DNA from: a virus
Direction: 5' to 3' (one strand)
Length of the DNA: 64,000 nucleotides
Virus record (IMG/VR): IMGVR_UViG_3300025122_006404
Span: 23,672 to 87,671 of that record
Part shown: positions 1 through 64,000 of the stretch, one piece after another
Layout of the letters: each line of letters opens with the position of its first letter
Position numbering within the stretch: the first letter of the stretch is position 1
Translations under genes and position numbers: made by a program
Notes under the pieces: model-generated
The model's input: the letters and a program-made list of their open reading frames with translations, nothing else
Told to the model about the DNA's origin: nothing
Database searches by the model: none

Positions 1-43
1 ATAAAATTTTAAAAATTGTTATAAAATAATTTAGGAGAGAACA

Positions 44-406
44 ATGAGTTCGGATAGTGATAATAGTAAGTGGATTCCTGAAATAATGTATGAGGAAACT
101 GCAGAGGGAGACTCTTCCACCATACCTTTTGTTATGGTGCCGGAAGGGAAGCTTATGCCTAATGTTCTGTTTATTTTCGAAAGTCGAGAAACTGGGGAAT
201 TTGAACCAGGCTCGGAAGGAGAAGAAGTTCCAGTTCTTGAATGGAACCTGCATCAATATGCAGATATGGAGGTCTTGAGAAAAAATTTAAACTGGATTGA
301 ATATGATAATGTTAGATTTGCCCTAGGGCTCGAGCCGATAGAAAAAGCAGCAGCGCTAGGAAAACAAATTAGCGAAACAATTAGAAATACGGTTGAAAAA
401 AAGTGA
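44..406 (+). CDS. Hypothetical acidic protein, 120 aa
   Basis: Complete ORF with a good ribosome binding site (AGGAGAG, 33-39) just ahead of the ATG. The protein is acidic in its first 70 residues and ends in a basic helix. I recognise no domain. Its TGA overlaps the GTG of the next gene in a GTGA arrangement, so the two are probably translationally coupled. Real gene by spacing and overlap; function unknown. Confidence 0.75.
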   Translation: MSSDSDNSKWIPEIMYEETAEGDSSTIPFVMVPEGKLMPNVLFIFESRETGEFEPGSEGEEVPVLEWNLHQYADMEVLRKNLNWIEYDNVRFALGLEPIEKAAALGKQISETIRNTVEKK

Positions 407-1167
407 TAGATTATCTCGACCGAGAGATGATGAGAAATGCACTCATCAGAATGCAAATTTTTCATAAAGAAATGAACGATCTTCATAAAAAATTTGAAAT
501 AAGTTTCTTAGAAAATCTGGGGCGAAGAAACAATATTATGTCTCAATCTCAGGAAAACTTTATTGCTCACGAGATTGCTAAATCTTTTGAAGGTGTAGTT
601 TGTGATGGAAGAACTGGGAAAGCGGACATTAGAATTGAATCTTTAGACGCTGAGCTTGAATGTAAACTTACTACTAGAAACAGATCAGGTCAGATTAGTT
701 TACAGACTGATTATGAGACTTTGAAATCAAAAGGCAGCTTAGATTACATTTATGTCATAGCGTCGGATGATTTTAATTCCTTTGCAGCTCTCCATTTTAA
801 AGGTTTGACTTGCGATGACTTCCGAGTTCCCTCTCTGGGTGCTAGAGGGAAGTCACAAATGATTAAATCAAAGGCAATGCTAAAATGCAAGGCACTGATG
901 GGGGAAGTGATAAATAATAACGAAATTGAGCTGGACAAGCTTTCAGCAAGATATTCTCAAACTTTAAAGGAGTCTGACGTCCGTCTTGGGGAAATTGGTA
1001 ATCGACTCAAAGAATCAGCTAGGAAAAAAGAGTCTGCAATGTTACAGAGAATGATGACTCAAGAAAGTCAGAGATTTGATAAGAAAATAAAAAATATTTT
1101 AAAAAAAATTGATTACTGGAAAATTTCCACGACCAGGTTTAGCATTGATCTTGAAAAGATATCTTAA
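403..1167 (+). CDS. Putative PD-(D/E)XK-like nuclease with coiled-coil tail
   Basis: 254 aa starting at a GTG coupled to the previous stop. Residues 46-130 read like a PD-(D/E)XK nuclease core: an N-terminal helix with E51/E57, then D75 in ADIRI, E86 and K88 in AELECKL, and a QTDYETL helix. The remaining half (about 150-254) is charged and helical, probably a coiled coil. The fold call rests only on the D-x10-E-x-K pattern and predicted strands, so a restriction- or resolvase-like nuclease is a suggestion. It could act on host or phage DNA. Confidence 0.55.
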   Translation: MIDYLDREMMRNALIRMQIFHKEMNDLHKKFEISFLENLGRRNNIMSQSQENFIAHEIAKSFEGVVCDGRTGKADIRIESLDAELECKLTTRNRSGQISLQTDYETLKSKGSLDYIYVIASDDFNSFAALHFKGLTCDDFRVPSLGARGKSQMIKSKAMLKCKALMGEVINNNEIELDKLSARYSQTLKESDVRLGEIGNRLKESARKKESAMLQRMMTQESQRFDKKIKNILKKIDYWKISTTRFSIDLEKIS

Positions 1168-1233
1168 AGCTATTAATATCAAAGCATTTTACTTCTTTGC
1201 CATATATTTAATAAGGAATAGGAGATCATACTA

Positions 1234-1905
1234 ATGAATTTTGATGCTAATCGGCTAGCTAAGCTTGCTGGACTTTCTACCGACCAATCAAAAAGAGTTT
1301 TATCTGAGGGCCAGCTTCAGGAACTTGGAAATCAGCGTAAAAGAGATGAGCAGGGTGACCAAGATGAAGGCGGTCATGATCTTGCAGAGTTAAAAGATAT
1401 TGAATGGCTCGGTGAAGAAGATGACGATGACTGGGGCAGCGATGAGGATGAGTATAAACGCCGCGACGGACATCGCACCGGTGATGTCGAAGGTCATTAC
1501 AAGGACTACGAGCTGGGAGAGAATGAGGACGAAGAGCTCTCTGGGACCACATCCAGCAAAGATGATCTGTCAAAAACTCACCGAGATGGAGAGGGTGAGT
1601 TAGCCGATCCCGAGTTAGATTATGATGAGGATGAACTCGTCGATGAGAATAGTGTGATCGAGATAGATGAGAACATGCTTAAAAGAGAAATTTTAAGAAT
1701 GAAAGCTAAAAGAAAGAAAAATCTTCAGGAAAATAATTTTAGAAAGATGATTCGAAGCGAAATCCAGCAAGTTATTAAGTCTCTATCAGAATCTGATTCA
1801 GACCTATACACTGATTCCTCCTGGCTGTATGGTGATAATAAGCCAACACTAAGCAAAAAGGGTCAGATAATTAGAGGAATTCCTGGAATTGGCTTTAAGA
1901 GGTAA
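1234..1905 (+). CDS. Acidic protein with tag-like ends, possible core/internal head protein
   Basis: 223 aa. Residues 41-145 are extremely rich in Asp/Glu. The N-terminus (NRLAKLAGL followed by VLSE at 22-25) and an internal segment (FRKMIRSEIQQVIKSLSE, 169-186) both resemble the basic-amphipathic plus L-x-E signals found on many proteins at 44-64 kb. The DNA for residues 70-110 is more GC-rich than its surroundings. An acidic, low-complexity protein with protease-like sites would fit a prohead core or internal protein, but this is inference; no family is recognised. Confidence 0.6.
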   Translation: MNFDANRLAKLAGLSTDQSKRVLSEGQLQELGNQRKRDEQGDQDEGGHDLAELKDIEWLGEEDDDDWGSDEDEYKRRDGHRTGDVEGHYKDYELGENEDEELSGTTSSKDDLSKTHRDGEGELADPELDYDEDELVDENSVIEIDENMLKREILRMKAKRKKNLQENNFRKMIRSEIQQVIKSLSESDSDLYTDSSWLYGDNKPTLSKKGQIIRGIPGIGFKR

Positions 1906-1928
1906 TCTTCTAAATATTCAACAGAGAT

Positions 1929-2111
1929 ATGAAACTTCACCAAACTGTTATTGAAAAGTTAGTGACCGTTTTCGAAAAATACGGCGGTCATAGAGAAGAG
2001 ATAAAATTAAAAGAAGCTTTGAATGAATTAAGCTTTACTGTATATGCACAGCAATCTACAGGAAATGATATTTTAGTTCTTACCGAAGACATGGAAAAAC
2101 ATAGAACATAG
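1929..2111 (+). CDS. Small hypothetical protein, 60 aa
   Basis: Short ORF in the gap after the acidic protein, with only a weak purine-rich stretch (CAGAGAT) before its ATG. The sequence is balanced in charge and predicted helical in the first half. It is followed by a convincing terminator at 2135, which supports a transcription unit ending here. No domain recognised. Confidence 0.5.
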   Translation: MKLHQTVIEKLVTVFEKYGGHREEIKLKEALNELSFTVYAQQSTGNDILVLTEDMEKHRT

Positions 2112-2134
2112 AGAAATATTTTTATTTGAATCTT

Positions 2135-2165
2135 AGAAGTCATTAACTTGACTTCTTTTTTTTTG
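2135..2165 (+). terminator. Rho-independent terminator
   Basis: An 8-bp hairpin (AGAAGTCA paired with TGACTTCT around a TTAACT loop) is followed directly by a run of nine T. It lies just beyond the 1929-2111 ORF and ahead of a new translation start at 2202. Confidence 0.8.
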
Positions 2166-2201
2166 TAAAAATAGGAGTGTTATCTTTATGATGTTAAAGA
2201 G

Positions 2202-2621
2202 ATGAGATACAGTGTCGGTCAGGTAATATATCTTTTATTAAATAGTGAAAGAAAGGTAGTGCCTGCTCAAATTATTGAACAAATTGTACGTAAGACTCTA
2301 GAGGGAGAGAGTATTTCCTATCTAGTAGAATTCCCAGACAATAAAAGATCGAAAGCTCACTTAGAAAAACTAGACGCACAAATTTTTACATCTTCCGATG
2401 AAATTAAAAATAAAATGATTAAAAATGCTAAAGAAATGATTGAGTCAATCATCGGAGAAGCAGAAGCTACAGCGAATCAAAGTTTTGATGTTTTATCTTC
2501 AGAGGTCCCCGTTGAAGACGAACCACCCCCTGCAGTGGAAAATATTGATTCTCATTCGCCTATAAAGGTCGACCTCGGCGATGGTTTTACTGGAAATTTT
2601 AACTTTACAGAAAGTTCTTAA
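2202..2621 (+). CDS. Hypothetical protein with N-terminal SH3-like segment
   Basis: 139 aa. The first 50 residues (YSVGQVIYLLL...ISYLVEF) resemble the small beta-barrel proteins (VGDLV family) found all over this window. A helical middle and an acidic, Pro-rich tail follow. Starts 37 nt after the terminator. Function unknown; the SH3-like reading is from pattern only. Confidence 0.6.
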   Translation: MRYSVGQVIYLLLNSERKVVPAQIIEQIVRKTLEGESISYLVEFPDNKRSKAHLEKLDAQIFTSSDEIKNKMIKNAKEMIESIIGEAEATANQSFDVLSSEVPVEDEPPPAVENIDSHSPIKVDLGDGFTGNFNFTESS

Positions 2622-2632
2622 CAGGAGAAAGA

Positions 2633-2818
2633 ATGGAAAAAACTTTAACAGAGAATGAATTAAAAAAGCTTAGAGAAGCTCACATATTAGAGAAGGATGA
2701 AATTGCATTTCAATCTGGGGATCTCTTCGTGGCCGAAAATGTTTGTACCCGAAAGCGAAGGATAATAGAGGTGAATAAGATTCTGGGTGAATCAGGAAGA
2801 AAAATCTTAAAGGGATAA
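2633..2818 (+). CDS. Small hypothetical protein, 61 aa
   Basis: Good ribosome binding site (CAGGAG, 2622-2627) seven bases before the ATG. The protein is charged, with a helical first third and a VNKILGESGRKIL tail. It ends one base before the chaperonin start, so it probably belongs to the same transcript. No domain recognised. Confidence 0.65.
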   Translation: MEKTLTENELKKLREAHILEKDEIAFQSGDLFVAENVCTRKRRIIEVNKILGESGRKILKG

Positions 2819-2819
2819 A

Positions 2820-4493
2820 ATGAATAGCACTTATAAATTAATTGAATTTGATTCTGTAGCTAGAGAGCTCCTTCTTGAAGGAGTTAATATTCTCTCAAAT
2901 GCGGTAAAAGTTACAATGGGTCCCCGGGGAAGGAACGTGATCATTGAGAACCCTGGAGACTATCCTGTTTTAACAAAAGACGGGGTAACTGTTGCCCGAG
3001 CCATCAATTTAAGAAATCAATTTTTAAATCTAGGTGCACAGATGGTGAAGCAAGCTGCTTCCCGTACTTCTGATGTGGCTGGGGACGGCACCACCACAGC
3101 CACAGTTCTATCTCAAGCAATATTTTTAGAAGGGGTCAAGATGATAGCTGCCGGATATCCGGCAGCTGACATTAGAAAAGGAATAAATTTTGCAACGGAG
3201 AAAGCAATTAAAAATCTTAAATTACTTGCCATTCCCGTAACAGAAGATGAAGAGGTGAAACAGGTGGGAACTATCTCTGCTAATGGTGAAGAAGAGATAG
3301 GAGAGTTACTTTTAGAAGCTTTGAATGCAGTGGGACGAGACGGTGTGATAACAGTAGAAGAAGCAAAAGGGTTTAATACTTCATTAGACATAATCGAAGG
3401 TATGCAGCTTGAAAGAGGGTATCTTTCGCCTTATTTTGTTACAAATCAAGAAAGGATGACATGTGACCTTGAAAAGCCTCTAATCTTGATGTGCAGCAAA
3501 AAGCTTGATAATTTAAAGGAAGTCATGCCCATTCTTGAAAAAGTTTTAAATACACAAAGAAGCCTGCTTATTATTTCTGATGATGTCGATGGTGATGCAA
3601 TGCAAGGGCTGGTTGTAAATAAAATGAGAGGCGCTCTTAGAGTTTGTGCAATTAGGTCGCCAGGCTTTGGAGAGAATCGAATTAATATGATGAAAGACGT
3701 TGCAGTCCTGACAGGATGTAAAAAAATAATCTCAGACGCCTCAGGAGAGACACTTAGTGATATCGGGATCGAAGATCTAGGTACATGCAAGAAAGCTATT
3801 ATAGGAAAGATGGGAACCTTGATCATGGGAGGCGCGGGATCGTCAGAAAACATAGCGAATAGAATTAAGGAAATTAAAGAACAATTAGAGAATGATCTTC
3901 TTGAAGAAGATGAGTCGGGTTATTTAAAGATGAGACTCGCTAAGCTGGCCGGAGGGGTGGCAGTTTTACGTGTGGGAGGATCCACGGAGGCTGAAATGGG
4001 AGAAAGAAAGGACCGGGTGGAAGATGCTCTTAATGCAACACAGGCAGCCATTGAGGAAGGAATTGTTCCTGGAGGTGGAGTGGCTTTAGTAAGAAGTGTT
4101 AAAGACTTAAAACCTCCCAAGGATCACAAGGATGACGGATTCGGTGCCGGAGTGGATATTATAAAAAAAGCCTGCCTTTCTCCGTTGAGACAGATCGTAA
4201 GAAATTCAGGGGGCACCCCTGATGTTGTGCTTGAAAAAATTCGAAACGGAGGAGAGGAATACGGATACAATGCTCAGGAGGATTGCTACGGAGACATGTT
4301 TAAGATGGGAATAATAGATCCTCTCAAAGTGGTACGGAGCGCCCTAGAAAATGCTGCATCTTCTGCGTCAATGTTACTGACCATAGGATGTGCCATGATC
4401 GAAGAAAGAGAGTCCGAATCTTTAGACAGTGGACTTTTTAACAAAAGTCGTGGACGAAAAGAATATTTAAATATAGATGATCCCTACTCCTGA
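2820..4493 (+). CDS. groEL: GroEL-like chaperonin (HSP60)
   Basis: 557 aa, essentially full length for the family. Seen: TMGPRGRNV near residue 32, LTKDGVTVA at 51-59, the ATP-binding GDGTTT at 88-93, RSPGFGE in the apical domain, and EEGIVPGGGVAL near the C-terminus. The usual GGM-rich tail is missing; instead it ends in an acidic/basic tail. GroEL assists folding of proteins inside a double-ring cage, and some large phages carry their own copy. No GroES co-chaperonin gene is visible in the window. The stop overlaps the next gene by 17 nt. Identification is secure; working with host or phage GroES encoded elsewhere is an inference. Confidence 0.95.
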   Translation: MNSTYKLIEFDSVARELLLEGVNILSNAVKVTMGPRGRNVIIENPGDYPVLTKDGVTVARAINLRNQFLNLGAQMVKQAASRTSDVAGDGTTTATVLSQAIFLEGVKMIAAGYPAADIRKGINFATEKAIKNLKLLAIPVTEDEEVKQVGTISANGEEEIGELLLEALNAVGRDGVITVEEAKGFNTSLDIIEGMQLERGYLSPYFVTNQERMTCDLEKPLILMCSKKLDNLKEVMPILEKVLNTQRSLLIISDDVDGDAMQGLVVNKMRGALRVCAIRSPGFGENRINMMKDVAVLTGCKKIISDASGETLSDIGIEDLGTCKKAIIGKMGTLIMGGAGSSENIANRIKEIKEQLENDLLEEDESGYLKMRLAKLAGGVAVLRVGGSTEAEMGERKDRVEDALNATQAAIEEGIVPGGGVALVRSVKDLKPPKDHKDDGFGAGVDIIKKACLSPLRQIVRNSGGTPDVVLEKIRNGGEEYGYNAQEDCYGDMFKMGIIDPLKVVRSALENAASSASMLLTIGCAMIEERESESLDSGLFNKSRGRKEYLNIDDPYS

Positions 4494-4878
4494 AAAAAAC
4501 TTTAGAAGCTCTATTCAATCTATTCTTGAACAATCGGAACCTGAGTCTGAGTTTAGACTAGACAGAGAGCTAGTAAATGTTACATGTCAGCTGAATCTTG
4601 ATGATCGTGTACATGTTCCCGACTTGCTGACACGAATAAGGGTTCTACCCACAGTCTCTGTTGTAGGACAAACAGAGAAAGTGATAAGGTCTTCAGCTGC
4701 TGGCGGCAAAGCGAGCCTTGATATTTATATTAAATTTTTACCTGCTCCCGGAAATACCCTTAAGAATCTTCGTGCAATGGCACGATTGGTGAAGTCATTG
4801 CCGGGAGTTAATATTGTAAAAATCATAGCTGTCGGGGGAAAAAGGGTGATGTATCAAGGGAAGCCCTTAGTAATTTAA
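4477..4878 (+). CDS. Hypothetical alpha/beta protein, 133 aa
   Basis: ATG lies inside the last codons of the chaperonin gene, giving a 17-nt overlap. The sequence alternates predicted strands and helices (RIRVLPTVSVVG, then ASLDIYIKFLP, a helix with LKNLRAMARLVKSLPG, and VNIVKIIAVGG), suggesting a ferredoxin-like alpha/beta fold. I do not recognise the family. Downstream genes follow without gaps, so this is one operon. Confidence 0.7.
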   Translation: MIPTPEKNFRSSIQSILEQSEPESEFRLDRELVNVTCQLNLDDRVHVPDLLTRIRVLPTVSVVGQTEKVIRSSAAGGKASLDIYIKFLPAPGNTLKNLRAMARLVKSLPGVNIVKIIAVGGKRVMYQGKPLVI

Positions 4879-5160
4879 ATGTCACATGAGCTAAACGCTT
4901 TCATTAGAGAGTGCCTTATAGAGTCAAAAAAAATTAAAAGACCTCATAAAAAAACTGCACGAATTATTTGTGCATTTCCCGGTAATCTTAGACACATCCT
5001 CAATTGGCTCCAGCTTAACAAGGCTTGCAAATCAATTGGTGAAATTAAAAAGGCAGGCAATATTTATTATGTCACAGTTAGAGTTTCATCCACTTCCGGT
5101 AGACAGAAAGTTAAAGATCTCGTAAAGAGCAGATTTGGTAATATCGGGAGGGTTGAATAA
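4879..5160 (+). CDS. Hypothetical basic alpha/beta protein, 93 aa
   Basis: Starts immediately after the previous stop. Basic N-terminal half (KKIKRPHKKTARI), then strand-helix-strand segments (ITVRVSSTSGRQKVKDLV). Its stop shares one base with the next ATG (TAATG). It may share a fold with the preceding protein and could bind nucleic acid. No family recognised. Confidence 0.65.
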   Translation: MSHELNAFIRECLIESKKIKRPHKKTARIICAFPGNLRHILNWLQLNKACKSIGEIKKAGNIYYVTVRVSSTSGRQKVKDLVKSRFGNIGRVE

Positions 5161-5495
5161 TGCCAAACGGAACAACAGAAGACTGGGTAGGAAAGCTGCA
5201 AGATGCGCTAACAGAGCTAAAGATATCTTCAGTAAACGTTGAGGCCAAGTTAGATCAAATTCAAATTGCATTTCAGAAAATTGAAAGCAACATGGAGGAT
5301 ATGCAGTCGGCTTCTTCTGATCAGGAAACTCGATTGCAGCTTTTAGAAGCTCACTGTGGGAGAATTCCAGATCGATTAAATGAGGATCTTGCTCTACTTA
5401 AGGCACAGGTTTCAACATATCAAAAATTTTTATGGGTAGTGACAATAGGGCTTACTGGTGTGATAATAAACATATTTTTTAGACATCTTATATAA
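5160..5495 (+). CDS. XhlA-like coiled-coil membrane-anchored protein
   Basis: 111 aa. A long coiled coil (about 10-85) is followed by a single C-terminal membrane segment (FLWVVTIGLTGVIINIFF, about 89-107) and a short basic end. This architecture matches XhlA/hemolysin-type phage proteins that sit in the inner membrane and assist lysis or holin action. Identification is by architecture, not by diagnostic residues. Other roles for a tail-anchored coiled coil are possible. Confidence 0.5.
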   Translation: MPNGTTEDWVGKLQDALTELKISSVNVEAKLDQIQIAFQKIESNMEDMQSASSDQETRLQLLEAHCGRIPDRLNEDLALLKAQVSTYQKFLWVVTIGLTGVIINIFFRHLI

Positions 5496-5502
5496 AATTT
5501 CA

Positions 5503-5530
5503 TGTAAATACCTTTTAGATGTGGTATAAT
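5503..5530 (+). promoter_or_regulatory. Promoter TGTAAA-N16-TATAAT (copy 1)
   Basis: TGTAAA at 5503-5508, 16-nt spacer, TATAAT at 5525-5530 preceded by TGG (extended -10). Same spacing as nine other copies in the window. It sits ahead of the small gene at 5553 and the sigma factor gene. Confidence 0.7.
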
Positions 5531-5552
5531 AGATACAATCTAGAGAAATACT

Positions 5553-5744
5553 TTGTTTTCTAATGATGATGTCGTCAGAATGCCCACCGAAGGTTTAATA
5601 GAGTATTCTCGGTATCTATTAAAAAAAATTGAAAAACTTAAAAAGAAAAATTCAAATACAAAACAAGCTGAAATTGAGTTTTGCTATATTCACAGACGGA
5701 TCGAAAAAAGATTGAAAAAGGTCAACGATCCCCTTTCCCATTAG
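5553..5744 (+). CDS. Small basic helical protein, 63 aa
   Basis: Start is a TTG 23 nt after the -10 box; no strong ribosome binding site, so the start is uncertain. The protein is strongly basic and helical (KKIEKLKKK, RRIEKRLKK). Lies between the promoter and the sigma gene. It resembles the basic 65-aa protein at 23133 in composition. Function unknown. Confidence 0.45.
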   Translation: MFSNDDVVRMPTEGLIEYSRYLLKKIEKLKKKNSNTKQAEIEFCYIHRRIEKRLKKVNDPLSH

Positions 5745-5780
5745 ACAATAGTGTCTATATTTTCATGTTAGGAAAATTTT

Positions 5781-6551
5781 ATGTCAACAACAATTGATTC
5801 TTACTTTAAAGATGTTTCTAGAACTCGTCTTCTCACTAGGGAGGAAGAGGTTCTACTTTCTCAACGGATAGAAAAAGGGGACAAAAGTGCCCGGGACATA
5901 ATGATAGAATCTAATCTTAGGCTGGCAATCAGCATTGCTAAGAAATACTCTCGTGGTGGTGGAAATCTACCCGATCTAATTCAGGAATCTAACATTGGAT
6001 TAATGAAGGCGGTAGATAGATATGACTGGAGAAGAGGATTTAAATTTAGCACCTATGCCAGCTGGTGGATTAGACAGTCCGTTACTAGGCACTTGTGTAC
6101 ACACGGGAGCACTGTGCGAATCCCTTCACACACCTCGGGTTTAATTTATAAAATTTCTCGAGTTACCCGAGAATATTCTCAGGAATTTGGACAAAATCCT
6201 ACATCTTCTGAACTGGCCGATTTGCTCAATGTCTCTGAATCATTGATAAAAGTGAGCCTTGAGTCCATGACCTTAAGAAATATGCTATCGATTGACGCAT
6301 CGATCAATAATGATAGTGATAATCGCAGGTTTGCCGAAGTTCTTGCTGATCCCAATTCAATTGATCCCAATAAGATTATGGATCGACAAAAAATTATGGA
6401 TGCAATTTGTGAGTGTCTTGGGCAGCTTTCAGAAAGAGAAGAGAAAATTTTAAGACTTCGGTTTGGAATCGTCCAGGACCTTCTTACATTAGATGATTTA
6501 GAAATTTCTGAATCAGAAACTAACAAAATTAAACTACAGGAGAGAAAGTAG
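5781..6551 (+). CDS. Sigma-70 family RNA polymerase sigma factor lacking region 4.2
   Basis: 256 aa. Region 1.2/2 is clear: TREEEVLLSQRI (19-30), the core-binding SNLRLAISIAKKYS (44-57), DLIQESNIGLMKAVDRYDWRRGFKFSTYASWWIRQ (65-99) for core contact and -10 recognition, and IRIPSH-type region 3 (113-175). Region 4.1 begins (LSEREEKILRLRFGI, 216-230) but the protein ends in ESETNKIKLQERK with no 4.2 helix-turn-helix. That part may be supplied by the next gene. A phage sigma would redirect host RNA polymerase; the TGTARA/TATAAT promoters in the window are its natural candidate targets (inference). Confidence 0.9.
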   Translation: MSTTIDSYFKDVSRTRLLTREEEVLLSQRIEKGDKSARDIMIESNLRLAISIAKKYSRGGGNLPDLIQESNIGLMKAVDRYDWRRGFKFSTYASWWIRQSVTRHLCTHGSTVRIPSHTSGLIYKISRVTREYSQEFGQNPTSSELADLLNVSESLIKVSLESMTLRNMLSIDASINNDSDNRRFAEVLADPNSIDPNKIMDRQKIMDAICECLGQLSEREEKILRLRFGIVQDLLTLDDLEISESETNKIKLQERK

Positions 6552-6552
6552 A

Positions 6553-6846
6553 ATGGCAATGCCTAAAGGATATAAAATTGCAGGGGGATACGCGACCGTT
6601 GGAAGTGACATTGGAGGAATGGGGTATAGAGAGATTTCTGAAAAAATGACTGAGAATGGATTTAAAATGAATCACTCTACTGCTAGAAATATATTTTTGT
6701 CTGCTATGAGAAAGTTTGCAGCTGAAGTTTGTAAAATTTATAGTATCTCCCCGACTCGGGAAAATCTTGATATGATTTCAGCTGATCCTAGATTTCAATC
6801 TGGAATATTTGAAATAATGAGCCTGAATGATAAGACTGGTGATTAA
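6553..6846 (+). CDS. Helix-turn-helix protein, possible detached sigma region 4
   Basis: 97 aa, ATG one base after the sigma stop, ribosome binding site AGGAGAG inside the sigma tail. Residues 22-57 (GMGYREISEKM, then MNHSTARNIFLSAMRKFA) look like a sigma-type helix-turn-helix: a helix, a turn, a recognition helix starting N-H-S-T-A-R and the A-M-R-K-F/L ending typical of region 4.2. Placed right after a sigma that lacks this part, it could be the -35-binding half of a split factor. Alternatively an independent regulator. Confidence 0.6.
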   Translation: MAMPKGYKIAGGYATVGSDIGGMGYREISEKMTENGFKMNHSTARNIFLSAMRKFAAEVCKIYSISPTRENLDMISADPRFQSGIFEIMSLNDKTGD

Positions 6847-6935
6847 AAAGGCTGGAGTGAAGATCCTGATAGGGAGTGGTGGAGAAGAGTCTATATTGCA
6901 GTTATTCAAAAACCACTCATTGATCTGGACAGCTG

Positions 6936-7226
6936 ATGAACGATTTTTTTAAAAAACTTTCTTTCACACGTCGTTATACAGAGATTCTGGAAGCTTGTGA
7001 GTGGGACGAGGAAAGGGTTAAAGCTCTGTTTTTAACCACAGTGTCTTTAGTTGAAAAACTTAAAAAGGAAGATCAGCTTGTTTCTTCTTACTCAGATTTT
7101 GAAAAACTTTTGAAGAGTAAACTAGAGGGAAACGATCGAAATGGAGAAATAAATATATTATTGGAGATATTAAAAGACGATCTTCAAAATTTAGATTTAT
7201 TTGGAGAATACAAAGATGACAATTAG
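6936..7226 (+). CDS. Hypothetical helical protein, 96 aa
   Basis: ATG at the end of an 89-nt gap in which only a possible 31-codon GTG ORF (6857-6952) can be seen. The protein is all-helical and acidic in character (ILEACEWDEERVKALFLTTVSL...). It overlaps the next gene's ATG by 11 nt. No family recognised. Confidence 0.65.
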   Translation: MNDFFKKLSFTRRYTEILEACEWDEERVKALFLTTVSLVEKLKKEDQLVSSYSDFEKLLKSKLEGNDRNGEINILLEILKDDLQNLDLFGEYKDDN

Positions 7227-7539
7227 CTGGGATTTTTTTACAGGAAGAAGAAGGATTGACGTTAAAAAGTGGGTGACAGAAAATAATGTTACAAGCTATG
7301 AGAAGCTCGTTAGATCTTTAAAGAAGATAGATGTGGTTCCTCCGCCACCCGGACACTCAGATATTTCGAATATGGGCTTTACAGAAACTCTCCGAGACCC
7401 TTCAGAAGAAGGGAAGAGTGGTAAGCCAGGGTTGAAAAGACCCACTCAGAAAAAATCTTCTAAAAACTCTCCAAAGAGAAAAAGCACCACGAGATCGACG
7501 CCAAGTAGAGCAAGAAAAAAATCAGGGAAAAAGAAGTGA
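7216..7539 (+). CDS. Protein with histone-like Lys/Ser/Arg tail
   Basis: 107 aa from the ATG at 7216, chosen because GGAG (7203-7206) is correctly spaced before it; an in-frame TTG at 7201 is also possible. The first 60 residues are mixed. The last 40 are almost only K, S, T, R and P (PTQKKSSKNSPKRK...), like a histone H1 or nucleoid-protein tail, so non-specific DNA binding is likely. The -GTGA- overlap with the next gene indicates coupling. Confidence 0.6.
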   Translation: MTISWDFFTGRRRIDVKKWVTENNVTSYEKLVRSLKKIDVVPPPPGHSDISNMGFTETLRDPSEEGKSGKPGLKRPTQKKSSKNSPKRKSTTRSTPSRARKKSGKKK

Positions 7540-7745
7540 TATCTAATATGAGTAGATTAAGATTGGGATCTGGAGATGTTGTAGTGAACAACAGGCTAGA
7601 TTCAAGAAATATAGGGGTTCTTATTGAAAAATGCGATCTCCATGAGGATTACTGGAAGGTTCTCTGTGAGGGAGATATTGTCGTGTGGTTCAATCCTAAT
7701 CTTCAGCGAATCCAGGATAAGGCTAGTGAATCCCAAAGAGCCTAA
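7536..7745 (+). CDS. Small VGDLV-family (SH3-like) protein
   Basis: 69 aa from a GTG that overlaps the previous stop (an ATG at 7548 is an alternative). Contains the family pattern: SGDVVVNN, then IGVLIEKC, then WKVLCEGDIVVWFNPNLQRIQ, giving five predicted strands as in small SH3/KOW barrels. One of more than 30 related proteins in this window. Function unknown. Confidence 0.6.
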   Translation: MISNMSRLRLGSGDVVVNNRLDSRNIGVLIEKCDLHEDYWKVLCEGDIVVWFNPNLQRIQDKASESQRA

Positions 7746-7977
7746 GCAATTAACTAACACTTCTTGGTATGATGAATCTGAGCAAACTGTAGTTTTTGCT
7801 GTGGATCGGGTTACAGTTGCACTAGATGTTGAAGAGTTTTTGGACTTTTATAATATGATCCAGGATACTAAAGAAGCTCTAGTCCTTGAGGCATCTTTAG
7901 AAATCGGAGCAGTTCAAGAGGACGATGAGACTCGGTATCAATTTATTCCTACTCCCGATATTGACGACTATAACTAG
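7726..7977 (+). CDS. Hypothetical acidic protein, 83 aa
   Basis: The open frame begins upstream, but the plausible start is the GTG at 7726 preceded by AAGG; it overlaps the previous gene by 20 nt. Acidic, with strand-like segments (TVVFAVDRVTVALDVEEFLDFYNMI). No family recognised. Confidence 0.55.
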   Translation: MNPKEPKQLTNTSWYDESEQTVVFAVDRVTVALDVEEFLDFYNMIQDTKEALVLEASLEIGAVQEDDETRYQFIPTPDIDDYN

Positions 7978-7985
7978 AAAGATAA

Positions 7986-8510
7986 ATGACTATTAGAAAA
8001 ATACTTTTATGGCCTGACGCGGGTCTATGTAGATCATCAGCAAAAGTTTCTTCATTAGAAAAAGATGATAAAGTTTTAATTGATGATATGATAGAAACAA
8101 TGCAAAGCCTGGGAGCTCTGGGAATCTCTGCTCCTCAATTTGGTATTTCAAAAAAAATATCTGTCATTGATCTTCCCAAGATTGATAAACGATTTGATGA
8201 TGTTTTAGTTCTTATCAATCCATCTCTTCGAGATGGATTTGGAGAGAGAGTTTTTGAAGAAGGCTGCCTCTCGGTTCCCACTGTATGTGTTCCCACTTTA
8301 AGAGCGGAGATTGCTGTAATTGAATATGAGGATGTCGAGGGAGAAAAGCACGAATTAAACGCTACAGGTTTGCTCGCAGCAGTTGTTCAACACGAAATCG
8401 ATCATCTACAGGGAGATGTTATTGTGGAAAAGCTTAGCAAGGATGATCGAAAGAAGATTATGAATCGAATGGAAAGTTTTAAAAAAGATGAAAGCTTTGT
8501 TAGTACATGA
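7986..8510 (+). CDS. def: Peptide deformylase
   Basis: 174 aa, the family's usual length. All three signatures are present: GISAPQFG (46-53, motif GxGxAAxQ), EGCLS (92-96, metal ligand C94) and QHEIDHLQG (135-143; ligands H136 and H140, catalytic E137). The enzyme removes the formyl group from N-terminal methionine of new proteins. Large phages often carry one, perhaps to keep up with the translation load. Overlaps the ligase gene by 23 nt. Confidence 0.95.
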   Translation: MTIRKILLWPDAGLCRSSAKVSSLEKDDKVLIDDMIETMQSLGALGISAPQFGISKKISVIDLPKIDKRFDDVLVLINPSLRDGFGERVFEEGCLSVPTVCVPTLRAEIAVIEYEDVEGEKHELNATGLLAAVVQHEIDHLQGDVIVEKLSKDDRKKIMNRMESFKKDESFVST

Positions 8511-9717
8511 GATCCTAGAGGAGATTCGCTTAGCTCGAGGTCCAAAGTTAAAATCTAAGATTCTCTTGGAGCATAAAGAGAATGAAATTCTGCGGAGAAT
8601 CTTAAGATATGCCGGAGATCCTTATTTGACTTTTAATATTGTAAAGGTACCCTCTATTAAAAAGAGATATCCTGCTCAAGATGAGAATCTCCGATGGAAC
8701 TCCTTTTTTGAAATGGCTGATCTGTGCCAGAAAAGAGAGTATACAGGAAACTATGCAATTGAAATGATACAAGGCTCGTTTTGTGTTGCTGTTGAGGAGG
8801 AAGAAAAATGGATGAGAAAGATTCTTAAAAAGCATCTTAACATTGGAGCTTCAACAAAAACTATCAATAAGGTTTTTCCGGGATTAATTCCGACTTTTGA
8901 CGTCTCGCTGGCACAGAAATTTGAGGAGAAAAGAGTTGTTGAAAAGAGAGTTGCAGTTGAACCTAAGCTTGATGGAATCCGATGTTTTACGGTTGTTGAA
9001 AATGGTAATGCTTTAATGTATGCTCGTTCTGGAAAGCTTATTACAAACTTTGATAACACGATCGGAGAAGAGATATCTAAATTAGGCGACGGCTGCTATG
9101 ATGGAGAGATCATGGGAAAAGATTTTATAGAGCTGATGCGCCAAGCATATCGCAAAGAGGATGTAAATACTGACGGGACGTATCTTGCTTTGTTTGACTA
9201 TCTTCCCATCCGAGAGTGGAAAGAGAGGCAAGCAAAGTTAAGCTGTGAACAGCGCTATAGCATTCTTGTCAAAAGGGTTCCTAAAATATCAAAGCATCTA
9301 CGAGTAGTTCAACGATTATCTACAGCATCTAGCTATCAAGAGATTAAAAAGCTACATGATAAATTTGTCTTAGAAGGGTATGAGGGTGTTATGATCAAAG
9401 ATCTTGACTCTCCGTATATATTTGGACGAGGATATGAAGTTATGAAGCTTAAGGCATTTTTTGATTCTGATTGCGAAGTAGTGAGAATTGAAGAAGGAAC
9501 GGGAAAGTATGGAGGGATGTGTGGCAGCATCGTGGTTGATTTTAACAGCGTCCAGGTAGGAATAGGCAGCGGGCTGTCTGATGAACAACGTAAAGCAATC
9601 TGGGATCACCCAGAGGCCTATATTGGGCGTACCGTGGAAGTGAGATATCAGGAGATCACCCCAGACGGGAGCTTAAGATTTCCAACGTTCGTATGCTGGA
9701 GAAATGATAAAGATTAG
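8488..9717 (+). CDS. ATP-dependent DNA ligase
   Basis: 409 aa. Nucleotidyltransferase motif I is EPKLDGIR with the AMP-accepting K160. Motif III DGEIMG is near 205, motif IV EGVMIK at 299-304, motif V VMKLK at 318-322. The last 80 residues (SIVVDFNSVQVGIGSGL..., IGRTVEVRYQEITPDGSLRFPTF) form the OB-fold. The N-terminal 130 residues are a helical extension like that of T4 ligase. Seals nicks during phage replication and repair. Start overlaps the deformylase gene. Confidence 0.93.
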   Translation: MKALLVHEILEEIRLARGPKLKSKILLEHKENEILRRILRYAGDPYLTFNIVKVPSIKKRYPAQDENLRWNSFFEMADLCQKREYTGNYAIEMIQGSFCVAVEEEEKWMRKILKKHLNIGASTKTINKVFPGLIPTFDVSLAQKFEEKRVVEKRVAVEPKLDGIRCFTVVENGNALMYARSGKLITNFDNTIGEEISKLGDGCYDGEIMGKDFIELMRQAYRKEDVNTDGTYLALFDYLPIREWKERQAKLSCEQRYSILVKRVPKISKHLRVVQRLSTASSYQEIKKLHDKFVLEGYEGVMIKDLDSPYIFGRGYEVMKLKAFFDSDCEVVRIEEGTGKYGGMCGSIVVDFNSVQVGIGSGLSDEQRKAIWDHPEAYIGRTVEVRYQEITPDGSLRFPTFVCWRNDKD

Positions 9718-9722
9718 TAATA

Positions 9723-9757
9723 AAATTCTATTCTAGAATTTAAATTATATTTTTATC
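9723..9757 (+). terminator. Possible terminator after the ligase gene
   Basis: Perfect 8-bp inverted repeat (AAATTCTA/TAGAATTT, loop TTC) at 9723-9741, then an AT-rich stretch ending in five T (9751-9755). The stem is AT-rich and the T run is displaced, so it is weak at best. Confidence 0.35.
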
Positions 9758-9809
9758 CCATAGATATGATTTACCCATAACTAATAACAATACAGGAGTA
9801 ATAAAAATA

Positions 9810-10292
9810 ATGGAAAAGAGATTAATCACAATTGAAGGATACAGCAAGCTAGTTGAGGATCTAGATCACTATCTAACTGTAGTAAGACCCCAGGTCGTTA
9901 AAGATATCGAAGATGCCCTGTCTTTTGGAGATTTGAGAGAAAATGCTGAATATTCCTTCGCCAAAGAGCGCCAGGCCCAAATAGAAGATAAGATTATAAA
10001 GCTTTCAGAAATCATTAAAAATTCTAAAGCTATAGATATTAAAAATCTATCTAATGATAATATCGTTTCATTTGGATCAAGAGTTAGAATTTTAAATCTG
10101 GAAACAGACGTAGAAAAAGTCTATCAGCTTGTAGGAAAATCAGAATTTGATGCCAAGAAGGGAAAAATAAGCTACATGTCTCCCGTGGGAAAAGAGCTTA
10201 TGGGAAAATCTCCCGGAGATGATATTGAAGTCACTGTTCCTGCGGGAGATCAAATTTGGGAAATATTGGAAATAGTTTCTGAGCCACTGTAG
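9810..10292 (+). CDS. greA: Transcription elongation factor GreA
   Basis: 160 aa, full length. The N-terminal coiled coil carries the tip loop SFGDLRENAEY (38-48) with the two acidic residues D41 and E44 that hold the catalytic metal in RNA polymerase's secondary channel. The C-terminal FKBP-like domain ends GDDIEVTVPAGDQIWEILEI. Rescues backtracked host RNA polymerase. AGGAG sits ahead of the ATG. Its last three codons lie inside the tRNA-Thr gene. Confidence 0.95.
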   Translation: MEKRLITIEGYSKLVEDLDHYLTVVRPQVVKDIEDALSFGDLRENAEYSFAKERQAQIEDKIIKLSEIIKNSKAIDIKNLSNDNIVSFGSRVRILNLETDVEKVYQLVGKSEFDAKKGKISYMSPVGKELMGKSPGDDIEVTVPAGDQIWEILEIVSEPL

Positions 10293-10354
10293 CTCAATGG
10301 CAGAGCTCCGCTCTTGTAAAGCGGGGGTTAAGGGTTCAAATCCCTTCGGTGGCT
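10283..10354 (+). tRNA. tRNA-Thr (TGT)
   Basis: 72-nt cloverleaf. Acceptor GCCACTG pairs with CGGTGGC, D stem GCTC/GAGC, anticodon arm CCGCT-CTTGTAA-AGCGG with anticodon TGT, T arm AAGGG-TTCAAAT-CCCTT. No CCA encoded (next bases CCG). The 5' end overlaps greA by 10 nt. Confidence 0.92.
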
Positions 10355-10382
10355 CCGCCCTTTATTAAAAAAATTATACTAT

Positions 10383-10411
10383 TGTATACGATATCATTAA
10401 AATGATATAAT
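10383..10411 (+). promoter_or_regulatory. Promoter-like site, variant of the TGTARA type
   Basis: TGTATA at 10383-10388 and TATAAT at 10406-10411 with TGA before it (extended -10). The spacer is 17 rather than 16. Ahead of the 10432 gene. Confidence 0.5.
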
Positions 10412-10431
10412 CTATGAAGAGGATTTAAAAC

Positions 10432-10614
10432 ATGGAAGAAAAACTATTAAACGATTTAATAAAGCTGCGAGAATTTGTTATCTCACGTTACGATAAGCTA
10501 GATGGCAGAACCGAATCAAGTGCCATGATGAAGCAAGATGAAGTTGCTTTCGATTTCGAGACAATAGTCCGCAGCATTGACGATCTTTTAAAGAATGATG
10601 TTAAATTTGAATAG
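10432..10614 (+). CDS. Small hypothetical protein, 60 aa
   Basis: ATG preceded by GAGGATTT and a promoter-like site at 10383-10411. Helical, acidic (LLNDLIKLREFVISRYDKL, then FDFETIVRSIDDLLKND). No family recognised. Confidence 0.6.
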   Translation: MEEKLLNDLIKLREFVISRYDKLDGRTESSAMMKQDEVAFDFETIVRSIDDLLKNDVKFE

Positions 10615-10651
10615 TTGAAATTATAAAAAATTAATTCCTCATATTTATTAA

Positions 10652-11530
10652 ATGAGGATGTCTAAACTATTTAAAATATGGGGAATGTCCTTCCTGTTTT
10701 TCGGGGGGTGTTCCCCTGACTATTCAATCAATGACCAGCAAGAAACTAGAGTCGTTGTCGACTCCTTTGTTCAAGCCGAAGAGATAGAAGATCTCGATGT
10801 ACTGGTGGTAGTGGATACTTCTGGTTCAATGCTAGATGATGCAGATGAGGTGGGATCGGGTCTTGAGATATTTAGGTCTGATATTGAGGGGTTGACCTCC
10901 ACCTATAGAATCGCTTTTATAACAACAGACGCCGATCGATTGGGATACACAGGATACTATGACACCTCGTCATCATCAATTGATTTAATGCTAGCACCGG
11001 GTCTTCTACCCTCTGTCTCTGGAGAAGCAGGTTTCGAATCTACTTATGTTTTTATTTCCAGCGACGAGGGAATAGAGTTTAAAAGAGACGAAGCGGATTT
11101 TCTTTTATTTTTAATATCAGATGAAGATGAACAAAGCAGTATTTCTTCTGCTATATTTAAAGACTGGTTACAGAATGAGTTTTCCGAAGTCAACCATGAC
11201 GTGGTTTCCATCACCTCCCTCGAAGATAGTGAGTGCTCCTGGGAGATAGGATTTAAATATATTGAATTATCTGCTCTTTACAATAAGGATGCTATTGATA
11301 TATGTGCTGAAGGCTGGGAAGTTTGGTTAGCAGAAAGCTCTTTTCTCACTCAGATGATTAGAGAAATTCAACTTACTGAAATCCCTATTTTAGAATCAGT
11401 GGTGGTCTATGTGGATCAGCAGATTACTTATGCATGGACGTACAGCGAGCCTAGTAATTCAATATATTTAGACGTGATTCCTGACTATGGATCGGTGGTT
11501 GAAGCAGGTTACAAGGTTTATATGGATTAA
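10652..11530 (+). CDS. VWA-domain lipoprotein
   Basis: 292 aa. Signal peptide with lipobox FFGGC (lipidated C20); an ATG at 10658 is an alternative start. Residues 48-60 (LDVLVVVDTSGSM) are a von Willebrand A domain MIDAS motif (D55-T-S-G-S). Then YRIAFITTD, FLLFLISDEDE and a C-terminal beta-rich region (WTYSEPSNSIYLDVIPDYGSVVEAGYKVYMD) also seen at the end of the larger VWA lipoprotein at 15297-16910. A metal-dependent adhesion or binding protein on the host surface; unusual cargo for a phage. Confidence 0.85.
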   Translation: MRMSKLFKIWGMSFLFFGGCSPDYSINDQQETRVVVDSFVQAEEIEDLDVLVVVDTSGSMLDDADEVGSGLEIFRSDIEGLTSTYRIAFITTDADRLGYTGYYDTSSSSIDLMLAPGLLPSVSGEAGFESTYVFISSDEGIEFKRDEADFLLFLISDEDEQSSISSAIFKDWLQNEFSEVNHDVVSITSLEDSECSWEIGFKYIELSALYNKDAIDICAEGWEVWLAESSFLTQMIREIQLTEIPILESVVVYVDQQITYAWTYSEPSNSIYLDVIPDYGSVVEAGYKVYMD

Positions 11531-11580
11531 ATGTCGATATAAGCCTATTTTTAAAATAATTAGATATAGAGGGGTGATTT

Positions 11581-11799
11581 GTGAAACCAGGCGATTTAGT
11601 AACTTTAAAAGAAAACATTGAGCGCTTAGATAAAAGTGAAATTTTATTAAATAATGACCTGGGTATAGTAATAAATTCCAGTGATCGCAGGTGTAAAGTA
11701 TTAATAAGGGGCACAGTTTGGGGATTTAAAAGTGATATGCTTTTAAAGCTAGATGAATATGACAAAGGTCAAGCACATGCCCAAGATGAGCCCAACTAA
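11581..11799 (+). CDS. VGDLV-family small protein
   Basis: 72 aa, GTG start after GGGGTGATTT. Pattern: VKPGDLVTLKENI, LGIVINSSDRRCKVLIRGTVWGFKSDMLLKL, as in the SH3-like family. It has a family-untypical tail (DKGQAHAQDEPN) and converges with the minus-strand gene at 11749-11985, overlapping it by 51 nt. Confidence 0.6.
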   Translation: MKPGDLVTLKENIERLDKSEILLNNDLGIVINSSDRRCKVLIRGTVWGFKSDMLLKLDEYDKGQAHAQDEPN

Positions 11800-11985
11800 T
11801 AATGACAACATTAAAGCAATTCCATGCTGCCGGGATTGCTTAGTAAGGTGGCTTTTTTCAATTCTAAGCATCTCATAGTCAGAATATAATCTTTCTTGAG
11901 CTATCTTAACTTGTTCTTCAAGATGTTCTAGCTCTTTTTCTTTCATTTGTATTAATCGAGGGTGAGAGATAAGATTGTCGTCCAC
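11749..11985 (-). CDS. Coiled-coil protein with C-terminal membrane anchor
   Basis: 78 aa on the minus strand. Residues 12-50 are a charged coiled coil; residues 55-77 (ALMLSLLVGLILGMCLTFVIF) are one membrane span. Lies 8 nt downstream of the redoxin lipoprotein gene and probably shares its transcript. Its 3' end overlaps the convergent 11581 gene. Confidence 0.6.
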   Translation of the reverse strand: MDDNLISHPRLIQMKEKELEHLEEQVKIAQERLYSDYEMLRIEKSHLTKQSRQHGIALMLSLLVGLILGMCLTFVIFI

Positions 11986-11993
11986 TTTAATTC

Positions 11994-12656
11994 CTATAGA
12001 AGAGACTCTATTTCTTCAACAATAACACTTTCATTCCAGCCGGGAAGATAAAATTCTGTGATCATATCTCGATTAATAATAAAAAATGTCGGCCAACTAC
12101 TTACCTGCCACCCAGACTCCCCGTCCGGATCAATTAGAGATCTATTTCCAATTAAAACGGGGGATGAAGTCATTCCGTACTGAGAAGACCAAGAGTAGAT
12201 ATCTGATATACCTGGTTCGGAGCCAGTTTGATCGTCTATGAGGATGGTTATGTATACAAAATTTTGATCCTCATACGTGTCTTGTATAATTTGAGAATTA
12301 GGTGCTATCATTTTACATACAGGGCACCACATCGTTGAAAAGTCTAAAACAATTACCTTTCCCATATGATCGTAAAGAGAAAATTCATTTCCATTTTGAT
12401 CAATGAGATTAAACTCGCAGGGATGATCTTGGAGATCATAGGAGCAATTGGACCACGTGACTAGAGGGTTTTCTCCTGAAGAATCTGGAGTCCCGCTATC
12501 CAAAAACTTGTGAGGATAAATTTCTATATTTAAATCTCTCCCACTGGGAGAAATTTCAGTCTTAACGGGTTCATCATCTCTTTCCGTAGATGTGTCATTA
12601 GAATGTAATAGACACGAGCAGAGAAAAAAGAACAAAGTGGTAAATCCAATATTCAT
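11994..12656 (-). CDS. TlpA/redoxin-like lipoprotein (paralogue 1)
   Basis: 220 aa. Lipobox LCSC at 12-15, an acidic linker, then a thioredoxin fold: LIDQNGNEFSLYDHMGKVIVLDFSTMWCPVC with redox cysteines C111/C114, VYITILIDD, YGMTSSPVLIG, and the cis-Pro region SSWPTFFII. Probably a membrane-anchored thiol-disulfide reductase or oxidase in the periplasm. Two paralogues follow on the same strand (13925-14512, 14538-15293). Similar families are common in myxobacteria-like genomes. Confidence 0.85.
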   Translation of the reverse strand: MNIGFTTLFFFLCSCLLHSNDTSTERDDEPVKTEISPSGRDLNIEIYPHKFLDSGTPDSSGENPLVTWSNCSYDLQDHPCEFNLIDQNGNEFSLYDHMGKVIVLDFSTMWCPVCKMIAPNSQIIQDTYEDQNFVYITILIDDQTGSEPGISDIYSWSSQYGMTSSPVLIGNRSLIDPDGESGWQVSSWPTFFIINRDMITEFYLPGWNESVIVEEIESLL

Positions 12657-12708
12657 TTTTATAAAAGTTATTAATTTTATCTTATCAATTTCCTATAATT
12701 AATATAGG

Positions 12709-13485
12709 ATGCTTAAATTTAAAAATAAATTTCTACTTAGGCTGTCGGTTATAGGGTTTTTATTTTGTATCTGCTGCTATAGTTTTAGCTCTTACTCACC
12801 CCAATCGGAATCCAGAGAACTTTCTACTGCTACGATGGGACCCGAGCTCATTAAAAGCTCAAATGATATTCCCAGGTCTCTTAGGAGATCTTTGCGTTTA
12901 TCTGTGGTTAAAGTCAAGTCCGTTCTTATTCCTACAGGTCCTGATACAGATCTTCTCTATCGATATGGAAGCGGATCTTACATGATTTTTGAAGATAGGC
13001 ACTTTGTTATCACAGCTGCTCATGTTCTTCGCGATGCGGGAGTTGTCATCGTAGCAGGTTTTTCTGAAGAGGTCCTCGCAACTCCCGTTTATATCGATTT
13101 TGAATCAGATGTGGCTGTGCTATTGATTCCCCGAATGGATTCTCGGTCTCCAGTAGCATTTAATCCCATTAAATTTCCCAGAAGTCGAAATATTGCAGGA
13201 GAAAATATCGTATATGCAGGATATCCTAATTCTCATGATGAACCCTTAGTTTTATCTGGTATTATCGCAGGATATGAGAATGATAGATTAATTCTTCAAT
13301 CGTATGCGTGGATGGGATCTTCAGGGTCATGTATATTTGATCATCGAGGAAGAATCGTTGGAATTGTGTCCGGCATAGAGATAGGATCATCTAACCATTT
13401 TCCTCCTCAGCTAATTGAAAGCATGATTTGGGCATCTCCGGCGTGGAATTTAAGTAAATCTCGAATGAGAGAAATTCTAAATTGA
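12709..13485 (+). CDS. Trypsin-like serine protease, exported
   Basis: 258 aa. An N-terminal hydrophobic segment (LSVIGFLFCICCYSF) suggests export or anchoring. The catalytic triad is visible: H105 in FVITAAHVL, D134 in FESDVAVLLI and S205 in WMGSSGS. The fold resembles the protease domain of HtrA/DegP without a PDZ domain. A TATAAT at 12694-12699 lies just upstream. Possible periplasmic protein processing or host envelope modification; substrate unknown. Confidence 0.85.
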   Translation: MLKFKNKFLLRLSVIGFLFCICCYSFSSYSPQSESRELSTATMGPELIKSSNDIPRSLRRSLRLSVVKVKSVLIPTGPDTDLLYRYGSGSYMIFEDRHFVITAAHVLRDAGVVIVAGFSEEVLATPVYIDFESDVAVLLIPRMDSRSPVAFNPIKFPRSRNIAGENIVYAGYPNSHDEPLVLSGIIAGYENDRLILQSYAWMGSSGSCIFDHRGRIVGIVSGIEIGSSNHFPPQLIESMIWASPAWNLSKSRMREILN

Positions 13486-13490
13486 TTTGA

Positions 13491-13518
13491 TGTAAATTGT
13501 ATTTCTCTATGATATAAT
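13491..13518 (+). promoter_or_regulatory. Promoter TGTAAA-N16-TATAAT (copy 2)
   Basis: TGTAAA 13491-13496, TATAAT 13513-13518 with TGA before it. Its -10 covers the first ATG of the deaminase frame, so translation must begin downstream, at the GTG at 13547. Confidence 0.75.
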
Positions 13519-13546
13519 GTTACATATATCGGAGAAGAAATGTCTA

Positions 13547-13912
13547 GTGTATTACCTGGCTCGTGAAAGAGCCTTAAATAACGGTAGAGTTTATCATATT
13601 GCAGCAATTTTGCGAAGAGGAAAGCATATTGTTAAAATTGGAGTAAACTCAAGCAAAACTCATCCTCAATTTGGAAGAGTGTATCCTGATGGATCATGCG
13701 CTTATCACATGCATGCTGAAATGGACGCGCTACGTTTTGCCCAGCCCGGAGATACTCTAGAAGTTATGAGATTTCGTAAGTCAGATAATGAATATGCTAT
13801 TGCGAAGCCTTGTGAGTTTTGCATGAAACATATTATAGAAGCTGGAATTAAAAAGGTTAAATATACTAACGATCTAGGTGAATGGGAAACAATGAGAGTT
13901 TTTCCCGCGTAG
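13547..13912 (+). CDS. Cytidine/deoxycytidylate deaminase-like protein
   Basis: 121 aa from the GTG at 13547, chosen because GGAGAAG (13531) is correctly spaced and the upstream ATG overlaps the -10 box. Zinc site: H56-A-E58 (YHMHAEMDAL) and C89/C92 (PCEFC), the deaminase superfamily signature. Likely deaminates a cytosine nucleotide for dTMP supply, though the short form could act on another base or nucleic acid. Confidence 0.8.
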   Translation: MYYLARERALNNGRVYHIAAILRRGKHIVKIGVNSSKTHPQFGRVYPDGSCAYHMHAEMDALRFAQPGDTLEVMRFRKSDNEYAIAKPCEFCMKHIIEAGIKKVKYTNDLGEWETMRVFPA

Positions 13913-13924
13913 GAATAGTTTTTT

Positions 13925-14512
13925 TTACTGATTCAGAGTTTCTTGAATCAGTGTGTCAATCCAGGTGGAGCTAAATCCTTGTAATCTAGTGTGTAGTACC
14001 ATCTCATCAGTAATAAAAAAGAAAGTCGGCCATGCTGTTAATGGCCATCCATTTGTTCCGCTTACATCAATTAAATCACGTGAGCCAGCGAGGACTGGAG
14101 AGGTAATCCCATAGGTGTCACACCAATAGGTGATATCTGCTGCAGTGGGAGGGTCTCCCGTAGAATTTTCAATTAATACAGTGATATAGGTAATTTCTTC
14201 TGCATATTGATCTTGGACTTGCTGGACTTCTGCAGCTGCACTGTTGCAAGGTCCACACCACATCGTAGAGAGATCGAGAACAATAACACCACCATAATAA
14301 TCATAAAGAGAAATATCCATCAACAGCTGATTGCTTAGGGTAAAATTACAGGGATGATCTCCAGTATTTTGTGAGCAGGATTCCCACGACGCCCAGGGAT
14401 AAGGATCAGCTACGGGAGTATTGCTGGTATCGCCAGATGTCAGACTAGGCTTGCATCCCCCGAGTCCCATTATCATTAGTAGTCCCCAGTTTATCAAATT
14501 ATTTTTTAACAT
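13925..14512 (-). CDS. TlpA/redoxin-like lipoprotein (paralogue 2)
   Basis: 195 aa. Lipobox GLGGC (C20). Thioredoxin-fold core with CGPC at 86-89 (STMWCGPCN), ITVLIENSTGDPPT, ITSPVLAG, LTAWPTFFFI. The CGPC active site is that of classical thioredoxins, unlike CPVC and CGVC in its two neighbours, suggesting different redox potentials. Minus strand, same orientation as the VWA lipoprotein upstream. Confidence 0.85.
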   Translation of the reverse strand: MLKNNLINWGLLMIMGLGGCKPSLTSGDTSNTPVADPYPWASWESCSQNTGDHPCNFTLSNQLLMDISLYDYYGGVIVLDLSTMWCGPCNSAAAEVQQVQDQYAEEITYITVLIENSTGDPPTAADITYWCDTYGITSPVLAGSRDLIDVSGTNGWPLTAWPTFFFITDEMVLHTRLQGFSSTWIDTLIQETLNQ

Positions 14513-14537
14513 CTTAATTTCTAGTGCTCCTTATTTC

Positions 14538-15293
14538 TTACCGAACTATCCCAAATACATCATCAACCCAGCCGAAAACTATTTCCTCATTCCACCCAAG
14601 TAGACCGTTATGGACGGTTAGAGTCTCATCTACCACCACAATTGTTGGCCACGCAGAAATTGGATAACCATCTTCGGCAGTAAGATCGATAATGCTTCTA
14701 TCTCCAGCCAAGACAGGGGAAGTGGTCATGCCATACCTAGAAACCCAATCCTGAATTTCTGATGGCGTCGGCGGCGTTCCCCACGATGGTCCATCTACTA
14801 ATACCGTTACCCATAAGAAATCGTAGCCTAAAGCTGTGTAGGTATCTTGATGAATCTGAGCGTCTCCGGCGATACTGTTGCAGACTCCGCACCAGATTGT
14901 AGAAAAATCGACAACCATAACAGTGCCATAGTTGTCATAGAGTGACCAATCATTTCCATTTTGATCTTGGAATGTAAAGTCGCAAGCTTTTTCCCCGGGT
15001 TTTCCGCTACATTCAGTCCACGTAATGGGAGATGGATCTGTGTCCTCGACTGCAGAGTCACTATCACTGTCGGAAGTATCCGTGTTCGTGATATGAGTAT
15101 CTTTAATGACAGAATCATCATCGACGACGGAATCATCATCGACTGTGTCTTCTTCTATGACTGTGTCGTTCGAAGTTTTATCATTTATGCCTGTTGAAGT
15201 CTCCCCAGGCGTCGCGCAGCTTATGAGATTAGCTGTTGTGAAATTGGCCCACGCAAGTGCGGCCAAAAATATAAGTGATTTGTGTTTTAACAT
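14538..15293 (-). CDS. TlpA/redoxin-like lipoprotein (paralogue 3) with acidic linker
   Basis: 251 aa. Lipobox LISC (C26), then a 60-residue Asp/Ser/Thr-rich linker with repeats of DDDSV and DTD, then the redoxin core with CGVC at 135-138, TVLVDG, MTTSPVLAG, ISAWPTIVVV. The linker would hold the domain away from the membrane. Adjacent (3 nt) to the VWA lipoprotein gene, so probably one transcript. Confidence 0.85.
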   Translation of the reverse strand: MLKHKSLIFLAALAWANFTTANLISCATPGETSTGINDKTSNDTVIEEDTVDDDSVVDDDSVIKDTHITNTDTSDSDSDSAVEDTDPSPITWTECSGKPGEKACDFTFQDQNGNDWSLYDNYGTVMVVDFSTIWCGVCNSIAGDAQIHQDTYTALGYDFLWVTVLVDGPSWGTPPTPSEIQDWVSRYGMTTSPVLAGDRSIIDLTAEDGYPISAWPTIVVVDETLTVHNGLLGWNEEIVFGWVDDVFGIVR

Positions 15294-15296
15294 GTT

Positions 15297-16910
15297 TTAT
15301 TCTCCAGTGTCACAGTCCGCCCAAGCTGCATATTGTATATCAATTGAACTTTCATCTGCAGGCGCTACAGTAAATGAAACAGAATTGGCTGCGGTGTCAT
15401 ATGTCCAATCTGCTGAAAGTAAACCATCAACACTCACTATGATAGTGTCTTCAATGGGATAATCTGATAAAGGAAAAGAGAGCATCGACATTGAGTCTCT
15501 AGCTAATGTGTCCATAGTGACACTCCAATCTGCAGCGCAGATTGACATAAACGTTCCGCCCAGATCAGCCACGACGTCATAATATCCATCGCCGAACTGG
15601 GCGCTGCCATTTGACGTGCATCCAGAAGGATAATCACCAGCGACCGCATGTGCCACAACAAGCTCGTGAGAGCTTTTCAATGATTGAAGGTGCGTAGAAT
15701 AATCAGAAGGAGTCATTCCAGCTGATCCTCCTCCGTAGGCTGAAGTATTGGTAGAGGCATCAGGTTCGTCGGAAACATATACCACCACTAAGCGAGCCGA
15801 TGCTCTAAAAAATCCCGTTGCTGATCCCGGAGCTGCATCTCCACCAGTAGCTGTGGATTCATATGAATACCACAATCCTTTTTCAATTGGTGCTCCGTGG
15901 TATCCAATCGCATCGACCTGGTTGCTAAATTCTGCTACTGGATCAGGAGTAGCGGGAGTGATTATGTTTCCTACAAAACTGGCATCATCTGTGGTTATTA
16001 GAGCTACTTGATAATCTACTCCAGCACCTACAAAGACGGACATAAAATCTCCGAAATTATTTTTTAGATTAGTCTGATTAGAAGACATAGACCCAGAGTT
16101 ATCAACAACAAAAAGAATGTCTACTATTGCTTCTCCATCTTGTGTAAAATTATCTATCACCCAATACTCATAAGCTCCTAGTGCGCTGTGATCTGACATA
16201 ACAACGGGGTTAAGCGGATCGCTAGATACTATTTCAACATATGCATCGTCTGATAATAAGTCTAGCGGGGTGTAGTAAATTGTAAGGCTTAAAGAATCAC
16301 TGGGGGCAATAATCCACGGTAACGGTCCATTTTCAATTTCGTATTGAATCATTGAAAAGTCAACAGGGACTGTAACATAATATCTGATGTCATTTATTTC
16401 CAAATTAGCATTGCCAATATTTGAGATAGTAATATCAAATGAGTCATCACATCCAAGATAAACTGTTCCTAAGTCATGCGCGGCAGGATCTACTTCAATC
16501 ACAGGAGCGTCACCTTTTCCAGATAGATTGACTGTAACAATTTCCTCGTCTGGATCGTCTGATAAAATTGAAATCGAATTTATATTTGATTCGTAGGTAA
16601 TTGGGTCATAGGAAACTATAAGATCTGTAGATTTTCCCGGCTCTATTTCATTTGAAATTATATTTGTTATGGAATAAACTGACGTTGATAGATTAAATTT
16701 GATTGCATTAATATTGAGAACTTCATTCCCTGCGTTTGAGATCGTAATTGTTTCAAGAGATAGTTCGTATCCTGCATTTAATGATCCGAAATCAACTGTA
16801 GTTGGATTTACATCTATGTCAGGCTCACGGTCTACTTTTGGATGAAGTGCATAATCTGAGCAACTAAATAGAGAAAGAAGAATAACAAGTGACTGAATTA
16901 AACGAAACAT
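15297..16910 (-). CDS. Lipoprotein with choice-of-anchor-D repeats and VWA domain
   Basis: 537 aa from the ATG at 16910 (an upstream ATG at 16937 adds 9 residues before the signal peptide). Lipobox LFSC (C17). Two Ig-like repeats of the choice-of-anchor-D type (VDFGSLNAGYELSLETITISN... and AHDLGTVYLGCDDSFDITISN). Then VWA: ILFVVDNSGSM with MIDAS D270-N-S-G-S, YQVALITTDD, RLVVVYVSDEPD. Ends in the same beta-region as the 10652 lipoprotein. Surface-binding protein typical of predatory and myxobacterial genomes; probably captured from a host. Confidence 0.85.
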   Translation of the reverse strand: MFRLIQSLVILLSLFSCSDYALHPKVDREPDIDVNPTTVDFGSLNAGYELSLETITISNAGNEVLNINAIKFNLSTSVYSITNIISNEIEPGKSTDLIVSYDPITYESNINSISILSDDPDEEIVTVNLSGKGDAPVIEVDPAAHDLGTVYLGCDDSFDITISNIGNANLEINDIRYYVTVPVDFSMIQYEIENGPLPWIIAPSDSLSLTIYYTPLDLLSDDAYVEIVSSDPLNPVVMSDHSALGAYEYWVIDNFTQDGEAIVDILFVVDNSGSMSSNQTNLKNNFGDFMSVFVGAGVDYQVALITTDDASFVGNIITPATPDPVAEFSNQVDAIGYHGAPIEKGLWYSYESTATGGDAAPGSATGFFRASARLVVVYVSDEPDASTNTSAYGGGSAGMTPSDYSTHLQSLKSSHELVVAHAVAGDYPSGCTSNGSAQFGDGYYDVVADLGGTFMSICAADWSVTMDTLARDSMSMLSFPLSDYPIEDTIIVSVDGLLSADWTYDTAANSVSFTVAPADESSIDIQYAAWADCDTGE

Positions 16911-16950
16911 GTCATTAATATATATGTGCTCATGCAAGGTATGCCGATCA

Positions 16951-16978
16951 TGTAAATCCTTTTCTTTTGAGATATAAT
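16951..16978 (+). promoter_or_regulatory. Promoter TGTAAA-N16-TATAAT (copy 3)
   Basis: TGTAAA 16951-16956 and TATAAT 16973-16978. Points to the tilS-like gene at 17008 and lies in the divergent gap behind the minus-strand VWA gene. Confidence 0.75.
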
Positions 16979-17007
16979 AAGGATAGAAACTATCGGGATG
17001 GTTTAAA

Positions 17008-17613
17008 GTGATTCATCTGTTTGGAAAGATTCCTACAAAGGTTCATGTAGCGTGCTCAGGAGGCCCGGACTCCATGGCTGTTCTTGATTTTCTTTTAAAT
17101 GGTCGAAAGTCTATTACTGTAGTGCATTTTGATCATGGAACAGAGCATGCAAATGTGGCGAGACAATTTATTACTGACTATTGCAGGTTCAAAAAAATTC
17201 CCATCGTAGTGAAAGAAATTCAGAGATCAAAAAGTAAAGAGGAATCTCCCGAGGAATATTGGAGAAATGAGAGATATCGATTTTTTAGAGGGATAAGCTC
17301 TCCTATTGTTACCGGTCATAATTTAGATGACGCTGTAGAGTGGTGGATAATGACTGCGATGCACGGACAGCCACGACTGATTCCCTACCGGCATGGAAAT
17401 GTCATTAGGCCTTTTTTGCTTGCTGAAAAGTCAGAATTGCTTGAGTGGGTGGAAAGAAAAAATATTCCCTATGTGCTAGATCCTTCTAATAAGTCAGATA
17501 AATTTTCTCGCTCTATTGTAAGAGAACATATAATGCCACATGCACTTAAGGTAAATCCTGGAATTAGGAAAGTGGTCAAACGTCTTTTAAAAGAGAGCAC
17601 TACTTCATTTTGA
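17008..17613 (+). CDS. tilS: TilS-like tRNA(Ile)-lysidine synthetase, short form
   Basis: 201 aa, GTG start. PP-loop ATPase motif SGGPDS at 17-22 (VHVACSGGPDSMAVLDFLL), VVHFDHGTEHA, VTGHNLDDAVEWWIM, and the family's IPYVLDPSN...SRSIVREHIMPHALKVNPG. Only the catalytic N-terminal domain is present; bacterial TilS of 300-430 aa has extra tRNA-binding domains. TilS converts C34 to lysidine in tRNA-Ile(CAU) so it reads AUA. A CAT-anticodon tRNA gene lies 2.7 kb downstream. Confidence 0.88.
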   Translation: MIHLFGKIPTKVHVACSGGPDSMAVLDFLLNGRKSITVVHFDHGTEHANVARQFITDYCRFKKIPIVVKEIQRSKSKEESPEEYWRNERYRFFRGISSPIVTGHNLDDAVEWWIMTAMHGQPRLIPYRHGNVIRPFLLAEKSELLEWVERKNIPYVLDPSNKSDKFSRSIVREHIMPHALKVNPGIRKVVKRLLKESTTSF

Positions 17614-17641
17614 TGTAGCTTTCAAAAAAAAATGGTATAAT
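17614..17641 (+). promoter_or_regulatory. Promoter TGTAGC-N16-TATAAT (copy 4)
   Basis: TGTAGC 17614-17619 and TATAAT 17636-17641 with TGG before the -10. Begins directly after the tilS stop and drives the metalloprotease lipoprotein. Confidence 0.65.
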
Positions 17642-17657
17642 AATAAAAGGAGATAAA

Positions 17658-18365
17658 ATGATATATTCTATAGCTATAGCAAGTTTGTTGATGGGATGCC
17701 AGGATAAATCCCATTCCCTATTAGTTTTCGAAACCGCTGACAGGCTAAATACTTCTCATGGCGTGGCTGGCAGTATTGGTTCAAAGGATAGAGAAGAGAC
17801 TGTTGCCATAGAGCCAACTGAGTTTTGGGTCAGTAGTGACAACAGCAGAGAAGATACCATGTTTGTTGCTACTCACTTTATACGATCATCTAGGATGATT
17901 TTCTCTGAAATGATCGCCGTAATCGACGATTCCGACCGAATCGACGTCGATGACCAGGGACCCATCTTTTGGCAGAAGATCTTTGATTCAGAGCTTTCTT
18001 GTCTTGCGGATTCCCAGCTTAGGATTTTTGATATCTCTGAACAAAAGATCAATGATCCTGAGGTTATGACATTTTATACGCCCGAGGTAATCCCACCTCC
18101 TCCAGCTACTATTTCAGGGATGACAGCCCCCATAAGTGATTGGGATTTTTACCTGTTTGTGTGTCGAGATTGTGGGGATGAGAGAGAAGAGACTATTGCT
18201 CATGAAGTGTCACATTACTGGTTTAATGTATGTGATCATAATCTTCCATATGACGTCGAATCATTTGCCAATAAAATTGAAAAGGCCTACGTTGAATCAA
18301 TCGGCAAGGAATATAAAAGCGTCAGGCCAGATCTAAACGCTGTGATTCCTATTCACAGGTTCTGA
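17658..18365 (+). CDS. HExxH zinc-metallopeptidase-like lipoprotein
   Basis: 235 aa. Short signal peptide with lipobox LMGC (C14). HEVSH at 182-186 is a zincin metal-binding and catalytic motif preceded by a CRDCGDEREETIA segment. Ribosome binding site AAGGAG before the ATG. No known family recognised beyond the zincin motif. Convergent with the matrixin-like gene, overlapping it by 13 nt. Confidence 0.75.
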   Translation: MIYSIAIASLLMGCQDKSHSLLVFETADRLNTSHGVAGSIGSKDREETVAIEPTEFWVSSDNSREDTMFVATHFIRSSRMIFSEMIAVIDDSDRIDVDDQGPIFWQKIFDSELSCLADSQLRIFDISEQKINDPEVMTFYTPEVIPPPPATISGMTAPISDWDFYLFVCRDCGDEREETIAHEVSHYWFNVCDHNLPYDVESFANKIEKAYVESIGKEYKSVRPDLNAVIPIHRF

Positions 18366-18904
18366 ACCAGGCCTTCGTCGTTCCAGCCCCCATTTTCAAG
18401 AATAGGGTGCATTAGATGTCCACGACGGTTTATGTGCAGCCACCCCAGTGCATGACCGATTTCGTGTTCTAGAATTCTTTCCCTGAGATTTTCTTTAAGC
18501 TCAATCCTCACCCGCACAATCTCGCCTGTTTCGCGATCAAATCTTATAAATGTGGTGGCGTGATTCGAAGGATTAAAATTCTCTTGACTAATTAAAGAGA
18601 TCACAATAGATCCGTACGCGGAGCCAACAATACATCCGTTACCGTGGCCAGCTTCAACAATATTACCAAAGGTGTATCCTCTGGTTTTCCACCATTCAAC
18701 TGCTGCTGCCACTTCTGCACGTGCAGCAGGAGATCCTTCGCAAATTTGAATGTCAGGAGGAAATTTCCAGCTTCCTAGCTTTTCTATCTCCCCGCCTCTA
18801 AGTCGAACATCGACATATGGATCCTCAATTAGAACAGGAGTTGATCCAGATAAAACGGGGGATAGAATAATTAAAAATAACAAGCGTTTAAAAAAGTTCG
18901 TCAT
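18353..18904 (-). CDS. Matrixin-like zinc metalloprotease, secreted
   Basis: 183 aa from the ATG at 18904 (the frame is open further upstream but the signal peptide FFKRLLFLIILSPVLSG starts here). Metzincin signature HEIGHALGWLH at 147-157 and a Met-turn (LMHP, M165). N-terminal cleavable signal rather than lipobox. Probably active in the periplasm or outside the cell; could digest host envelope proteins or peptidoglycan-associated proteins. Confidence 0.85.
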   Translation of the reverse strand: MTNFFKRLLFLIILSPVLSGSTPVLIEDPYVDVRLRGGEIEKLGSWKFPPDIQICEGSPAARAEVAAAVEWWKTRGYTFGNIVEAGHGNGCIVGSAYGSIVISLISQENFNPSNHATTFIRFDRETGEIVRVRIELKENLRERILEHEIGHALGWLHINRRGHLMHPILENGGWNDEGLVQNL

Positions 18905-18971
18905 ATAATAAACTATTTCATTGCAGGCTTTTAAGCATGTACAGTCTTGTGGGAGAAGAGTAGAATTAAAC

Positions 18972-19214
18972 ATGAAAAGTAAAAATTCATCTAAAATTGC
19001 ACTTAAAATGCTTAAAAAAGAGGTTGATAAAATAACTACGGGAGTTTTTAAGATAGAGCAGACTTCGGATGACGGGGGTCCCCTCTTTGAGGTGAGGACT
19101 GATAAGAGAAAATCCAAGAGAATGAGGCAGAAGCTCCCCTTGGTTTACATGGGCAGCCGGATTGTAGTGACACAAGTAGCAAGAGAGACGCTAATTCACA
19201 GTGCTAGTAGATAG
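18972..19214 (+). CDS. Small basic hypothetical protein, 80 aa
   Basis: Start taken at the ATG at 18972, before which the frame is non-coding in character. Strongly basic (MKSKNSSKIALKMLKKEVDK, RTDKRKSKRMRQKLP). Ends S-A-S-R-stop, and the next gene's GTG lies 14 nt before its end, the same junction geometry as in the GDLV arrays. Function unknown. Confidence 0.6.
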   Translation: MKSKNSSKIALKMLKKEVDKITTGVFKIEQTSDDGGPLFEVRTDKRKSKRMRQKLPLVYMGSRIVVTQVARETLIHSASR

Positions 19215-19389
19215 TTATCAAAAAATTTATATTCGGTCAGCCAAGGATTGGATTCTCGTCTCGGGAACTATTTTTGGAGGATTTTTATCTTTTTCTAGCA
19301 GTTTCTGGCTAGGGATAGGTTTCTGTGTATCTATTGCATTGATGGGAGCACTAGGATACTTTCTCTCGTGGCTCAAAGATGGTTTATAG
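19201..19389 (+). CDS. Small membrane protein, 62 aa
   Basis: GTG start overlapping the previous gene by 14 nt. Two hydrophobic segments (WILVSGTIFGGFLSFSSSFWLGIGF and VSIALMGALGYFLSWL) joined by a short turn: a membrane hairpin. Holin-like in size and topology but not identifiable as one. Confidence 0.6.
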   Translation: MLVDSYQKIYIRSAKDWILVSGTIFGGFLSFSSSFWLGIGFCVSIALMGALGYFLSWLKDGL

Positions 19390-19398
19390 GGAAGTGAT

Positions 19399-19695
19399 GT
19401 GAGCTCCATCGACGAGATAATTCAACAGATAGAAAAATTACAAAATCTAGCTCTAATGAGGCTCAAGACCAGATGCGAACAGCTTATTAAATCTTCTCAG
19501 GAAAGCCTGGATAAAATTGAAAATTTGGGATTAATGGGATACTATAGTGTAAATCATGATTGCTATAGATATGCCTGTGATGTTCATAGAATATCAAATG
19601 AATTAGGAAACATGAGAGCTATAAAGGAAAATATTATTAAGATCAAGAATACAGTGACACTAGTGGAGGTTGTTGAAGATCTTGAGGAAGAATAG
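19399..19695 (+). CDS. Helical hypothetical protein, 98 aa
   Basis: GTG start after GGGAAGTGAT. All-helical with heptad-like spacing (IIQQIEKLQNLALMRLKTRCEQLI...) and an acidic tail. No family recognised. Confidence 0.6.
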   Translation: MSSIDEIIQQIEKLQNLALMRLKTRCEQLIKSSQESLDKIENLGLMGYYSVNHDCYRYACDVHRISNELGNMRAIKENIIKIKNTVTLVEVVEDLEEE

Positions 19696-19744
19696 GATTA
19701 ATATTAAACTTTTTCATAGATATATAGATAATAGTTAAGACTTC

Positions 19745-20032
19745 ATGGCATCAAAACAAATTGGTAAAGTTGGTCCCGATCTACAGGAAGAAAAGTCTGT
19801 ATCTTTTAGGCGAAAAGAAGACGGATTTTTTGAAAAAATCGAGCTAATTGCCGTACGAGACTTAAAGATTGGCAAGATAATTCGTTCATCTAAGATCGTA
19901 GCAGAGGAAGATTACGAGCTCATTTCTGATTCTTCCGAAGATTTTGATGAGACGATGTCTTATGAGGACATCGATGGAAAGACAGTGACCTTAAAATTTA
20001 AAAGACTTGAAAATACAGACAATGAGAAATGA
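19745..20032 (+). CDS. Hypothetical acidic protein, 95 aa
   Basis: ATG start after a 50-nt AT-rich gap. Beta-like middle (FEKIELIAVRDLKIGKIIRSSKIV) and acidic C-terminal half. Overlaps the next ATG by 11 nt. No family recognised. Confidence 0.55.
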   Translation: MASKQIGKVGPDLQEEKSVSFRRKEDGFFEKIELIAVRDLKIGKIIRSSKIVAEEDYELISDSSEDFDETMSYEDIDGKTVTLKFKRLENTDNEK

Positions 20033-20228
20033 TAAAGATAACGTGATTGATTTTTTATCTTTCCTGAGAAAAACGTCTAGATCTAAAAAGACAGATAATG
20101 CTAATGAAAATGAGGTATCCTTTAAGCCAGCAGGAATAAGCTTGCCAGAAAAAATTCTGATCAGTCTCTGTTTCATGTCTCTGTTTGGAATAGTGTTATT
20201 TGCTATTGTGGCAATTTTTCTCCCATAG
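20022..20228 (+). CDS. Small protein with C-terminal membrane segment
   Basis: 68 aa from the ATG at 20022 (an in-frame TTG at 20007 is less likely). Polar N-terminal 45 residues, then one membrane span (ILISLCFMSLFGIVLFAIVAIFLP). Followed directly by the tRNA promoter. Confidence 0.6.
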   Translation: MRNDKDNVIDFLSFLRKTSRSKKTDNANENEVSFKPAGISLPEKILISLCFMSLFGIVLFAIVAIFLP

Positions 20229-20239
20229 CTCTGCATTCG

Positions 20240-20267
20240 TGTAAATCGCTTACTTCTGTGATATAAT
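20240..20267 (+). promoter_or_regulatory. Promoter TGTAAA-N16-TATAAT (copy 5)
   Basis: TGTAAA 20240-20245, TATAAT 20262-20267 with TGA before the -10. Thirteen nt upstream of the first tRNA of the cluster. Confidence 0.75.
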
Positions 20268-20280
20268 TTTACTATGATTT

Positions 20281-20357
20281 CGGCTTCTAGCTCAATCGGT
20301 CAGAGCAACGGTCTCATAAACCGTAGGTTCTGGGTTCAAGTCCCAGGGAGCCGACCA
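20281..20357 (+). tRNA. tRNA with CAT anticodon (Met or lysidine-type Ile)
   Basis: Acceptor CGGCTTC/GGAGCCG, anticodon arm ACGGT-CTCATAA-ACCGT, T arm CTGGG-TTCAAGT-CCCAG, discriminator A and encoded CCA. C1 pairs with G72, so it is not a typical initiator. With a TilS-like gene in the same genome it may be tRNA-Ile2 (CAU, reading AUA) rather than elongator Met; the sequence alone does not settle this. Confidence 0.9.
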
Positions 20358-20368
20358 ATTTTTAGTGG

Positions 20369-20443
20369 GGGACCTTAGCTCATCGGGTAGAGCACTGGAC
20401 TTTTAATCCAGCGGGCAGGGTTCGAGTCCCTGAGGTCCCACCA
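20369..20443 (+). tRNA. tRNA-Lys (TTT)
   Basis: Acceptor GGGACCT/AGGTCCC, anticodon arm CTGGA-CTTTTAA-TCCAG, T arm CAGGG-TTCGAGT-CCCTG, discriminator A, CCA encoded. Confidence 0.93.
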
Positions 20444-20478
20444 TCTTTAGAATCTATTTGAGTAGGAGAAATATACAA

Positions 20479-20658
20479 ATGGAGATAAGCTATACCATTA
20501 TGGTTTATAATAAGAAAACACAGAAATATACAGAAATAGTTCCCTCTTTCTTAGGAAAAAGTCGAGAAGATGCTGAGCAAAGATTTAAGAGAGAGAGGAA
20601 CTGGAAGCCTATTTCGAGTGATGAGGTGCTATTTGTAAAGGGTCCGGTGTGTAGATGA
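20479..20658 (+). CDS. Small hypothetical protein, 59 aa
   Basis: Start at the ATG at 20479, with AGGAG (20464-20468) ahead; the frame also opens at a TTG at 20458. Beta-rich start (EISYTIMVYNKKTQKYTEI) and basic middle. Sits between tRNA-Lys and tRNA-Leu. No family recognised. Confidence 0.6.
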   Translation: MEISYTIMVYNKKTQKYTEIVPSFLGKSREDAEQRFKRERNWKPISSDEVLFVKGPVCR

Positions 20659-20663
20659 TATAG

Positions 20664-20746
20664 GGCCGGGTGGTGGAATCGGTAGACACGACAGACTCAA
20701 AATCTGTTACCCATTGGGTGTGAGGGTTCGAGTCCCTCTCTGGCCA
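20664..20746 (+). tRNA. tRNA-Leu (CAA)
   Basis: Acceptor GGCCGGG/TCTGGCC with two G-T pairs, D stem GTG/CAC, anticodon arm ACAGA-CTCAAAA-TCTGT, long variable arm (ACCCATTGGGT) as in class II tRNAs, T arm GAGGG-TTCGAGT-CCCTC. CCA not encoded. Confidence 0.9.
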
Positions 20747-20778
20747 CTCTTTAACTAGACTTTTCACGAGAGTAATAA

Positions 20779-21033
20779 ATGAATGATATCTTAGCTAAAA
20801 ATGTGGGAGTCCAGCTTTTAATGATGCAGGATTATAAAAAGGCGGCGAAATACTTATTCGATATGATTAAAAATAATATTCTTTGTGAGAATAAAGACAT
20901 CAAGAATTATCTGATCTCTCTAATGGAGGTAATTTCATCGCATGACGATCAGTATGCTCAAGATATGGTTCTTCACTTTACGGATGTGTTAGTTCCAGAA
21001 TTAAAAAAGGAGGTAAAAAGTGAAAAACAGTGA
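20779..21033 (+). CDS. Helical hypothetical protein, 84 aa
   Basis: All-helical (NVGVQLLMMQDYKKAAKYLFDMIKNN...), no family recognised. Ends K-S-E-K-Q-stop; the queF-like GTG begins exactly 14 nt before its end, with GGAGGTAAAAA as ribosome binding site inside this gene. Confidence 0.6.
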   Translation: MNDILAKNVGVQLLMMQDYKKAAKYLFDMIKNNILCENKDIKNYLISLMEVISSHDDQYAQDMVLHFTDVLVPELKKEVKSEKQ

Positions 21034-21433
21034 ATGGAGTCAGACATCTATGCTCACAACTATTGTTAATCCAACTGTGCAAGGGTATGAGATTAAGATT
21101 AAAAGTCCTGAGGTGACATTTCTAGGGGTAAAGGATCAGCCTGACTTTGCTGATTTATATCTTACTTTTTATCCGGAAGAAAAGGTGATAGAGCTTAAGT
21201 CTTTTAAAAAATATCTTCATCAATTTAGAAATAAAATTATTTCCTATGAGAGATTAATTAATGTAATCTATGATGATGTGATGAGAACATACAAGCCTAA
21301 TCGATTAAGAATTGTAATGACGTGCAATCCAAGAGGCGGAATTAGTTCTCGATTGACTATCGATTCTGACTGGGAAATTCGCGGAGGAAAAGAAGCCTAT
21401 CGAGACTGGACTGGCCAATCTGACGAGTGGTAA
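21020..21433 (+). CDS. queF: QueF-like protein lacking the catalytic cysteine
   Basis: 137 aa. Matches NADPH-dependent 7-cyano-7-deazaguanine reductase (tunnelling fold): SPEVTF...QPDFADLYLTFYP at 29-52, the substrate motif E-L-K-S at 58-61, YLHQFRN and NPRGGIS at 103-109. The nucleophilic cysteine expected in the PEFTSLC segment is a glycine here (FLG, G36), so the preQ0 thioimide cannot form by the known mechanism. Possibly a repurposed binding protein or an altered enzyme. No other queuosine gene is visible. A compatible open frame continues 3' of the stop (see 21531). Confidence 0.8.
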   Translation: MKNSEWSQTSMLTTIVNPTVQGYEIKIKSPEVTFLGVKDQPDFADLYLTFYPEEKVIELKSFKKYLHQFRNKIISYERLINVIYDDVMRTYKPNRLRIVMTCNPRGGISSRLTIDSDWEIRGGKEAYRDWTGQSDEW

Positions 21434-21530
21434 TGCTGCTAGGGTACAAGTAATTCAGATACTAATTAACAATGCTTTAAATGCTGAAATTGATAGGAGA
21501 ATTAGATCTGTAATTTCAAGCAGGTTCAAG

Positions 21531-21752
21531 ATGGATAACAAACATCTTGAACCTTCATTTATTCACTACGATCCCGTTTGGGGAAAAGGGCAGAATGGAA
21601 ACAAGTCTTTAAAATCAATAAGGGTGAAGAGGTTTAAGCAGGAAAGAGGATACGCGGTTATAGATGAAAAATATTCATCATCATTTAAAGTGATGCTTCC
21701 AGAGATTATTAAATTTTTTGAGACATGGGGAGCTACAAGAACTCGATTTTAA
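21531..21752 (+). CDS. Hypothetical basic protein, start uncertain
   Basis: 73 aa from the ATG at 21531. The same frame stays open and protein-like upstream to the end of queF (residues NAARVQVIQILINNALNAEIDRR... from 21432), but contains no ATG, GTG or TTG there. Either translation starts at 21531 or the two frames are joined by a +1 shift at the queF stop. No family recognised. Confidence 0.5.
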   Translation: MDNKHLEPSFIHYDPVWGKGQNGNKSLKSIRVKRFKQERGYAVIDEKYSSSFKVMLPEIIKFFETWGATRTRF

Positions 21753-21795
21753 TAGTTGAAAATGAGATATTTATGATTAGAATAAGGAGTTAATC

Positions 21796-22047
21796 ATGAA
21801 GTCTATTGCAATTTTCAATAGTGGGGATGAGTGGTACAGTTCGAGTGAGATAAGTCTTGTATTTTGGGAAGATGATCTGACATTTGATCAATTTACAGAG
21901 AGATATAATGATGGAGACTATTTAGATGCAGCGAGAGATGATATTGCTCGAGGCAGGGCTACGTCAGTTCAGCTGTGTGAAATAGTTAGATTTTATGAAA
22001 AATTTATTCTTGGAGTAAATAGTGTAAACTTAAAATCTTCCAAGTAA
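21796..22047 (+). CDS. Hypothetical acidic protein, 83 aa
   Basis: Good ribosome binding site (AAGGAG, 21784-21789). Mixed alpha/beta, acidic (FWEDDLTFDQFTERYNDGDYLDAARDDIARG). No family recognised. Ends 11 nt before tRNA-Arg. Confidence 0.65.
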   Translation: MKSIAIFNSGDEWYSSSEISLVFWEDDLTFDQFTERYNDGDYLDAARDDIARGRATSVQLCEIVRFYEKFILGVNSVNLKSSK

Positions 22048-22058
22048 ATTATTACTAA

Positions 22059-22135
<77 letters not shown>

Positions 22136-22156
22136 TTCTGCAGGATACGATACAAT

Positions 22157-22372
22157 ATGATTCAAAAAATTTTATTAAAACTACTTTTTAAAACTCACGA
22201 GGTTAGACTCGGTTCACTGATGTGCGGCGATATAGTTTTACATCAAGGGGAACTATGGAGAATTATTAATCCAATGAAGGGAGGAAAGCTTGCTGCAAAG
22301 GTGGGAGACGACCATGTTTCTGCTTGCCTTGGGGTGGGAATGTATAGGACAGTTTTAGGACTAAGATTTTAG
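22157..22372 (+). CDS. Small SH3-like hypothetical protein, 71 aa
   Basis: Start set at the ATG at 22157, because the longer frame would begin inside the tRNA. Basic N-terminus (MIQKILLKLLFKTHE), then strands with MCGDIVLHQGELWRIINPMKGGKLAAKVGDD, reminiscent of the GDLV barrel family. Ends 6 nt before dnaJ. Confidence 0.55.
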   Translation: MIQKILLKLLFKTHEVRLGSLMCGDIVLHQGELWRIINPMKGGKLAAKVGDDHVSACLGVGMYRTVLGLRF

Positions 22373-22378
22373 GTTGAT

Positions 22379-23035
22379 ATGAAAGATTATTATTCAATTT
22401 TAGGTGTGGATGAAACTGCCTCAATGAGTCAAATTAAAAAGGCTTACCGTAAACTTGCTCAAAAATATCATCCAGATAAAAATCCAGGAAACTCCGAAGC
22501 AGAAGTAAAGTTTAAGGAAATAAGTGAGGCGTATGATACTTTATCCAATAAATCTAATAAGGAGAGATATGATGGCATGAGAAATGGATCAGCTTTCGGA
22601 GACGATTTTGGTTTCAATGATTTATTTGAGAGTATATTTGGGCTAGGAGATATCTTCGGGAGTGGCGGACACAGGAGGCAAACTCGTCAACCTCAACAAG
22701 AGAGAGTTATCAGATTTGATATCCCGCTGAGTGAGCTGCAATCAGAAAGAAAAATCAACAAGTCTTTTCAAGTGCAATATCAGGAAACGTGTTCATCTTG
22801 TGAAGGCTGCGGCGGCAGTGATATCCAGAAATGCCCGGCGTGTGGTGGATCGGGAAAAATTATTCAGTTTCATAAACAAGGTCCTCTGACATTTCAATCT
22901 TCGATTGCGTGCTCACACTGCCGAGGTGCGGGAAAAATTATTCACACGCCCTGTGGGCTTTGCCAAGGGGCAGGGATTATTCTTAAAACTGCAGAGTACG
23001 ATGTGACAATTAGCTGTCACAAGAAAAATAAATAA
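22379..23035 (+). CDS. dnaJ: DnaJ-like co-chaperone, truncated after the zinc finger
   Basis: 218 aa. J domain 1-66 with HPD at 31-33 for stimulating Hsp70 ATPase, a short Gly/Phe region (about 70-100), then four CxxCxGxG-type zinc-binding repeats (CSSCEGCG, CPACGGSG, CSHCRGAG, CGLCQGAG). The substrate-binding and dimerisation domains of full DnaJ (about 375 aa) are missing. No DnaK or GrpE in the window, so it would have to work with the host Hsp70. Confidence 0.93.
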   Translation: MKDYYSILGVDETASMSQIKKAYRKLAQKYHPDKNPGNSEAEVKFKEISEAYDTLSNKSNKERYDGMRNGSAFGDDFGFNDLFESIFGLGDIFGSGGHRRQTRQPQQERVIRFDIPLSELQSERKINKSFQVQYQETCSSCEGCGGSDIQKCPACGGSGKIIQFHKQGPLTFQSSIACSHCRGAGKIIHTPCGLCQGAGIILKTAEYDVTISCHKKNK

Positions 23036-23132
23036 AGCTGTTATTTTGATATCTAAATCAGAATAGTGATTAAATACATCTGAGACAGCTAGTATATTAT
23101 TATACGATAAGATCATCTAAGGAGAATAAATT

Positions 23133-23330
23133 TTGGGATCAAAAAGTCATCGTCAAAATCAGCACGTTAATCGCTTAATGAGAAAAATTGAAAAATTTAA
23201 AAAAAAGAATTGGAATATTGAAGGTTTGCAAAAAGAATTATCTTATGCAACCGGAGAGAAGGAAAGACCTGAATTTAAAACCGGCAGAGATGCTGATCCC
23301 CGATTAAAGCGTAAATATTTTAATGATTAG
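23133..23330 (+). CDS. Small basic hypothetical protein, 65 aa
   Basis: TTG start preceded by AAGGAG (23119-23124). Basic helix (NRLMRKIEKFKKKNWNIEGLQKEL) resembling the 5553 protein; ends RLKRKYFND. Last codons lie 5 nt before tRNA-Asn. Function unknown. Confidence 0.55.
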   Translation: MGSKSHRQNQHVNRLMRKIEKFKKKNWNIEGLQKELSYATGEKERPEFKTGRDADPRLKRKYFND

Positions 23331-23334
23331 GAGA

Positions 23335-23410
23335 TGGGGTGTAGTTCAATTGGCAGAACGTCGGACTGTTAATCCGGAAGTTGGAGGTTCGAGTCCTCCC
23401 GCCCCAGCCA
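23335..23410 (+). tRNA. tRNA-Asn (GTT)
   Basis: Acceptor TGGGGTG/CGCCCCA, anticodon arm TCGGA-CTGTTAA-TCCGG, T arm GGAGG-TTCGAGT-CCTCC, discriminator G, CCA encoded. Confidence 0.92.
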
Positions 23411-23425
23411 CTAATAGAGGAAGTG

Positions 23426-23659
23426 ATGTCGCAATTTAAATTTCAAGATGGGGAGCTGGTAAAGATAAGACAATGGGATGAAGATAAAAATGATGAGAAA
23501 CCAGAAAAGCCGGTAGGCGTAATAGTTTCAAAAAGTTCCACGTCGCTATATGATATATGGAATCCCGGTAGATCGGTTATTCAGAATACTTATAGAATTC
23601 TATTGAACGGATCTTTAGTTAGCAAAGACGAAGAAGAGATTCAGAAAGTATCACCATGA
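23426..23659 (+). CDS. VGDLV-family small protein
   Basis: 77 aa from the ATG at 23426 (the longer frame starts inside tRNA-Asn). FQDGELVKIRQW, VGVIVSKSS, NTYRILLNGSLVSKDEEEIQKVSP follow the SH3-like strand pattern. ATGA overlap with the next family member. Confidence 0.6.
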   Translation: MSQFKFQDGELVKIRQWDEDKNDEKPEKPVGVIVSKSSTSLYDIWNPGRSVIQNTYRILLNGSLVSKDEEEIQKVSP

Positions 23660-23862
23660 AAATAGGAGATTTAATTAAAGTAAAATTTCACTATGACGCT
23701 ACTTTGAGTGTGGGTGATCTCGGGGTTATTATTGAAAAAAATATTATTGCTTTTGATGAAGAAAACCCCAAAGAGACAACTACCCCGGTATACAGGATTT
23801 TGTGTGGAGGAACAGACGAGCTCTGTTATCCTGAAGATCTTGAAATAATTTCTACACTATAA
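23656..23862 (+). CDS. VGDLV-family small protein
   Basis: 68 aa, coupled to the preceding family member by ATGA. MKIGDLIKVKF, LGVIIEKN, VYRILCGGTDELCYPEDLEIIS. The ending LEIIS is the same position as LEVIS in the large arrays. Confidence 0.7.
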   Translation: MKIGDLIKVKFHYDATLSVGDLGVIIEKNIIAFDEENPKETTTPVYRILCGGTDELCYPEDLEIISTL

Positions 23863-23963
23863 TAATTTTTAACATATAGATTTATAGATATAATGTTTTA
23901 TCACGGCACACCTTGCACGATGATTAAAATGTTACGTTAGTTAAGATATTTTGTGAGTTTGTA

Positions 23964-24164
23964 ATGAAATTTAAAGATTTTCTTTTAAGATATAAAATAG
24001 CTGATAATCAAAAAACAGAAATAGAAATAGAAAAACATACCGATGATATGGAAATTTCTTTCTTAGAGATGAAAGATCGATATGATTTAACGACCGAAGA
24101 AGTAGAGATTGCTTTAAAGCCATATAGAAATCGATATCAAGAAAAAAAGACACGAGGAAGATAA
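23964..24164 (+). CDS. Small hypothetical protein, 66 aa
   Basis: ATG start after a 101-nt AT-rich gap that holds a TATAAT (23889-23894) but no other clear element. Charged, helical, basic C-terminus. Ends 2 nt before malate synthase. Confidence 0.55.
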   Translation: MKFKDFLLRYKIADNQKTEIEIEKHTDDMEISFLEMKDRYDLTTEEVEIALKPYRNRYQEKKTRGR

Positions 24165-24166
24165 TA

Positions 24167-25699
24167 ATGCTATCTTGCTATAGTGAAATATTGTCGCCAG
24201 ACGCTTCGTATTTTTTAGAAGCTCTTTTTTCGTGTTTTCAAGACGATCTTAAATCTCTGCTAGAAGCCAGACAAGAAAGGCAGAAAGAATATGATCTTGG
24301 TAAGCTTCCAGATTTTCTTGAAGAGACTGCCAGCATTAGAGATGATAGTGTTTGGAAAGTCTCTGAAATCCCTCACGAGCTCTTAAATAGAAGAGTAGAA
24401 ATAACTGGTCCAACTGATAGAAAAATGGTGATAAATGCTCTTAATTCGGGAGCAAATGTTTTTATGGCAGATTTTGAAGATTCTCTTTCTCCTACTTGGA
24501 AAAACATCATAGAAGGTCAAAAAAATCTTAAAGATGCTGTTAACAGAACAATAGCATATGATCATCCTACTAAAGGAACCTATACACTAGACGATCAAAC
24601 GTCTGTGTTGTTCGTTCGCCCTCGAGGCTTACACTTAAAAGAGAAAAATTTTGAAATTAATGATAGTTCGATTTCTGCTTCGCTTTTTGATTTTGGAATA
24701 TTCATGTATCATAATGCAAATGAATTAGTGCAGCAGGGAACAGCTCCGTATTTTTATTTACCAAAGATTGAACACTACTTAGAAGCTAGATGGTGGAATA
24801 ATGTTTTTAACTGGGCACAGGACTATCTATCTATTCCAAGAGGTACGATTAGAGCAACAGTCTTAATCGAAACTTTGCCTGCAGCTTTTCAAATGGATGA
24901 AATTCTGTATGAGTTAAAAGACCATTCCGCCGGATTGAACTGCGGCAGGTGGGACTATATTTTTAGTTTTATTAAAACTATTAGAAATCATCCTGATAAA
25001 ATTTTGCCTAACAGATCACAGGTTACGATGATGTCTCATTGTATGAAGTCCTATAGAGATCTTCTCATACACACGTGTCACAAAAGAGGAATCCATGCCA
25101 TGGGAGGGATGGCAGCACAAATACCAATTAGAGACAATCCAGAAGAAAATGAAAAAGCTTTACAAGCTGTGAGAGAAGACAAGATCAGAGAAGTGCTTGC
25201 AGGCCATGATGGAACATGGGTAGCTCATCCAGGATTGATTCAGGTCGCCAAAGAAGTGTTTGATGAAATGATGCCTCATTCTAATCAGATTGAATTTTTA
25301 ACACCCAAAGTAAAAATTCAGAGCTCGGACTTGCTAAAGACTCCTCAAGGAGAAATCACAGAAGAAGGTCTTCGAAATAACATTAATATCGGGATCAGAT
25401 ATGTTGAATCGTGGCTTCGGGGAAATGGATGTGTTCCGCTTTATAATCTAATGGAAGATGCTGCCACAGCCGAAATTTCTAGAACTCAAGTGTGGCAGTG
25501 GATAAGACATGGTAAATTTACAGAGAAGGAATTTAAAAAAATATTAAGTGATGAGGTAAATAATATTAGAGTTCAAGTGGGAAATGTTGAGTTTATCAAT
25601 GGGAGATTTGCTGAAGCAGTATCTCTATTTGAAAAGTTATCAGTAGGTGAAGAGTTAGAGAATTTCTTAACTCTAGCAGCATATAAAAACATTGCATAG
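24167..25699 (+). CDS. aceB: Malate synthase (A-type)
   Basis: 510 aa, near full length. Visible: [11 protein letters not shown] near 103, the catalytic-region [32 protein letters not shown] and [17 protein letters not shown] in the barrel core, and [18 protein letters not shown] near the C-terminus, which carries the catalytic Asp. Condenses glyoxylate with acetyl-CoA to malate. Eight nt ahead of isocitrate lyase, so the two shunt enzymes form one operon. AT-rich and close in codon use to flanking phage genes, so probably long resident. Confidence 0.95.
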
Positions 25700-25707
25700 G
25701 ATTTAAA

Positions 25708-26952
25708 ATGATTAATGATAAAAGTGAAAGATGGAAAGGAACGAAAAGGGAGTGGACCCAAAGCGATGTGGATCGACTAAGGGGTAGTTTAAAAATAGAG
25801 TATTCTCTAGCACGACATGGTGCAGAAAAATTGTGGAATTTATTACATAGTGACGATCCAGTGGCTGCACTGGGTGCATTAACTGGCAATCAAGCTGTTC
25901 AGCAAGCAAGAGCCGGCTTAAAAGCTGTTTACTTGTCTGGTTGGCAAGTTGCTGCCGATGCTAATCTTTCGGGACACATGTATCCAGATCAAAGTCTATA
26001 TCCGGCCAATAGTGTTCCTCATGTTGTAAAGAGAATAAATCAAGCTCTTCAAAGAGCTGACCAAGTTGAGAGTGTGGAAGGAAAGATTACTCGAGACTGG
26101 ATGATTCCTATCGTGGCAGATGCAGAAGCTGGATTTGGGGGTCCTTTGAACGCTTATGAGCTAATGAAAGGAATGATTGAGTCCGGTGCAGCCGGAGTTC
26201 ACCTTGAAGATCAGCTCTCTTCAGAGAAAAAATGTGGCCATCTTGGAGGAAAAGTCTTAATTCCAACACAGCAATTTATAGTTACTCTTAAAGCTGCCAG
26301 GCTTGCTGCTGATGTCATGGGAGTACCTACAATTTTAATTGCTCGGACAGATGCTAACAGCGCTAAGATGATGACTTCTGATATAGATCCCTATGACCAT
26401 CCATTTATGACTGGAGAACGGACTCCAGAAGGATTCTATAGGATTACAGGAGGCATAGAATGTGCCATAGCTAGAGGATTAGCGTATGCACCCTATGCAG
26501 ATCTATTGTGGTGTGAAACATCAACTCCTGATCTCGATGAAGCTCAAAGATTTGCTGATGCTATTCACGAGAAACATCCGGGAAAGCTACTTGCGTATAA
26601 TTGTTCTCCGTCATTTAACTGGAGAAAGAATCTAGATGATGACACAATTGGCAAATTTCGACACGAACTAAACCGGATGGGGTATAAGTTTCAATTTGTT
26701 ACGCTAGCAGGCTTTCATTCTCTCAACTACAGCATGTTTGATCTAGCTAGTGAATATGAGAAAAAAGGAATGACAGCTTACGTGTCTCTTCAACAGAGAG
26801 AATTCGGCGCCGAGGACAGAGGATATACAGCTACCCGTCACCAGAGAGAGGTGGGAACCGGGTACTTTGATAGCGTGAGTGGAGTGCTAAGTAAAGGGAA
26901 ATCTTCTACTCTCGCACTCAGTGAGTCTACAGAGAGCGATCAATTTGAATAA
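25708..26952 (+). CDS. aceA: Isocitrate lyase
   Basis: 414 aa, slightly shorter than bacterial AceA. The active-site loop [11 protein letters not shown] with the catalytic Cys is intact. Also visible: [23 protein letters not shown] (metal-binding), [14 protein letters not shown] and YNCSPSFNW. Splits isocitrate into glyoxylate and succinate. Together with the adjacent malate synthase it bypasses the decarboxylating TCA steps, which would let an infected cell grow on acetate or fatty acids. Confidence 0.95.
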
Positions 26953-26996
26953 TCATAAAGATTATGTAGATATGATGAGATATTTATATCTGAGAA

Positions 26997-27878
26997 ATGA
27001 AGATCAAGATACGCCATCTAAGACAGATAATTTCTGAGGAACTGGAGTCCAGAGAGAAAGAGGCTCAGGAAGAAGTGAACCTTCCAGTCAGTGAATTTAG
27101 CCCTCCTGAAAAAACATTCTATATCTACGTGGTTGATAAAGATGATGCTCTTTATGAGAGATTTTCTTCTCTATTTAAGGCAGATCTATTTGGACATGGA
27201 TTTTTTATTAAAGGTTCCAATCTGATTGTCATCGACGGAGGAATAAAAGATGAGCCATGGTTTACTCGTGATCACATGAAGGCAATTGAGGCACACGAGG
27301 CAGCACACGGGATTGCGGGTCATGATCAGTATGGGATTCTAGAGCATGAAATTGAAGCTGATGAAATTGCAATTGAGCTTTTAAATGATAAAGGATACTC
27401 TAGAGCTGCGGAGCTTTTGGCTGCGAGATTAGAAGACATGAGAGAGGAAGAGCCGACTCCTTTGCAGGAATCGATAGTTTTTAAAAATTTTAACATTCGA
27501 TTACCCACTCAGAAAATCCAGTGTCTCGGAAAATCTATTGTTGTTGAAATTGCTCGAACACCTGAAACCAGGAAAGATGGACTAATGAATAGAATGCAAT
27601 TAGAAGAAAATAGCGGGATGCTTTTTGTTTTTCCCACGACAGACAGGCAATCCTTTTGGATGGAAAACACCTATATTCCTCTCTCCATAGCATTCCTCAA
27701 TGAAAACGGAAGGATCCTTAATATTGAGAACATGAAGCCTTTTGACAAGGTAAATAAATGCTCACGCGGTGCAGCAAAGTTTGCTCTTGAAATGAATCAA
27801 GGGTGGTTTAAAAGAAACGGCGTGACGTCAGGTGACGTGATTGAAGAAATTTTAAATCTAGCTGAAGGAGTTAGGTGA
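26997..27878 (+). CDS. Tagged zinc-peptidase-like + DUF192 fusion
   Basis: 293 aa. Residues 1-22 (IRHLRQIISEELES) resemble the shared N-terminal tag. Residues 40-150 contain HEAAH at 100-104 and a downstream glutamate helix (EHEIEADEIAIEL), a zincin arrangement. Residues 172-285 are a DUF192 domain (ARTPETRKDGLMNR, NSGMLFVFP, SFWMENTYIPLSIAFLNENG). The combination is unusual. If the tag is a packaging signal, this would be an injected peptidase. Confidence 0.7.
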   Translation: MKIKIRHLRQIISEELESREKEAQEEVNLPVSEFSPPEKTFYIYVVDKDDALYERFSSLFKADLFGHGFFIKGSNLIVIDGGIKDEPWFTRDHMKAIEAHEAAHGIAGHDQYGILEHEIEADEIAIELLNDKGYSRAAELLAARLEDMREEEPTPLQESIVFKNFNIRLPTQKIQCLGKSIVVEIARTPETRKDGLMNRMQLEENSGMLFVFPTTDRQSFWMENTYIPLSIAFLNENGRILNIENMKPFDKVNKCSRGAAKFALEMNQGWFKRNGVTSGDVIEEILNLAEGVR

Positions 27879-28150
27879 TGCTATTTTTTTTAATTGGGTG
27901 CGCCACCACATTAAGATTTCCGGTAAATTCTTTGCCTCCGGAGCCGTGCCTGGTGCAGGTTTTTATCGTGGAACAGTGGGATGACGAAGATCCAACATAC
28001 ACATGGAATCTCAGGTCTTCCCAGTGTCCACATAAGCAATATCCTGTCTCTTACTGGAGAAAAGGAAGGTGGGAAACCAGTGAGTGGGGGATTTTTTGGA
28101 ACTCCGGTGAGTGGATTGTTCCGCTTAGAAGGAACGGCATCCGGAGATGA
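27878..28150 (+). CDS. Small lipoprotein, 90 aa
   Basis: ATG shares one base with the previous stop; GAAGGAG lies 8 nt upstream. N-terminal hydrophobic stretch with lipobox LIGC very close to the start. Trp/Pro-rich mature part (PVSYWRKGRWETSEWGIFW). No family recognised. Confidence 0.6.
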   Translation: MLFFLIGCATTLRFPVNSLPPEPCLVQVFIVEQWDDEDPTYTWNLRSSQCPHKQYPVSYWRKGRWETSEWGIFWNSGEWIVPLRRNGIRR

Positions 28151-28485
28151 TAAAAATCTTTGAGGCGCTGAAATTTAAAATAAACAGCTCCCTGATGAAA
28201 AAAATCCTCCTCCATCCACAAAATTCCAAAAATACTCATGTATTTCTAAAAAATATCAAGGACCAGTCTGATGGCGATTTGGTATCTTTTCTTGACGAGC
28301 TTGAATTAAGAATAGAAATGTGGTTAAGGTTTTTAGGGGTTAAAAAAAATCATCTTGATGCCAATATAAAAAATCTCGATCACATAATTGATCATGTGAA
28401 TTCATCTCGAGATCTCTCAGATCATGAAAAGAAAAGGGTCATCGATTTCATCAGCGTTGTCTCCGAAAAAATAAAAAATCTTTAA
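28147..28485 (+). CDS. Helical hypothetical protein, 112 aa
   Basis: Coupled by ATGA to the lipoprotein. All-helical, charged (FLDELELRIEMWLRFLGVKK, KKRVIDFISVVSEKIKNL). No family recognised. Confidence 0.6.
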   Translation: MIKIFEALKFKINSSLMKKILLHPQNSKNTHVFLKNIKDQSDGDLVSFLDELELRIEMWLRFLGVKKNHLDANIKNLDHIIDHVNSSRDLSDHEKKRVIDFISVVSEKIKNL

Positions 28486-28542
28486 AATCCCATGTTGTCA
28501 TAATCAATCTAGCTAGATGTTTTAAAATAAACATAGGATTAT

Positions 28543-28695
28543 ATGAAAGTACATCTTCCGAGATTTCCTGGTCTTGCTTTTGTTTCTTTGTTGCTAGCAA
28601 TTTGTCTCTGGGTATATGTCGTAATGGAAAAAGAAAAGATAAAAACACAAGAGCGAGATAGCTTTTCCTCTTCATCCCAGCAAAGAGATAGGTAA
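28543..28695 (+). CDS. Membrane mini-protein, 50 aa
   Basis: ATG preceded by ATAGGATT. One membrane span near the start (GLAFVSLLLAICLWVYVVM, about 10-28), then a short charged tail (EKEKIKTQERD...). Single-span proteins of 28-50 aa recur across this window. Function unknown. Confidence 0.55.
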   Translation: MKVHLPRFPGLAFVSLLLAICLWVYVVMEKEKIKTQERDSFSSSSQQRDR

Positions 28696-28744
28696 GCTGG
28701 ATTAATTTATTATATTGAAGGTATATTTATACTTGAGGTAAGAG

Positions 28745-29059
28745 ATGAAGCTCACTGAGTCTCAGATTAGAAGAATCGTCCAGCAAGAGATAAAAAGAAT
28801 TTTTGAACTGGAACGCTATGTTGGTAAGACAGTCGATGAGATTGTTAAGTCTCCCTCACCTCCCCAGGCTTTTCCGGGTGTCGTAGGTGCACCTGTTGCA
28901 GAGAAAAGACCCTGCACCACCATTAACGCTGAGATCTCGAGCACGGAAGCACAGATTGCAGCTCTGACGAGCTCTAACGCGGATCAAGCTAAAAAACCTG
29001 CCCTACAACAAGCTCTCGATGATCTTAAAAGCGAACAGCAAACCTGTTCGGGCGACTAG
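28745..29059 (+). CDS. Tagged hypothetical protein, 104 aa
   Basis: N-terminus MKLTESQIRRIVQQEIKRIFELE matches the shared tag. The rest is low in hydrophobics, with a Pro-rich hinge and a helical, Ala/Gln-rich C-terminal part (TINAEISSTEAQIAAL...). Function unknown; grouped as putative virion cargo because of the tag. Confidence 0.7.
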   Translation: MKLTESQIRRIVQQEIKRIFELERYVGKTVDEIVKSPSPPQAFPGVVGAPVAEKRPCTTINAEISSTEAQIAALTSSNADQAKKPALQQALDDLKSEQQTCSGD

Positions 29060-29084
29060 ATAATTTTACGAGAAAGAGCATTTC

Positions 29085-29330
29085 ATGATATTTATGAATA
29101 GCATGGATCTTAGCATGTTAAAATTCAAACCAGGTGATTTACTTAGGGTGAAATTTTCGATGGGTCAGATTGAATCCTGTTTGACTCCCTCTATTCTAGT
29201 GCTTGAGATCCGAGATAGATTAGACTTGCTAGCTCACGTAAGTGTTCCCCACTACGTGATTTTTGACAAAGGCGGTGTAAGTGAAATAAGTGCCAGCATC
29301 TCTCACAGTCTAATGGAAAAAATTGTCTAA
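29085..29330 (+). CDS. VGDLV-family small protein
   Basis: Frame opens at the ATG at 29085, with further ATGs at 29097, 29103 and 29115; the family start would be about 29115 (MLKFKPGDLLRVKFSM). SH3-like strand pattern follows. Directly abuts the next lipoprotein gene. Confidence 0.55.
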   Translation: MIFMNSMDLSMLKFKPGDLLRVKFSMGQIESCLTPSILVLEIRDRLDLLAHVSVPHYVIFDKGGVSEISASISHSLMEKIV

Positions 29331-29666
29331 ATGATGTATTGGCTTTTAGTATTTTTGAGCGCCTGTTCTCTCAAGCTAAATATTGCAGGTAAGAATTTTA
29401 TCGCTAGTGAGAGTCTCTGCATTGACGGAGCGATGGTAAATATCGATGCAGCGGGATGTGAGTCTCTTTACTTTGGTGTTATTCCTCGAGATAACACCGT
29501 AAAAATTCGGTGCACATATTCTCCTAAAGAGAATTACTGGACGCAGTCCAGTTTTTATGCCACACCAAAAGATGCACAGACTTTAAATTTTTGGACCCTG
29601 ATCTGTATTGATCCTCTCGTAAATCTATATGCGGTCTCACCGCCTATTAGATTAAAAAATGAGTAG
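29331..29666 (+). CDS. Small lipoprotein, 111 aa
   Basis: ATG immediately after the previous stop. Signal WLLVFLSAC with lipobox LSAC (C12). Several cysteines in the mature part (C29, C43 and others) may form disulfides, in keeping with periplasmic or surface location. No family recognised. Confidence 0.6.
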   Translation: MMYWLLVFLSACSLKLNIAGKNFIASESLCIDGAMVNIDAAGCESLYFGVIPRDNTVKIRCTYSPKENYWTQSSFYATPKDAQTLNFWTLICIDPLVNLYAVSPPIRLKNE

Positions 29667-29733
29667 CTCGGTGATATAGTATTAAGGTCGTCTTTCTATT
29701 TTATAGAGAAGGTATAATTCTTAGGAGAATAAA

Positions 29734-29961
29734 ATGACTGAACATAAATTTATCGGGTGGCTGCAGAAATATCTTGATCACAATTATGATAAAGTGCTCA
29801 ATGAAAGGCAAGTCAACCTAATTAGAAGAACTTTACTCACAGTCCGTGAGACTGATACTGATGATATCTTGGATAAAAAACCGATTGATCGTGCGATTGA
29901 AGGGCTCGAAGAAGAGTACGAAGATGAAATTGAACTTTATGAGACTTTCGGCGGGGACTAG
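29734..29961 (+). CDS. Hypothetical acidic protein, 75 aa
   Basis: Clear ribosome binding site (TTAGGAG) before the ATG, and a TATAAT at 29713. Helical and acidic C-terminus (GLEEEYEDEIELYETFGGD). No family recognised. Confidence 0.65.
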   Translation: MTEHKFIGWLQKYLDHNYDKVLNERQVNLIRRTLLTVRETDTDDILDKKPIDRAIEGLEEEYEDEIELYETFGGD

Positions 29962-30055
29962 CAGGATCGAGTTCTCAGACAATGACTATAAGCAATATAA
30001 CTTTATAGATCCTAAATATTACTATAACGGAATACTAAAGATTCGTGAACTCTAA
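29939..30055 (+). CDS. Possible mini-ORF, 38 aa
   Basis: ATG inside the end of the previous gene. The non-overlapping part (RIEFSDNDYKQYNFIDPKYYYNGILKI) looks protein-like and fills the 83-nt gap before the exonuclease gene, overlapping its GTG by 11 nt. No ribosome binding site seen. Confidence 0.35.
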   Translation: MRLSAGTSRIEFSDNDYKQYNFIDPKYYYNGILKIREL

Positions 30056-30899
30056 TTTTTCATCATTGCGTCAATTTGTGAGCGAGGTTCTAAGAGAATC
30101 TAAGTATTCTGGAATGTCGATAGAGGATATTCTCTCCTATTTTGAGGGTTTTGGAAACAATACATGGATATTTTTTGACACAGAGACAACCGGATTGCCA
30201 AAAACTGTACATACAGGACAGATAACAGAGATAGCAGCAGTTGCTATAAATCCTAAAAACTGGAACGACGAGGCTGAGGTCCTGGGCAAGTTTAATGAGA
30301 AGATAGTATTAAACCCCCAGACGATTGCAACCATCGAGAAACAGAAAACAGATGCAGAAAAAAAATCAAGGTCGAGTCGGGAGTGGACCATAGAAAAAGC
30401 TCTCGATGTCACAAGATATCATGAGTGGGATAGAGACTATAAAGACGAACAGGAAGTAATCAAAGGATTTATAGAGTTTGTTCAGTCATTTCCAGGTCCA
30501 GTTCTTGTCGCACAAAATGCTTCATTCGATATGAAGTGGATTTTTGCAAGATCACAAATGGAAATGAACAGGTATCCCATAATAGATACAATGAGAATTA
30601 TGCAGCTCTTTCTCATACCACTTCTTAGAACCCTTAGAGATCCACCTTACGATGATTCTGAGGCTGCTGAATTTTTATCAAAAATTAAGCGAGGGAGAAG
30701 GTATAGTGCATCTCAAGGAGTAGTGGCCGGTGCGTATGGTATATCCACTGATGACTGGCACAGCGCGCTAGCAGACGTTAAAATGTTAATGAGCATGCTA
30801 GAGCATGTTGTCAAGACCCTGCGTGGGGGAAGAGATATCGATATAAGCAAGCAACATGGCAGTGCTGCATCCTATTTTTCCCGGCAGAAGAAAAGATAA
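30045..30899 (+). CDS. DnaQ-like 3'-5' exonuclease with tag-like N-terminus
   Basis: 284 aa, GTG start. Exo I motif FFDTETTGL (D45, E47), Exo II LVAQNASFDMKWIF, Exo III HSALADVKML (H and D) make the DEDDh set. Residues 1-20 (SSLRQFVSEVLRES) resemble the shared tag in degenerate form. Could proofread, or act on host DNA early in infection if packaged. No polymerase gene in the window. Confidence 0.88.
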   Translation: MNSNFSSLRQFVSEVLRESKYSGMSIEDILSYFEGFGNNTWIFFDTETTGLPKTVHTGQITEIAAVAINPKNWNDEAEVLGKFNEKIVLNPQTIATIEKQKTDAEKKSRSSREWTIEKALDVTRYHEWDRDYKDEQEVIKGFIEFVQSFPGPVLVAQNASFDMKWIFARSQMEMNRYPIIDTMRIMQLFLIPLLRTLRDPPYDDSEAAEFLSKIKRGRRYSASQGVVAGAYGISTDDWHSALADVKMLMSMLEHVVKTLRGGRDIDISKQHGSAASYFSRQKKR

Positions 30900-30922
30900 A
30901 CAATAATATCTGAGGAGACTTT

Positions 30923-31117
30923 ATGAAAAAATTTGTAGACTCATGCCACCACCTGATAGATTCTCTTTTTTTGGGATCATATAGATTGATGTGGTGGGGG
31001 GTGTTTGGTTTGATCTGGATGGATGGAATCATATGTGGGATCTGGCTTCTTCCTTTAATTTTAGAAGCTTTCGGTGTTACTCCTGATCCCGCTTATTTTC
31101 CACTACCTCCCTTGTAA
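30923..31117 (+). CDS. Small membrane protein, 64 aa
   Basis: ATG after GAGGAG. Hydrophobic from about 20 to 50 (LMWWGVFGLIWMDGIICGIWLLPLIL), then a Pro-rich tail. Its last codons overlap the promoter for the methyltransferase. Confidence 0.6.
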   Translation: MKKFVDSCHHLIDSLFLGSYRLMWWGVFGLIWMDGIICGIWLLPLILEAFGVTPDPAYFPLPPL

Positions 31118-31140
31118 AATTTAAAATAAGGAGATAAAAT
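31113..31140 (+). promoter_or_regulatory. Promoter TGTAAA-N16-TAAAAT (copy 6)
   Basis: TGTAAA 31113-31118 and TAAAAT 31135-31140 (preceded by GA, as in copy 7). Drives the methyltransferase starting 25 nt later. Confidence 0.6.
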
Positions 31141-31164
31141 AAGTAAAAAGGAAATATAGATGGC

Positions 31165-31968
31165 ATGTCGTATTTAGGATTAGTTAGAAGTATTTGTAGA
31201 GATTACTTGCCTCAAGTAACAGCCGCTCCTGCTATTTTAGAAATTGGCGTAGATAAAGGACAATCTATGCTTCCCATTGTTCAAAATGTGGCGTACAAAT
31301 TTGATAATTTTGTATGTATGGGTATTGATATTTTAATACAGCTTGATCTAGTAGAGCAGATTAGTCAATTTGAAAATGTCTCTATCTATGGGCTAGATGA
31401 TTTAACAGGTCGTGATGTCATCTTGATTCAAGAAAATAGCTTATCGTGGCTCTCCCGTCATGTAAGTGTGGCTACTTCGAATTCACCATATGCAACGAAG
31501 TTTGATTTAGTTTTTATAGATGGTGATCACAATTATCACACAGTTTTAAATGAGTTGAAGCTAGTTCAGAATTTTCTTAAACCTACGTCACTTATCATTT
31601 GCGATGATTATGGTGGGCGATGGTCTGAAAAAGATCTTTTTTATTCTGAAAGAGAAGAATATAAATCAGTTGACATAGCTACACCGAGACAAGAAAGTGA
31701 AAAACAGGGAGTTAAGCCCGCCATAGATGATTTTATCGCTTCTTCACTGTGGGAAGGGAAGTCTTATAATGACATGGCGGCAATTATACTTTATCGCGAA
31801 GATGTCTGGCAGCCCATCCACCGCATCTCACCACCCGGAACGCTATTGCGAGACTGCAAATTTAAAGTTGAGCGGCTGGAGAGATCGAATCACTCAATGC
31901 CAGACTCCCCGGTTTTAAGGAATACTAGGTCTTTTCCATCTCCAGTTGTAAAATTTAAAAGCCTATAG
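31165..31968 (+). CDS. Class I SAM-dependent methyltransferase
   Basis: 267 aa. Motif I ILEIGVDKGQSML (about 25-37) for SAM binding, then FDLVFIDGDHNYHTVLNELKLVQNFL with the acidic motif and LIICDDYGGRWSE, the layout of the Methyltransf_24 type often linked to sugar or cell-surface methylation. C-terminal 80 residues are unfamiliar. Substrate cannot be read from the sequence. Confidence 0.8.
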   Translation: MSYLGLVRSICRDYLPQVTAAPAILEIGVDKGQSMLPIVQNVAYKFDNFVCMGIDILIQLDLVEQISQFENVSIYGLDDLTGRDVILIQENSLSWLSRHVSVATSNSPYATKFDLVFIDGDHNYHTVLNELKLVQNFLKPTSLIICDDYGGRWSEKDLFYSEREEYKSVDIATPRQESEKQGVKPAIDDFIASSLWEGKSYNDMAAIILYREDVWQPIHRISPPGTLLRDCKFKVERLERSNHSMPDSPVLRNTRSFPSPVVKFKSL

Positions 31969-31984
31969 TAAAATTTAAATAGGA

Positions 31985-32188
31985 ATGGAAGACTTTGAAA
32001 TCGGACAGCGTATTTGGTGCGTAACTGTCAACGGTAAGATCATTAAAGGAAAAATCCTCGATTTCTATCCTAATGATGACCAGGGTCCAGCTGTGAGCTT
32101 GATTGATGAAAGTACCGGATCTTTCCGAGTAGTTCTATTAGAGACATGTTCACTAACTCGAATTTCTAAGTCGAGAAAGAAAAAATAA
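31985..32188 (+). CDS. SH3-like small protein, 67 aa
   Basis: MEDFEIGQRIWCVTVNGKIIKGKILDFYPNDDQGPAVSLIDE... follows the barrel pattern of the GDLV family with the first motif changed to IGQRIW. Basic tail SKSRKKK. One nt before the next gene. Confidence 0.6.
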   Translation: MEDFEIGQRIWCVTVNGKIIKGKILDFYPNDDQGPAVSLIDESTGSFRVVLLETCSLTRISKSRKKK

Positions 32189-32189
32189 A

Positions 32190-32759
32190 ATGAATCATAT
32201 ATGGAAATTTGATGAATGGAAAGATCTTGAGCTTCATTCTGTTAAAGATAAGATTTTAAATATAAGTGCTAATTCACTGAGGCTCGGTGATCTTACAGTT
32301 AGAGACCTCTGCTTATTGGCATCCTCTAATAAAACTCCCGTTGGTCTTTACGTTTTTTCTGACACCCGTGAGGTTCTTTATGCTGGAAAAACCCATGGAA
32401 GGTCTCTCCATGAAAGGATGATAAGTCATATTGATCACAGAGATCCTATTGCTGGATCTCCACATCTTGCTCGGTTAGCACAGTCATTAGTTAAATTAGG
32501 AGATGCTCTTTCGGGGTCGGAAGCTGTTGAAAGAATTCTTGATATGAAAACAATATGGCTGCCTATTCCTTCCAGTGTGTGCTCTCATGGGAATCATAAA
32601 AAATTTATTGCAATGGTTGAAAGACGTTTATTGTGGCACGGATGTCTTGATCCTAAATACAATTCTCCTCGAGTAAAAAGAAACGATACATTTTCTATTA
32701 AAGGAAGGAGATATGATCTGACTCCAGAGACAGCTTTAGGATCTGTATCTTTAATTTAA
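32190..32759 (+). CDS. GIY-YIG-like nuclease domain protein
   Basis: 189 aa. PVGLYVFSDTREVLYAGKTHGRSLHERMISHI (about 50-82) fits GIY-YIG: V-G-L-Y / Y-A-G in place of GIY...YIG, the conserved Arg and His-containing helix, and E in VERRLLWHG (about 150) as the metal ligand. Could be a free-standing homing or repair nuclease. Confidence 0.65.
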   Translation: MNHIWKFDEWKDLELHSVKDKILNISANSLRLGDLTVRDLCLLASSNKTPVGLYVFSDTREVLYAGKTHGRSLHERMISHIDHRDPIAGSPHLARLAQSLVKLGDALSGSEAVERILDMKTIWLPIPSSVCSHGNHKKFIAMVERRLLWHGCLDPKYNSPRVKRNDTFSIKGRRYDLTPETALGSVSLI

Positions 32760-32761
32760 AA

Positions 32762-32947
32762 TCAGAAGTTTCTTTAAAGACAGGAGATCTCGTTTCTCTT
32801 ACTAATAACGAAGTGATAGGATTGGTAGTCTATAAACATCCTACAAAGGAAGTTGCCCAAATACTCTGGTCTAATTTGAATTCTACTTGGGAACCTTGTA
32901 AAAAGGTTAAACTGATAGCAAGACTTAAAGCAGATGTATCGACTTAA
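32762..32947 (+). pseudogene. GDLV-family reading frame without a usable start codon
   Basis: Translating from 32762 gives SEVSLKTGDLVSLTNN, VIGLVVYKH, AQILWSN, WEPCKKVKLIA, a complete family domain. But the frame, open from 32717, has no ATG, GTG or TTG before the motif; the first GTG (32810) would remove strand 1. Either a decayed copy, a non-standard start (ATC/ATT) or coupled reading from the upstream gene. Confidence 0.5.
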
Positions 32948-32951
32948 TTCA

Positions 32952-32979
32952 TGTAAATTTTAAGAAATTGAGATAAAAT
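32952..32979 (+). promoter_or_regulatory. Promoter TGTAAA-N16-TAAAAT (copy 7)
   Basis: TGTAAA 32952-32957 and TAAAAT 32974-32979. The next ATG is only 6 nt after the -10, so the message may be leaderless. Confidence 0.65.
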
Positions 32980-32985
32980 TAAATC

Positions 32986-33231
32986 ATGGATAATTGCTTT
33001 ATTGGAGATCTTGTCGAGTTTATTCACTATGCAGATTTTTGGGATGCATCAATGATTGAATGTGAATCACCGCCAAGTGATCCAAATGCATTGATTACAG
33101 TAGGAAAAAATGAAAAAGGTGTTGTAACCCAGTCATTCGGGGATGATTTCTATGAGGTGTTTACCCGAGGAAAAAGAATCCTCGTTAAGGGTGAAGAGAT
33201 TCAAGTTTTAGCTGGCAGCAGTGAGGTATAA
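32986..33231 (+). CDS. GDLV-family small protein, possibly leaderless
   Basis: 81 aa. MDNCFIGDLVEFIHY at the start, then KGVVTQSFGDDFYEVFTRGKRILVKGEEIQVLAG, the family layout with a longer first loop. No ribosome binding site fits between the -10 box and the ATG. First of three family genes in a row. Confidence 0.65.
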   Translation: MDNCFIGDLVEFIHYADFWDASMIECESPPSDPNALITVGKNEKGVVTQSFGDDFYEVFTRGKRILVKGEEIQVLAGSSEV

Positions 33232-33234
33232 ATA

Positions 33235-33537
33235 ATGCCCAGGTATAAAGCAGGAGATATTGTACTTTATGAGACTTTTGCTGGAATCAATATTCATGCA
33301 AAAGTAATCAGAAAAACGAAAGATAACGAACCGGGTCATCCAGGATTTGATTTCAAGCTAACAGAGAGATCGGATGCAGAAATGCTCAAAAGAGCTAGTG
33401 TACCGGTTGATCTTGATAACTTTAAGGAAGAGATTAGTTTTGGGTACGACTGGAAAATAAAAAAAGTAATTGAGAGGGCTCCGAGAAAAAACTCTAAAGG
33501 AAAAAGGCGTAGAATAGTTAGGAATTCTAAAAAGTGA
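33235..33537 (+). CDS. GDLV-related protein with basic tail, 100 aa
   Basis: MPRYKAGDIVLYETFAGINIHAKVIRKT at the start, a long insert, then a basic tail (RAPRKNSKGKRRRIVRNSKK) that suggests nucleic-acid contact. Coupled to the next gene by a GTGA overlap. Confidence 0.6.
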   Translation: MPRYKAGDIVLYETFAGINIHAKVIRKTKDNEPGHPGFDFKLTERSDAEMLKRASVPVDLDNFKEEISFGYDWKIKKVIERAPRKNSKGKRRRIVRNSKK

Positions 33538-33731
33538 GAATTAGAATCGGAGATCTTGTAATCCATGTTAACGGAAGAATATGCTTGGTGATTGAGATAG
33601 ATGAATATAATAACAGCGCCAGCTTTTTATCTTCGGGCGGAGAGATTAGTGAAATATCTCTAGGCTTAGCAGAAGTATCTTTTAGAATCCTTGAGCCGAA
33701 ACCTTATGTTCCCATAGAGTGCTTCAATTAG
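33534..33731 (+). CDS. GDLV-family small protein, 65 aa
   Basis: GTG start within the previous gene's end. MRIRIGDLVIHVNGRICLVIEIDEYNNSASFLSSGG... five predicted strands. Followed by a gap with a TATAAT (33796-33801). Confidence 0.65.
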   Translation: MRIRIGDLVIHVNGRICLVIEIDEYNNSASFLSSGGEISEISLGLAEVSFRILEPKPYVPIECFN

Positions 33732-33819
33732 GGATGTTACCGGGATCTAGAAGAAGTTTTTTATTTTATATTGAATAAATTAGCCCTCTCATGCTTATAA
33801 TATATTAGGAGTTAATAAA

Positions 33820-34170
33820 ATGATTATTACGTTTATGCTAGCATCGCTTCTTGGATGCACTGCTCATGCTCATGTGTCGGGACCCCCGCCATCTGTTGCT
33901 ACCTCAACTGTTAGCGTGTCAAGCAGTTGGACATGGGTACCGGGTCACTGGACCTATTTGAAGGTCGGATCCCGATCTCATACTGTCTACCGTCAACACA
34001 AATGGATTTCAGGCTACTGGACTCACGCGCAGCGAGGAAAGTCTTATAGAACTCGAGATCAAGGCCCACCGCCACCGAGAGCCCATGCTGGAGCTCGATG
34101 GATCCCGGGACACTGGCAAGGCCACGGACATCACCGACGCTGGGTAGACGGTCGATGGGTCCGGCGCTAG
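33820..34170 (+). CDS. WxxGxW-repeat lipoprotein
   Basis: 116 aa. Lipobox LLGC (about C14). Repeats WVPGHW, WISGYW, WIPGHW and WVDGRW place it with the YXWGXW/WxxGxW-repeat surface proteins of proteobacteria. Very rich in His, Trp, Arg. Its DNA is more GC-rich than neighbours, suggesting capture from a host. Confidence 0.75.
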   Translation: MIITFMLASLLGCTAHAHVSGPPPSVATSTVSVSSSWTWVPGHWTYLKVGSRSHTVYRQHKWISGYWTHAQRGKSYRTRDQGPPPPRAHAGARWIPGHWQGHGHHRRWVDGRWVRR

Positions 34171-34221
34171 TATTCTTTAATATTTTCTAGGAAATTAGAG
34201 GAGAATCGCATAGATATCCTT

Positions 34222-34401
34222 GTGAAAAATAAGGACGACAAGTGCTATGTGGTGGACGAGAAGGAAAATATAATAAATGTTTTTTTCCAAAAAGAAGACT
34301 TAATCAATTATTTAGCTGAGATTAAGCTAGAATATTCGGAAAAATATAGAGCCTTTATTAGAATAGATCCTTCTGCCAAGCGGGAAAAAATATCTAAATA
34401 A
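34222..34401 (+). CDS. Small hypothetical protein, 59 aa
   Basis: Frame with GTG start at 34222; GAGGAG at 34199-34204 is farther upstream than ideal, so an unusual ATA start (34213) cannot be excluded. VKNKDDKCYVVDEKENIINVFFQKEDLINYLAEI reads as a real protein. Fills an otherwise empty 280-nt stretch and is followed by a terminator. Confidence 0.5.
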   Translation: MKNKDDKCYVVDEKENIINVFFQKEDLINYLAEIKLEYSEKYRAFIRIDPSAKREKISK

Positions 34402-34443
34402 AAAATATACAGTCACATTTTTTAATTTAGGATAACTAACTTC

Positions 34444-34471
34444 AGGGAGATGCTTGTCATCTCTCTTTTTT
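34444..34471 (+). terminator. Rho-independent terminator
   Basis: Hairpin with GGAGATG/CATCTCT arms around loop CTTGT, then a T run (34466-34471). Confidence 0.75.
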
Positions 34472-34485
34472 ACTTTGGAGAATAT

Positions 34486-34704
34486 ATGAAAAATATCGGA
34501 ATATCAGTATTGCTACTCATTGGAATTATTGATAGCGTTGAAGAAGATTTTGCAGTAACAGAGATAACCATGAGCGGTGAAGAAATTTTAACAGTTGAAC
34601 TACCTCTTATCTTTTTTCCGTGTGAGATAAAAGAGGGAGACCTGTTTCATTTCGAATACTCAGACGGTGTATCTGAGATAAGGTGCGGTGAACCTGACGC
34701 TTAG
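34486..34704 (+). CDS. Small exported-type protein, 72 aa
   Basis: Start at ATG 34486 with TTGGAG ahead; the upstream in-frame ATG (34450) lies inside the terminator. N-terminus KNIGISVLLLIGIIDS is a short hydrophobic segment; the rest is acidic with beta pattern (ILTVELPLIFFPCEIKEGDLFHFEYSDG), vaguely like DUF3006. Followed by a second terminator. Confidence 0.6.
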   Translation: MKNIGISVLLLIGIIDSVEEDFAVTEITMSGEEILTVELPLIFFPCEIKEGDLFHFEYSDGVSEIRCGEPDA

Positions 34705-34743
34705 GCTGATCTGAATCACTAAATCATAAGAGTTAACTTAACT

Positions 34744-34771
34744 GAGACACACTCTGGTGTCTCTATTTTTT
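34744..34771 (+). terminator. Rho-independent terminator
   Basis: Seven-bp stem GAGACAC/GTGTCTC, loop ACTCTG, then TATTTTTT. Confidence 0.8.
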
Positions 34772-34788
34772 ACATAAGGAGAAGAAAA

Positions 34789-34878
34789 ATGATGAGTATA
34801 ATGGGAGCATCTATGTTTGCCTCACTCTGGCTTTTAGCTGGAGGCGCAATGATCGTCGTCACTCTACACGATGAATAG
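34789..34878 (+). CDS. Membrane mini-protein, 29 aa
   Basis: ATG with AAGGAG well spaced (34777-34782), located between a terminator and a promoter. Almost entirely one membrane span (ASMFASLWLLAGGAMIVVTL). The isolated, well-equipped start argues it is real. Confidence 0.55.
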   Translation: MMSIMGASMFASLWLLAGGAMIVVTLHDE

Positions 34879-34889
34879 ATAATAAACGA

Positions 34890-34917
34890 TGTAGATAACA
34901 AGCCTGTGTGGTATAAT
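34890..34917 (+). promoter_or_regulatory. Promoter TGTAGA-N16-TATAAT (copy 8)
   Basis: TGTAGA 34890-34895, TATAAT 34912-34917 with TGG before it. Heads the first GDLV gene array. Confidence 0.75.
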
Positions 34918-34952
34918 GATAGAGTTCCACACGCTACAAGGAAATCATCATA

Positions 34953-35249
34953 GTGAAAGTCGGAGATCTGGTGTGGTATAATGTAGGAGGATCACAAGAA
35001 ATGGGAATAATCCTACAGAGAAAAATGATGAAACTAGACGAATCTTTCGGGCTTCAGGATATGGTCCTTATTCTATGGAGCAAAGCTGGGAAAAAAGAGA
35101 GTCTAGATCCTCGGGGTCTTAGGCCGCGGACCTACGATGAGAATGGTCGACGATGGTCTCACTACTCTAAAGATAGGTCGATCTCCTGGGTGCGAGCCAA
35201 AACTTCAAGCGGATCTAGCATGTTTAAGGTGATCAGTGAAAGTCGGTGA
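34953..35249 (+). CDS. GDLV-family protein, first of array A
   Basis: 98 aa, GTG start. MKVGDLVWYNVGGSQEMGIILQRK, MVLILWSKAGKKESLDPRGL; ends MFKVISESR. The longest member, with an extra 30-residue loop before the last strand. The junction GGTGATCAGTGAAAGTC couples it to the next gene with 14 nt overlap. Confidence 0.75.
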   Translation: MKVGDLVWYNVGGSQEMGIILQRKMMKLDESFGLQDMVLILWSKAGKKESLDPRGLRPRTYDENGRRWSHYSKDRSISWVRAKTSSGSSMFKVISESR

Positions 35250-35436
35250 CCTGGTTTATATTTGTCCCGGTGATTCCACCATCGGAGTGTTTCTAGGCCC
35301 AGATGAAGATTATTTCTCGTATGAGCCCGAATCGAACGGGACGGTGCATCCTCTTAACCGATCTGAGGTATTTTTCGATAAAATCATTTGTTCTGTCCCA
35401 ACGTTTCAACTTGAAGCAATCAATGAAAATAGGTGA
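35236..35436 (+). CDS. GDLV-family protein
   Basis: 66 aa. MKVGDLVYICPGDSTIGVFLG..., ends FQLEAINENR. Overlaps neighbours by 14 nt at both ends. The C-terminal NENR replaces SESR because the next gene starts with ATG (CAATGAAAAT). Confidence 0.75.
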   Translation: MKVGDLVYICPGDSTIGVFLGPDEDYFSYEPESNGTVHPLNRSEVFFDKIICSVPTFQLEAINENR

Positions 35437-35620
35437 TTTAGTCACAGTTAAAGATAAAGATAGCCACGGAATAATTGTCGGAAGATTTCAAGCTTCACCT
35501 GGCCTATCACGTGGGTATCTAGTGCTTATTGAAGAAGAGATTGAGGAACGTTATAAATATGAGCTCTCAGTGAGGAAAGACTATGCAACCCGGAGACCTA
35601 GTAAGGTTTATGAAAAGTAA
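35423..35620 (+). CDS. GDLV-family protein
   Basis: 65 aa from the ATG at 35423 (the frame opens earlier but the family motif starts here). MKIGDLVTVKDKDSHGIIVGRF, GYLVLIEEEIEERYKYEL; tail lacks the SESR ending and runs 38 nt into the next gene. Confidence 0.7.
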   Translation: MKIGDLVTVKDKDSHGIIVGRFQASPGLSRGYLVLIEEEIEERYKYELSVRKDYATRRPSKVYEK

Positions 35621-35765
35621 TATGAAGGACCCAGAGTGGAGAATTGGAATACTTATTGAATACCAGAAGTGGGAAAAAATTGCTAGAATTTTATACGAGG
35701 GAAAAGTAATATCAATGAGGCCAGACCTTGTACAAGTTTATAAAAGAGGTAATAATTTAAAATGA
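35583..35765 (+). CDS. GDLV-family protein
   Basis: 60 aa. MQPGDLVRFMKSNMKDPEWRIGILIEYQKWEKIARILYEGKVISMRPDLVQVY. Very close to the 37637 protein (IGILIEYQKWEKIARILYEGK against MGLLIEYHNWEKIAMILYRGK), a recent duplication. Confidence 0.75.
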   Translation: MQPGDLVRFMKSNMKDPEWRIGILIEYQKWEKIARILYEGKVISMRPDLVQVYKRGNNLK

Positions 35766-35992
35766 ATCAAATTATGGATTGGAATGGTCGCTGTCACAGG
35801 TGCGGAGCTGAAACAGTTTTTCACACGATGTCTATATTTGACTGTGCACTTGTTTGCAAGAAGTGTTTTGACAGTGAAAGTAAGCATCCCAAGTATCTGC
35901 CAACTTCAACAAAAAAGCCTTCATCTACTTCGAGAGAAACCCCAGAGGTTTCTGGATCACTAGAGGAGTCAGCGGATGAAGTGGGAAGTTAA
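35762..35992 (+). CDS. Zinc-ribbon small protein, guest in array A
   Basis: 76 aa, ATGA overlap. CHRCGAET near 11 and CKKC near 37 form a four-cysteine zinc ribbon; the C-terminal half is Ser/Thr/Pro-rich and disordered. Probably a nucleic-acid or protein adaptor; no family recognised. Confidence 0.65.
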   Translation: MNQIMDWNGRCHRCGAETVFHTMSIFDCALVCKKCFDSESKHPKYLPTSTKKPSSTSRETPEVSGSLEESADEVGS

Positions 35993-36143
35993 AAAATTTA
36001 AAAACGGATGGGGAATCTTTCTAATGAAAGAGTTCTGTAAGACCGACGAACCAGTATGTTATGGGCTTAGCCTAAACAAGAAATCAGCTAAGAAAGCTGT
36101 TGAAAGATTAAACAATCCAATGTACGTTGAAGATCTATCATGA
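35976..36143 (+). CDS. Small hypothetical protein, 55 aa
   Basis: ATG at 35976 with GAGGAG ahead, overlapping the zinc-ribbon gene by 17 nt. KWEVKKFKNGWGIFLMKEFCKTDE... KSAKKAVERLNNPMYV. Coupled by ATGA to the next mini-gene. No family recognised. Confidence 0.6.
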   Translation: MKWEVKKFKNGWGIFLMKEFCKTDEPVCYGLSLNKKSAKKAVERLNNPMYVEDLS

Positions 36144-36226
36144 AAAAGAGAATAATTGAAGCAGGACTTTTTATGACTTTGATGATTTTGTGTACAGCCC
36201 TGGTATTTGTTCTAGCTGGAATGTAA
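36140..36226 (+). CDS. Membrane mini-protein, 28 aa
   Basis: KKRIIE then one hydrophobic span (AGLFMTLMILCTALVFVLAGM). Starts within the previous stop (ATGA) and abuts the next GTG, so it is translated in line. Confidence 0.55.
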   Translation: MKKRIIEAGLFMTLMILCTALVFVLAGM

Positions 36227-36421
36227 GTGAAAGTTGGAGACTTGGTACACTGGCTTGATTCTGTTGAGCTAGAAAAGGGATTAGGGATGGTGATAAAAAT
36301 TGTGAGGAAACCCAAGATCACAGACTGCGGATTCTATAGCGAATATCATATTCTTTCTGATGAGCCCGATATAAGGGCGTTTTTAGATTATGAATTAAAG
36401 GCACTAAGTGAAGCTAGTTAG
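36227..36421 (+). CDS. GDLV-family protein
   Basis: 64 aa. MKVGDLVHWLDSVELEKGLGMVIKIVRKPK..., ends ELKALSEAS. The 14-nt overlap with the MazG-like gene shows the junction also precedes non-family genes. Confidence 0.7.
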   Translation: MKVGDLVHWLDSVELEKGLGMVIKIVRKPKITDCGFYSEYHILSDEPDIRAFLDYELKALSEAS

Positions 36422-36713
36422 AGACCGAATTCCTCAAATAATTGAAGAAGGAGGAGGGTCGTGTGAATATCACGTTGCTGATTCTGATGAGTTTAAACAA
36501 AGACTATCTGACAAGATGAGGGAAGAGCTTAATGAGTTTATCGTTGATCCTTGTGTGGAAGAGGCAGCCGACATGCTTGAAGTCTTATTTGCGTTAACAG
36601 AGACTATCGACGTGGACTTCGAAGATGTTTTAGAAGTTGCACATAATAAGTTTGAAAAGCGAGGAGGCTTTAAAAACAGGATAGTCTTGGAGAAAGTAAA
36701 TGAGATTGAGTAA
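36408..36713 (+). CDS. MazG/PRA-PH-like nucleotide pyrophosphohydrolase
   Basis: 101 aa. MKLVRDRIPQIIEEGG at the start, then REELNEF and EEAADMLEVLFAL, the acidic helices that bind magnesium in all-alpha NTP pyrophosphatases. Probably hydrolyses (d)NTPs or an alarmone-like nucleotide. GTG start and 14-nt overlaps with both neighbours. Confidence 0.8.
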   Translation: MKLVRDRIPQIIEEGGGSCEYHVADSDEFKQRLSDKMREELNEFIVDPCVEEAADMLEVLFALTETIDVDFEDVLEVAHNKFEKRGGFKNRIVLEKVNEIE

Positions 36714-36876
36714 TCTAATCTTAGGATTATTTTTTGGATGTAATTCTGGGCTTTACCCATTAAACAATAGCTGTCCAGGCGGAAATGATTGTTGGTGTGA
36801 ATGGGATACAGGGCATCAATATTATCCACTGTTAGATGAATTTGGTAATATTATGTGTGACACGGGGGAAGAATGA
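36700..36876 (+). CDS. Small lipoprotein, 58 aa, guest in array A
   Basis: ATG 14 nt before the MazG-like stop. LILGLFFGC is a minimal signal with lipobox (C14). Mature part has four further cysteines (CPGGNDCWCEW). No family recognised. Confidence 0.6.
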   Translation: MRLSNLILGLFFGCNSGLYPLNNSCPGGNDCWCEWDTGHQYYPLLDEFGNIMCDTGEE

Positions 36877-37043
36877 AAGTTGGTGATTTGGTACAGAACG
36901 AGGAATTCGTCGGAATAGTCTTAAAGGCTGGAATAAACATGTGGGGTGAAGAGGTGATTCCGTCTGGCGTGCAAGTTTTGTGGAACGACGGCGAGATAGA
37001 AGTTGATTGGGAAGATGAGCTGGAGGTAATTGGTGAAATCTAA
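36873..37043 (+). CDS. GDLV-family protein, 56 aa
   Basis: MKVGDLVQNEEFVGIVLKAG..., GVQVLWNDGEIEVDWEDELEVIGEI: a minimal and very typical member (W-x-D-G before the last strand). Coupled by ATGA to the lipoprotein and overlapping the GIY-YIG gene by 11 nt. Confidence 0.7.
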   Translation: MKVGDLVQNEEFVGIVLKAGINMWGEEVIPSGVQVLWNDGEIEVDWEDELEVIGEI

Positions 37044-37317
37044 GGAGTGGTATCTTTATGTTGTTGAGTGCAGCGATGGAACATTCTACACCGGAGTGAC
37101 TACTGATATTCCTCGCAGGGTAAATGAGCATAACACAAGCGCAAGAGGAGCAAAGTACACTCGCAGTCGTCGACCGGTGAGAACGGTGTACTGGCGTAAG
37201 ATGGAAGATAAGTCCTCAGCACAGACGGAAGAGTCCAAGTTTAAAAGACTAAGTCGAAAACAAAAGCAGGAAATAATTTCAAGTCACCTTTTGGAGAAGA
37301 TAGGTGAACATAGGTGA
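37033..37317 (+). CDS. GIY-YIG nuclease, YhbQ/UvrC-like
   Basis: 94 aa from the GTG at 37033. WYLYVVECSDGTFYTGVTTDIPRRVNEHN shows the Y-L-Y...Y-T-G core, catalytic Arg, and the family's K-Y-T-R-S-R-R-P-V. E in TEESKFKRL is the expected metal ligand. Single-domain form like YhbQ; probably a structure-specific or homing-type endonuclease. Confidence 0.85.
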   Translation: MKSKEWYLYVVECSDGTFYTGVTTDIPRRVNEHNTSARGAKYTRSRRPVRTVYWRKMEDKSSAQTEESKFKRLSRKQKQEIISSHLLEKIGEHR

Positions 37318-37510
37318 TCTGGTGAAAATTGTTCCAAATAAGCCTCGGCATTATTACTCAAGCCAACATCAGGCTGGTTCAGAATTAGAAATTGTCGGAA
37401 TTCTAGTGAGCTTTGAGAAAAAGGAAAAAGATGGCGGTTGGGTAATTATGACCGGTAGCAGCTTAGAGACATACATTTCTACTTGGTGGAGCTGCGAGGT
37501 TATATCATGA
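37304..37510 (+). CDS. GDLV-family protein
   Basis: 68 aa. MNIGDLVKIVPNKPRHYY..., LEIVGILVSFEKKEKDGGWVIMTG. The start lies 14 nt before the GIY-YIG stop. Ends CEVIS at an ATGA overlap. Confidence 0.7.
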   Translation: MNIGDLVKIVPNKPRHYYSSQHQAGSELEIVGILVSFEKKEKDGGWVIMTGSSLETYISTWWSCEVIS

Positions 37511-37650
37511 ATTACATAGTGAATTACGCTGTTGGTAGCATGTTATGTGCATATATTTTTGGATTTATAACAGGCTGCTTAGTAGAAACTTATTATAGAG
37601 ACTCAATGAATTTACAGAAAAAAGCTAACAAAAACAATGAAAGCCGGTGA
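37507..37650 (+). CDS. Membrane mini-protein ending in the junction peptide, 47 aa
   Basis: One membrane span (AVGSMLCAYIFGFITGCLVE) then a basic tail ending N-N-E-S-R. It is unrelated to the GDLV family yet carries the family's C-terminal NESR, because those bases also encode the next start (AATGAAAGCCGGTGA). Confidence 0.6.
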   Translation: MNYIVNYAVGSMLCAYIFGFITGCLVETYYRDSMNLQKKANKNNESR

Positions 37651-37819
37651 GATGGTGAGATTCCGCACTAAGTCAAAATCATTTTTTTCTAGATATGAGA
37701 CCTGGGAAATGGGGTTGCTAATTGAATATCACAATTGGGAAAAGATCGCTATGATACTCTACAGGGGAAAAATATTTAGAGTTAGAGAATCAGATACCCA
37801 GAGATTAGAGGAAAAGTAA
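37637..37819 (+). CDS. GDLV-family protein, last of array A
   Basis: 60 aa. MKAGEMVRFRTKSKSF..., MGLLIEYHNWEKIAMILYRGKIFRVRESDTQRLEEK. Near-duplicate of the 35583 protein. 14-nt overlap upstream. Confidence 0.7.
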   Translation: MKAGEMVRFRTKSKSFFSRYETWEMGLLIEYHNWEKIAMILYRGKIFRVRESDTQRLEEK

Positions 37820-37822
37820 AAG

Positions 37823-38668
37823 ATGATATCTTGGGAAAAAAAATTTCTTTTTATCCACCCCCAAAAAACAGGTGGAACTTCTATTAAAGATATATTAAAA
37901 AAATATGAAGAGAGAGGGATGTTTGATACCTATGCGAGTGAATATTTTGATGGCTTAGAAGAAAATAATTGGAGAACTCATGAGGAATTTATTAAAAATT
38001 TTAGACAGACATTGCATCCTGGATTTCAAGAACATCTAGGCAACACGCGCCGCCCAAAATTTAAAACTAATAATTTTTATCACCTTAGTTATGAACAGTA
38101 TAAGTCTCTGATCCCCTTGGAACTTTTAAACGGGTTATGTAAATTTGCCACTATTAGAAATCCATTTGATAGAATGATTTCTTTATACTTGTTCGACAAT
38201 AACAACGAGTTCAATAGAGATGATTTTGTTAATAATATAAAGGAAAAACAGCATCAGCTGTTCAACGCCTGGAATCCCCAAGTCTATCATATACAGAATA
38301 TAGTTCTTTCCCCCGCCGCAGACCCTCTTCCACCGGAAGAGATTCCTGGCTGGTATAGCAAGGCATCCAATGTCAAAAGAATATCTGTGGGAGGTGGTGT
38401 TGATTTTTGTTTAAAATTTGAAAGGGAGCTCCGGGATCCCATTATAATAAACAACTTATGTAACTTCTTAGGGGTTGAGTCTAAGACTCTCCGTCATTTA
38501 AATAAAAATACAGGTACCCATCGAAAACACTATTCACATTACTATGATTCGGAATTAAGGACTCTTGTGGAGGATGCTTACTGCCTCGATCTTGAAATAC
38601 TCAATTATGATTTTGAAGAAGATAGAAAATATTTTTCACTTTCATCTCCCACGAGCTCTGAAGAGTAA
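37823..38668 (+). CDS. Sulfotransferase-family protein
   Basis: 281 aa. The PAPS 5'-phosphosulfate loop is seen as FIHPQKTGGTSI (about 10-21) and the 3'-phosphate site as FATIRNPFDRMISLYLF (about 111-127). Matches the Sulfotransfer_2 group, which sulfates carbohydrates. Might decorate phage or host surface glycans. Three nt after array A. Confidence 0.8.
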   Translation: MISWEKKFLFIHPQKTGGTSIKDILKKYEERGMFDTYASEYFDGLEENNWRTHEEFIKNFRQTLHPGFQEHLGNTRRPKFKTNNFYHLSYEQYKSLIPLELLNGLCKFATIRNPFDRMISLYLFDNNNEFNRDDFVNNIKEKQHQLFNAWNPQVYHIQNIVLSPAADPLPPEEIPGWYSKASNVKRISVGGGVDFCLKFERELRDPIIINNLCNFLGVESKTLRHLNKNTGTHRKHYSHYYDSELRTLVEDAYCLDLEILNYDFEEDRKYFSLSSPTSSEE

Positions 38669-38733
38669 GGAATAATTAGCTGTGCGCATTATTCAGCCTG
38701 GATCATTTTTGGTATAATGGTAGAGGCTATAAA

Positions 38734-38952
38734 GTGAATAAGAAAGAAGCAGTAAATCATCCTGAGCACTATAATCAGGGGAAGATTGAGATAATTGATG
38801 CCATCGAGGATTGGGATCTTAATTTCTGTGAGGGAAATGTAATTAAATACGTGGCTCGACATCGTCATAAGGGAGTTCCCCTTGAAGATCTTAAAAAGGC
38901 AAGATGGTATCTTGATCGATTGATTTCGAGCTGGGAAAAAATAAAGGAATAA
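38734..38952 (+). CDS. DUF3310 phage protein
   Basis: 72 aa, GTG start; TATAAT with TGG at 38713-38718. NHPEHYNQGKIEIIDAIEDW...GNVIKYVARHRHKGVPLEDLKKARWYLDRLI is the standard DUF3310 sequence, found almost only in phages. Function not established; it is one of the better pointers to a viral genome. Confidence 0.9.
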   Translation: MNKKEAVNHPEHYNQGKIEIIDAIEDWDLNFCEGNVIKYVARHRHKGVPLEDLKKARWYLDRLISSWEKIKE

Positions 38953-38958
38953 AGAAAA

Positions 38959-40014
38959 ATGGGTGGATCTGACTCGATAGTCTTTAATCAGCAAAAATCA
39001 TTAATTGATATTTTTTTGGAACACGATATTTTTCGTGTAGAAAATATTAAAAAAATTGCATGGCTCGGCCTTTCAGATTTTAATAATGAGACTCTGCAAC
39101 ATTACAGTAAACTATTTCCTGAGGCAGAAATGAATCTCTTCGATATAGATTTAGGCAACTGGGATATTAACAAGTCATGGGATAATATTAGATCCTTTGA
39201 CCTGGTGGTGTGTCATAGAGTAACTCCCTATGTAGATGACATGGATAACTTTGTAGAGGAATTAAAAAAGTGTATTCAGTATAATAAAAATGTTATTTGT
39301 GATTTCACCTTGTATGCAAAATATTTGGGTGACTTTAAAGACGTTCACCCCCATTGGGAGAAAGGCTCGGGTCGGGCTGCCCCAGGACTAGAGGGAAATA
39401 AATTTGATTTTAGAAATATTTTTAATTTTAGATTATTTCACAATGTCGAGAGTTCAAATCCGCACAATATTCATGTTATTCCGCTTAAAGAGGGAGAGTA
39501 CCTAAGCTTCCCATATCCCTCTGTACCCGATGCATTTACAGAAAAAAACCTGATCGAAGAAGGTATTATTCCCGATTTTCATGTTTCTCTCCTCAATTTA
39601 ATAAAAGCGGATGTTTTGACATATGCTCTGTGGGCTTCAACCAAAACAAAGATATCTCAGAAGAACATTTTTAGGAAGATGATTTCGGCTTCCTATGGAT
39701 ATGACCTGTCTGTTCGAGAAATTCCCCGCGATTCTCATTTTTTCGAAAATCCCAAAAGTGAGAATGAAGATGAAAACAAGATGAAAACCAATAAAGAAAA
39801 ATATGATGATCTTATGCTTCGATTTGCGAAAGAGATGCATGAGGTTGGAGTTACAGAGGGGATGAAGAAGATTGTAGAGGCCCAACTTAATAGAATGCCC
39901 AATTCTGTTCAGAGCAGCGCAGACGAGACGACTCGCAAATTCACCTATATTCATGACGGTTACATGATTCAAGCCGAGCAAAAAGTTACTTTGACGGTAA
40001 AGAAGTGCAAGTAG
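38959..40014 (+). CDS. Hypothetical protein, degenerate Rossmann-like
   Basis: 351 aa. IKKIAWLGLSDFNNETLQHYSKLFPEAEMNLFDID... FDLVVCHRVTPYVDDMDNFVEELKKCIQYNKNVICDF has the strand-helix rhythm of a SAM methyltransferase but no clean motif I. The last 70 residues are charged and helical. Function unknown. Its end overlaps a GDLV gene by 10 nt. Confidence 0.6.
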   Translation: MGGSDSIVFNQQKSLIDIFLEHDIFRVENIKKIAWLGLSDFNNETLQHYSKLFPEAEMNLFDIDLGNWDINKSWDNIRSFDLVVCHRVTPYVDDMDNFVEELKKCIQYNKNVICDFTLYAKYLGDFKDVHPHWEKGSGRAAPGLEGNKFDFRNIFNFRLFHNVESSNPHNIHVIPLKEGEYLSFPYPSVPDAFTEKNLIEEGIIPDFHVSLLNLIKADVLTYALWASTKTKISQKNIFRKMISASYGYDLSVREIPRDSHFFENPKSENEDENKMKTNKEKYDDLMLRFAKEMHEVGVTEGMKKIVEAQLNRMPNSVQSSADETTRKFTYIHDGYMIQAEQKVTLTVKKCK

Positions 40015-40232
40015 GTGATTTGGTTATTCCGTGGGCAAGTTATCCACCAGCCTTCCCGTCTTTTTCAGATATCACAAGAAGTGATATCGGTATAGTAACC
40101 CAGCTGACAAGGATCGACGGCGATGCCATCGCCTGGGTTTTCTGGAATGACGGAAAGCATGAGTGGTCACCCAGAAAAGATATTGCAGTAATAAGCGATA
40201 GAGAAGAAGATTGGTTCAAACGAAAGCCATAA
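40005..40232 (+). CDS. GDLV-family protein
   Basis: 75 aa, GTG start. MQVGDLVIPWASYPPAFPSFSDITRSDIGIVTQL, AIAWVFWNDGKHEWSPRKDIAVIS. Very typical W-N-D-G strand pair. Tail EEDWFKRKP. Confidence 0.7.
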   Translation: MQVGDLVIPWASYPPAFPSFSDITRSDIGIVTQLTRIDGDAIAWVFWNDGKHEWSPRKDIAVISDREEDWFKRKP

Positions 40233-40253
40233 TTATAATACGGAGACGTTAAC

Positions 40254-40460
40254 ATGAAAAAGGGAGACAGGGTGAAGATAAGAACATGTATGTCTAATTC
40301 TGGTGATTTTTCGATGTCTGGAAATGTGATGGAGGTTCATTGGATAGGTACAGCTGGATCGTGTTGTTGTTATCCAGCATCTGTATCTGTTTTACATGAT
40401 GACGGCGAGGAAAGAGACTGGAGATATGACCAATTGATTCATGGCGGGAGAGAAAAATGA
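40254..40460 (+). CDS. GDLV-related protein with Cys cluster
   Basis: 68 aa. MKKGDRVKIRTCMSNS..., then a GSCCCYP cysteine cluster, SVSVLHDDGEERDWRYDQLI. The cysteines are unusual for the family and might bind metal. CGGAGACG ahead of the ATG. Confidence 0.6.
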   Translation: MKKGDRVKIRTCMSNSGDFSMSGNVMEVHWIGTAGSCCCYPASVSVLHDDGEERDWRYDQLIHGGREK

Positions 40461-40606
40461 GTATTTTAATTTCATATTTAGTTGGATTTGTTTTAACCTA
40501 TGCGTTTTTGTGTTATTCAGATCACCATAAAAAACAACGTGTACTCATTAAAGTAAATTCTAGAGATAAGAATTCTATTAAAAGAAGACTAGATACATGG
40601 GCATAG
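40457..40606 (+). CDS. Membrane mini-protein, 49 aa
   Basis: ATGA-coupled. ILISYLVGFVLTYAFLCY spans the membrane; basic tail (HHKKQRVLIKVNSRDKNSIKRRLD). Same plan as the other single-span mini-proteins. Confidence 0.55.
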   Translation: MSILISYLVGFVLTYAFLCYSDHHKKQRVLIKVNSRDKNSIKRRLDTWA

Positions 40607-40642
40607 AAATAATTTAATTATTTTTGCTCATTGGGAGAGGTA

Positions 40643-41596
40643 GTGAAAGTGAGAGATAGAAGATTAGAAAGATTTGTTGAGGAAGAAGTGAGAAAAATTC
40701 TTCAAGAACAGGAATCAAGATCAAGTACGACAGACACCGGCGACACCGGCTACCCAGAAGACCCGGGAGTCACAGGTGAGATCGGGATTCCCAGTTTGGA
40801 AAAGGTGGATGAGCTTTTTAGACAAGCAAAAGAAGATATTTCTAGACACTATCGCAAACCCGCCTTTAAAAGACGAGTAATAAGATCAGGAATCATATCA
40901 GATGAAAGTGAATTTGACCGATTTCTTAGCAGCCTTTTAGAAGAGATAAATGAGGCAATGTGGGAATTTAGTGATGCCACACAGCAACAGACTCATCGAG
41001 GTGAATTGAGATATTTTCCCTCAGGGGACAACGAATCCTATTATGAGGAAAGGTTAGGTGAAGTCCCCGTTATAATAGTGATGAAAAATAGAATATCAGG
41101 GATGTCTCTAAAAGAAATGGAGGCGCTTTTTGTTCATGAGCTTTCTCATATTGAAAATATTCTTCTGGATGATTATTCAGTAGAGCGCGGACCCACGGGT
41201 CAGCGCGCTTTTAAGTCCGAGCTTGGAGATATCTTTCTTTCTCATGGGGGATTAAGGTCTCTTTTAGATACAAAGTTTAACGGAAATCAGAGGAAATGGG
41301 CCGACACAGTGACGCTGTGGACACGTTCCATTGGACCCAGGAGTCCCCAACATTTGCCGGAGATGAGAGCACGATTAGCTGAACTCAGAATAACAATGGA
41401 AAAAAGGCAAGAGACAATGGATGAGGTGATACAATTTTCAAGAGGTGCCACCTATGAGCAGATAGTATCTAGATATGGAGAAAATCCTGCCCATTTTCTT
41501 ATCTTTCTTGATTACAGTAAGAATTTGTCAGAGTTAATTAACATGATTGATCGCATTGCATCAGTGTCTAAGATTTCAAAACAATCGTATGGATAA
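40643..41596 (+). CDS. Tagged HExxH metallopeptidase-like protein
   Basis: 317 aa from the GTG at 40643 (GGGAGAGG upstream). Residues 1-24 (RDRRLERFVEEEVRKILQEQE) are a variant of the shared tag with L-Q-E. A Thr/Gly/Pro linker follows. FVHELSHIE (HELSH about 165-169) is a zincin motif. C-terminal half helical. A candidate injected protease. Confidence 0.7.
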   Translation: MKVRDRRLERFVEEEVRKILQEQESRSSTTDTGDTGYPEDPGVTGEIGIPSLEKVDELFRQAKEDISRHYRKPAFKRRVIRSGIISDESEFDRFLSSLLEEINEAMWEFSDATQQQTHRGELRYFPSGDNESYYEERLGEVPVIIVMKNRISGMSLKEMEALFVHELSHIENILLDDYSVERGPTGQRAFKSELGDIFLSHGGLRSLLDTKFNGNQRKWADTVTLWTRSIGPRSPQHLPEMRARLAELRITMEKRQETMDEVIQFSRGATYEQIVSRYGENPAHFLIFLDYSKNLSELINMIDRIASVSKISKQSYG

Positions 41597-41607
41597 TGAA
41601 ATTCTCG

Positions 41608-41635
41608 TGTAAACTGTTTTGCAATGTGGTATAAT
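41608..41635 (+). promoter_or_regulatory. Promoter TGTAAA-N16-TATAAT (copy 9)
   Basis: TGTAAA 41608-41613, TATAAT 41630-41635 with TGG before it. Drives the secreted protein at 41662. Confidence 0.75.
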
Positions 41636-41661
41636 AGAGATACGTAAAAGGAGAAAATTTT

Positions 41662-41922
41662 ATGCGTAATATGTTTGTTTTTGTTGTCCTGCTTTTTCCA
41701 GGAACCTCGTTTGCTCAGGATTCCGATCCCGACTCATCTAGAAATATTATCTATAAGCAGAGGACCGAAATTGATTTTGAAGGCGTAGAAATTTCCGGTG
41801 AGCTTGTTAAGCCGCAAGGCGGTTTGATCGTTGAACGTCGAGCTGGTCAGTTTAATCCTCTTATTAGGCTGCGTGAAGATTTTAATCGTGAGATCAACAT
41901 GTCTGTTGATGCTATCAGGTAA
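41662..41922 (+). CDS. Secreted protein resembling myxobacterial CglF-type proteins
   Basis: 86 aa. Cleavable signal peptide (MFVFVVLLFPGTSFA, cleavage before QD). Mature part TEIDFEGVEISGELVKPQGGLIVERRAGQFNPLIRLREDFN recalls small myxobacterial periplasmic proteins of the CglF kind, from memory of the pattern only. AAGGAG before the ATG. Suggests capture from a myxobacteria-like host. Confidence 0.6.
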   Translation: MRNMFVFVVLLFPGTSFAQDSDPDSSRNIIYKQRTEIDFEGVEISGELVKPQGGLIVERRAGQFNPLIRLREDFNREINMSVDAIR

Positions 41923-42042
41923 AATCTAAAATCAGAAAATATCTTTTTCCGACTATTAAATAGATATTTCTGGCAAATCACGCTCCGTTCACAACAGGTG
42001 TGAACCTCTCGTGATTCAGCTGATTCACCCCGGAAAAAGATC

Positions 42043-42270
42043 ATGAAACTAAGACAACTCCTCGCACGTCACCTGCGGGAGTCCAGGGAGACCTACTGGC
42101 AACACCTGGCATTCACTGTGTGGATGGGGGTTAACCTCATTGCCCTTGGATTCCTGTTGCTGGTGCACGGACTGCTGCCCTTCCTCCTCACCAGGACGGT
42201 GAGTGAGCGTCTCTACTACATAGTGGATGACTTCGAGGAGCGGGCCCTGCGTAGGCGGGGACCCCGATAA
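42043..42270 (+). CDS. DUF6356-like small membrane protein
   Basis: 75 aa. N-terminal 15 residues (RQLLARHLRESRE) are tag-like; then HLAFTVWMGVNLIALGFLLLVHGLLPFLLTRT, a membrane hairpin with the H-x-LLPFL pattern of DUF6356. The DNA is visibly GC-rich compared with the preceding 41 kb. Start of the GC-rich island. Confidence 0.65.
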   Translation: MKLRQLLARHLRESRETYWQHLAFTVWMGVNLIALGFLLLVHGLLPFLLTRTVSERLYYIVDDFEERALRRRGPR

Positions 42271-42358
42271 ATAAGTTTTAAACAACGGGTATAATCGACG
42301 TATAATTTCCTAATGGGAGCTGATCATCAGCGTCCCTGCATAAAAAGGAAATTTAGAG

Positions 42359-44278
42359 ATGCATAGATCAATTATCTGCTCTCTCGCTCTGATCGGTGCT
42401 TGTGCACCCCAGGGTGAGGACACCACCGCGGCAGACACCGCACAGGCGACGAAGGCCGCCCACAGCCGAATCGGGGGCCTGGTGCTCTCCGAGACCGGAG
42501 CCCCGCTGGAGGACGTACAGGTGCGGTTGCACAACACGGTCACCCGTACCGGCCCGAATGGCGATTACCTCCTCGAGGACATCACACCTGAGTCGGACCT
42601 GGTGATACAATTTACTCTCCAGGGATACGCGCGCAGCTACACCCGGGTGAGCCTTAATCCCTGGGAGACCGCCACGTCTAACGTGACCCTGCTGCCGATT
42701 GACGGCTCGGACACCTTCGAGGGTGCTCTGGGAGGCACCGCCCTGGTGAATCAGGTGTCAGCCACCTTCCCGGCTGGAGCCCTGGTGGACGCCTGGGGAA
42801 ACACCTATAACGGCACGGTCACCGTAGAGCTGACCCACCTGGATCCGAGATCTGAGAGGATGGCCGGGGCACCCGGAGACCTGTCGGCGCTGGCAGTAAA
42901 GAGAAGCGATACCCCGGGAAGCCTCACTTACGTGCCCACGCAGCTGGTGTCATACGGCATGGTTGACATCACCCCGTACGGGGATACTGGGGAAATGCTC
43001 ACGCTGAAAGAGGGCGCGGGTGCCACCTTGAGCATTCCGATTAACAATAGTGGACTACCAGATGAGAAGCAGCTACGACCTGGCGACTCTGAGTCCTCCT
43101 GGTCATTTAACCCCGACTCTGGGGTCTGGATGGAAGAGGGCGAGGGAACCGTGAGAGAGGGCTCCCAGGGAGCCCTCTTCTTTGAGTTCCAGGCCTCACA
43201 CTTCTCCTGGTGGAATTGTGATCAGGGTTTCGTGCCCACCTGCGCTTCCGGTCGGGTCCTGGACGTCCTGGACTTCCCGGTGAGAGGCGCCACTGTGCGC
43301 TGCGCTGGGGGTCAGACCAGCTCCACTGCCAGCACTGATGAGGATGGCTATTACGTCTGTGACGTCCTGGCCGGGGATAATGTCTCCCTGTCAGCTGCCA
43401 CCTTCGTGGGTGGACGCTCCTGGGAGGCTTCCGCCGGAGGCTATGCCATCGACGGCTCCACAGCCAGCGCCAGCGACTGTCAGCCCCTCCCGGATCTCCA
43501 GATCCAGGTGTGTCGGGTGGCGGGAGCCATCACGGTCGAGAACTCTAACGCCATGCTGGACGATAAAGAGGAACCTGCGGATCACGTGTCTGCCATCTTC
43601 TGGACCCCTCCAGGTGACGTGGCCTACTGTCAGAATCCCTGGGATGCCCTGGAGGAGGATGACTGCTGGGTGGGATCCAGTGAGGAGGTGGTCAGCCACT
43701 TTCCAGAGAGTGCCTTCCCTGGGGTCCCGGAGGAGAGCCGCTCGGTGGGCAGCTGGTTCGAGGTGAACGGGTATCGGATGGCACGTCAGGACCTATCAGG
43801 TCTCCCCTACTACAGCTGGCAGAGCCACGAGATGAGCTCGACCGGTGAGGTCCGCACCGAGCGTCCGGAATTCTCCGTCGGGGAGCGGTTGGAAGCCACA
43901 GCCCCGGGAGACCATGATAGCTATTTCGGCGCATGGGAAAGCGACAGCTTTTCCCAGGTTCCTAATCGGGTCACCTTCAACGACCGGGACTCGGAGATGA
44001 CCTGGACCGGCGGCTTCCTTAACTTCTCCTATGAGGGTTCGGGTGACGGCGAGCTGCTGGTATTTGGCAGCCTTCCAGGAGAGATGCAGATCATCTGTAA
44101 GGTGCGAGATGACGGTTACGTCACCATCTCAGGAGATCACTTCCAGGAGGTGATCGAGGGCTGGGGCGGAATTAGCATCCAGCGCCTGGATACCGGTCTC
44201 AGTGCGGGTCCCGACGGTCTGCCGATCTGGTCCCAGGTGTTCTCGGGAGAGACGAAGTCCCTCCTCATCGATCAGTAA
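42359..44278 (+). CDS. Large lipoprotein with carboxypeptidase-regulatory-like domains
   Basis: 639 aa. Lipobox LIGAC (about C15), Thr/Ala-rich linker, then a CarboxypepD-reg-like repeat (IGGLVLSETGAPLEDVQVRLHNT...GDYLLEDI), a domain with FPAGALVDAWGNTYNGTVTVELTHLDP, and a second repeat (SGRVLDVLDFPVRGATVRCAGG...DGYYVCDV). Roughly 60% GC by eye, with CTG, GTC and GAC codons, unlike the AT-rich neighbours: likely a recent acquisition from a high-GC bacterium. Confidence 0.85.
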   Translation: MHRSIICSLALIGACAPQGEDTTAADTAQATKAAHSRIGGLVLSETGAPLEDVQVRLHNTVTRTGPNGDYLLEDITPESDLVIQFTLQGYARSYTRVSLNPWETATSNVTLLPIDGSDTFEGALGGTALVNQVSATFPAGALVDAWGNTYNGTVTVELTHLDPRSERMAGAPGDLSALAVKRSDTPGSLTYVPTQLVSYGMVDITPYGDTGEMLTLKEGAGATLSIPINNSGLPDEKQLRPGDSESSWSFNPDSGVWMEEGEGTVREGSQGALFFEFQASHFSWWNCDQGFVPTCASGRVLDVLDFPVRGATVRCAGGQTSSTASTDEDGYYVCDVLAGDNVSLSAATFVGGRSWEASAGGYAIDGSTASASDCQPLPDLQIQVCRVAGAITVENSNAMLDDKEEPADHVSAIFWTPPGDVAYCQNPWDALEEDDCWVGSSEEVVSHFPESAFPGVPEESRSVGSWFEVNGYRMARQDLSGLPYYSWQSHEMSSTGEVRTERPEFSVGERLEATAPGDHDSYFGAWESDSFSQVPNRVTFNDRDSEMTWTGGFLNFSYEGSGDGELLVFGSLPGEMQIICKVRDDGYVTISGDHFQEVIEGWGGISIQRLDTGLSAGPDGLPIWSQVFSGETKSLLIDQ

Positions 44279-44376
44279 GAAATCTCAAGGGATTTCTGCT
44301 CTCACTATTGCGCTCCGGTTCATTTAACTTGTCCCGGGGCGTAATAAGTATCTATATCTGGTCATGAGGGAGAAAG

Positions 44377-45483
44377 ATGAGACTAACACGCAGGGTATTA
44401 AGGGGACTTATCTCTGATGAGATGCTGTTCCTTCATGAGAGCAACGCAGTTCAGGTGGGCGATGATGATGATCCCTCCACCCTGGACGCAGATGATCTAA
44501 GGGCCACAGCTGATCAGCTGGATCCGGCTGCAGCTGAGGAGATAGGTGAACCTGGTTCAGATTGGTATGTAACACGCGTGACATCGGATACGGCGATTCG
44601 ACCGGGCGAGGAGATCCAAATTGTCAAGGGCGGATCAGGCCTTGATACTGGGTGGGCAGTCATCGATAATCCATACTATCGCTTTAAGAAAGGCCATCCA
44701 GAACACGACCCTGACTGGAGAAGGAAGGACGGTGAGACTGTTATCGGTGTTGAAGAAGGGACACCTGGTTCGAAACCTGTTGCCGACATGTATCAGATAT
44801 TTTATGACGATGAAAAGCGTGAGAAAAAGAAGTATGATGCGTGGGTCGCTCGGGCTCAGGCTGAGTACGAGGCTGAGGAGGCTACGACCGAGGACCCACA
44901 CGAGTGGATGGAGGATCGCTTCCACCAGGATCAAGCTGACTGGCCTGATCCTGCAGAAGTGGAGGCAGAGTACGAGGCCGAGAAGCAGCTAATGAGAACT
45001 CCGGAGTCTGAGTGGGAGCTCAGTCCCACCCGAGGCCACGCGCGTCGGCTCTCTGAGCACCTCACCAGGTCCACGATCAGAAAGATGATTCTCGAGGCCG
45101 TCAGGGATGTATACCGAGAGGCCTCAGACCCTGCTGGTGTGACCCAGGTGGGAGATGATGACGATCCATCCACCCTGGATGCGGATGACCTTAGAGCCAC
45201 CGCTGATGAGATGGAAGCCGGAGAAGAAGATGAGGTGCCATCACTTGACCTTGGTCTCACCAGACGCCAAACCGAAATTACAGAATATCTGAACAGCGCG
45301 GGTTTCGAGCATGGGATCAGTTATGAGTGGGACCCTCATGATGAGGAGTCGATCATTGTTCTTCAGGATAGCATGGGAGATTTTGAGGATGATTACGATA
45401 TGATCTTTCACTACCTGGACCGAGAAGGGTATAACCCCTTCAGCAGAGGAGACACCATTAATCTAGGACAGGACCCGCAGTGA
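44377..45483 (+). CDS. Tagged protein with internally duplicated tag + TLDADDLR module
   Basis: 368 aa. Tag 1: RLTRRVLRGLISDEM, L-H-E at 19-21; then VGDDDDPSTLDADDLRATAD (27-46). A second, tag-like TRSTIRKMILEAVRDV (about 231-246) is followed by the same VGDDDDPSTLDADDLRATAD (about 257-276). Between them, acidic charged sequence. The C-terminal 90 residues look folded (TRRQTEITEYLNSAGFEHG...). Tandem duplication or fusion of two tagged genes. Function unknown. Confidence 0.75.
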   Translation: MRLTRRVLRGLISDEMLFLHESNAVQVGDDDDPSTLDADDLRATADQLDPAAAEEIGEPGSDWYVTRVTSDTAIRPGEEIQIVKGGSGLDTGWAVIDNPYYRFKKGHPEHDPDWRRKDGETVIGVEEGTPGSKPVADMYQIFYDDEKREKKKYDAWVARAQAEYEAEEATTEDPHEWMEDRFHQDQADWPDPAEVEAEYEAEKQLMRTPESEWELSPTRGHARRLSEHLTRSTIRKMILEAVRDVYREASDPAGVTQVGDDDDPSTLDADDLRATADEMEAGEEDEVPSLDLGLTRRQTEITEYLNSAGFEHGISYEWDPHDEESIIVLQDSMGDFEDDYDMIFHYLDREGYNPFSRGDTINLGQDPQ

Positions 45484-45710
45484 GAAATTTAGCTGTCAGC
45501 TTAACCATGCTTTATTTTGGACCTCTAGCCTTTGCAATCATGCAGTCCGATGATCTCCCTGCGATGGAGCGGGATGCGGGAGCCATAGAGCTCTATCTTC
45601 AGGATAAACAGGATCATGAGAATTACTGCCCTGAATTACCTTGGAAGCAGCCGAAGCTAGAGAAATATAAGGAGGAGCTCAGCTCCTATCTACCGGAGAA
45701 TTGTAAATGA
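45480..45710 (+). CDS. Small exported protein, 76 aa
   Basis: GTGA overlap with the previous gene. Signal-like MRNLAVSLTMLYFGPLAFA; mature part acidic with two cysteines (C53 and C75). ATGA overlap with the next gene. No family recognised. Confidence 0.6.
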   Translation: MRNLAVSLTMLYFGPLAFAIMQSDDLPAMERDAGAIELYLQDKQDHENYCPELPWKQPKLEKYKEELSSYLPENCK

Positions 45711-47461
45711 GAATTACAGAATCACAGCTTAGAAGATTTATCGCTGAAGAGATATCGAGACTCTTAGAGGTAGACGAAAATCAGGGTTTACAAGAAGTTG
45801 CTGAAGCGATCCGTCTTGGAGACTCCATTAGCGGAGAAGTTGCTGAGGGGATGAAAGAGAGAATGCTGGTGGGGAATTTGAACCCGAATTTCGATCAGCC
45901 TCCCACGCAAGACAGTGGTCTGATAGAATTACTGGCGAGACATCAGGATCGATTATTGGAGGAATATCTTCGATCGAATCCCCAGGCAACAGAGGTTCCA
46001 TCAGATATAAAACAGCAAATGGTATCGGAATCCAGCAGCATTGCTGCAACAGAGTGGAAGCGATTACATCCTGAATCTGACATTTTAAACAGCTACATCG
46101 ATGAGATTTCCGACAAGTCAGGTATCAATGTTCGATCTATTGCCCCACCTTCCTGGAAGGAGTTTGCGGAAAGGTATGCTTATGAGCTTACCTACATGTT
46201 TGTATTTGGATTTATTGACAATCTAGTTCTAATTATAGCTGCTTCAGTTCTCGATGTAATGCTAATAGCTAGATTTGGAGCCACAGGGACGGGTGCTTTG
46301 GTAGCAGGCGGATACGGTAATCTCATCTCCGATGTGATGGGAGATATCTTTGGAGCTTCCGTCGAAAGTATGCTTAAAGGAACTGACCTCGCAGAAAGAA
46401 TGGCAACCGATGAGCAGATGGAGCTAGCCACCCCTTTTCAGCAGATGCTTGTAAATTCTGCGTCCACCGTCGGCGTGGCTTTGGGCTGCATCGCGGGATT
46501 GAAAGTAGGGCTTATGATAGTTAAGGGGGTAGGAACAGCAGCACTAGCTGGGTCTCTCATGGGATCTGGTGGGTCAGGAGGACAGCAGCAACTGTTTCGT
46601 ACTACAGCTCGTCAAGCATGGAAGCAGGCACTTCGATCACCCCATAGAGTGGTAACATCCTTTGAAGGGGTTGCCGCTGCAACCATTACTGGAGCGACCA
46701 TCACAGTTGCCTCTGTGGCTACACTTGTGGCAGCAGGCTTTCTAGGGTACGGTTGGCACACGATGCAAACAGCTCTTAATGAGATGACAAAAAGCTCTCT
46801 TGAAAGTGGCCTGGGAATAGTTCGAAATAGGCTTCATAAGATATGGAATACAGAATATCCTGATGATCATCTTGGTAGAGGAGAGTTCACAGAGGAGCGC
46901 TTCTTAAGCATGTTGGACACGAACAGGGAAGATGTGCAAAGGATATGGAATGAAGAGATGTCAATAGCTCGATCCTATAGCGGTAATCCGGACATCAATA
47001 AAAACATGGTGTGGGAGTTTGTTAAGGGCATGTCAGAGGCTTTGGGACTTGATGATCCAAATGAAAATATATCGCTAGATGAGGCTCGCTGGCTAAAGAT
47101 TGCCGGAATCCACGAAGCATCAGACGTCCCCAGCGGGGACGCCTTCATATCCCCTCCCCCAGGAGAGGAGGAGACCTACTCAAGTGAGTTCGCCTATGCA
47201 ACCGGCTATGAAGACGTGGATCCGGTTCACAATGAAATCGTCTCTGCTGTATTCGATCGGGTGGAGGACACTGCACTTTTAAACATGGGTGTGGACAGAA
47301 GGGACATCGTCCTTGGTGGGCTTGACAATGAGATGGAAGCCCGAGAGGAAGCAGGACACGAGCTCGACTTCTCTGAAATTGATCTTAAAAATATTGTTAA
47401 TGATGTCATGATAGATCTTGCTGCAGTTGAGAAGCAACAGACTAAGAAGGCCAGCAGATGA
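45707..47461 (+). CDS. Tagged large membrane-active protein
   Basis: 584 aa. Tag MRITESQLRRFIAEEISRLLEVDE. Hydrophobic segments: about 166-200 (FVFGFIDNLVLIIAASVLDVMLIARFG), 248-290 (STVGVALGCIAGLKVGLMIV, GTAALAGSLM) and 320-345 (VAAATITGATITVASVATLVAAGFL). The rest is helical and charged. A capsid-internal protein that inserts in the host membrane on ejection is one reading; nothing diagnostic of a known family. Confidence 0.7.
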   Translation: MRITESQLRRFIAEEISRLLEVDENQGLQEVAEAIRLGDSISGEVAEGMKERMLVGNLNPNFDQPPTQDSGLIELLARHQDRLLEEYLRSNPQATEVPSDIKQQMVSESSSIAATEWKRLHPESDILNSYIDEISDKSGINVRSIAPPSWKEFAERYAYELTYMFVFGFIDNLVLIIAASVLDVMLIARFGATGTGALVAGGYGNLISDVMGDIFGASVESMLKGTDLAERMATDEQMELATPFQQMLVNSASTVGVALGCIAGLKVGLMIVKGVGTAALAGSLMGSGGSGGQQQLFRTTARQAWKQALRSPHRVVTSFEGVAAATITGATITVASVATLVAAGFLGYGWHTMQTALNEMTKSSLESGLGIVRNRLHKIWNTEYPDDHLGRGEFTEERFLSMLDTNREDVQRIWNEEMSIARSYSGNPDINKNMVWEFVKGMSEALGLDDPNENISLDEARWLKIAGIHEASDVPSGDAFISPPPGEEETYSSEFAYATGYEDVDPVHNEIVSAVFDRVEDTALLNMGVDRRDIVLGGLDNEMEAREEAGHELDFSEIDLKNIVNDVMIDLAAVEKQQTKKASR

Positions 47462-47994
47462 AACTTACAAGAAAAGACTTACGAAGACTCATCAAGGAAG
47501 AAATTACCAAGCTGAGTGAAGCAACACGCTCAAAACCTTGGGCATGGGAGCTTCCAGAGTCTTCAGTCCCGGAAACAGAAAGTATGCCAGACATCGAGGC
47601 CGAACAAGGCACCGAGAAATCTTTTGATATCGACATCTATGGAAGTCCGGTCTCTACTTCAGTTAAATTTGTTAGCTCAGAAACTCCTTACGATCAGACG
47701 GTCACAAAGCTCCAGATCATGCCTCATGGAGAGAAGTTTGAAGATGTGAATTTTTACGGTAGCACGGTAGATGACCTCGCTAATGAGATAATTAGCTATC
47801 TAGAACCAGAGACGTCTGAGAATGGTATGTACTGGTTCCTCGATGGAGACTACGAGGAATTCGAGCAGGAATTTAAAGGACTCATCATTGCGACTCTAAA
47901 AGAGTTGGGGATAGATCCAGAATCTGATGAAAAAATTAGGACAGACTACAGAGATAGAGAGCATAATCCCGATTATGATCCCTACGGAGAGTAG
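47458..47994 (+). CDS. Tagged hypothetical protein, 178 aa
   Basis: Tag MKLTRKDLRRLIKEEITKLSE. Acidic body: SFDIDIYGSPVSTSVKFVSSE, YDQTVTKLQIMPHGEKFEDVNFYGSTVDDLANEIISYL. ATGA-coupled to the membrane protein upstream. No family recognised. Confidence 0.7.
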   Translation: MKLTRKDLRRLIKEEITKLSEATRSKPWAWELPESSVPETESMPDIEAEQGTEKSFDIDIYGSPVSTSVKFVSSETPYDQTVTKLQIMPHGEKFEDVNFYGSTVDDLANEIISYLEPETSENGMYWFLDGDYEEFEQEFKGLIIATLKELGIDPESDEKIRTDYRDREHNPDYDPYGE

Positions 47995-47995
47995 T

Positions 47996-48235
47996 GTGAA
48001 AATCACGCGCAGACAATTAAGAAGATTAATTCTAGAAACCTTTCATCAGGGAATCCGACCCATGAAAGACGTGATCTCACCGGAGATCCAGCATGAGATG
48101 AGGGTCATTCAGATGAAGAACTTCTTTATTGCCATGAAAAAACGTGGACACTCTAATGAGGAAATAGCTGCAGCAGCTCAGGATGCTGTACAGTCCTTGT
48201 ATTCTGCTGAGGCTGAAGGAGAGCAATCAATATAG
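47996..48235 (+). CDS. Tagged hypothetical protein, 79 aa
   Basis: GTG at 47996 starts the tag (VKITRRQLRRLILETFHQ); the longer open frame upstream overlaps the previous gene. Helical body with VIQMKNFFIAMKKRGHSNEEIAAAAQDAVQSLY. No family recognised. Confidence 0.65.
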   Translation: MKITRRQLRRLILETFHQGIRPMKDVISPEIQHEMRVIQMKNFFIAMKKRGHSNEEIAAAAQDAVQSLYSAEAEGEQSI

Positions 48236-48637
48236 ATGTCTAGATCAAAGCTCAAGGAGGGAGATCTGGTCGTGGCTGTTGGAGCCACTCTCACCCATAA
48301 GGGCCCGTCTGAGAGGCATCGCATTATGGCTCACATCATTGCCACGGGAAAGTATGACGTCTTTGCCCAGGAGGAGGGTAGCAACAGAGTTTTTAAAATC
48401 AGTGGCAATCGATGTCTTAAGGTAAACGACGGAGACGTGGATTCCACAGCGGAGGTCACGGTTCCTAAGCTTGGAGATCTCGTCTTATCTATTTCTGAGA
48501 GATTTGGAAAAGTTGAGAAAAAAATGGGTGTGCTGATGGAAATTGTTGATGTTCCGGGAAGGTCGATGATGGTTAAGCTGATGAATGGCGACAAGTCTGA
48601 GACCGCGTTATTTGATAATTTAATTGTTTTGGAATAA
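48236..48637 (+). CDS. Two-domain GDLV protein
   Basis: 133 aa with two family domains: KLKEGDLVVAVGATL... (5-63) and VPKLGDLVLSISERFGKVEKKMGVLMEIVD... VKLMNGDKSETALFDNLIVLE (75-133). Shows that the small GDLV unit can be duplicated within one chain. ATG directly follows the previous stop. Confidence 0.7.
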   Translation: MSRSKLKEGDLVVAVGATLTHKGPSERHRIMAHIIATGKYDVFAQEEGSNRVFKISGNRCLKVNDGDVDSTAEVTVPKLGDLVLSISERFGKVEKKMGVLMEIVDVPGRSMMVKLMNGDKSETALFDNLIVLE

Positions 48638-48719
48638 ACCTTTCTCTTCCCACACTGATTACCTATATATTTTTGAATTCTGACATTACCAATAATAATT
48701 ATTTAAAGAGGCGTCCCTG

Positions 48720-49040
48720 ATGAAAATTACCCGTAGACAATTAAGAAAGCTATTAGCTGAAACTTTTGCACCGATTGATAGACAATACTTTGGAGTGGGC
48801 GTGGATCAGATCGTTGAAGCGTGGAAAGAGAATATGCACAACCTATACGAGCAGGCCCCACATCTCTTTATGGGACGTAGCACCCAAAGTGAGTGGATAG
48901 ATCAGGTGGATAAAGCCGCTAAAGAATTTCAAGAGAGGCTGGAAAATGCTATTCTCGATAGTAGTCTCCAAGTGGAGGATCTACTTCATGACGGTCACTT
49001 TCACGAGAGAGATACCTCAAAAGAGGGTCCCGGAGCATGA
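48720..49040 (+). CDS. Tagged hypothetical protein, 106 aa
   Basis: Tag MKITRRQLRKLLAETFAPI. Body helical (VDQIVEAWKENMHNLYEQAPHLF...). The 82-nt gap before it is AT-rich with no clear promoter; AGAGGCG serves as a weak ribosome binding site. ATGA overlap downstream. Confidence 0.7.
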   Translation: MKITRRQLRKLLAETFAPIDRQYFGVGVDQIVEAWKENMHNLYEQAPHLFMGRSTQSEWIDQVDKAAKEFQERLENAILDSSLQVEDLLHDGHFHERDTSKEGPGA

Positions 49041-49600
49041 GACTCACTCGATCCCGACTAAGAAGGATTATCACGGAGGAGCTCCATGCTTCCTTGTGTG
49101 AGGCAAGAGTTACCGGTGGATATCGAGCGGGAGTCACCGGTGGACTCGCAGTGGGAGACAAGGTCCAGCACAAGGAGGATGCACACCTGGGAGTTGGCAC
49201 TGTTCGTGGCAAGCACAAGCATCGTAGCTTAGGTCACCTCATTCTGGTACAGTGGGAGGATGGTCACTCCAGCACACATATTCCCAGCGCTCTGGCCCCA
49301 GCCGGTGCATTGCGTGATGAGCCTACAACTCTTGATTCCGACGAGCTTCGACAGATTGCCGATGAGCTTGACGAGTCATTTAAAAGCTTGATTGAACAAC
49401 CGGTTGAAAAGGGAGTTACTCCTGATTCAATTGAATTTATTCTTCAAAGGTTAACAGACATCGAGTCAGATCTAATGGGGTCAAATGGCATCCTTCCCAA
49501 AATTGAAAATGCGGTCGAGGAATTATCAGATACGCTAACTGACTTGCCTGATAAGTTGACTCCCGAGAAACAAGCAACTAGAGTTGAGAGCGGGGATTAA
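49037..49600 (+). CDS. Tagged protein with SH3-like domain and TLDSDELR motif
   Basis: 187 aa combining three recurrent elements: tag MRLTRSRLRRIITEELHASLCE (1-22), a GDLV-like barrel (LAVGDKVQHKEDAHLGVGTVRG... LILVQWEDGHSSTHIPSALAP, 37-88), and TLDSDELRQIADELDES (98-114). The C-terminal part is helical. It links the tag system to the small-barrel family. Confidence 0.7.
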   Translation: MRLTRSRLRRIITEELHASLCEARVTGGYRAGVTGGLAVGDKVQHKEDAHLGVGTVRGKHKHRSLGHLILVQWEDGHSSTHIPSALAPAGALRDEPTTLDSDELRQIADELDESFKSLIEQPVEKGVTPDSIEFILQRLTDIESDLMGSNGILPKIENAVEELSDTLTDLPDKLTPEKQATRVESGD

Positions 49601-49601
49601 G

Positions 49602-49922
49602 ATGAAAATCACACGTAAGCAATTAAAAAGGATCATCAAAGAGTCGATGATTAGTGAGTCTCCCAAGCTGACTGAGGCTGTAGGTCCCTGGCCACCGAAT
49701 GAACTGACATCCACCAACGTCCTACAATGGTACCCGGACAAGCCCCCACTAGAGAAACGACCTCAAGATGATTTCGTTCAAGTCATCCCGAGTGAAGGAC
49801 TCCGATCGTATTTGCGTCAACTGGAGGAGCGCATTGCTGCCCTGGAGCGACAGGAGCCGTCTCCTGCCCAGGTGGGAAGAAAGGAAAGAGATCTCGACGA
49901 ACAAGGATATAAATCAAGATGA
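49602..49922 (+). CDS. Tagged hypothetical protein, 106 aa
   Basis: Start set at ATG 49602, where the tag begins (MKITRKQLKRIIKESMISE). Pro-rich middle (EAVGPWPPNELTSTNVLQWYPDKPPLE), then a helix (LRSYLRQLEERIAALERQE). ATGA overlap with the next tagged gene. Confidence 0.7.
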   Translation: MKITRKQLKRIIKESMISESPKLTEAVGPWPPNELTSTNVLQWYPDKPPLEKRPQDDFVQVIPSEGLRSYLRQLEERIAALERQEPSPAQVGRKERDLDEQGYKSR

Positions 49923-50509
49923 AAATAACACGCAATCAATTAAGAAGAATTATAAAGGAGGAGGTCACTAGAGCTCTATCCGAGGGAGATGTGGTTGATT
50001 TTCATCCACAAGGGAATCTACCCTGGGAGTTTGGTCCAGAGGGTTATGCTTCACGCGGACGTGGTCTTGAGAAAAAGATGACACACTTAAAACAAAGCTC
50101 GCCGGAAGAGATTCTCGCGGTGGCACTCTCCAATAGAGCTGAAGAGCTCATAGGGTACGAGAAGGCTGTTGATCCGAAATGGTTCAGTGAGCTAGCAGCA
50201 GATATTCGATTTCGCCTCGATGCAGGATGGTTTGGTGGGGGTGAGACATCTGAAGATCTAAGCTCCATCGTTAGTAGGATAGATTCCGGTGACTACTTTG
50301 ATGAGGATATCGAGTCAGTTCGCTCATGGAAAGAAGACGAATGGCAAGAAGCGGAGGAGATGGAGAAGACTACAGCTCTTGCGAGACAACAGCCTCCGGA
50401 AGAGGTCGAAGAGATGGAGCTAGACTTTGATAGATTCCTCCAGGGAATTACGCCCGAGCCCGAAGATGATCCTGAAAATGTGATTAAATTTCCCGGAAGA
50501 GAAGATTGA
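49919..50509 (+). CDS. Tagged hypothetical protein, 196 aa
   Basis: Tag MKITRNQLRRIIKEEVTRALSE. Body: EEILAVALSNRAEELIGYEKAVDPKWFSELAADIRF..., acidic C-terminal half. No family recognised. Its TGA overlaps the ATG of the membrane mini-gene. Confidence 0.7.
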   Translation: MKITRNQLRRIIKEEVTRALSEGDVVDFHPQGNLPWEFGPEGYASRGRGLEKKMTHLKQSSPEEILAVALSNRAEELIGYEKAVDPKWFSELAADIRFRLDAGWFGGGETSEDLSSIVSRIDSGDYFDEDIESVRSWKEDEWQEAEEMEKTTALARQQPPEEVEEMELDFDRFLQGITPEPEDDPENVIKFPGRED

Positions 50510-50649
50510 TGAAACTTTTGCACGACGCCTGGATTTTAGCCAAGCTGATGGCTTTGGGAAAGGCTTCCCGAGAGGTTTACATTATACTGGCTGTGGCAAA
50601 GCTTGGAGCTTTTATATGCGGAGTCCTACTCGGCTCGTGGCTATTTTAG
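50509..50649 (+). CDS. Membrane mini-protein, 46 aa
   Basis: TGATG coupling. LLHDAWILAKLMALGKASREVYIILAVAKLGAFICGVLLGSWLF: amphipathic helix then one span. Of the same kind as other mini membrane proteins here. Confidence 0.55.
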   Translation: MKLLHDAWILAKLMALGKASREVYIILAVAKLGAFICGVLLGSWLF

Positions 50650-50666
50650 ATTATTCACTATGATGT

Positions 50667-51062
50667 ATGAATATAAGGAATATAGATTATGAACCCGGTA
50701 GATATCACTTCTCTCATAGGCATCGTGTTTCGAGGCAGCCTAAAGTGAGAGTATCAAGAAGCCAGCTGGAAAAAATCATTCAGGAAAAACTAACCAGATT
50801 GATTGAGAGTGAAGGGAATGATACTGTTATCGGTCCCACTTCTAATCTTGGAATTATCGGCTTTAAAATTGAGGAATCCAACGGGAAAAAATCTGATTAT
50901 AATTTTTATAAGGATTTCAAAGGCTTATGCTATGCTTATCCCCAAAGAAGTGAAACACCAACTGACCTAAGGGAAATAGCTTCAAAAGATGTTACAGCCA
51001 AAAGGCTCAACTATCGGATAGAAGGTGACCCTTCTACCTATTTTAATGAAGATCAGGAATAG
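50667..51062 (+). CDS. Hypothetical protein with internal tag, 131 aa
   Basis: The tag (KVRVSRSQLEKIIQEKLTRLIESE) lies at about 27-50 rather than at the N-terminus; no start codon is seen just ahead of it, so the first 26 basic residues (YHFSHRHRVSRQP) appear genuine. Alpha/beta body. No family recognised. Confidence 0.6.
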   Translation: MNIRNIDYEPGRYHFSHRHRVSRQPKVRVSRSQLEKIIQEKLTRLIESEGNDTVIGPTSNLGIIGFKIEESNGKKSDYNFYKDFKGLCYAYPQRSETPTDLREIASKDVTAKRLNYRIEGDPSTYFNEDQE

Positions 51063-51086
51063 ATATTATAGAGGAGTTGATCCAAG

Positions 51087-51422
51087 ATGAAGATCACACG
51101 CACACAGCTAAGAAAAATTATTCAGGAAGAAGTAGACTACAGGTCTGAGATGTCAGAGTTCGGTAATAGTCGAGCCGGTCGAAAGGTAGCGAATTCCGGA
51201 CAAAGAATAGTCTCAGCAGCCAAGGTCATTGCAGAAGAGGCCTTAGATCAGACCGGAAACATGGCACGTGCTCTGGAGAATATCTCTGAATTTGTCGCCC
51301 GGGTGGGCGGATCTCTTGCAAGTATTGGAAACCTGAATGAGGGTGAATCACTTACTGACCGACTTCCCACTGTTGTGGAATTCAAGAAATTAACTCGAGC
51401 TATCAAGAAGCTAGAAAAATAA
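51087..51422 (+). CDS. Tagged hypothetical protein, 111 aa
   Basis: GAGGAG before ATG. Tag MKITRTQLRKIIQEEVDYRSEMSE. Helical body (VSAAKVIAEEALDQTGNMARALENISEF). No family recognised. Confidence 0.7.
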   Translation: MKITRTQLRKIIQEEVDYRSEMSEFGNSRAGRKVANSGQRIVSAAKVIAEEALDQTGNMARALENISEFVARVGGSLASIGNLNEGESLTDRLPTVVEFKKLTRAIKKLEK

Positions 51423-51423
51423 T

Positions 51424-51726
51424 ATGAAGCTCACACAGGGCCAGCTTAGACGAATCATTAAGGAGGAGATCGAATCCTTGCTTCACGAAAAGAAGGGGAA
51501 GTGGCAAGGAGCAGTCTCTCAGGATATCGAGAAGAAGGGTCATGAGGGTATTTTTTCGAAGTGGTGCGAGCGTCAAGGACACACCGGTGTTAATCAAGCT
51601 TGTATCGATGCTGCCTACGAAGCGGGCGCACCGTGGAGACAAAGAGCTTCATTAGCAGTCACCTTTTCTCAGGGAAAAGGCGGAGCTCCCTCTCTGAGCC
51701 GGCCTGAGATACCCGAGAAGAAGTAG
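51424..51726 (+). CDS. Tagged hypothetical protein, 100 aa
   Basis: Tag MKLTQGQLRRIIKEEIESLLHE. Body KKGKWQGAVSQDIEKKGHEGIFSKWCERQGHTGVNQACIDAAYEAGAPWRQRASLAVTFS with three Cys/His positions is compact and possibly folded. No family recognised. Confidence 0.7.
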   Translation: MKLTQGQLRRIIKEEIESLLHEKKGKWQGAVSQDIEKKGHEGIFSKWCERQGHTGVNQACIDAAYEAGAPWRQRASLAVTFSQGKGGAPSLSRPEIPEKK

Positions 51727-51763
51727 ATAAAAACTGCATAGATATCTCCGCAGGGAGGCTAAC

Positions 51764-52141
51764 ATGCCACGGAGAAAAAGAAAGCTATGGAGTAAACCAT
51801 CGGTGTATGAAACGCTAGATGGCAATCATGTGTCCATGGATAGTACATGGGAAGTAGCACTGGCGAAAAAGCTAGATGATCTGAAAATCAGATGGGTGAG
51901 AGACAGATCTTTGGGCCTGGAGTATCTGACACGTGGGCGGAGGAAGAGAATGTACATCCCTGACTTCTACTTGCCTGATCATGATGTGTACATCGAGGTG
52001 AAAGGTTACTGGACAGACTCAGCAAGATATAAGATGAAATCCGTTCTTGAGAAGCATGACATCAAGCTCATCATTCTTGAATCTCTAATTGCAATAGAAA
52101 ATGTGGAAGCATCTCTGGAATTGACATCTTCAGAAAGATAG
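51764..52141 (+). CDS. PD-(D/E)XK endonuclease-like protein
   Basis: 125 aa. MDSTWEVALAKKLDDLKIRWVRD (N-terminal helix with E), RMYIPDFYLPDHDVYIEVKGYW (D in PDFY and E-V-K) is a clean PD-(D/E)XK core as in phage Vsr/T7-endonuclease-like or homing enzymes. GGGAGG before ATG. Probably a free-standing endonuclease. Confidence 0.8.
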   Translation: MPRRKRKLWSKPSVYETLDGNHVSMDSTWEVALAKKLDDLKIRWVRDRSLGLEYLTRGRRKRMYIPDFYLPDHDVYIEVKGYWTDSARYKMKSVLEKHDIKLIILESLIAIENVEASLELTSSER

Positions 52142-52147
52142 TTATTT

Positions 52148-52309
52148 ATGCTAAGGGTGCATGGAAGAAAGAAAGATCCATTTTTAGACTTTTACCCTGT
52201 CCAGCTTGAAGCGTTAAAGGCTTTGTGGAAGGCCATTCATATCGGAATTGGTATCCCGCTAGATTATCCAGAGAATTCTCAGGGGCATATTAAAAAGAAA
52301 AAGAAATGA
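52148..52309 (+). CDS. Short protein resembling an amidase fragment, 53 aa
   Basis: FLDFYPVQLEALKALWKAIHIGIGIPLDYPEN recalls the middle of phage N-acetylmuramoyl-L-alanine amidases (the helix before the second zinc-binding part) but no zinc ligands or flanking domain are present. Lys-rich end. Either a remnant or a stand-alone small protein. Confidence 0.45.
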   Translation: MLRVHGRKKDPFLDFYPVQLEALKALWKAIHIGIGIPLDYPENSQGHIKKKKK

Positions 52310-52356
52310 AGCTCCCATGATGGCAGATTAGAAAGCTATTTTATTGGTGAGAAACG

Positions 52357-52384
52357 TGTAGATCGGTGCACCATATGGTATAAT
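52357..52384 (+). promoter_or_regulatory. Promoter TGTAGA-N16-TATAAT (copy 10)
   Basis: TGTAGA 52357-52362, TATAAT 52379-52384 with TGG before it. Heads array B, mirroring copy 8 at array A. Confidence 0.75.
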
Positions 52385-52408
52385 ACTAACAGGTTCAAAG
52401 GAAAAAGA

Positions 52409-52663
52409 ATGAGCGTGATGGGACCAGATGGAAAGATTCTACAGCCTGGCGGCGGATGGTGGTCTCCTTATGGAGATACTGATGAGGAGATCCGAGAGAA
52501 CATGAAGACCGGTCGGATGCCGAATGCTCCGGGTGCGGTGCGAGTGGGACCCAAAAGTATCACTGGTAGCAAACGGGGAGACCGATCTCTTCTTGATGCT
52601 CTGGGAGATATGGGGGCTCTTGGGGGTCAGGCAAAAGAAGCCTACGAGCGCAGTAAGAAATGA
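52409..52663 (+). CDS. Hypothetical Gly-rich protein, 84 aa
   Basis: First gene after the promoter; AAAGGAAAAAG before the ATG. GGGWWSPYGDTDEEIRENMKTG..., little predicted structure. ATGA overlap with the first GDLV gene of array B. No family recognised. Confidence 0.6.
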   Translation: MSVMGPDGKILQPGGGWWSPYGDTDEEIRENMKTGRMPNAPGAVRVGPKSITGSKRGDRSLLDALGDMGALGGQAKEAYERSKK

Positions 52664-52887
52664 AAGAAGGGGATCTAGTAAAGGTGAAGGACTGTGCTGC
52701 TCCAATCAACCCCATCGACTTTCCTTGTGAATGTTTTTTCTGTAGCGGAAACTCTAATCGTATTGGATTAATCATGTCACCCGCACCAATGAATAGTTGG
52801 CTGGTTATGTTTGACTGCGGAGAGTGGCGACTTGACACATTTGATTTTGCACGGGGCGATGCAGAGGTGATCAGTGAAAGCCGGTGA
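52660..52887 (+). CDS. GDLV-family protein with Cys pairs
   Basis: 75 aa. MKEGDLVKVKDCAAPINPIDFPCECFFCSGNSNRIGLIMS, WLVMFDCGEWRLDTFDF; ends AEVISESR. Four cysteines in the first loop (C-x-C-x-x-C) could bind zinc, an insertion unlike other members. Confidence 0.75.
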   Translation: MKEGDLVKVKDCAAPINPIDFPCECFFCSGNSNRIGLIMSPAPMNSWLVMFDCGEWRLDTFDFARGDAEVISESR

Positions 52888-53077
52888 CCTGATTAAAATG
52901 GTGGTGTATAATCGAACCCAAGACAGCCGGAATCAGGTTGGGCTGGTGATTAGCATTGAGCATCGGTATGTTGGCGGACCCCATCGAATCGCTACAGTAT
53001 TGAGCGACTCGGGAAAAGTAGCAACCTGGCCAATTGACAGCCATTATCAGCTGGAGGTGATCAATGAAAGTCGGTGA
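52874..53077 (+). CDS. GDLV-family protein
   Basis: 67 aa, GTG start, 14-nt overlaps at both ends. MKAGDLIKMVVYNRTQDSRNQVGLVISIEHRYVGGPHRIATVLSDSGKVATW..., ends LEVINESR. Confidence 0.75.
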   Translation: MKAGDLIKMVVYNRTQDSRNQVGLVISIEHRYVGGPHRIATVLSDSGKVATWPIDSHYQLEVINESR

Positions 53078-53240
53078 CCTGGTGCAATATGAACATCCCA
53101 ACTCAACATCGAATGTGGGTCTAATCATCGATACACATCGTAACGAGTATGGCGGGTACTTCACAGTGTCAGTACTATGGGAAGACGGTGATATTTGGGT
53201 GCATGAAGCGGACGAGTTTAAGGTTGTTAGTGACAAATGA
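53064..53240 (+). CDS. GDLV-family protein
   Basis: 58 aa. MKVGDLVQYEHPNSTSNVGLIIDTHRNEYGGYFTVSVLWEDGDIWVHEADEFKVVSDK. Typical. It loses the ESR ending; the next ATG uses a 4-nt ATGA overlap instead. Confidence 0.75.
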   Translation: MKVGDLVQYEHPNSTSNVGLIIDTHRNEYGGYFTVSVLWEDGDIWVHEADEFKVVSDK

Positions 53241-53428
53241 AAGTCGGTGATCTGGTAAAGAACCTAAACTCGGAATCTCAGATGATGGGTATCATCGTAG
53301 GCTGGACTGCTCCCCACGGAAACTCCGATCCCCGAAAAGGTCATCGAGAGCCGATTGTCTTGTGGGCAGATGGTAGACGCAACTGGATTGTTCTTAGTAG
53401 AGTAGAGGTTGTCAATGAAAGTCGGTGA
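53237..53428 (+). CDS. GDLV-family protein
   Basis: 63 aa. MKVGDLVKNLNSESQMMGIIVGWTAPHGNSDPRKGHREPIVLWADGRRNWIVLSRVEVVNESR. Here GAGGTTGTC replaces GAGGTGATC, a weaker ribosome-binding match. Confidence 0.75.
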   Translation: MKVGDLVKNLNSESQMMGIIVGWTAPHGNSDPRKGHREPIVLWADGRRNWIVLSRVEVVNESR

Positions 53429-53654
53429 CGTGGTAAAGTTCTCAGAGGATCACATTCGATCACCCGGATATGCATACGTTCAGGACTGGATCGGCATTAT
53501 TATTGAAGCCAAAACTACAGGCTTTCACCATCCAATTGATGAGGTAAGGATAATGTGGACGGCATGCGGAACTACACAAATTTCGCACTACGATGAGATC
53601 TGGTGGAGCAATCTCGGCTACGAGCCGTTTGAGGTGATCAATGAAAATCGGTGA
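53415..53654 (+). CDS. GDLV-family protein
   Basis: 79 aa from ATG 53415. MKVGDVVKFSEDHIRSPGYAYVQDWIGIIIEAKTT..., VRIMWTACGTTQISHYDEIWW; ends FEVINENR. 14-nt overlaps on both sides. Confidence 0.75.
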   Translation: MKVGDVVKFSEDHIRSPGYAYVQDWIGIIIEAKTTGFHHPIDEVRIMWTACGTTQISHYDEIWWSNLGYEPFEVINENR

Positions 53655-53853
53655 CCTTGTGAGAAGAAGCGACGATGAAACTTTCGAGAGCGAGGGTTAC
53701 GCAATAGTTCTCGGTTTTAAACCAAGAGGCTGGTCTCGTGACCCGAATCCAGATTGCGATGTGTGGAATGACGCCATTCTTATGTTTTCTGATGACTCTG
53801 AACCGTGTTTCGTTATGAGAGCTCAGCTGGAGGTAGTTAGTGAGGGAAGTTAA
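53641..53853 (+). CDS. GDLV-family protein
   Basis: 70 aa. MKIGDLVRRSDDETFESEGYAIVLGFKPRGW..., AILMFSDDSEPCFVMRAQLEVVSEGS. SEGS instead of SESR because the next gene begins V-R-E. Confidence 0.75.
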   Translation: MKIGDLVRRSDDETFESEGYAIVLGFKPRGWSRDPNPDCDVWNDAILMFSDDSEPCFVMRAQLEVVSEGS

Positions 53854-54028
53854 ATTAAGAGATCCTTATGGATGCACAATTATTTGTATGTGTGAAAAAC
53901 ACTTTTCAAGCTATCTATCTCAATTAGAAAGCGCATATCGAGGCGGGACAGCTTATTCTTCTACTCGAACAAGTCAGCGCGGATGTGAATTTTGCAGAAG
54001 GGAAAAAAATGAAAACAACAATAACTAA
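53840..54028 (+). CDS. Cys-rich small protein, guest in array B
   Basis: 62 aa, GTG start at the 14-nt junction. MREVKLRDPYGCTIICMCEKHFSSYL... GCEFCRREKNENNNN: C-x-C and C-x-x-C pairs with a His, a likely zinc site. Not a GDLV protein. Confidence 0.65.
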   Translation: MREVKLRDPYGCTIICMCEKHFSSYLSQLESAYRGGTAYSSTRTSQRGCEFCRREKNENNNN

Positions 54029-54284
54029 TACAGCTGGTATTCTATACCTCGTAGAAAACGCTAAAGGAAGAAATCGTTCGGTGTATGAAGAAAAGTTTGC
54101 TCAACATGTAGACCCAGAAGGAACACATGTAATGGGGTTTAACATGTTGCACAACGATATTGAGATGCGTACACAGTGGATGTGTAAGATGAGAGATGCA
54201 GACGAACCCGTAGAGATCTGGCTAGATGTTGACTTTGATGTGCTACAAGAATGTACGACAGAAATTGAAACAGTAGAGCCATGA
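54009..54284 (+). CDS. Hypothetical protein, 91 aa, guest in array B
   Basis: Start at ATG 54009, 20 nt inside the Cys-rich gene. KTTITNTAGILYLVENAKGRNRSVYEEKFAQHVDPEGTHVMGFNMLHNDIEMRTQWMCKM... acidic alpha/beta. No family recognised. Confidence 0.65.
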   Translation: MKTTITNTAGILYLVENAKGRNRSVYEEKFAQHVDPEGTHVMGFNMLHNDIEMRTQWMCKMRDADEPVEIWLDVDFDVLQECTTEIETVEP

Positions 54285-54487
54285 ATATAGGTGATCTGGT
54301 CCGGATGCCCAGGTTTAATGAAGAAGATGCTATTTTTCTCGTGCTGAGAAGGGATGAGCAAATGTATTGGAAAAAATATGATGATTCTTCGAAATGGGCG
54401 CAGTGGCATATCATGCAGGTAAGTACATCGAAAATATATGTACAATCGGGAAGAGACATGGAGGTGATTAGTGTTGCAAATAGGTGA
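54281..54487 (+). CDS. GDLV-family protein
   Basis: 68 aa. MNIGDLVRMPRFNEEDAIFLVLRRDEQMYWKKYDDSSKWAQWHIMQVSTSKIYVQSGRDMEVISVANR. ATGA overlap upstream; ends in ANR where others have ESR. Confidence 0.75.
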   Translation: MNIGDLVRMPRFNEEDAIFLVLRRDEQMYWKKYDDSSKWAQWHIMQVSTSKIYVQSGRDMEVISVANR

Positions 54488-54728
54488 TTTGGTCAGATTC
54501 TTTGATTATGATGAGTGTGCCGCTAATAGGGACCGAATTGTGCCACGTGACGATTATTGGAGAATTGGCATTGTTACGGAGATTCGTCACGAGCCGTGGG
54601 ATGATGATTGGGATCCAAGCTGTTTACCTTGTGTAGTTGTGACTAGCAATTGTCATAGTCAGCCTATTGTGATGCCCAATAAGCACAACATTGGAACTTG
54701 GGTAGAGGTGATAAGTGAGAGTCGGTGA
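54471..54728 (+). CDS. GDLV-family protein
   Basis: 85 aa from GTG 54471 (TTG 54474 would restore the 14-nt overlap). MLQIGDLVRFFDYDECAANRDRIVPRDDYWRIGIVTEIRHEPWDDDWDPSCLPCVVVTSN..., ends VEVISESR. Confidence 0.75.
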   Translation: MLQIGDLVRFFDYDECAANRDRIVPRDDYWRIGIVTEIRHEPWDDDWDPSCLPCVVVTSNCHSQPIVMPNKHNIGTWVEVISESR

Positions 54729-54933
54729 TTTGGTGAGATGTATCTGGCAACCATCTTCATCGGGACTGGTAAATGGCTGTACTATTCCGATGAAGCACAC
54801 CATCTTGGGAGAGCTGGGAATCATTGTACATCAACGTCTTGAAGTAGATCATCACACAATCCTGTTTCCAAAGTTTGGATATGAGCATGTATTTTCGTCC
54901 GGTGCATTTGAGGTGATCAGTGAATGTCGGTGA
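54715..54933 (+). CDS. GDLV-family protein
   Basis: 72 aa, GTG. MRVGDLVRCIWQPSSSGLVNGCTIPMKHTILGELGIIVHQRLEVDHHTILFPKFG..., ends FEVISECR. Confidence 0.75.
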   Translation: MRVGDLVRCIWQPSSSGLVNGCTIPMKHTILGELGIIVHQRLEVDHHTILFPKFGYEHVFSSGAFEVISECR

Positions 54934-55102
54934 TTTGGTGAGCTGGAAAAGTAAACGGATCCTTGAGGATGAGTCAGACACTGGCATTGTAGTGAGCGAG
55001 ATTCGGCATGGTGTGAATTCATCTTTCGTAGATGTGTTGGTAGACGGAAAGGTGATACCTGTGAACTGGCTAGCTTTGAAGGTGATCAATGAAAGTCGGT
55101 GA
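54920..55102 (+). CDS. GDLV-family protein
   Basis: 60 aa, GTG. MNVGDLVSWKSKRILEDESDTGIVVSEIRHGVNSSFVDVLVDGKVIPVNWLALKVINESR. One of the cleanest five-strand members. Confidence 0.8.
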   Translation: MNVGDLVSWKSKRILEDESDTGIVVSEIRHGVNSSFVDVLVDGKVIPVNWLALKVINESR

Positions 55103-55301
55103 TTTGGTAATGTTGAAACGACTTGACAGTCTGATATACGGGCTCAACGAGGTTTCTCGTGGTCATGACAGTATTATGGGTATTGTTACTGAAGTCATAC
55201 CGCCTGGCCAGACAACTGATGGCGCTGCATGGGTGATGTTCGGTACGATTTACAAATCCATTTCGTTAATGCACCTTGAGGTGATAAGTGAAGGTGGGTG
55301 A
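55089..55301 (+). CDS. GDLV-family protein
   Basis: 70 aa, ATG. MKVGDLVMLKRLDSLIYGLNEVSRGHDSIMGIVTEVIPPGQTTDGAAWVMFGTIYKSISLMHLEVISEGG. Confidence 0.75.
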   Translation: MKVGDLVMLKRLDSLIYGLNEVSRGHDSIMGIVTEVIPPGQTTDGAAWVMFGTIYKSISLMHLEVISEGG

Positions 55302-55476
55302 TATGGTAATGAGCCGTCCCGGATATTTTCCAGCTGTTGGAATTGTCATCCGCATATTTGAGATTGATAGTCTTCCGGAACACTTGGTAGTCTTACCGAT
55401 GGTGGAACTTATGACCCAGGATGGATTACGAACATGGAAGAGAAGAAAATTGAAGGTGATCAGTGAAAGTCGGTGA
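55288..55476 (+). CDS. GDLV-family protein
   Basis: 62 aa, GTG. MKVGDMVMSRPGYFPAVGIVIRIFEIDSLPEHLVVLPMVELMTQDGLRTWKRRKLKVISESR. Confidence 0.75.
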   Translation: MKVGDMVMSRPGYFPAVGIVIRIFEIDSLPEHLVVLPMVELMTQDGLRTWKRRKLKVISESR

Positions 55477-55639
55477 TTTAGTGAAAAGTTTAGTTGACCT
55501 TACAGATGAATGTCAAGCTGGCATCATAACAAGATTTGTCATTGATTCACTAGGCGAGCAGGGAGCAATGATTCTCTGGGACCATGGAGAGATATGCTAT
55601 TTCCCTGTAGAAGAGCTTGAGGTGATTAGTGAGGTTTGA
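55463..55639 (+). CDS. GDLV-family protein, last of array B
   Basis: 58 aa, GTG. MKVGDLVKSLVDLTDECQAGIITRFVIDSLGEQGAMILWDHGEICYFPVEELEVISEV. Ends with an 11-nt overlap into an unrelated larger gene. Confidence 0.75.
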   Translation: MKVGDLVKSLVDLTDECQAGIITRFVIDSLGEQGAMILWDHGEICYFPVEELEVISEV

Positions 55640-56129
55640 TCCCAATAGTCGCCAGGCTATCCAGGGATTAAAATTTCAGGGTGATGTCCAAAAGGAACTT
55701 GAGAAAATATTTTATGAAGTCATTCCTGTGAGAGACTGGCTTCTTTCAATTGATTCACAGCTAAGCTCAAGACAGCTGAATCTCCTGGAACAGACCTGGG
55801 GAGATCTTGTCGTGAGACTTAGCCCGCAGTCTGAGCCCATCTTTGTGGAGTGTGTGAGTCTCAATTATGAGAATTCCCGCTTTCCAGAATCTAAGGTGAG
55901 GAAGTTCTCGGGAGATAATAAGTTCTACGCATTCGGATGGGAGGGGGAAATAACAAAGTACATTCCCTCTGCGACATGGAATGCCTATGCAAGAAAGCTT
56001 GGGTCTCTCTCTCATTTCGGTCGACCCTACAGGAAATTTTCTAGACGACATATTAGAGGAGTGAGAAAAGGTTGCATCGGGGGTAATGACTTCAAGTCTT
56101 TATTTGAGATGAATGATAAAGGTGAGTAA
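55629..56129 (+). CDS. Hypothetical protein, possible degenerate nuclease fold
   Basis: 166 aa, GTG at the end of array B. GLKFQGDVQKELEKIFYEVIPVRDWLL, then WGDLVVRLSPQSEPIFVECVSL and KFYAFGWEGEI recall a PD-(D/E)XK layout (D ... E-C-V) but the Lys is replaced by Val, so activity is doubtful. Basic tail (RRHIRGVRKG). Function unknown. Confidence 0.55.
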   Translation: MRFDPNSRQAIQGLKFQGDVQKELEKIFYEVIPVRDWLLSIDSQLSSRQLNLLEQTWGDLVVRLSPQSEPIFVECVSLNYENSRFPESKVRKFSGDNKFYAFGWEGEITKYIPSATWNAYARKLGSLSHFGRPYRKFSRRHIRGVRKGCIGGNDFKSLFEMNDKGE

Positions 56130-56190
56130 TTAGTATTATAAAAAGAGTCCTTTCTCCTATTTATGATTAGATACTCGGAAGCATCGATAC

Positions 56191-58203
56191 ATGCAGATAA
56201 CTCGTCAGCAGATCAAAAAAATAATTCGTGAGGAGACACTTGAAGTCTTAAGCGAAATTTCTCCTCGTCGGAGACGCGGAAGGCGATCCCGAGAACAGGA
56301 GTATCAGAAACAGGATTTTGAAGCGCATGGGATCTTTCCGAGCGAGGAGGAGAAATTTCCAGAAACCAAGCGTACCTTATATCATATCGCAGGCTCCGGT
56401 GGCAGACCACGCCCTATACCCAAAATGAAGTGGATTGAAGAGTGGGATGCTCAGGCTGTAGATCGACACACTGGAGAGAAGACAGGTGAGTTTATTCGCA
56501 TTGCGCCAGATAATTCATGGAAGCGTCATTGGTTAGATCAGCCGATTGAATCTGGGATATTTTTATCTCCAAACTGGCAGGCGATCTCCTCGTTCCACGG
56601 AAGGATTGGTCATGTATACGCTTTTAAGGTTCCGGAATGGGTCATTGAAATGTCTGGAGGGATCCATCGTTATGATCACGGTACTGAGGTTCTAATATCT
56701 GAAGAAATCTGGAACGGGGCCGGTGACGAGATAGAGTTTCTCGGTAAGAGTATGGATGCCGATGAAGTACTTAAGCAGTACGAGCATAGCATGAGCGATA
56801 CTTTTGCTACAGTTAACAGAATGGGAACACCTCGATCACCAAGTTGGATGGACGCTGAAGAATTAGCGGCGTGGGAAGCCAAGCAAAAAGAATTTAATTT
56901 ATACGGGCTAAGGCAAACTAATCATCCCAAAGATGTGATTAAACTTCTAAAACCAGATGAAGTGAAAGCTGCTATGGTCGCATTTGAAAAAGTGTATCCC
57001 GAAGCTCTTACAGGAAAGAAGCATGAAATAGAGTGGGAGAAAGACACTAGAGGTGGAAAGAGATTTCCCAGCCTGGCTCAAATTGCCGAACCTCCGATCA
57101 GCACAAAAGACCAGGAGCTTATAGACTTGCTTCGGAAGCGCATCGTGAACGAATCCTGGATTCAGCACCCTTCCTTCCCTCTTCTTCTCAAAGAGCAGGA
57201 AGGGGTCGACATTGATGTCGATGTCGACCGGGACTTCCGGGCGGCACAGTCTGACCACACGGTCAGCTCGAAACGGGCCGCTGGTTCCACCTACCGACAG
57301 TCTCATCAGAGAGCCTTAAAGAGAAAACAGTCCGATTATTTCACCAAGCACGGCCATCCCCATGTAGCGGCGGGGAATCTTCGAGTATTTGGTGATTGCG
57401 GATCTCCGGGGGTCATGCCACCTCGTCCCAACCCACGCCTGGATCGCGGTGCTGGAGATCGAGATGCCTTAAAAATCTGGGAGCACGTCATTGAAGCTCA
57501 CGGTTCGCCTAGCTTCGCCTCGGCTGCGATCGAGGGTTTCCTCGGGATAGAGGACATTGCCTGGGAAGCCTTGCAGCATTCAATAAAAAGTGCAGGCGGA
57601 AAATTTGCGAGAAAATGGATTCCTTTCGTTGGCTGGGTGGAAACAGCAGAGGATGTTCATGCTACTTTTCAGATTTATAAGAAAAGTGTTTCTGAGGGAT
57701 TCTGTGATCTGATGCGGGACCTGAACGATTCGTACTGGGATGATGACGCTGATCCCATACCGCTCTCAAAGTGGCGATCCAAGTATCCCGGTTACCTGGC
57801 ACTTATTACCCAGTTCTGTTTAACAGAATTGAATAAGTCCCCAATAGGTGCAGCACAGACCCTGGTCCAGGCCGGATGGCTCGACCCATCTGATGCTAAT
57901 GCTTATCGTCAAGAGATAGAAATGCAGATAGAAACTAAACTGGCTGCGAGAGAAGAGAAAGTTGATGATGGACGCACAGATTCTCGTGTGAATTCGATAA
58001 GCCGAAAAATTGTCATGTCACTTCCCTGGGAAAGATATCCCGAGGAAGCTGAGACGATTAATCAGGCTGTGGATAAGATGGCTGATGAGAGAGATCTTCC
58101 CAGCTTAAAGCTATTAAAGGCTGCACTCTCCAAGGGAGTCGAGGCAATCTACGATGCAATACCTGTAGAGTATAGAACGTCTGATTCCCGGGATGATGCA
58201 TGA
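56191..58203 (+). CDS. Tagged large protein, N-terminal domain possibly ADP-ribosyltransferase-like
   Basis: 670 aa. Tag MQITRQQIKKIIREETLEVLSE then a run of arginines (26-33). Residues 60-170 have an ART-like order: TLYHIAGSG (62-70), GIFLSPNWQAISSF (122-135), HVYAFKVPEW (141-150) and TEVLISEE (165-172), but the catalytic glutamate cannot be assigned. The C-terminal half is unfamiliar, with a hydrophobic stretch (AGGKFARKWIPFVGWVETAEDV). By analogy T4 packages the ART Alt; this is inference. Confidence 0.65.
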   Translation: MQITRQQIKKIIREETLEVLSEISPRRRRGRRSREQEYQKQDFEAHGIFPSEEEKFPETKRTLYHIAGSGGRPRPIPKMKWIEEWDAQAVDRHTGEKTGEFIRIAPDNSWKRHWLDQPIESGIFLSPNWQAISSFHGRIGHVYAFKVPEWVIEMSGGIHRYDHGTEVLISEEIWNGAGDEIEFLGKSMDADEVLKQYEHSMSDTFATVNRMGTPRSPSWMDAEELAAWEAKQKEFNLYGLRQTNHPKDVIKLLKPDEVKAAMVAFEKVYPEALTGKKHEIEWEKDTRGGKRFPSLAQIAEPPISTKDQELIDLLRKRIVNESWIQHPSFPLLLKEQEGVDIDVDVDRDFRAAQSDHTVSSKRAAGSTYRQSHQRALKRKQSDYFTKHGHPHVAAGNLRVFGDCGSPGVMPPRPNPRLDRGAGDRDALKIWEHVIEAHGSPSFASAAIEGFLGIEDIAWEALQHSIKSAGGKFARKWIPFVGWVETAEDVHATFQIYKKSVSEGFCDLMRDLNDSYWDDDADPIPLSKWRSKYPGYLALITQFCLTELNKSPIGAAQTLVQAGWLDPSDANAYRQEIEMQIETKLAAREEKVDDGRTDSRVNSISRKIVMSLPWERYPEEAETINQAVDKMADERDLPSLKLLKAALSKGVEAIYDAIPVEYRTSDSRDDA

Positions 58204-58535
58204 GGACTACCAATCTCGTGACCATCACGGAAGCTGCAAATGTGCAGGTGAGAAAGCTTCTTGACGAAGAAGGTGATCCCGGGCTAGGTCTTCGACTAGG
58301 AATCAAGGGTGGGGGTTGCTCCGGATTATCCTACATACTGGATTTCACGGAAGAGCGAGAAGGTGATACTGTAATCAGTCAGGATGATTTTCGGGTCTTT
58401 CTGGATCGCAAGAGCACGATCTATCTCGCTGGCATCACACTGGATCATCAGAGTGGATTAGAAGGCAAAGGCTTTGTATTTCAAAATCCATCGGCCACCA
58501 ATACCTGTGGCTGCGGAGAAAGCTTTTCTCTCTGA
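58200..58535 (+). CDS. A-type iron-sulfur carrier (HesB/IscA/ErpA family)
   Basis: 111 aa. Conserved cysteines in GGGCSGLSY (about 37-45) and TCGCGESF at the C-terminus. ITEAANVQVRKLLDEEGD...LGLRLGIKGGGCSG is standard for the family. Carries Fe-S clusters to target proteins. Untagged, between tagged genes; ATGA overlap with the upstream gene. Confidence 0.92.
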   Translation: MRTTNLVTITEAANVQVRKLLDEEGDPGLGLRLGIKGGGCSGLSYILDFTEEREGDTVISQDDFRVFLDRKSTIYLAGITLDHQSGLEGKGFVFQNPSATNTCGCGESFSL

Positions 58536-58540
58536 CTGAA

Positions 58541-58975
58541 ATGAACCCAGCAAGAGAATATTTATTAAGAGAGAAGATTTCAATGCACATTGAGAAGAAT
58601 CAGCTGCAACACCTCATAAGAAAAATTATCACTGAGGAAATGGGTCGACTGCATGAATTTACTTTTACCGGAAGAGATGGGATCTCACATGAAATTGGAT
58701 TTTCAAAGGGTCATCTCATGTTTGACGGAGATAGGTGGCAGCTTAAAGTAGGATTCTTTTCTTTGCCAGTGAAGGAGCTAGCACAGCTTGCTCGGGGGAT
58801 AAGCGTAGTTCTGGGGACTCCCCTGGGAGATAGACATGGGATTCTAGAGGGCAAGAAAATTAGAGAGCTGGTGAATCGATTAATGAAACGGGGAAACTTT
58901 TCACTCAATGTAGAGGACCCTGTCACCGGAGATGTGTCTGAGCTTCAGTTCAATCTGGTCTCGAGAAAATCATGA
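58541..58975 (+). CDS. Tagged hypothetical protein, 144 aa
   Basis: Two possible starts: ATG 58541 or ATG 58583, the latter giving HIEKNQLQHLIRKIITEEMGRLHE at the N-terminus, the tag form. Body beta-rich (FTFTGRDGISHEIGFSKGHLMFDGDRWQLKVGFF). No family recognised. ATGA overlap with the next. Confidence 0.65.
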   Translation: MNPAREYLLREKISMHIEKNQLQHLIRKIITEEMGRLHEFTFTGRDGISHEIGFSKGHLMFDGDRWQLKVGFFSLPVKELAQLARGISVVLGTPLGDRHGILEGKKIRELVNRLMKRGNFSLNVEDPVTGDVSELQFNLVSRKS

Positions 58976-59226
58976 ATTTACTTCGAGAATACATCAGAGA
59001 AATAATGTTAACCAATCTCTCAGAGGATACGTTGCAACCCTCGAAGGCGGCAATCCCTCTCGCTGTTCTGCCCAGGGATAATGACTGTCCTGCTGGATAT
59101 AATTACGATAGTGTCGCAAGGGTGTGTGTATCTAATGATATCAATGCACAAGATCCAACTCAAAGCAGTGAGCTCGCTAATCAAATCTCAAAGTTGCAAG
59201 GAGTTAAACGGCTAAAACCGTGGTAA
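58972..59226 (+). CDS. Tagged hypothetical protein, 84 aa
   Basis: Short tag variant MNLLREYIREIMLTNLSED. Body Pro/Asp-rich with one Cys pair (DNDCPAGYNYDSVARVCVSND), possibly a disulfide loop. Same tag variant as the next gene. Confidence 0.65.
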   Translation: MNLLREYIREIMLTNLSEDTLQPSKAAIPLAVLPRDNDCPAGYNYDSVARVCVSNDINAQDPTQSSELANQISKLQGVKRLKPW

Positions 59227-59232
59227 TCGTTT

Positions 59233-59688
59233 ATGAATTTTCTTCGTCAATATATTAGAGAGATGATGATTCGTGAGGCTCTCTCCGATGAGTCTGTCAC
59301 TCTCGATGCCGATAATCTTCGATCCATTGCTGATGACTTAGAGTCCACTGACCCAATAATTTCTAAGATCAATAGCATGCCAATGTATCGGGGAACTAGA
59401 TCTGGTGATCCCAGTGCACTCCCACCTGGGATAGCATACTTCATCAGCAATGAGGTGTATGCGAAAACCTACGGACCTACAGCTGAATTTAGACTTGACA
59501 TCAAGAATCCAAAGATCGTTGATAGAGAAGCTTGGGTTAACACCTACGACACTATCGCGCTGAGGATGAACCCGAATGCGCTTGGCGACCTGCGAGAAGA
59601 AGGATATGACTCTGTTGTGATGAAGATGCCCACAGCCACGCTGATCTATGTCGTGATGGTGCTAGCATCAGAGAAGAGTGTCAGATGA
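59233..59688 (+). CDS. Tagged ADP-ribosyltransferase-like protein
   Basis: 151 aa. Tag variant MNFLRQYIREMMIREALSDE, then TLDADNLRSIADDLEST (23-39). Residues 50-150 resemble small ART domains: MYRGTRSG (51-58, the NAD-binding Arg), GIAYFISNEVYAKTYG (66-81), FRLDIKNPKIVDREAW (86-101) and GYDSVVM (124-130). The catalytic glutamate is not clear; EEGYDS is a candidate. A host-modifying injected enzyme would fit. Confidence 0.65.
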   Translation: MNFLRQYIREMMIREALSDESVTLDADNLRSIADDLESTDPIISKINSMPMYRGTRSGDPSALPPGIAYFISNEVYAKTYGPTAEFRLDIKNPKIVDREAWVNTYDTIALRMNPNALGDLREEGYDSVVMKMPTATLIYVVMVLASEKSVR

Positions 59689-60464
59689 TACTTACCCGTA
59701 GACAGATTACTGAGATGATCAGAAAGATTCTCACTGAGGATGATTATGATGATGATAGCGAATATGAGACCGTACCGTTTTATACTGAGTCTCTAAAATG
59801 GATGTCTCCTCCCAGGGATTTCTATGAGAAAACTGGAATCAACATGATCCACACTTATAAGTTACCTCCTGAGTTTAACTCCCCCAAGGCATTACAGGAT
59901 TATATACTAAAAGAGGAACCCAAGGATCCTGAAGCAGCCACAAAATTCTATGGGGACATCGTCAATGCCTTGGCTCGGCTAAACCCAGAGATCGCATCGT
60001 TCCAGGGCATCAGCGCACCCAGTGAAGATTATCTCCTACCTGGGCAGAAAATCTCTGATGTCTATCCTTGGCATCTCAAGGACATCGTGATGGGTGTCTC
60101 TAGCGAGATGCTACCGGCGGACATAAAATATTATCTCGAAGGCTATGCCCTGAGTCCCGAGACAGAGAGGATCCTTCAGCAATTTACCGATCAGACCGGG
60201 GTAAGACCCCAGTGGGTGATCTCATCTGAGACTGCTTCATCAGTTATTGACTTGAGTGATGAGAGTGCAGATTGGGAAAGGCGGGAAGATCAAGCTGCTG
60301 AAGATCCAGACCCACGAGTTCAAGTGGCCTGGGAGATGGAATATGAAAGAGGCTATGTTGATGGTTTGCATGACGAGCCATTTCCATCGTCTATCCCTAG
60401 TGATGATTATGCTGCTGGATATGAAGATGGTAAGGCCAGAAGGGAACGTGAGCAACAAGAATAA
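59685..60464 (+). CDS. Tagged hypothetical protein, 259 aa
   Basis: Tag MILTRRQITEMIRKILTED. Middle part folded-looking (FYEKTGINMIHTYKLPPEFNSPKALQDYIL). C-terminus has two related YxxGYxDG segments (YERGYVDGLHDE, YAAGYEDGKARRE). No family recognised. ATGA overlap upstream. Confidence 0.7.
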   Translation: MILTRRQITEMIRKILTEDDYDDDSEYETVPFYTESLKWMSPPRDFYEKTGINMIHTYKLPPEFNSPKALQDYILKEEPKDPEAATKFYGDIVNALARLNPEIASFQGISAPSEDYLLPGQKISDVYPWHLKDIVMGVSSEMLPADIKYYLEGYALSPETERILQQFTDQTGVRPQWVISSETASSVIDLSDESADWERREDQAAEDPDPRVQVAWEMEYERGYVDGLHDEPFPSSIPSDDYAAGYEDGKARREREQQE

Positions 60465-60517
60465 TCTCACATAAGAGAATAGTTATAGACATGCCGTTTC
60501 AAAAGGAAGGTAGAAAA

Positions 60518-60937
60518 ATGAGAGTAACGAAGAGGCAACTGAAGAGGATCATCCGAGAAGAAGCAGCACGGCTGCAGGAGGATTACATTGACACAGAGCT
60601 AGATCACCTCGAGAAGAACCGGGAGGACGATCTGGAGCACACAATTGGTGAAGAGGTATACAATGCAGCCATAGCTAATCCCAAACGCTTTGCGAAGTTC
60701 TCGTTTAGCGGAGCCCGAACGGCTGCGGGAAACCCCGTAATTGATCACTCTTATGATGTGATCGCTAAATCGATGGAGGAAATGGGGATGACTAAGAAAG
60801 AAGATTTTATCTTCTTCGGTCGAATGATTGGTTCCGAGAGGTATAAAATTTTAGCACAAAAGGGGATGCTTATTGATCCACGCCCACAAGGAGGCGCAAC
60901 ACAACAAAAGAAGCAACCCTACCCCGAGGGGCATTAA
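60518..60937 (+). CDS. Tagged hypothetical protein, 139 aa
   Basis: Start at ATG 60518, with AAGGAAGG ahead; an earlier ATG (60491) adds 9 residues. Tag MRVTKRQLKRIIREEAARLQED. Body charged; AGNPVIDHSYDVIAKSMEEMGMTKKEDFIFFGRMIG. No family recognised. Confidence 0.7.
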   Translation: MRVTKRQLKRIIREEAARLQEDYIDTELDHLEKNREDDLEHTIGEEVYNAAIANPKRFAKFSFSGARTAAGNPVIDHSYDVIAKSMEEMGMTKKEDFIFFGRMIGSERYKILAQKGMLIDPRPQGGATQQKKQPYPEGH

Positions 60938-60941
60938 ACAA

Positions 60942-61403
60942 ATGAAAATAACCAAGAAAGAACTACAAAAGATTATTAAGGAAGAGCGTGTTACCCTTCT
61001 TAAGGAGTTCGGCCCGCAAGGCACCGATGGAGCTAACACACTCATAGACTTTGCCTACGCCTGGACGAAACTTGGCGGCGCCGTTCAGGAACAGATTGAA
61101 AAATTGGTAACCACATATGTCAACTCTGGCGGCTATTCTGGGACGTGGGAGAACGATGAGTTCTATAATGTGGTGCACGAGATGAATCCCGCCGCCCTGG
61201 AGGTTGCCGGCTTCGGACTTCGACACTCCCTCAAGGTCCTGGCGGAAGAGACCAAGGGACACACGGACGCTGACGATATTTTGGAGGCACTGGCCCAGGC
61301 CCAGGAGGTGTTAAACATCTCCGAGGATCGCCCAGGTTCAGGTAGATACTCATTGATGAGGGCCCTCCCCCCTCGTGAAAAAAGTAATGAAACTGACATG
61401 TAG
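60942..61403 (+). CDS. Tagged hypothetical protein, 153 aa
   Basis: Start at ATG 60942, where the tag begins (MKITKKELQKIIKEERVTLLKE). Body helical (TLIDFAYAWTKLGGAVQEQIEKLVTTYV, LEVAGFGLRHSLKVLAEE). Overlaps the tag-only mini-gene by 17 nt. Confidence 0.7.
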   Translation: MKITKKELQKIIKEERVTLLKEFGPQGTDGANTLIDFAYAWTKLGGAVQEQIEKLVTTYVNSGGYSGTWENDEFYNVVHEMNPAALEVAGFGLRHSLKVLAEETKGHTDADDILEALAQAQEVLNISEDRPGSGRYSLMRALPPREKSNETDM

Positions 61404-61452
61404 TCAGCTAAGAAGAATCATCCGAGAGGAATCTTCGGAAGACTGGCGGTAG
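61387..61452 (+). CDS. Tag-only mini-gene, 21 aa
   Basis: MKLTCSQLRRIIREESSEDWR and stop: the shared tag with almost nothing after it. It lies in the short space between two tagged genes, overlapping the end of one and ending 2 nt before the GTG of the next. Either a relic of a lost cargo gene or a free signal peptide. Confidence 0.5.
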   Translation: MKLTCSQLRRIIREESSEDWR

Positions 61453-61454
61453 AA

Positions 61455-62090
61455 GTGAGGATCACAAGAGAACAACTTAGAAGAATCATTAGGGAAGAGT
61501 TGCAGATAACGAGTGAAAAGAGTGCAAATATTCCACAAACAACGGACCCACCCCGGACTAAAGCGGTATTGTTGAAAGGTAATGCATTGGCTGCAGATCC
61601 AGACTTCCAAGCAAAGGTTCAATCAATAGCAGCATCAATAGGTGCAAGCCCAGCTGATCTCATGGCAATTATGAAATTTGAATCTGGCCTTGACCCATCA
61701 AAGGTAAATAAAAGCTCAGGAGCGACCGGCCTCATTCAGTTTATGCCAGCCACAGCACAGGGCCTGGGAACCAGCACCGGTGAACTTCAATCAATGACCG
61801 GGGTTGAACAAATGGAATATGTCGCTAAATATTTTGAAGGATCGGGGCCGTATAGATCACCAACCGACCTATACCTTAAGGTCTTTTACCCATATGCAAT
61901 TAGGCAAAGTGATGATTACGTCATTGGCTCTGAAGTCTCTGACGAACGGGCGAGAGAAATTGCTGACGCCAATCCCTCCTTTCCAAAAAATGATGCCGGT
62001 TTCATTACAAAACGGGCAATCATTGACAAAATGGAGCCAAGGTTTGCAGGCCCTCGTACTGCTGCCCGAATCGAGACAGATAAACAATAA
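61455..62090 (+). CDS. Tagged lytic transglycosylase (SLT domain)
   Basis: 211 aa, GTG start. Tag VRITREQLRRIIREELQITSE. SLT/lysozyme-like domain from about 45: DLMAIMKFESGLDPSKVNKSSGATGLIQFMPATAQGLG with catalytic E76 (the E-S motif) and G-L-I-Q-F-M-P. Cleaves peptidoglycan. A tagged, packaged muralytic enzyme could help genome entry. Confidence 0.88.
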   Translation: MRITREQLRRIIREELQITSEKSANIPQTTDPPRTKAVLLKGNALAADPDFQAKVQSIAASIGASPADLMAIMKFESGLDPSKVNKSSGATGLIQFMPATAQGLGTSTGELQSMTGVEQMEYVAKYFEGSGPYRSPTDLYLKVFYPYAIRQSDDYVIGSEVSDERAREIADANPSFPKNDAGFITKRAIIDKMEPRFAGPRTAARIETDKQ

Positions 62091-62138
62091 AAACAATTCC
62101 TATGCAGAATATGTATACACAGGCACGGAGACATCACA

Positions 62139-62573
62139 ATGCGCATCACGCAGAAACAACTTAGAAGAATTATTAGAGAAGAGCTAGTGAGATCTCTAGA
62201 AGAGGGATGCGAGAAAACTACTGCTTACCAACCCGGTGAACAATATGATCACCAAGATTGGAAAATAGGTGATTATACTGGATCAGTCACGGTCATGCCT
62301 CCTGACGAACCCATTACTGACCGGAATCACGTGGGACTCAAGGGAGCAGGTGAATGGAACTTTGGTGAACCCCAATGGTTACTCTCCTTCTCTGTCAATA
62401 ACCTGGGTTTCTTTCCATTTGTGATAAGTGAGGAGATGGCCCACGAGTTCTGTGATGATCCTACTGGTGCTGTTCAGAAATACTGGCAGACCCTTAATCA
62501 TGCAACTGGTCACAAGATGGGTGAGCATGGCGCTGTACCACCTGAGGCATCCGGAAGTCGTCGTAGACGCTAA
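62139..62573 (+). CDS. Tagged hypothetical protein, 144 aa
   Basis: Tag MRITQKQLRRIIREELVRSLEE. Body: DWKIGDYTGSVTVMPPDEPITDR, WLLSFSVNNLGFFPFVISEEMAHEF, Gly/Arg-rich end GSRRRR. No family recognised. Confidence 0.7.
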   Translation: MRITQKQLRRIIREELVRSLEEGCEKTTAYQPGEQYDHQDWKIGDYTGSVTVMPPDEPITDRNHVGLKGAGEWNFGEPQWLLSFSVNNLGFFPFVISEEMAHEFCDDPTGAVQKYWQTLNHATGHKMGEHGAVPPEASGSRRRR

Positions 62574-62588
62574 TCCAGCATCCGCATA

Positions 62589-62840
62589 TCATTGATCCTT
62601 CCACGGGGTGATCCACTCTGCCAGCACAGCCTCTTCCACCGCGCCCTTATAGACGATGTCATAGACCGTGCACACTCCGATGTTCATTCCCTCAAGCCAC
62701 TTCCGGTTTGCTTCGTCGTTATAGGGAAATATCTTCGGCACAGACTCGTAGATTCTTAGGATGATTCCAGCCTCGTCATAACACTCTTCTGTTGCTGATG
62801 ACTTCACCAATCTGATGAGATCTCCAACTTGATATTCCAT
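62589..62840 (-). CDS. GDLV-family protein on the minus strand
   Basis: 83 aa from the ATG at 62840 (the open frame upstream is not protein-like). MEYQVGDLIRLVKSSATEECYDEAGIILRIYES..., TVYDIVYKGAVEEAVLAEWITPW. The only family member in reverse orientation, among tagged genes. Confidence 0.6.
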   Translation of the reverse strand: MEYQVGDLIRLVKSSATEECYDEAGIILRIYESVPKIFPYNDEANRKWLEGMNIGVCTVYDIVYKGAVEEAVLAEWITPWKDQ

Positions 62841-62945
62841 AACACAAATAACTATCGAGCGCCCAGACACGTGCAACCCGGGCACGGTTAACAATAAAAA
62901 CACTGAGAAAGAGTTATATGTATATACAGGAAGAAAGAGGTTCAA

Positions 62946-63272
62946 ATGCGCATCACCAAGAAACAACTTAGAAGGATCATCAAGGAAGAGCTGAATGAGG
63001 TCGATTTACCAAGATCTTTGGGTCCACGTCCAGGCGGTTCGCTCAGCCCTCTTGGGAATTTGGCAGAAGATATTCTCTCCCTGATAAAGAATCTTACCAA
63101 CAAAGTCGACTCAGACTTCGGCGATGACCCCATGACAAGAAAAGATATTATTGAATTTGTACTGAAAATGCTATTCGAAGAAGAGCCTAGCGCTATGGTA
63201 GCTGGAAAGGTTTCTCCCACATGGGCTAGAAGAAAATATGCTGGACCCTTGGATCCTGGGGCGGACTTTTAA
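62946..63272 (+). CDS. Tagged hypothetical protein, 108 aa
   Basis: Tag MRITKKQLRRIIKEELNEVDLPR. Pro/Gly hinge, helical middle (LAEDILSLIKNLTNKVDSDFG, DIIEFVLKMLF). AAGAAAGAGG before ATG. No family recognised. Confidence 0.7.
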   Translation: MRITKKQLRRIIKEELNEVDLPRSLGPRPGGSLSPLGNLAEDILSLIKNLTNKVDSDFGDDPMTRKDIIEFVLKMLFEEEPSAMVAGKVSPTWARRKYAGPLDPGADF

Positions 63273-63304
63273 ATGAAACAGGCTGCACTTGACCCAAGGG
63301 AAAA

Positions 63305-63976
63305 ATGAAGATCACACGTAGACAATTAAGAAGAATTATTAGGGAAGCACATGGCGGCGCACTTGGAGAATTTCCAGGAAGATACGACACCGGAATCCCA
63401 ATAGACGACCTCGAGTGGCAACCTGATGAGAAAGGTCACATGAATGTATCCAACGCCGGAGGCGGAGACTGGTGGAGCACACTCGACTCAGAGGATGATC
63501 TACCGGTATGGAAGGAGCAGGTTGCCTCTCACGGTGCTGGGTCCACTGTGGTCTTCAGCATGAATCGCTGGATGCCTCACACTGGTCCCTGGGCAGATGC
63601 GGCTCGGAAATATCGTCAAGCAAAGTTTGCCTTTCTTAAAAAACCCCTGTTTGAGTTCCGGAAGATCTCGCGTCGACAATTAAGAAGGATTATTAGAGAG
63701 GAATTAGCCGTCATATCTGAAATCAGTGATGTCTCCGACGGGGATGAGACAGAATCAGATGATGATAGTAATCTATACTTAGATCTTACAAAAACAATAC
63801 GCGCTGCAAAGGATACTGGTGTCGGTCTAGACGGTACAGTACATGCTATCGGTGAGGTATTGACAGATCAAATGTATGTAGGATACAGCACTGAGGATGT
63901 CTTGACTGCATTTGGAAAGTGGATAAAATGGAAAGAACAAGAGCAGCTAAAGAGCTATAGAGGCGCTGGGAGATAA
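63305..63976 (+). CDS. Protein with two copies of the tag
   Basis: 223 aa. Tag 1 MKITRRQLRRIIREAHGGALGE (1-22). Tag 2 KISRRQLRRIIREELAVISE at 120-139. Each is followed by its own body: Gly/Trp-rich (DLEWQPDEKG, GGGDWWSTL) and a helical one (LYLDLTKTIRAAKDTGVGLDG). Looks like an in-frame fusion of two tagged genes. Confidence 0.7.
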   Translation: MKITRRQLRRIIREAHGGALGEFPGRYDTGIPIDDLEWQPDEKGHMNVSNAGGGDWWSTLDSEDDLPVWKEQVASHGAGSTVVFSMNRWMPHTGPWADAARKYRQAKFAFLKKPLFEFRKISRRQLRRIIREELAVISEISDVSDGDETESDDDSNLYLDLTKTIRAAKDTGVGLDGTVHAIGEVLTDQMYVGYSTEDVLTAFGKWIKWKEQEQLKSYRGAGR

Positions 63977-63980
63977 CAAA

Positions 63981-64000
63981 ATGAAGATCACACGTAATCA
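63981..64000 (+). CDS. Start of a further tagged gene (cut by window end)
   Basis: ATGAAGATCACACGTAATCA encodes the first residues MKITRN of another tag, so the series continues beyond the window. Confidence 0.6.

Follow-up and report, generated by a model that had tools for sequence, protein, structure and literature searches.

Organization of the GDLV array

Why does a single viral genome carry rows of small genes that all encode variants of one protein, and what joins them? The question is raised by a 64,000-nt stretch of the IMG/VR record IMGVR_UViG_3300025122_006404 (here called the window), in which a preliminary description had noted thirteen tandem GDLV genes at 52660-55639. All thirteen ORFs are present, encode proteins of 58-85 aa as stated before, and match the family HMM with E-values from 1.4e-5 to 1.8e-10 each; the HMM was built partly from most of these same ORFs, and its profile is carried also by 983 distinct members, of which nearly all come from other places. 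One correction applies: the array consists of two runs, the first (52660-53853) of six units and the second (54281-55639) of seven, and two unrelated ORFs stand between them (Table 1). The start of the 166-aa ORF that follows the array is preceded by the same GAGGTGATTA Shine-Dalgarno sequence as the units, and this ORF has no relative in IMG/VR. Our promoter search found nothing above chance at the window's own array, and the Rfam scan returned tRNAs only.

Table 1. Family members, neighbouring ORFs and an example seam in the window (all coordinates refer to the window; L numbers are our handles for the loci compared with it)
Feature	Position	Strand	Remarks
Solitary weak member, 72 aa	11581..11799	+	E 3.5e-4
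Solitary member, 68 aa	23656..23862	+	HMM match
Array A core, overlapping run	34953..35765	+	Units 34953-35249, 35236-35436, 35423-35620, 35583-35765
Family unit	36227..36421	+	Tail is start site of MazG-like ORF 36408-36713 (named by eye, without Pfam match)
Family unit	36873..37043	+	Tail is start site of GIY-YIG nuclease ORF 37030-37317
Family member, 68 aa	37304..37510	+	HMM match
Member-like ORF, GEMV variant, 60 aa	37637..37819	+	Added by hand to alignment A1; absent from HMM matches
Solitary member, 75 aa	40005..40232	+	HMM match
Non-family ORF 5' of array, 84 aa	52409..52663	+	Stop overlaps ATG of unit 1 by 4 nt
Unit 1, 75 aa	52660..52887	+	First loop carries a CxCFFC insertion; belongs to lineage #6
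Unit 2, 67 aa	52874..53077	+	14-nt overlap at both ends
Example seam GGAGGTGATCAATGAAAGTCGGTGACCTGGTG	53053..53084	+	Shine-Dalgarno sequence; unit 3 starts and unit 2 stops here
Unit 3, 58 aa	53064..53240	+	Overlap with unit 4 is 4 nt
Unit 4, 63 aa	53237..53428	+	Lineage #20, recurring in L008, L064, L090
Unit 5, 79 aa	53415..53654	+	Start ATG; TTG at 53409 is an alternative
Unit 6, 70 aa	53641..53853	+	Family HMM match
Non-family Cys/His-rich ORF, 62 aa	53840..54028	+	Starts within the same 14-nt seam; read as cargo gene
Non-family ORF within array, ~91 aa	54009..54284	+	Homologue in L063, 77% nt
Unit 7, 68 aa	54281..54487	+	Family HMM match
Unit 8, 85 aa	54471..54728	+	Could also start at TTG 54474; belongs to lineage #25
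Unit 9, 72 aa	54715..54933	+	Lineage #85, recurring in L025
Unit 10, 60 aa	54920..55102	+	Family HMM match
Unit 11, 70 aa	55089..55301	+	Family HMM match
Unit 12, 62 aa	55288..55476	+	Family HMM match
Unit 13, 58 aa	55463..55639	+	Family HMM match; AF2 model
ORF 3' of array, 166 aa	55629..56129	+	GTG start 11 nt inside unit 13

The window as a whole holds about 24 clear members, namely 23 ORFs at E<1e-3 (one of which is the unit 35423-35620, called from a longer upstream start) and the look-alike at 37637, whereas ORFs at 33534, 48236 and 62589 (minus strand) gave only marginal matches to the family HMM. A search of the whole record counted 22 members, and a scan of record bases 1-24000 added no further one. 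The earlier figure of over 30 copies in 64 kb was thus too high.

A 32-nt seam joins the units

Neighbouring units meet in a 32-nt seam, TGGAGGTGATCA[G/A]TGAAAGTCGGTGATTTGGT, which combines an extended Shine-Dalgarno sequence, the start of the next gene and the stop of the preceding one. The near-identical junction described before lies far above chance, as ten matches with at most 3 mismatches occur in the window and none in 100 shuffles. Neighbours most often overlap by exactly 14 nt (459 pairs), followed by 4 nt (50 pairs), although the 14-nt share may be inflated, since loci were fetched by the exact seam DNA pattern, which favours coupled arrays. With the 14-nt overlap, the stop of the upstream gene falls inside codons 4-5 of the downstream gene. 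A unit opens with the 3' half of the seam, which supplies the start codon, the MKVGDLV codons and, in another frame, the TGA of the previous gene. It closes with the 5' half, in which the LEVI codons spell GGAGGTGATC. This sequence complements the 3' end of 16S rRNA, and its GGAGG core lies 6 nt 5' of the next start.

Codon choice follows the position of the unit. The Glu codon of LEVI is GAG in 310 of the 317 units with a 14-nt-coupled family unit downstream, compared with 19/29 units without a following ORF and a GAG share of 45% in unit bodies. The excess at coupled seams therefore indicates that the RNA is under selection and not the protein alone. A match of at least 6 nt to the complement of the 16S 3' end lies upstream in 285 of 427 seams, compared with 25 after shuffling. 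RNA structure was rejected as a feature of the seam (fold z-scores of -1.3 to +0.4 against shuffles). Genes unrelated to the family, such as MazG-like, GIY-YIG, Smr-like and DNA ligase-like ones, start in the same seam. Behind the end of a run, a sigma-70-like promoter is present in 16% of cases (1.6% in shuffles). As far as sequence can tell, the embedded Shine-Dalgarno sequences support the translational relay that had been proposed for the array.

Exchange of single units between marine phages

The scan of 100 stretches of IMG/VR revealed at least about 1,070 members, 983 of them distinct, with 10-31 copies in each of 20 large virus records (this one and 19 others), where they are concentrated in a few regions. 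The 983 units form 790 lineages with a Chao1 estimate of ~4,300, i.e., an open pool. Neither Pfam, PHROG, NCBIfam nor PADLOC holds a family covering GDLV units, tblastn with one member and with an artificial consensus found no credible relative in INPHARED (best E 0.03), and literature searches by topic found nothing on such arrays, while those with family sequence motifs returned only accidental strings of letters in papers on other subjects. Our analysis puts a name to a large, so far uncatalogued protein family with at least about 1,000 members.

Where two loci hold units with at least 60% identity, the next neighbour is unrelated in 113/127 and the previous neighbour in 108/123 cases; the pairs share members, so that these are not counts of independent events. 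Some lineages are kept at ≥90% identity across phages, and near-identical units are flanked by unrelated neighbours in different phages, DNA identity being at the chance level of ~0.25 immediately beyond either edge of the seam. Both flanks are kept in only 8 of 58 unit pairs vs 67 of 127 non-family genes from the same loci (Fisher p 3e-7), with 31% of the control gene pairs differing on both flanks too, as phage mosaicism is general. Alignments end within 20 nt of a unit end in 73% of cases, compared with 38% at random. Between loci, 1-4 units are gained or lost. In L028 vs L011, a single unit is replaced between flanking units with 97-98% protein identity, and the breakpoints lie inside the seams; they can be placed only to ~30 nt because seam identity is expected from function alone.

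The array in the window displays the same pattern. The lineage of unit 1 recurs in L035, L050, L055, L076 and L101. Unit 8 matches L055 at 87% nt identity over 54461-54738, which is the unit and its seams only. The DNA that the ORF 5' of the array has in common with L051 (75%, 274 nt) stops within 20 nt of the ORF boundary, and for the ORF at 54009..54284 similarity to the L063 homologue starts at its ATG. Adjacent units are not recent duplicates: identity of ≥50% was found in 1 of 679 adjacent vs 14 of 6139 non-adjacent pairs within a locus, and no adjacent pair reached 70%. The expansion by paralogy in place suggested before does not agree with these numbers, as neighbours are no more alike than distant copies. 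Judged by these sequence comparisons, the junction is the apparent exchange point of a cassette library common to many marine phages, a feature that the preliminary description had missed.

Predicted fold, charge and selection

AlphaFold predicts an SH3-like five-strand barrel for unit 13 (pLDDT 91, pTM 0.75) and five strands ordered alike for unit 5 (pLDDT 77). The earlier assignment to an SH3/KOW-like fold is thus supported at the level of models, by weak profile matches to KOW regions of NusG, Spt5 and uL24 (E 0.0017-0.05) and by fold matches of the unit 13 model that include Tudor, PWWP and PetP; those of unit 5 include the RNA-polymerase-binding Tudor domain of UvrD (E 0.13). With such small barrels (also R67 DHFR and Mib-Herc2) the modelled units have in common the five strands and a short turn before the last one; they differ in their marginal sequence similarity, in standing outside any Pfam family and in being free-standing. 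The Pfam KOW profile (PF00467) matched none of the window units scanned and, at 0.01, 1 of 83 members (E 0.0031). Units are nearly never fused to other domains (there is one double-domain ORF, L099:748-1164), and no credible fusion to a catalytic domain hinted at a function. The best fold matches are uncharacterised viral proteins of 50-70 aa from the UniProt A0A516 block in BFVD, several per accession block and with 31-36% identity among the top matches; these are likely further members of the GDLV family.

Loop lengths vary among members, in line with the loop diversity noted before. Unit bodies are under purifying selection, with pN/pS below 1 in 235/235 pairs tested (pooled 0.31) and dN/dS of ~0.17 (241 pairs), far from the value near 1 expected if protein-level constraint were absent. 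Net charge ranges from -19 to +16 around a mean of ~0, many units are acidic, and there is no common binding surface. This spread fits varied targets but would equally fit drift in a fold that tolerates change. The same charge spread led us to reject the idea that all units are nucleic-acid mimics or that all are RNA binders. PADLOC profiles, which represent defence families and are not an anti-defence library, matched 0/83 members.

A probable plug-in polycistron and its alternatives

We consider it probable that the arrays are plug-in polycistrons, i.e., that they draw on a common library of small binding proteins and exchange them gene by gene. What we observe is the seam, the codon selection, the predicted fold, purifying selection, the shared pool and exchange with breakpoints in seams. 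Each unit would be a complete cassette that encodes one SH3-like small barrel, and because seam halves lie at the unit ends, units or foreign genes with a suitable start could be swapped while stop, ribosome site and start stay in register. Ribosomes ending one unit would re-initiate on the next, and exchange would occur via short homology between seams during co-infection. The products may be host-directed binding proteins, putative effectors in host takeover or counter-defence, whose varied loops would give them different targets; a recognition or anti-defence role, as proposed earlier, is plausible. A wider version is a serious possibility, if short of probable: large marine phages would draw on one common, recombining stock of thousands of single-domain effector genes, the 32-nt seam would act at once as stop, ribosome-binding site, start and exchange site, and host-directed polycistrons would be reassembled in co-infection without an integrase, frame and expression intact. 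The start/stop seam, by letting one unit stand in for another, offers a concrete explanation for the high variability of small-gene regions in large marine phages. Should the products prove to be effectors, candidate host-takeover or counter-defence proteins could be mined by the thousand through the seam sequence, and the seam would also provide a natural blueprint for polycistrons with swappable parts.

Ordinary tandem amplification, in which copies of an ancestral unit arose side by side and then diverged, would account for one fold and one junction in all units and for arrays running head to tail, but it is very unlikely in view of the dissimilarity of adjacent units, the recurrence of single lineages among different neighbours in other phages and the replacement in place between L028 and L011; as the current mode of array growth, duplication appears largely refuted by these comparisons, though the family itself may have arisen by duplication in the distant past. 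The units could instead be KOW/NusG-like nucleic-acid binders or transcription modulators that act on RNA polymerase, ribosome or RNA and steer host or phage expression. The weak KOW profile matches and the UvrD Tudor domain point this way, yet we think it unlikely, given the mean charge near zero with many acidic units, the single member reached by Pfam KOW and the difficulty of explaining why one genome should carry dozens of different regulators.

Selfish or nearly neutral filler is likewise unlikely. Here the seam would ease acquisition without damage to the operon, and units would pile up with little benefit, packing the genome or buffering a hypervariable site. The open pool and the grouping of members in few regions are consistent with this, as is the gain in laboratory fitness of a marine cyanophage on losing a whole ORFan region (PMC4503421); against it stand the pN/pS below 1 in every pair tested and the lineages conserved across phages. 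The open pool of one-gene cassettes, their conserved junction and their shuffled order also recall an integron-like array with a site-specific recombinase acting on the seam. Integrons are mobile gene-cassette arrays in which interchangeable one-gene cassettes from an open pool occur in shuffled order. The seam arrays differ in that no attC-like structure was detected and in that stop, ribosome site and start lie inside coding sequence; a Pfam scan of the common neighbour proteins showed no integrase. Start, stop and Shine-Dalgarno sequence account for the bases of the seam, and we regard this origin as highly improbable.

Comparison with repeated elements of other phages

The Start-Associated Sequences (SAS) of cluster K mycobacteriophages are short repeats found where translation of many non-structural genes begins, in several gene families, and they have been proposed to act in translation initiation (PMC3203893). 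The seam resembles them in recurring at the starts of MazG-like, GIY-YIG, Smr-like and ligase-like genes. SAS are 13 bp long, lie only upstream of the start (consensus GGGATAGGAGCCC, 3-7 bp before it) and have an extended form with inverted repeats (PMC3203893), whereas the seam has TGGAGGTGATCA directly before the start and departs from the SAS consensus; neither a 14-nt gene overlap nor a common protein fold is described for SAS. Also comparable are the PeSL (promoter-early stem-loop) cassettes of T4-type phages, short repeated regulatory sequences between small accessory genes of large phages (Arbiol 2010, Comeau 2014). As summarized in PMC4503421, they were suggested to drive the shuffling of single genes where exchange is intense. 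On that summary, the seam has in common with PeSLs the exchange of single genes between phages bounded by a repeated element. PeSLs appear there as transcriptional elements (promoter plus stem-loop) in intergenic space; genes within GDLV runs overlap without such space, the seam shows no notable structure and promoters come after run ends. The seam, by comparison, would act in translation; it is embedded in the coding sequence at the ends of both genes, and the units it links share one protein fold.

Array structure and family members in the window

Each of the 13 short ORFs of the array starts with M-K-V-G-D-L-V or a close variant and encodes 58–85 residues, as the preliminary description had it, but they form two runs of 6 and 7 units around 2 unrelated ORFs. 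A second set of family members and a few solitary copies lie elsewhere. Scoring ORFs with the family HMM instead of relying on a gene caller, we found 23 below E 1e-3, one of them a longer-start version of another, fewer than the more than 30 copies initially estimated. The near-identical junction proposed to link the units was confirmed: its consensus (≤3 mismatches) occurs 10 times in the window vs 0 times in 100 shuffles.

Coordinates of the array, other family members and further features (window positions unless a locus is named)
Position	Feature	Remarks
52660-55639 (+)	Array, units 1-13	
to 53853	First run, 6 units	
from 54281	Second run, 7 units	
52660-52887	Unit with CxCFFC cluster	
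53415-53654	Unit 5	
54009	Inner non-family ORF	
54471-54728	Unit 8	
55463-55639	Unit 13	
34953-37819	Second set of members	
35303-35620	Longer-start ORF	Contains unit 35423-35620
62589-62966 (-)	Marginal family match, E 0.0086	May be a lone member against local gene direction
48236-48637, 49037-49600	Larger proteins in which SH3-type stretches resemble GDLV or VQWEDG	Possibly distant barrel domains in other contexts
L015:10840-13387	MoxR-like AAA ATPase adjoining DUF2201 metallopeptidase/VWA-like protein	Example from a comparison locus
2820-23035	Host-type housekeeping genes	GroEL, RpoD-type sigma factor, peptide deformylase-like, DNA ligase-like, GreA-like, TilS-like, DnaJ-like
12000-16940 (-)	Clustered genes for secreted thioredoxin/TlpA-like and other surface-protein-like products	
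24167-26952	Malate synthase and isocitrate lyase	Pfam E 4e-111 and 2e-104
42001-44000	GC rise from ~0.38 to 0.60	Thereafter 0.43-0.52
42359	Lipoprotein-like gene, 639 aa	May be a recent acquisition
26997, 44377, 45707, 47458, 49037, 49919, 56191, 59685, 61455, 63305	Proteins with MKITRRQLRRIIREE-like motif	Second internal copy apparently in 44377 and 63305; SLT transglycosylase domain in 61455

The seam between units

Consecutive members overlap by exactly 14 nt in 459 cases, by 4 nt in 50 and by 10 nt in 16. Over 427 of the 14-nt junctions, the seam is conserved from -12 to +19 as TGGAGGTGATCA[G/A]TGAAAGTCGGTGATTTGGT, with GTG (242) or ATG (178) as start codon. It reads LEVI-S/N-E-S-R-stop in the upstream frame and M-K-V-G-D-L-V in the downstream frame. 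Its upstream part, GGAGGTGATC, is complementary to the typical 3′ end of bacterial 16S rRNA; 285 of the 427 seams match this complementary sequence exactly over 6 nt or more, vs 25 after shuffling. Translational coupling between units would follow in vivo from this anatomy. Single-strand folding of the seam gave no significant structure.

The LEVI codons allow selection on the RNA to be told apart from selection on the protein. Glutamate is encoded by GAG in 310 of 317 units preceding a 14-nt-coupled family unit, in 19 of 29 units without an ORF downstream, and at 45% of Glu codons in unit bodies. Therefore, the C-terminal strand is maintained as protein, and its codon choice is adapted to make it the ribosome site of the next gene. 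The same seam also serves MazG-like, GIY-YIG, Smr-like and DNA ligase-like genes (all except GIY-YIG named by eye) and is thus not bound to the barrel fold.

Exchange of units between phages

Neighboring units are not recent duplicates of each other, as only 1 of 679 adjacent pairs reached 50% identity. Instead, comparison of the loci shows units that have evidently been exchanged at the seams. In total, 300 of 983 units fall into 107 lineages (groups of related units) met again in the sample, mostly at other loci and in different order. Where units at least 60% identical occur in different loci and both have a close neighbor, the next unit is unrelated in 113 of 127 pairs and the previous one in 108 of 123, counts that are not independent. 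DNA identity between near-identical units stays high until 5 nt past the stop codon and is ~0.25 beyond; upstream, it falls inside the Shine-Dalgarno stretch. Of 58 such pairs, 8 have conserved flanks on both sides, vs 67 of 127 pairs formed by other genes from the same loci, and 73% of alignment ends fall within 20 nt of a unit end vs 38% at random.

In the clearest single case, two comparison loci (L028 and L011) carry completely different middle units between flanking units with 97% and 98% protein identity, and similarity stops and resumes within the two seams. Other loci differ by the gain or loss of 1–4 units. Unit 8 of the window and locus L055 are 87% identical across the unit and ~10 nt on either side, and the inner non-family ORF matches L063, with similarity starting at its ATG.

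Predicted fold and constraint

AlphaFold models of two units agree with the SH3/KOW-like fold proposed earlier: unit 13 is predicted to form an SH3-like barrel of five strands, the last of which follows a short turn (pLDDT 91, 83 sequences), and the longer unit 5 has the same strand order (pLDDT 77). The nearest solved folds to unit 13 were PetP, Tudor and PWWP domains, SmiA, R67 DHFR and YorP, all with E values of 1e-3 or higher; sequence profiles matched KOW regions of NusG, Spt5 and uL24 weakly. GDLV-to-GIV spacing ranges over 6–28 residues (central 90%) and GIV-to-VxWxxG spacing over 5–29; diversity thus sits in the loops. The units vary in net charge from -19 to +16 (mean -0.15). The units are real, constrained proteins, with pN/pS 0.31 and dN/dS ~0.17 in their bodies (241 pairs, 60–97% identity) and pN/pS below 1 in all 235 measurable pairs. 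One lineage, also found at L035, L050, L076 and L101, carries cysteines clustered as CxCFFC in the first loop and may be a metal-binding version of the barrel.

Distribution of the family

The comparison loci, at least 100 IMG/VR stretches selected by one exact junction pattern, yielded together with the window at least 1,071 members (983 distinct) and runs of up to 15 units. Copy number is 10–31 in each of 20 records (that of the window plus 19 others of 158–293 kb), with most copies clustered. The pattern also occurs in 7 stretches of metagenome-assembled genomes (GTDB), 6 of which contain several HMM members; at least part of these are binned virus contigs, because one of the 6 (L109) is as long as an IMG/VR contig of the set. 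Tblastn found no credible relative among INPHARED phages, and the family is absent from the libraries searched, with no entry covering the units in Pfam, PHROGs, NCBIfam or PADLOC.

Possible mechanism and role

We interpret the array as a plug-in polycistron. Each unit supplies its own start, its predecessor's stop and its successor's ribosome site, so expression should stay intact after a crossover anywhere in one seam; short-homology recombination may cause the exchange. Small genes of T4-type phages are shuffled by promoter-early stem-loop (PeSL) elements, as summarized in PMC4503421, and repeated Start-Associated Sequences (SAS; PMC3203893) are found in cluster K mycobacteriophages. The present seam works in part like both, yet it acts in translation, codes on both sides and links units that share one fold. 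It is neither PeSL nor SAS.

Sigma-70-like promoters after runs are enriched 10-fold over shuffle expectation. This points to runs as transcription units of their own that a host-type polymerase reads, perhaps early; no such enrichment was seen at the array of the window itself. Varied small binding proteins forming a repertoire in a variable phage region fit host-takeover or counter-defence effectors, but no target was found. KOW-like regulators and nearly neutral filler are possible alternative roles. The MoxR-like/DUF2201 gene pair lies near arrays in 21 loci.

Genome setting

The full virus record comprises 87,671 bases, of which the window covers 23672-87671. Its part upstream of the window encodes a phage-type DNA polymerase and a helicase, and the source is therefore a large phage-like virus. 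GroEL, a sigma factor, tRNAs and metabolic genes are also carried, among them a side-by-side glyoxylate-shunt pair. In at least 10 proteins within 26997-63976, the N-terminus carries a MKITRRQLRRIIREE-like motif, which may be a leader for packaging or one that is cleaved.
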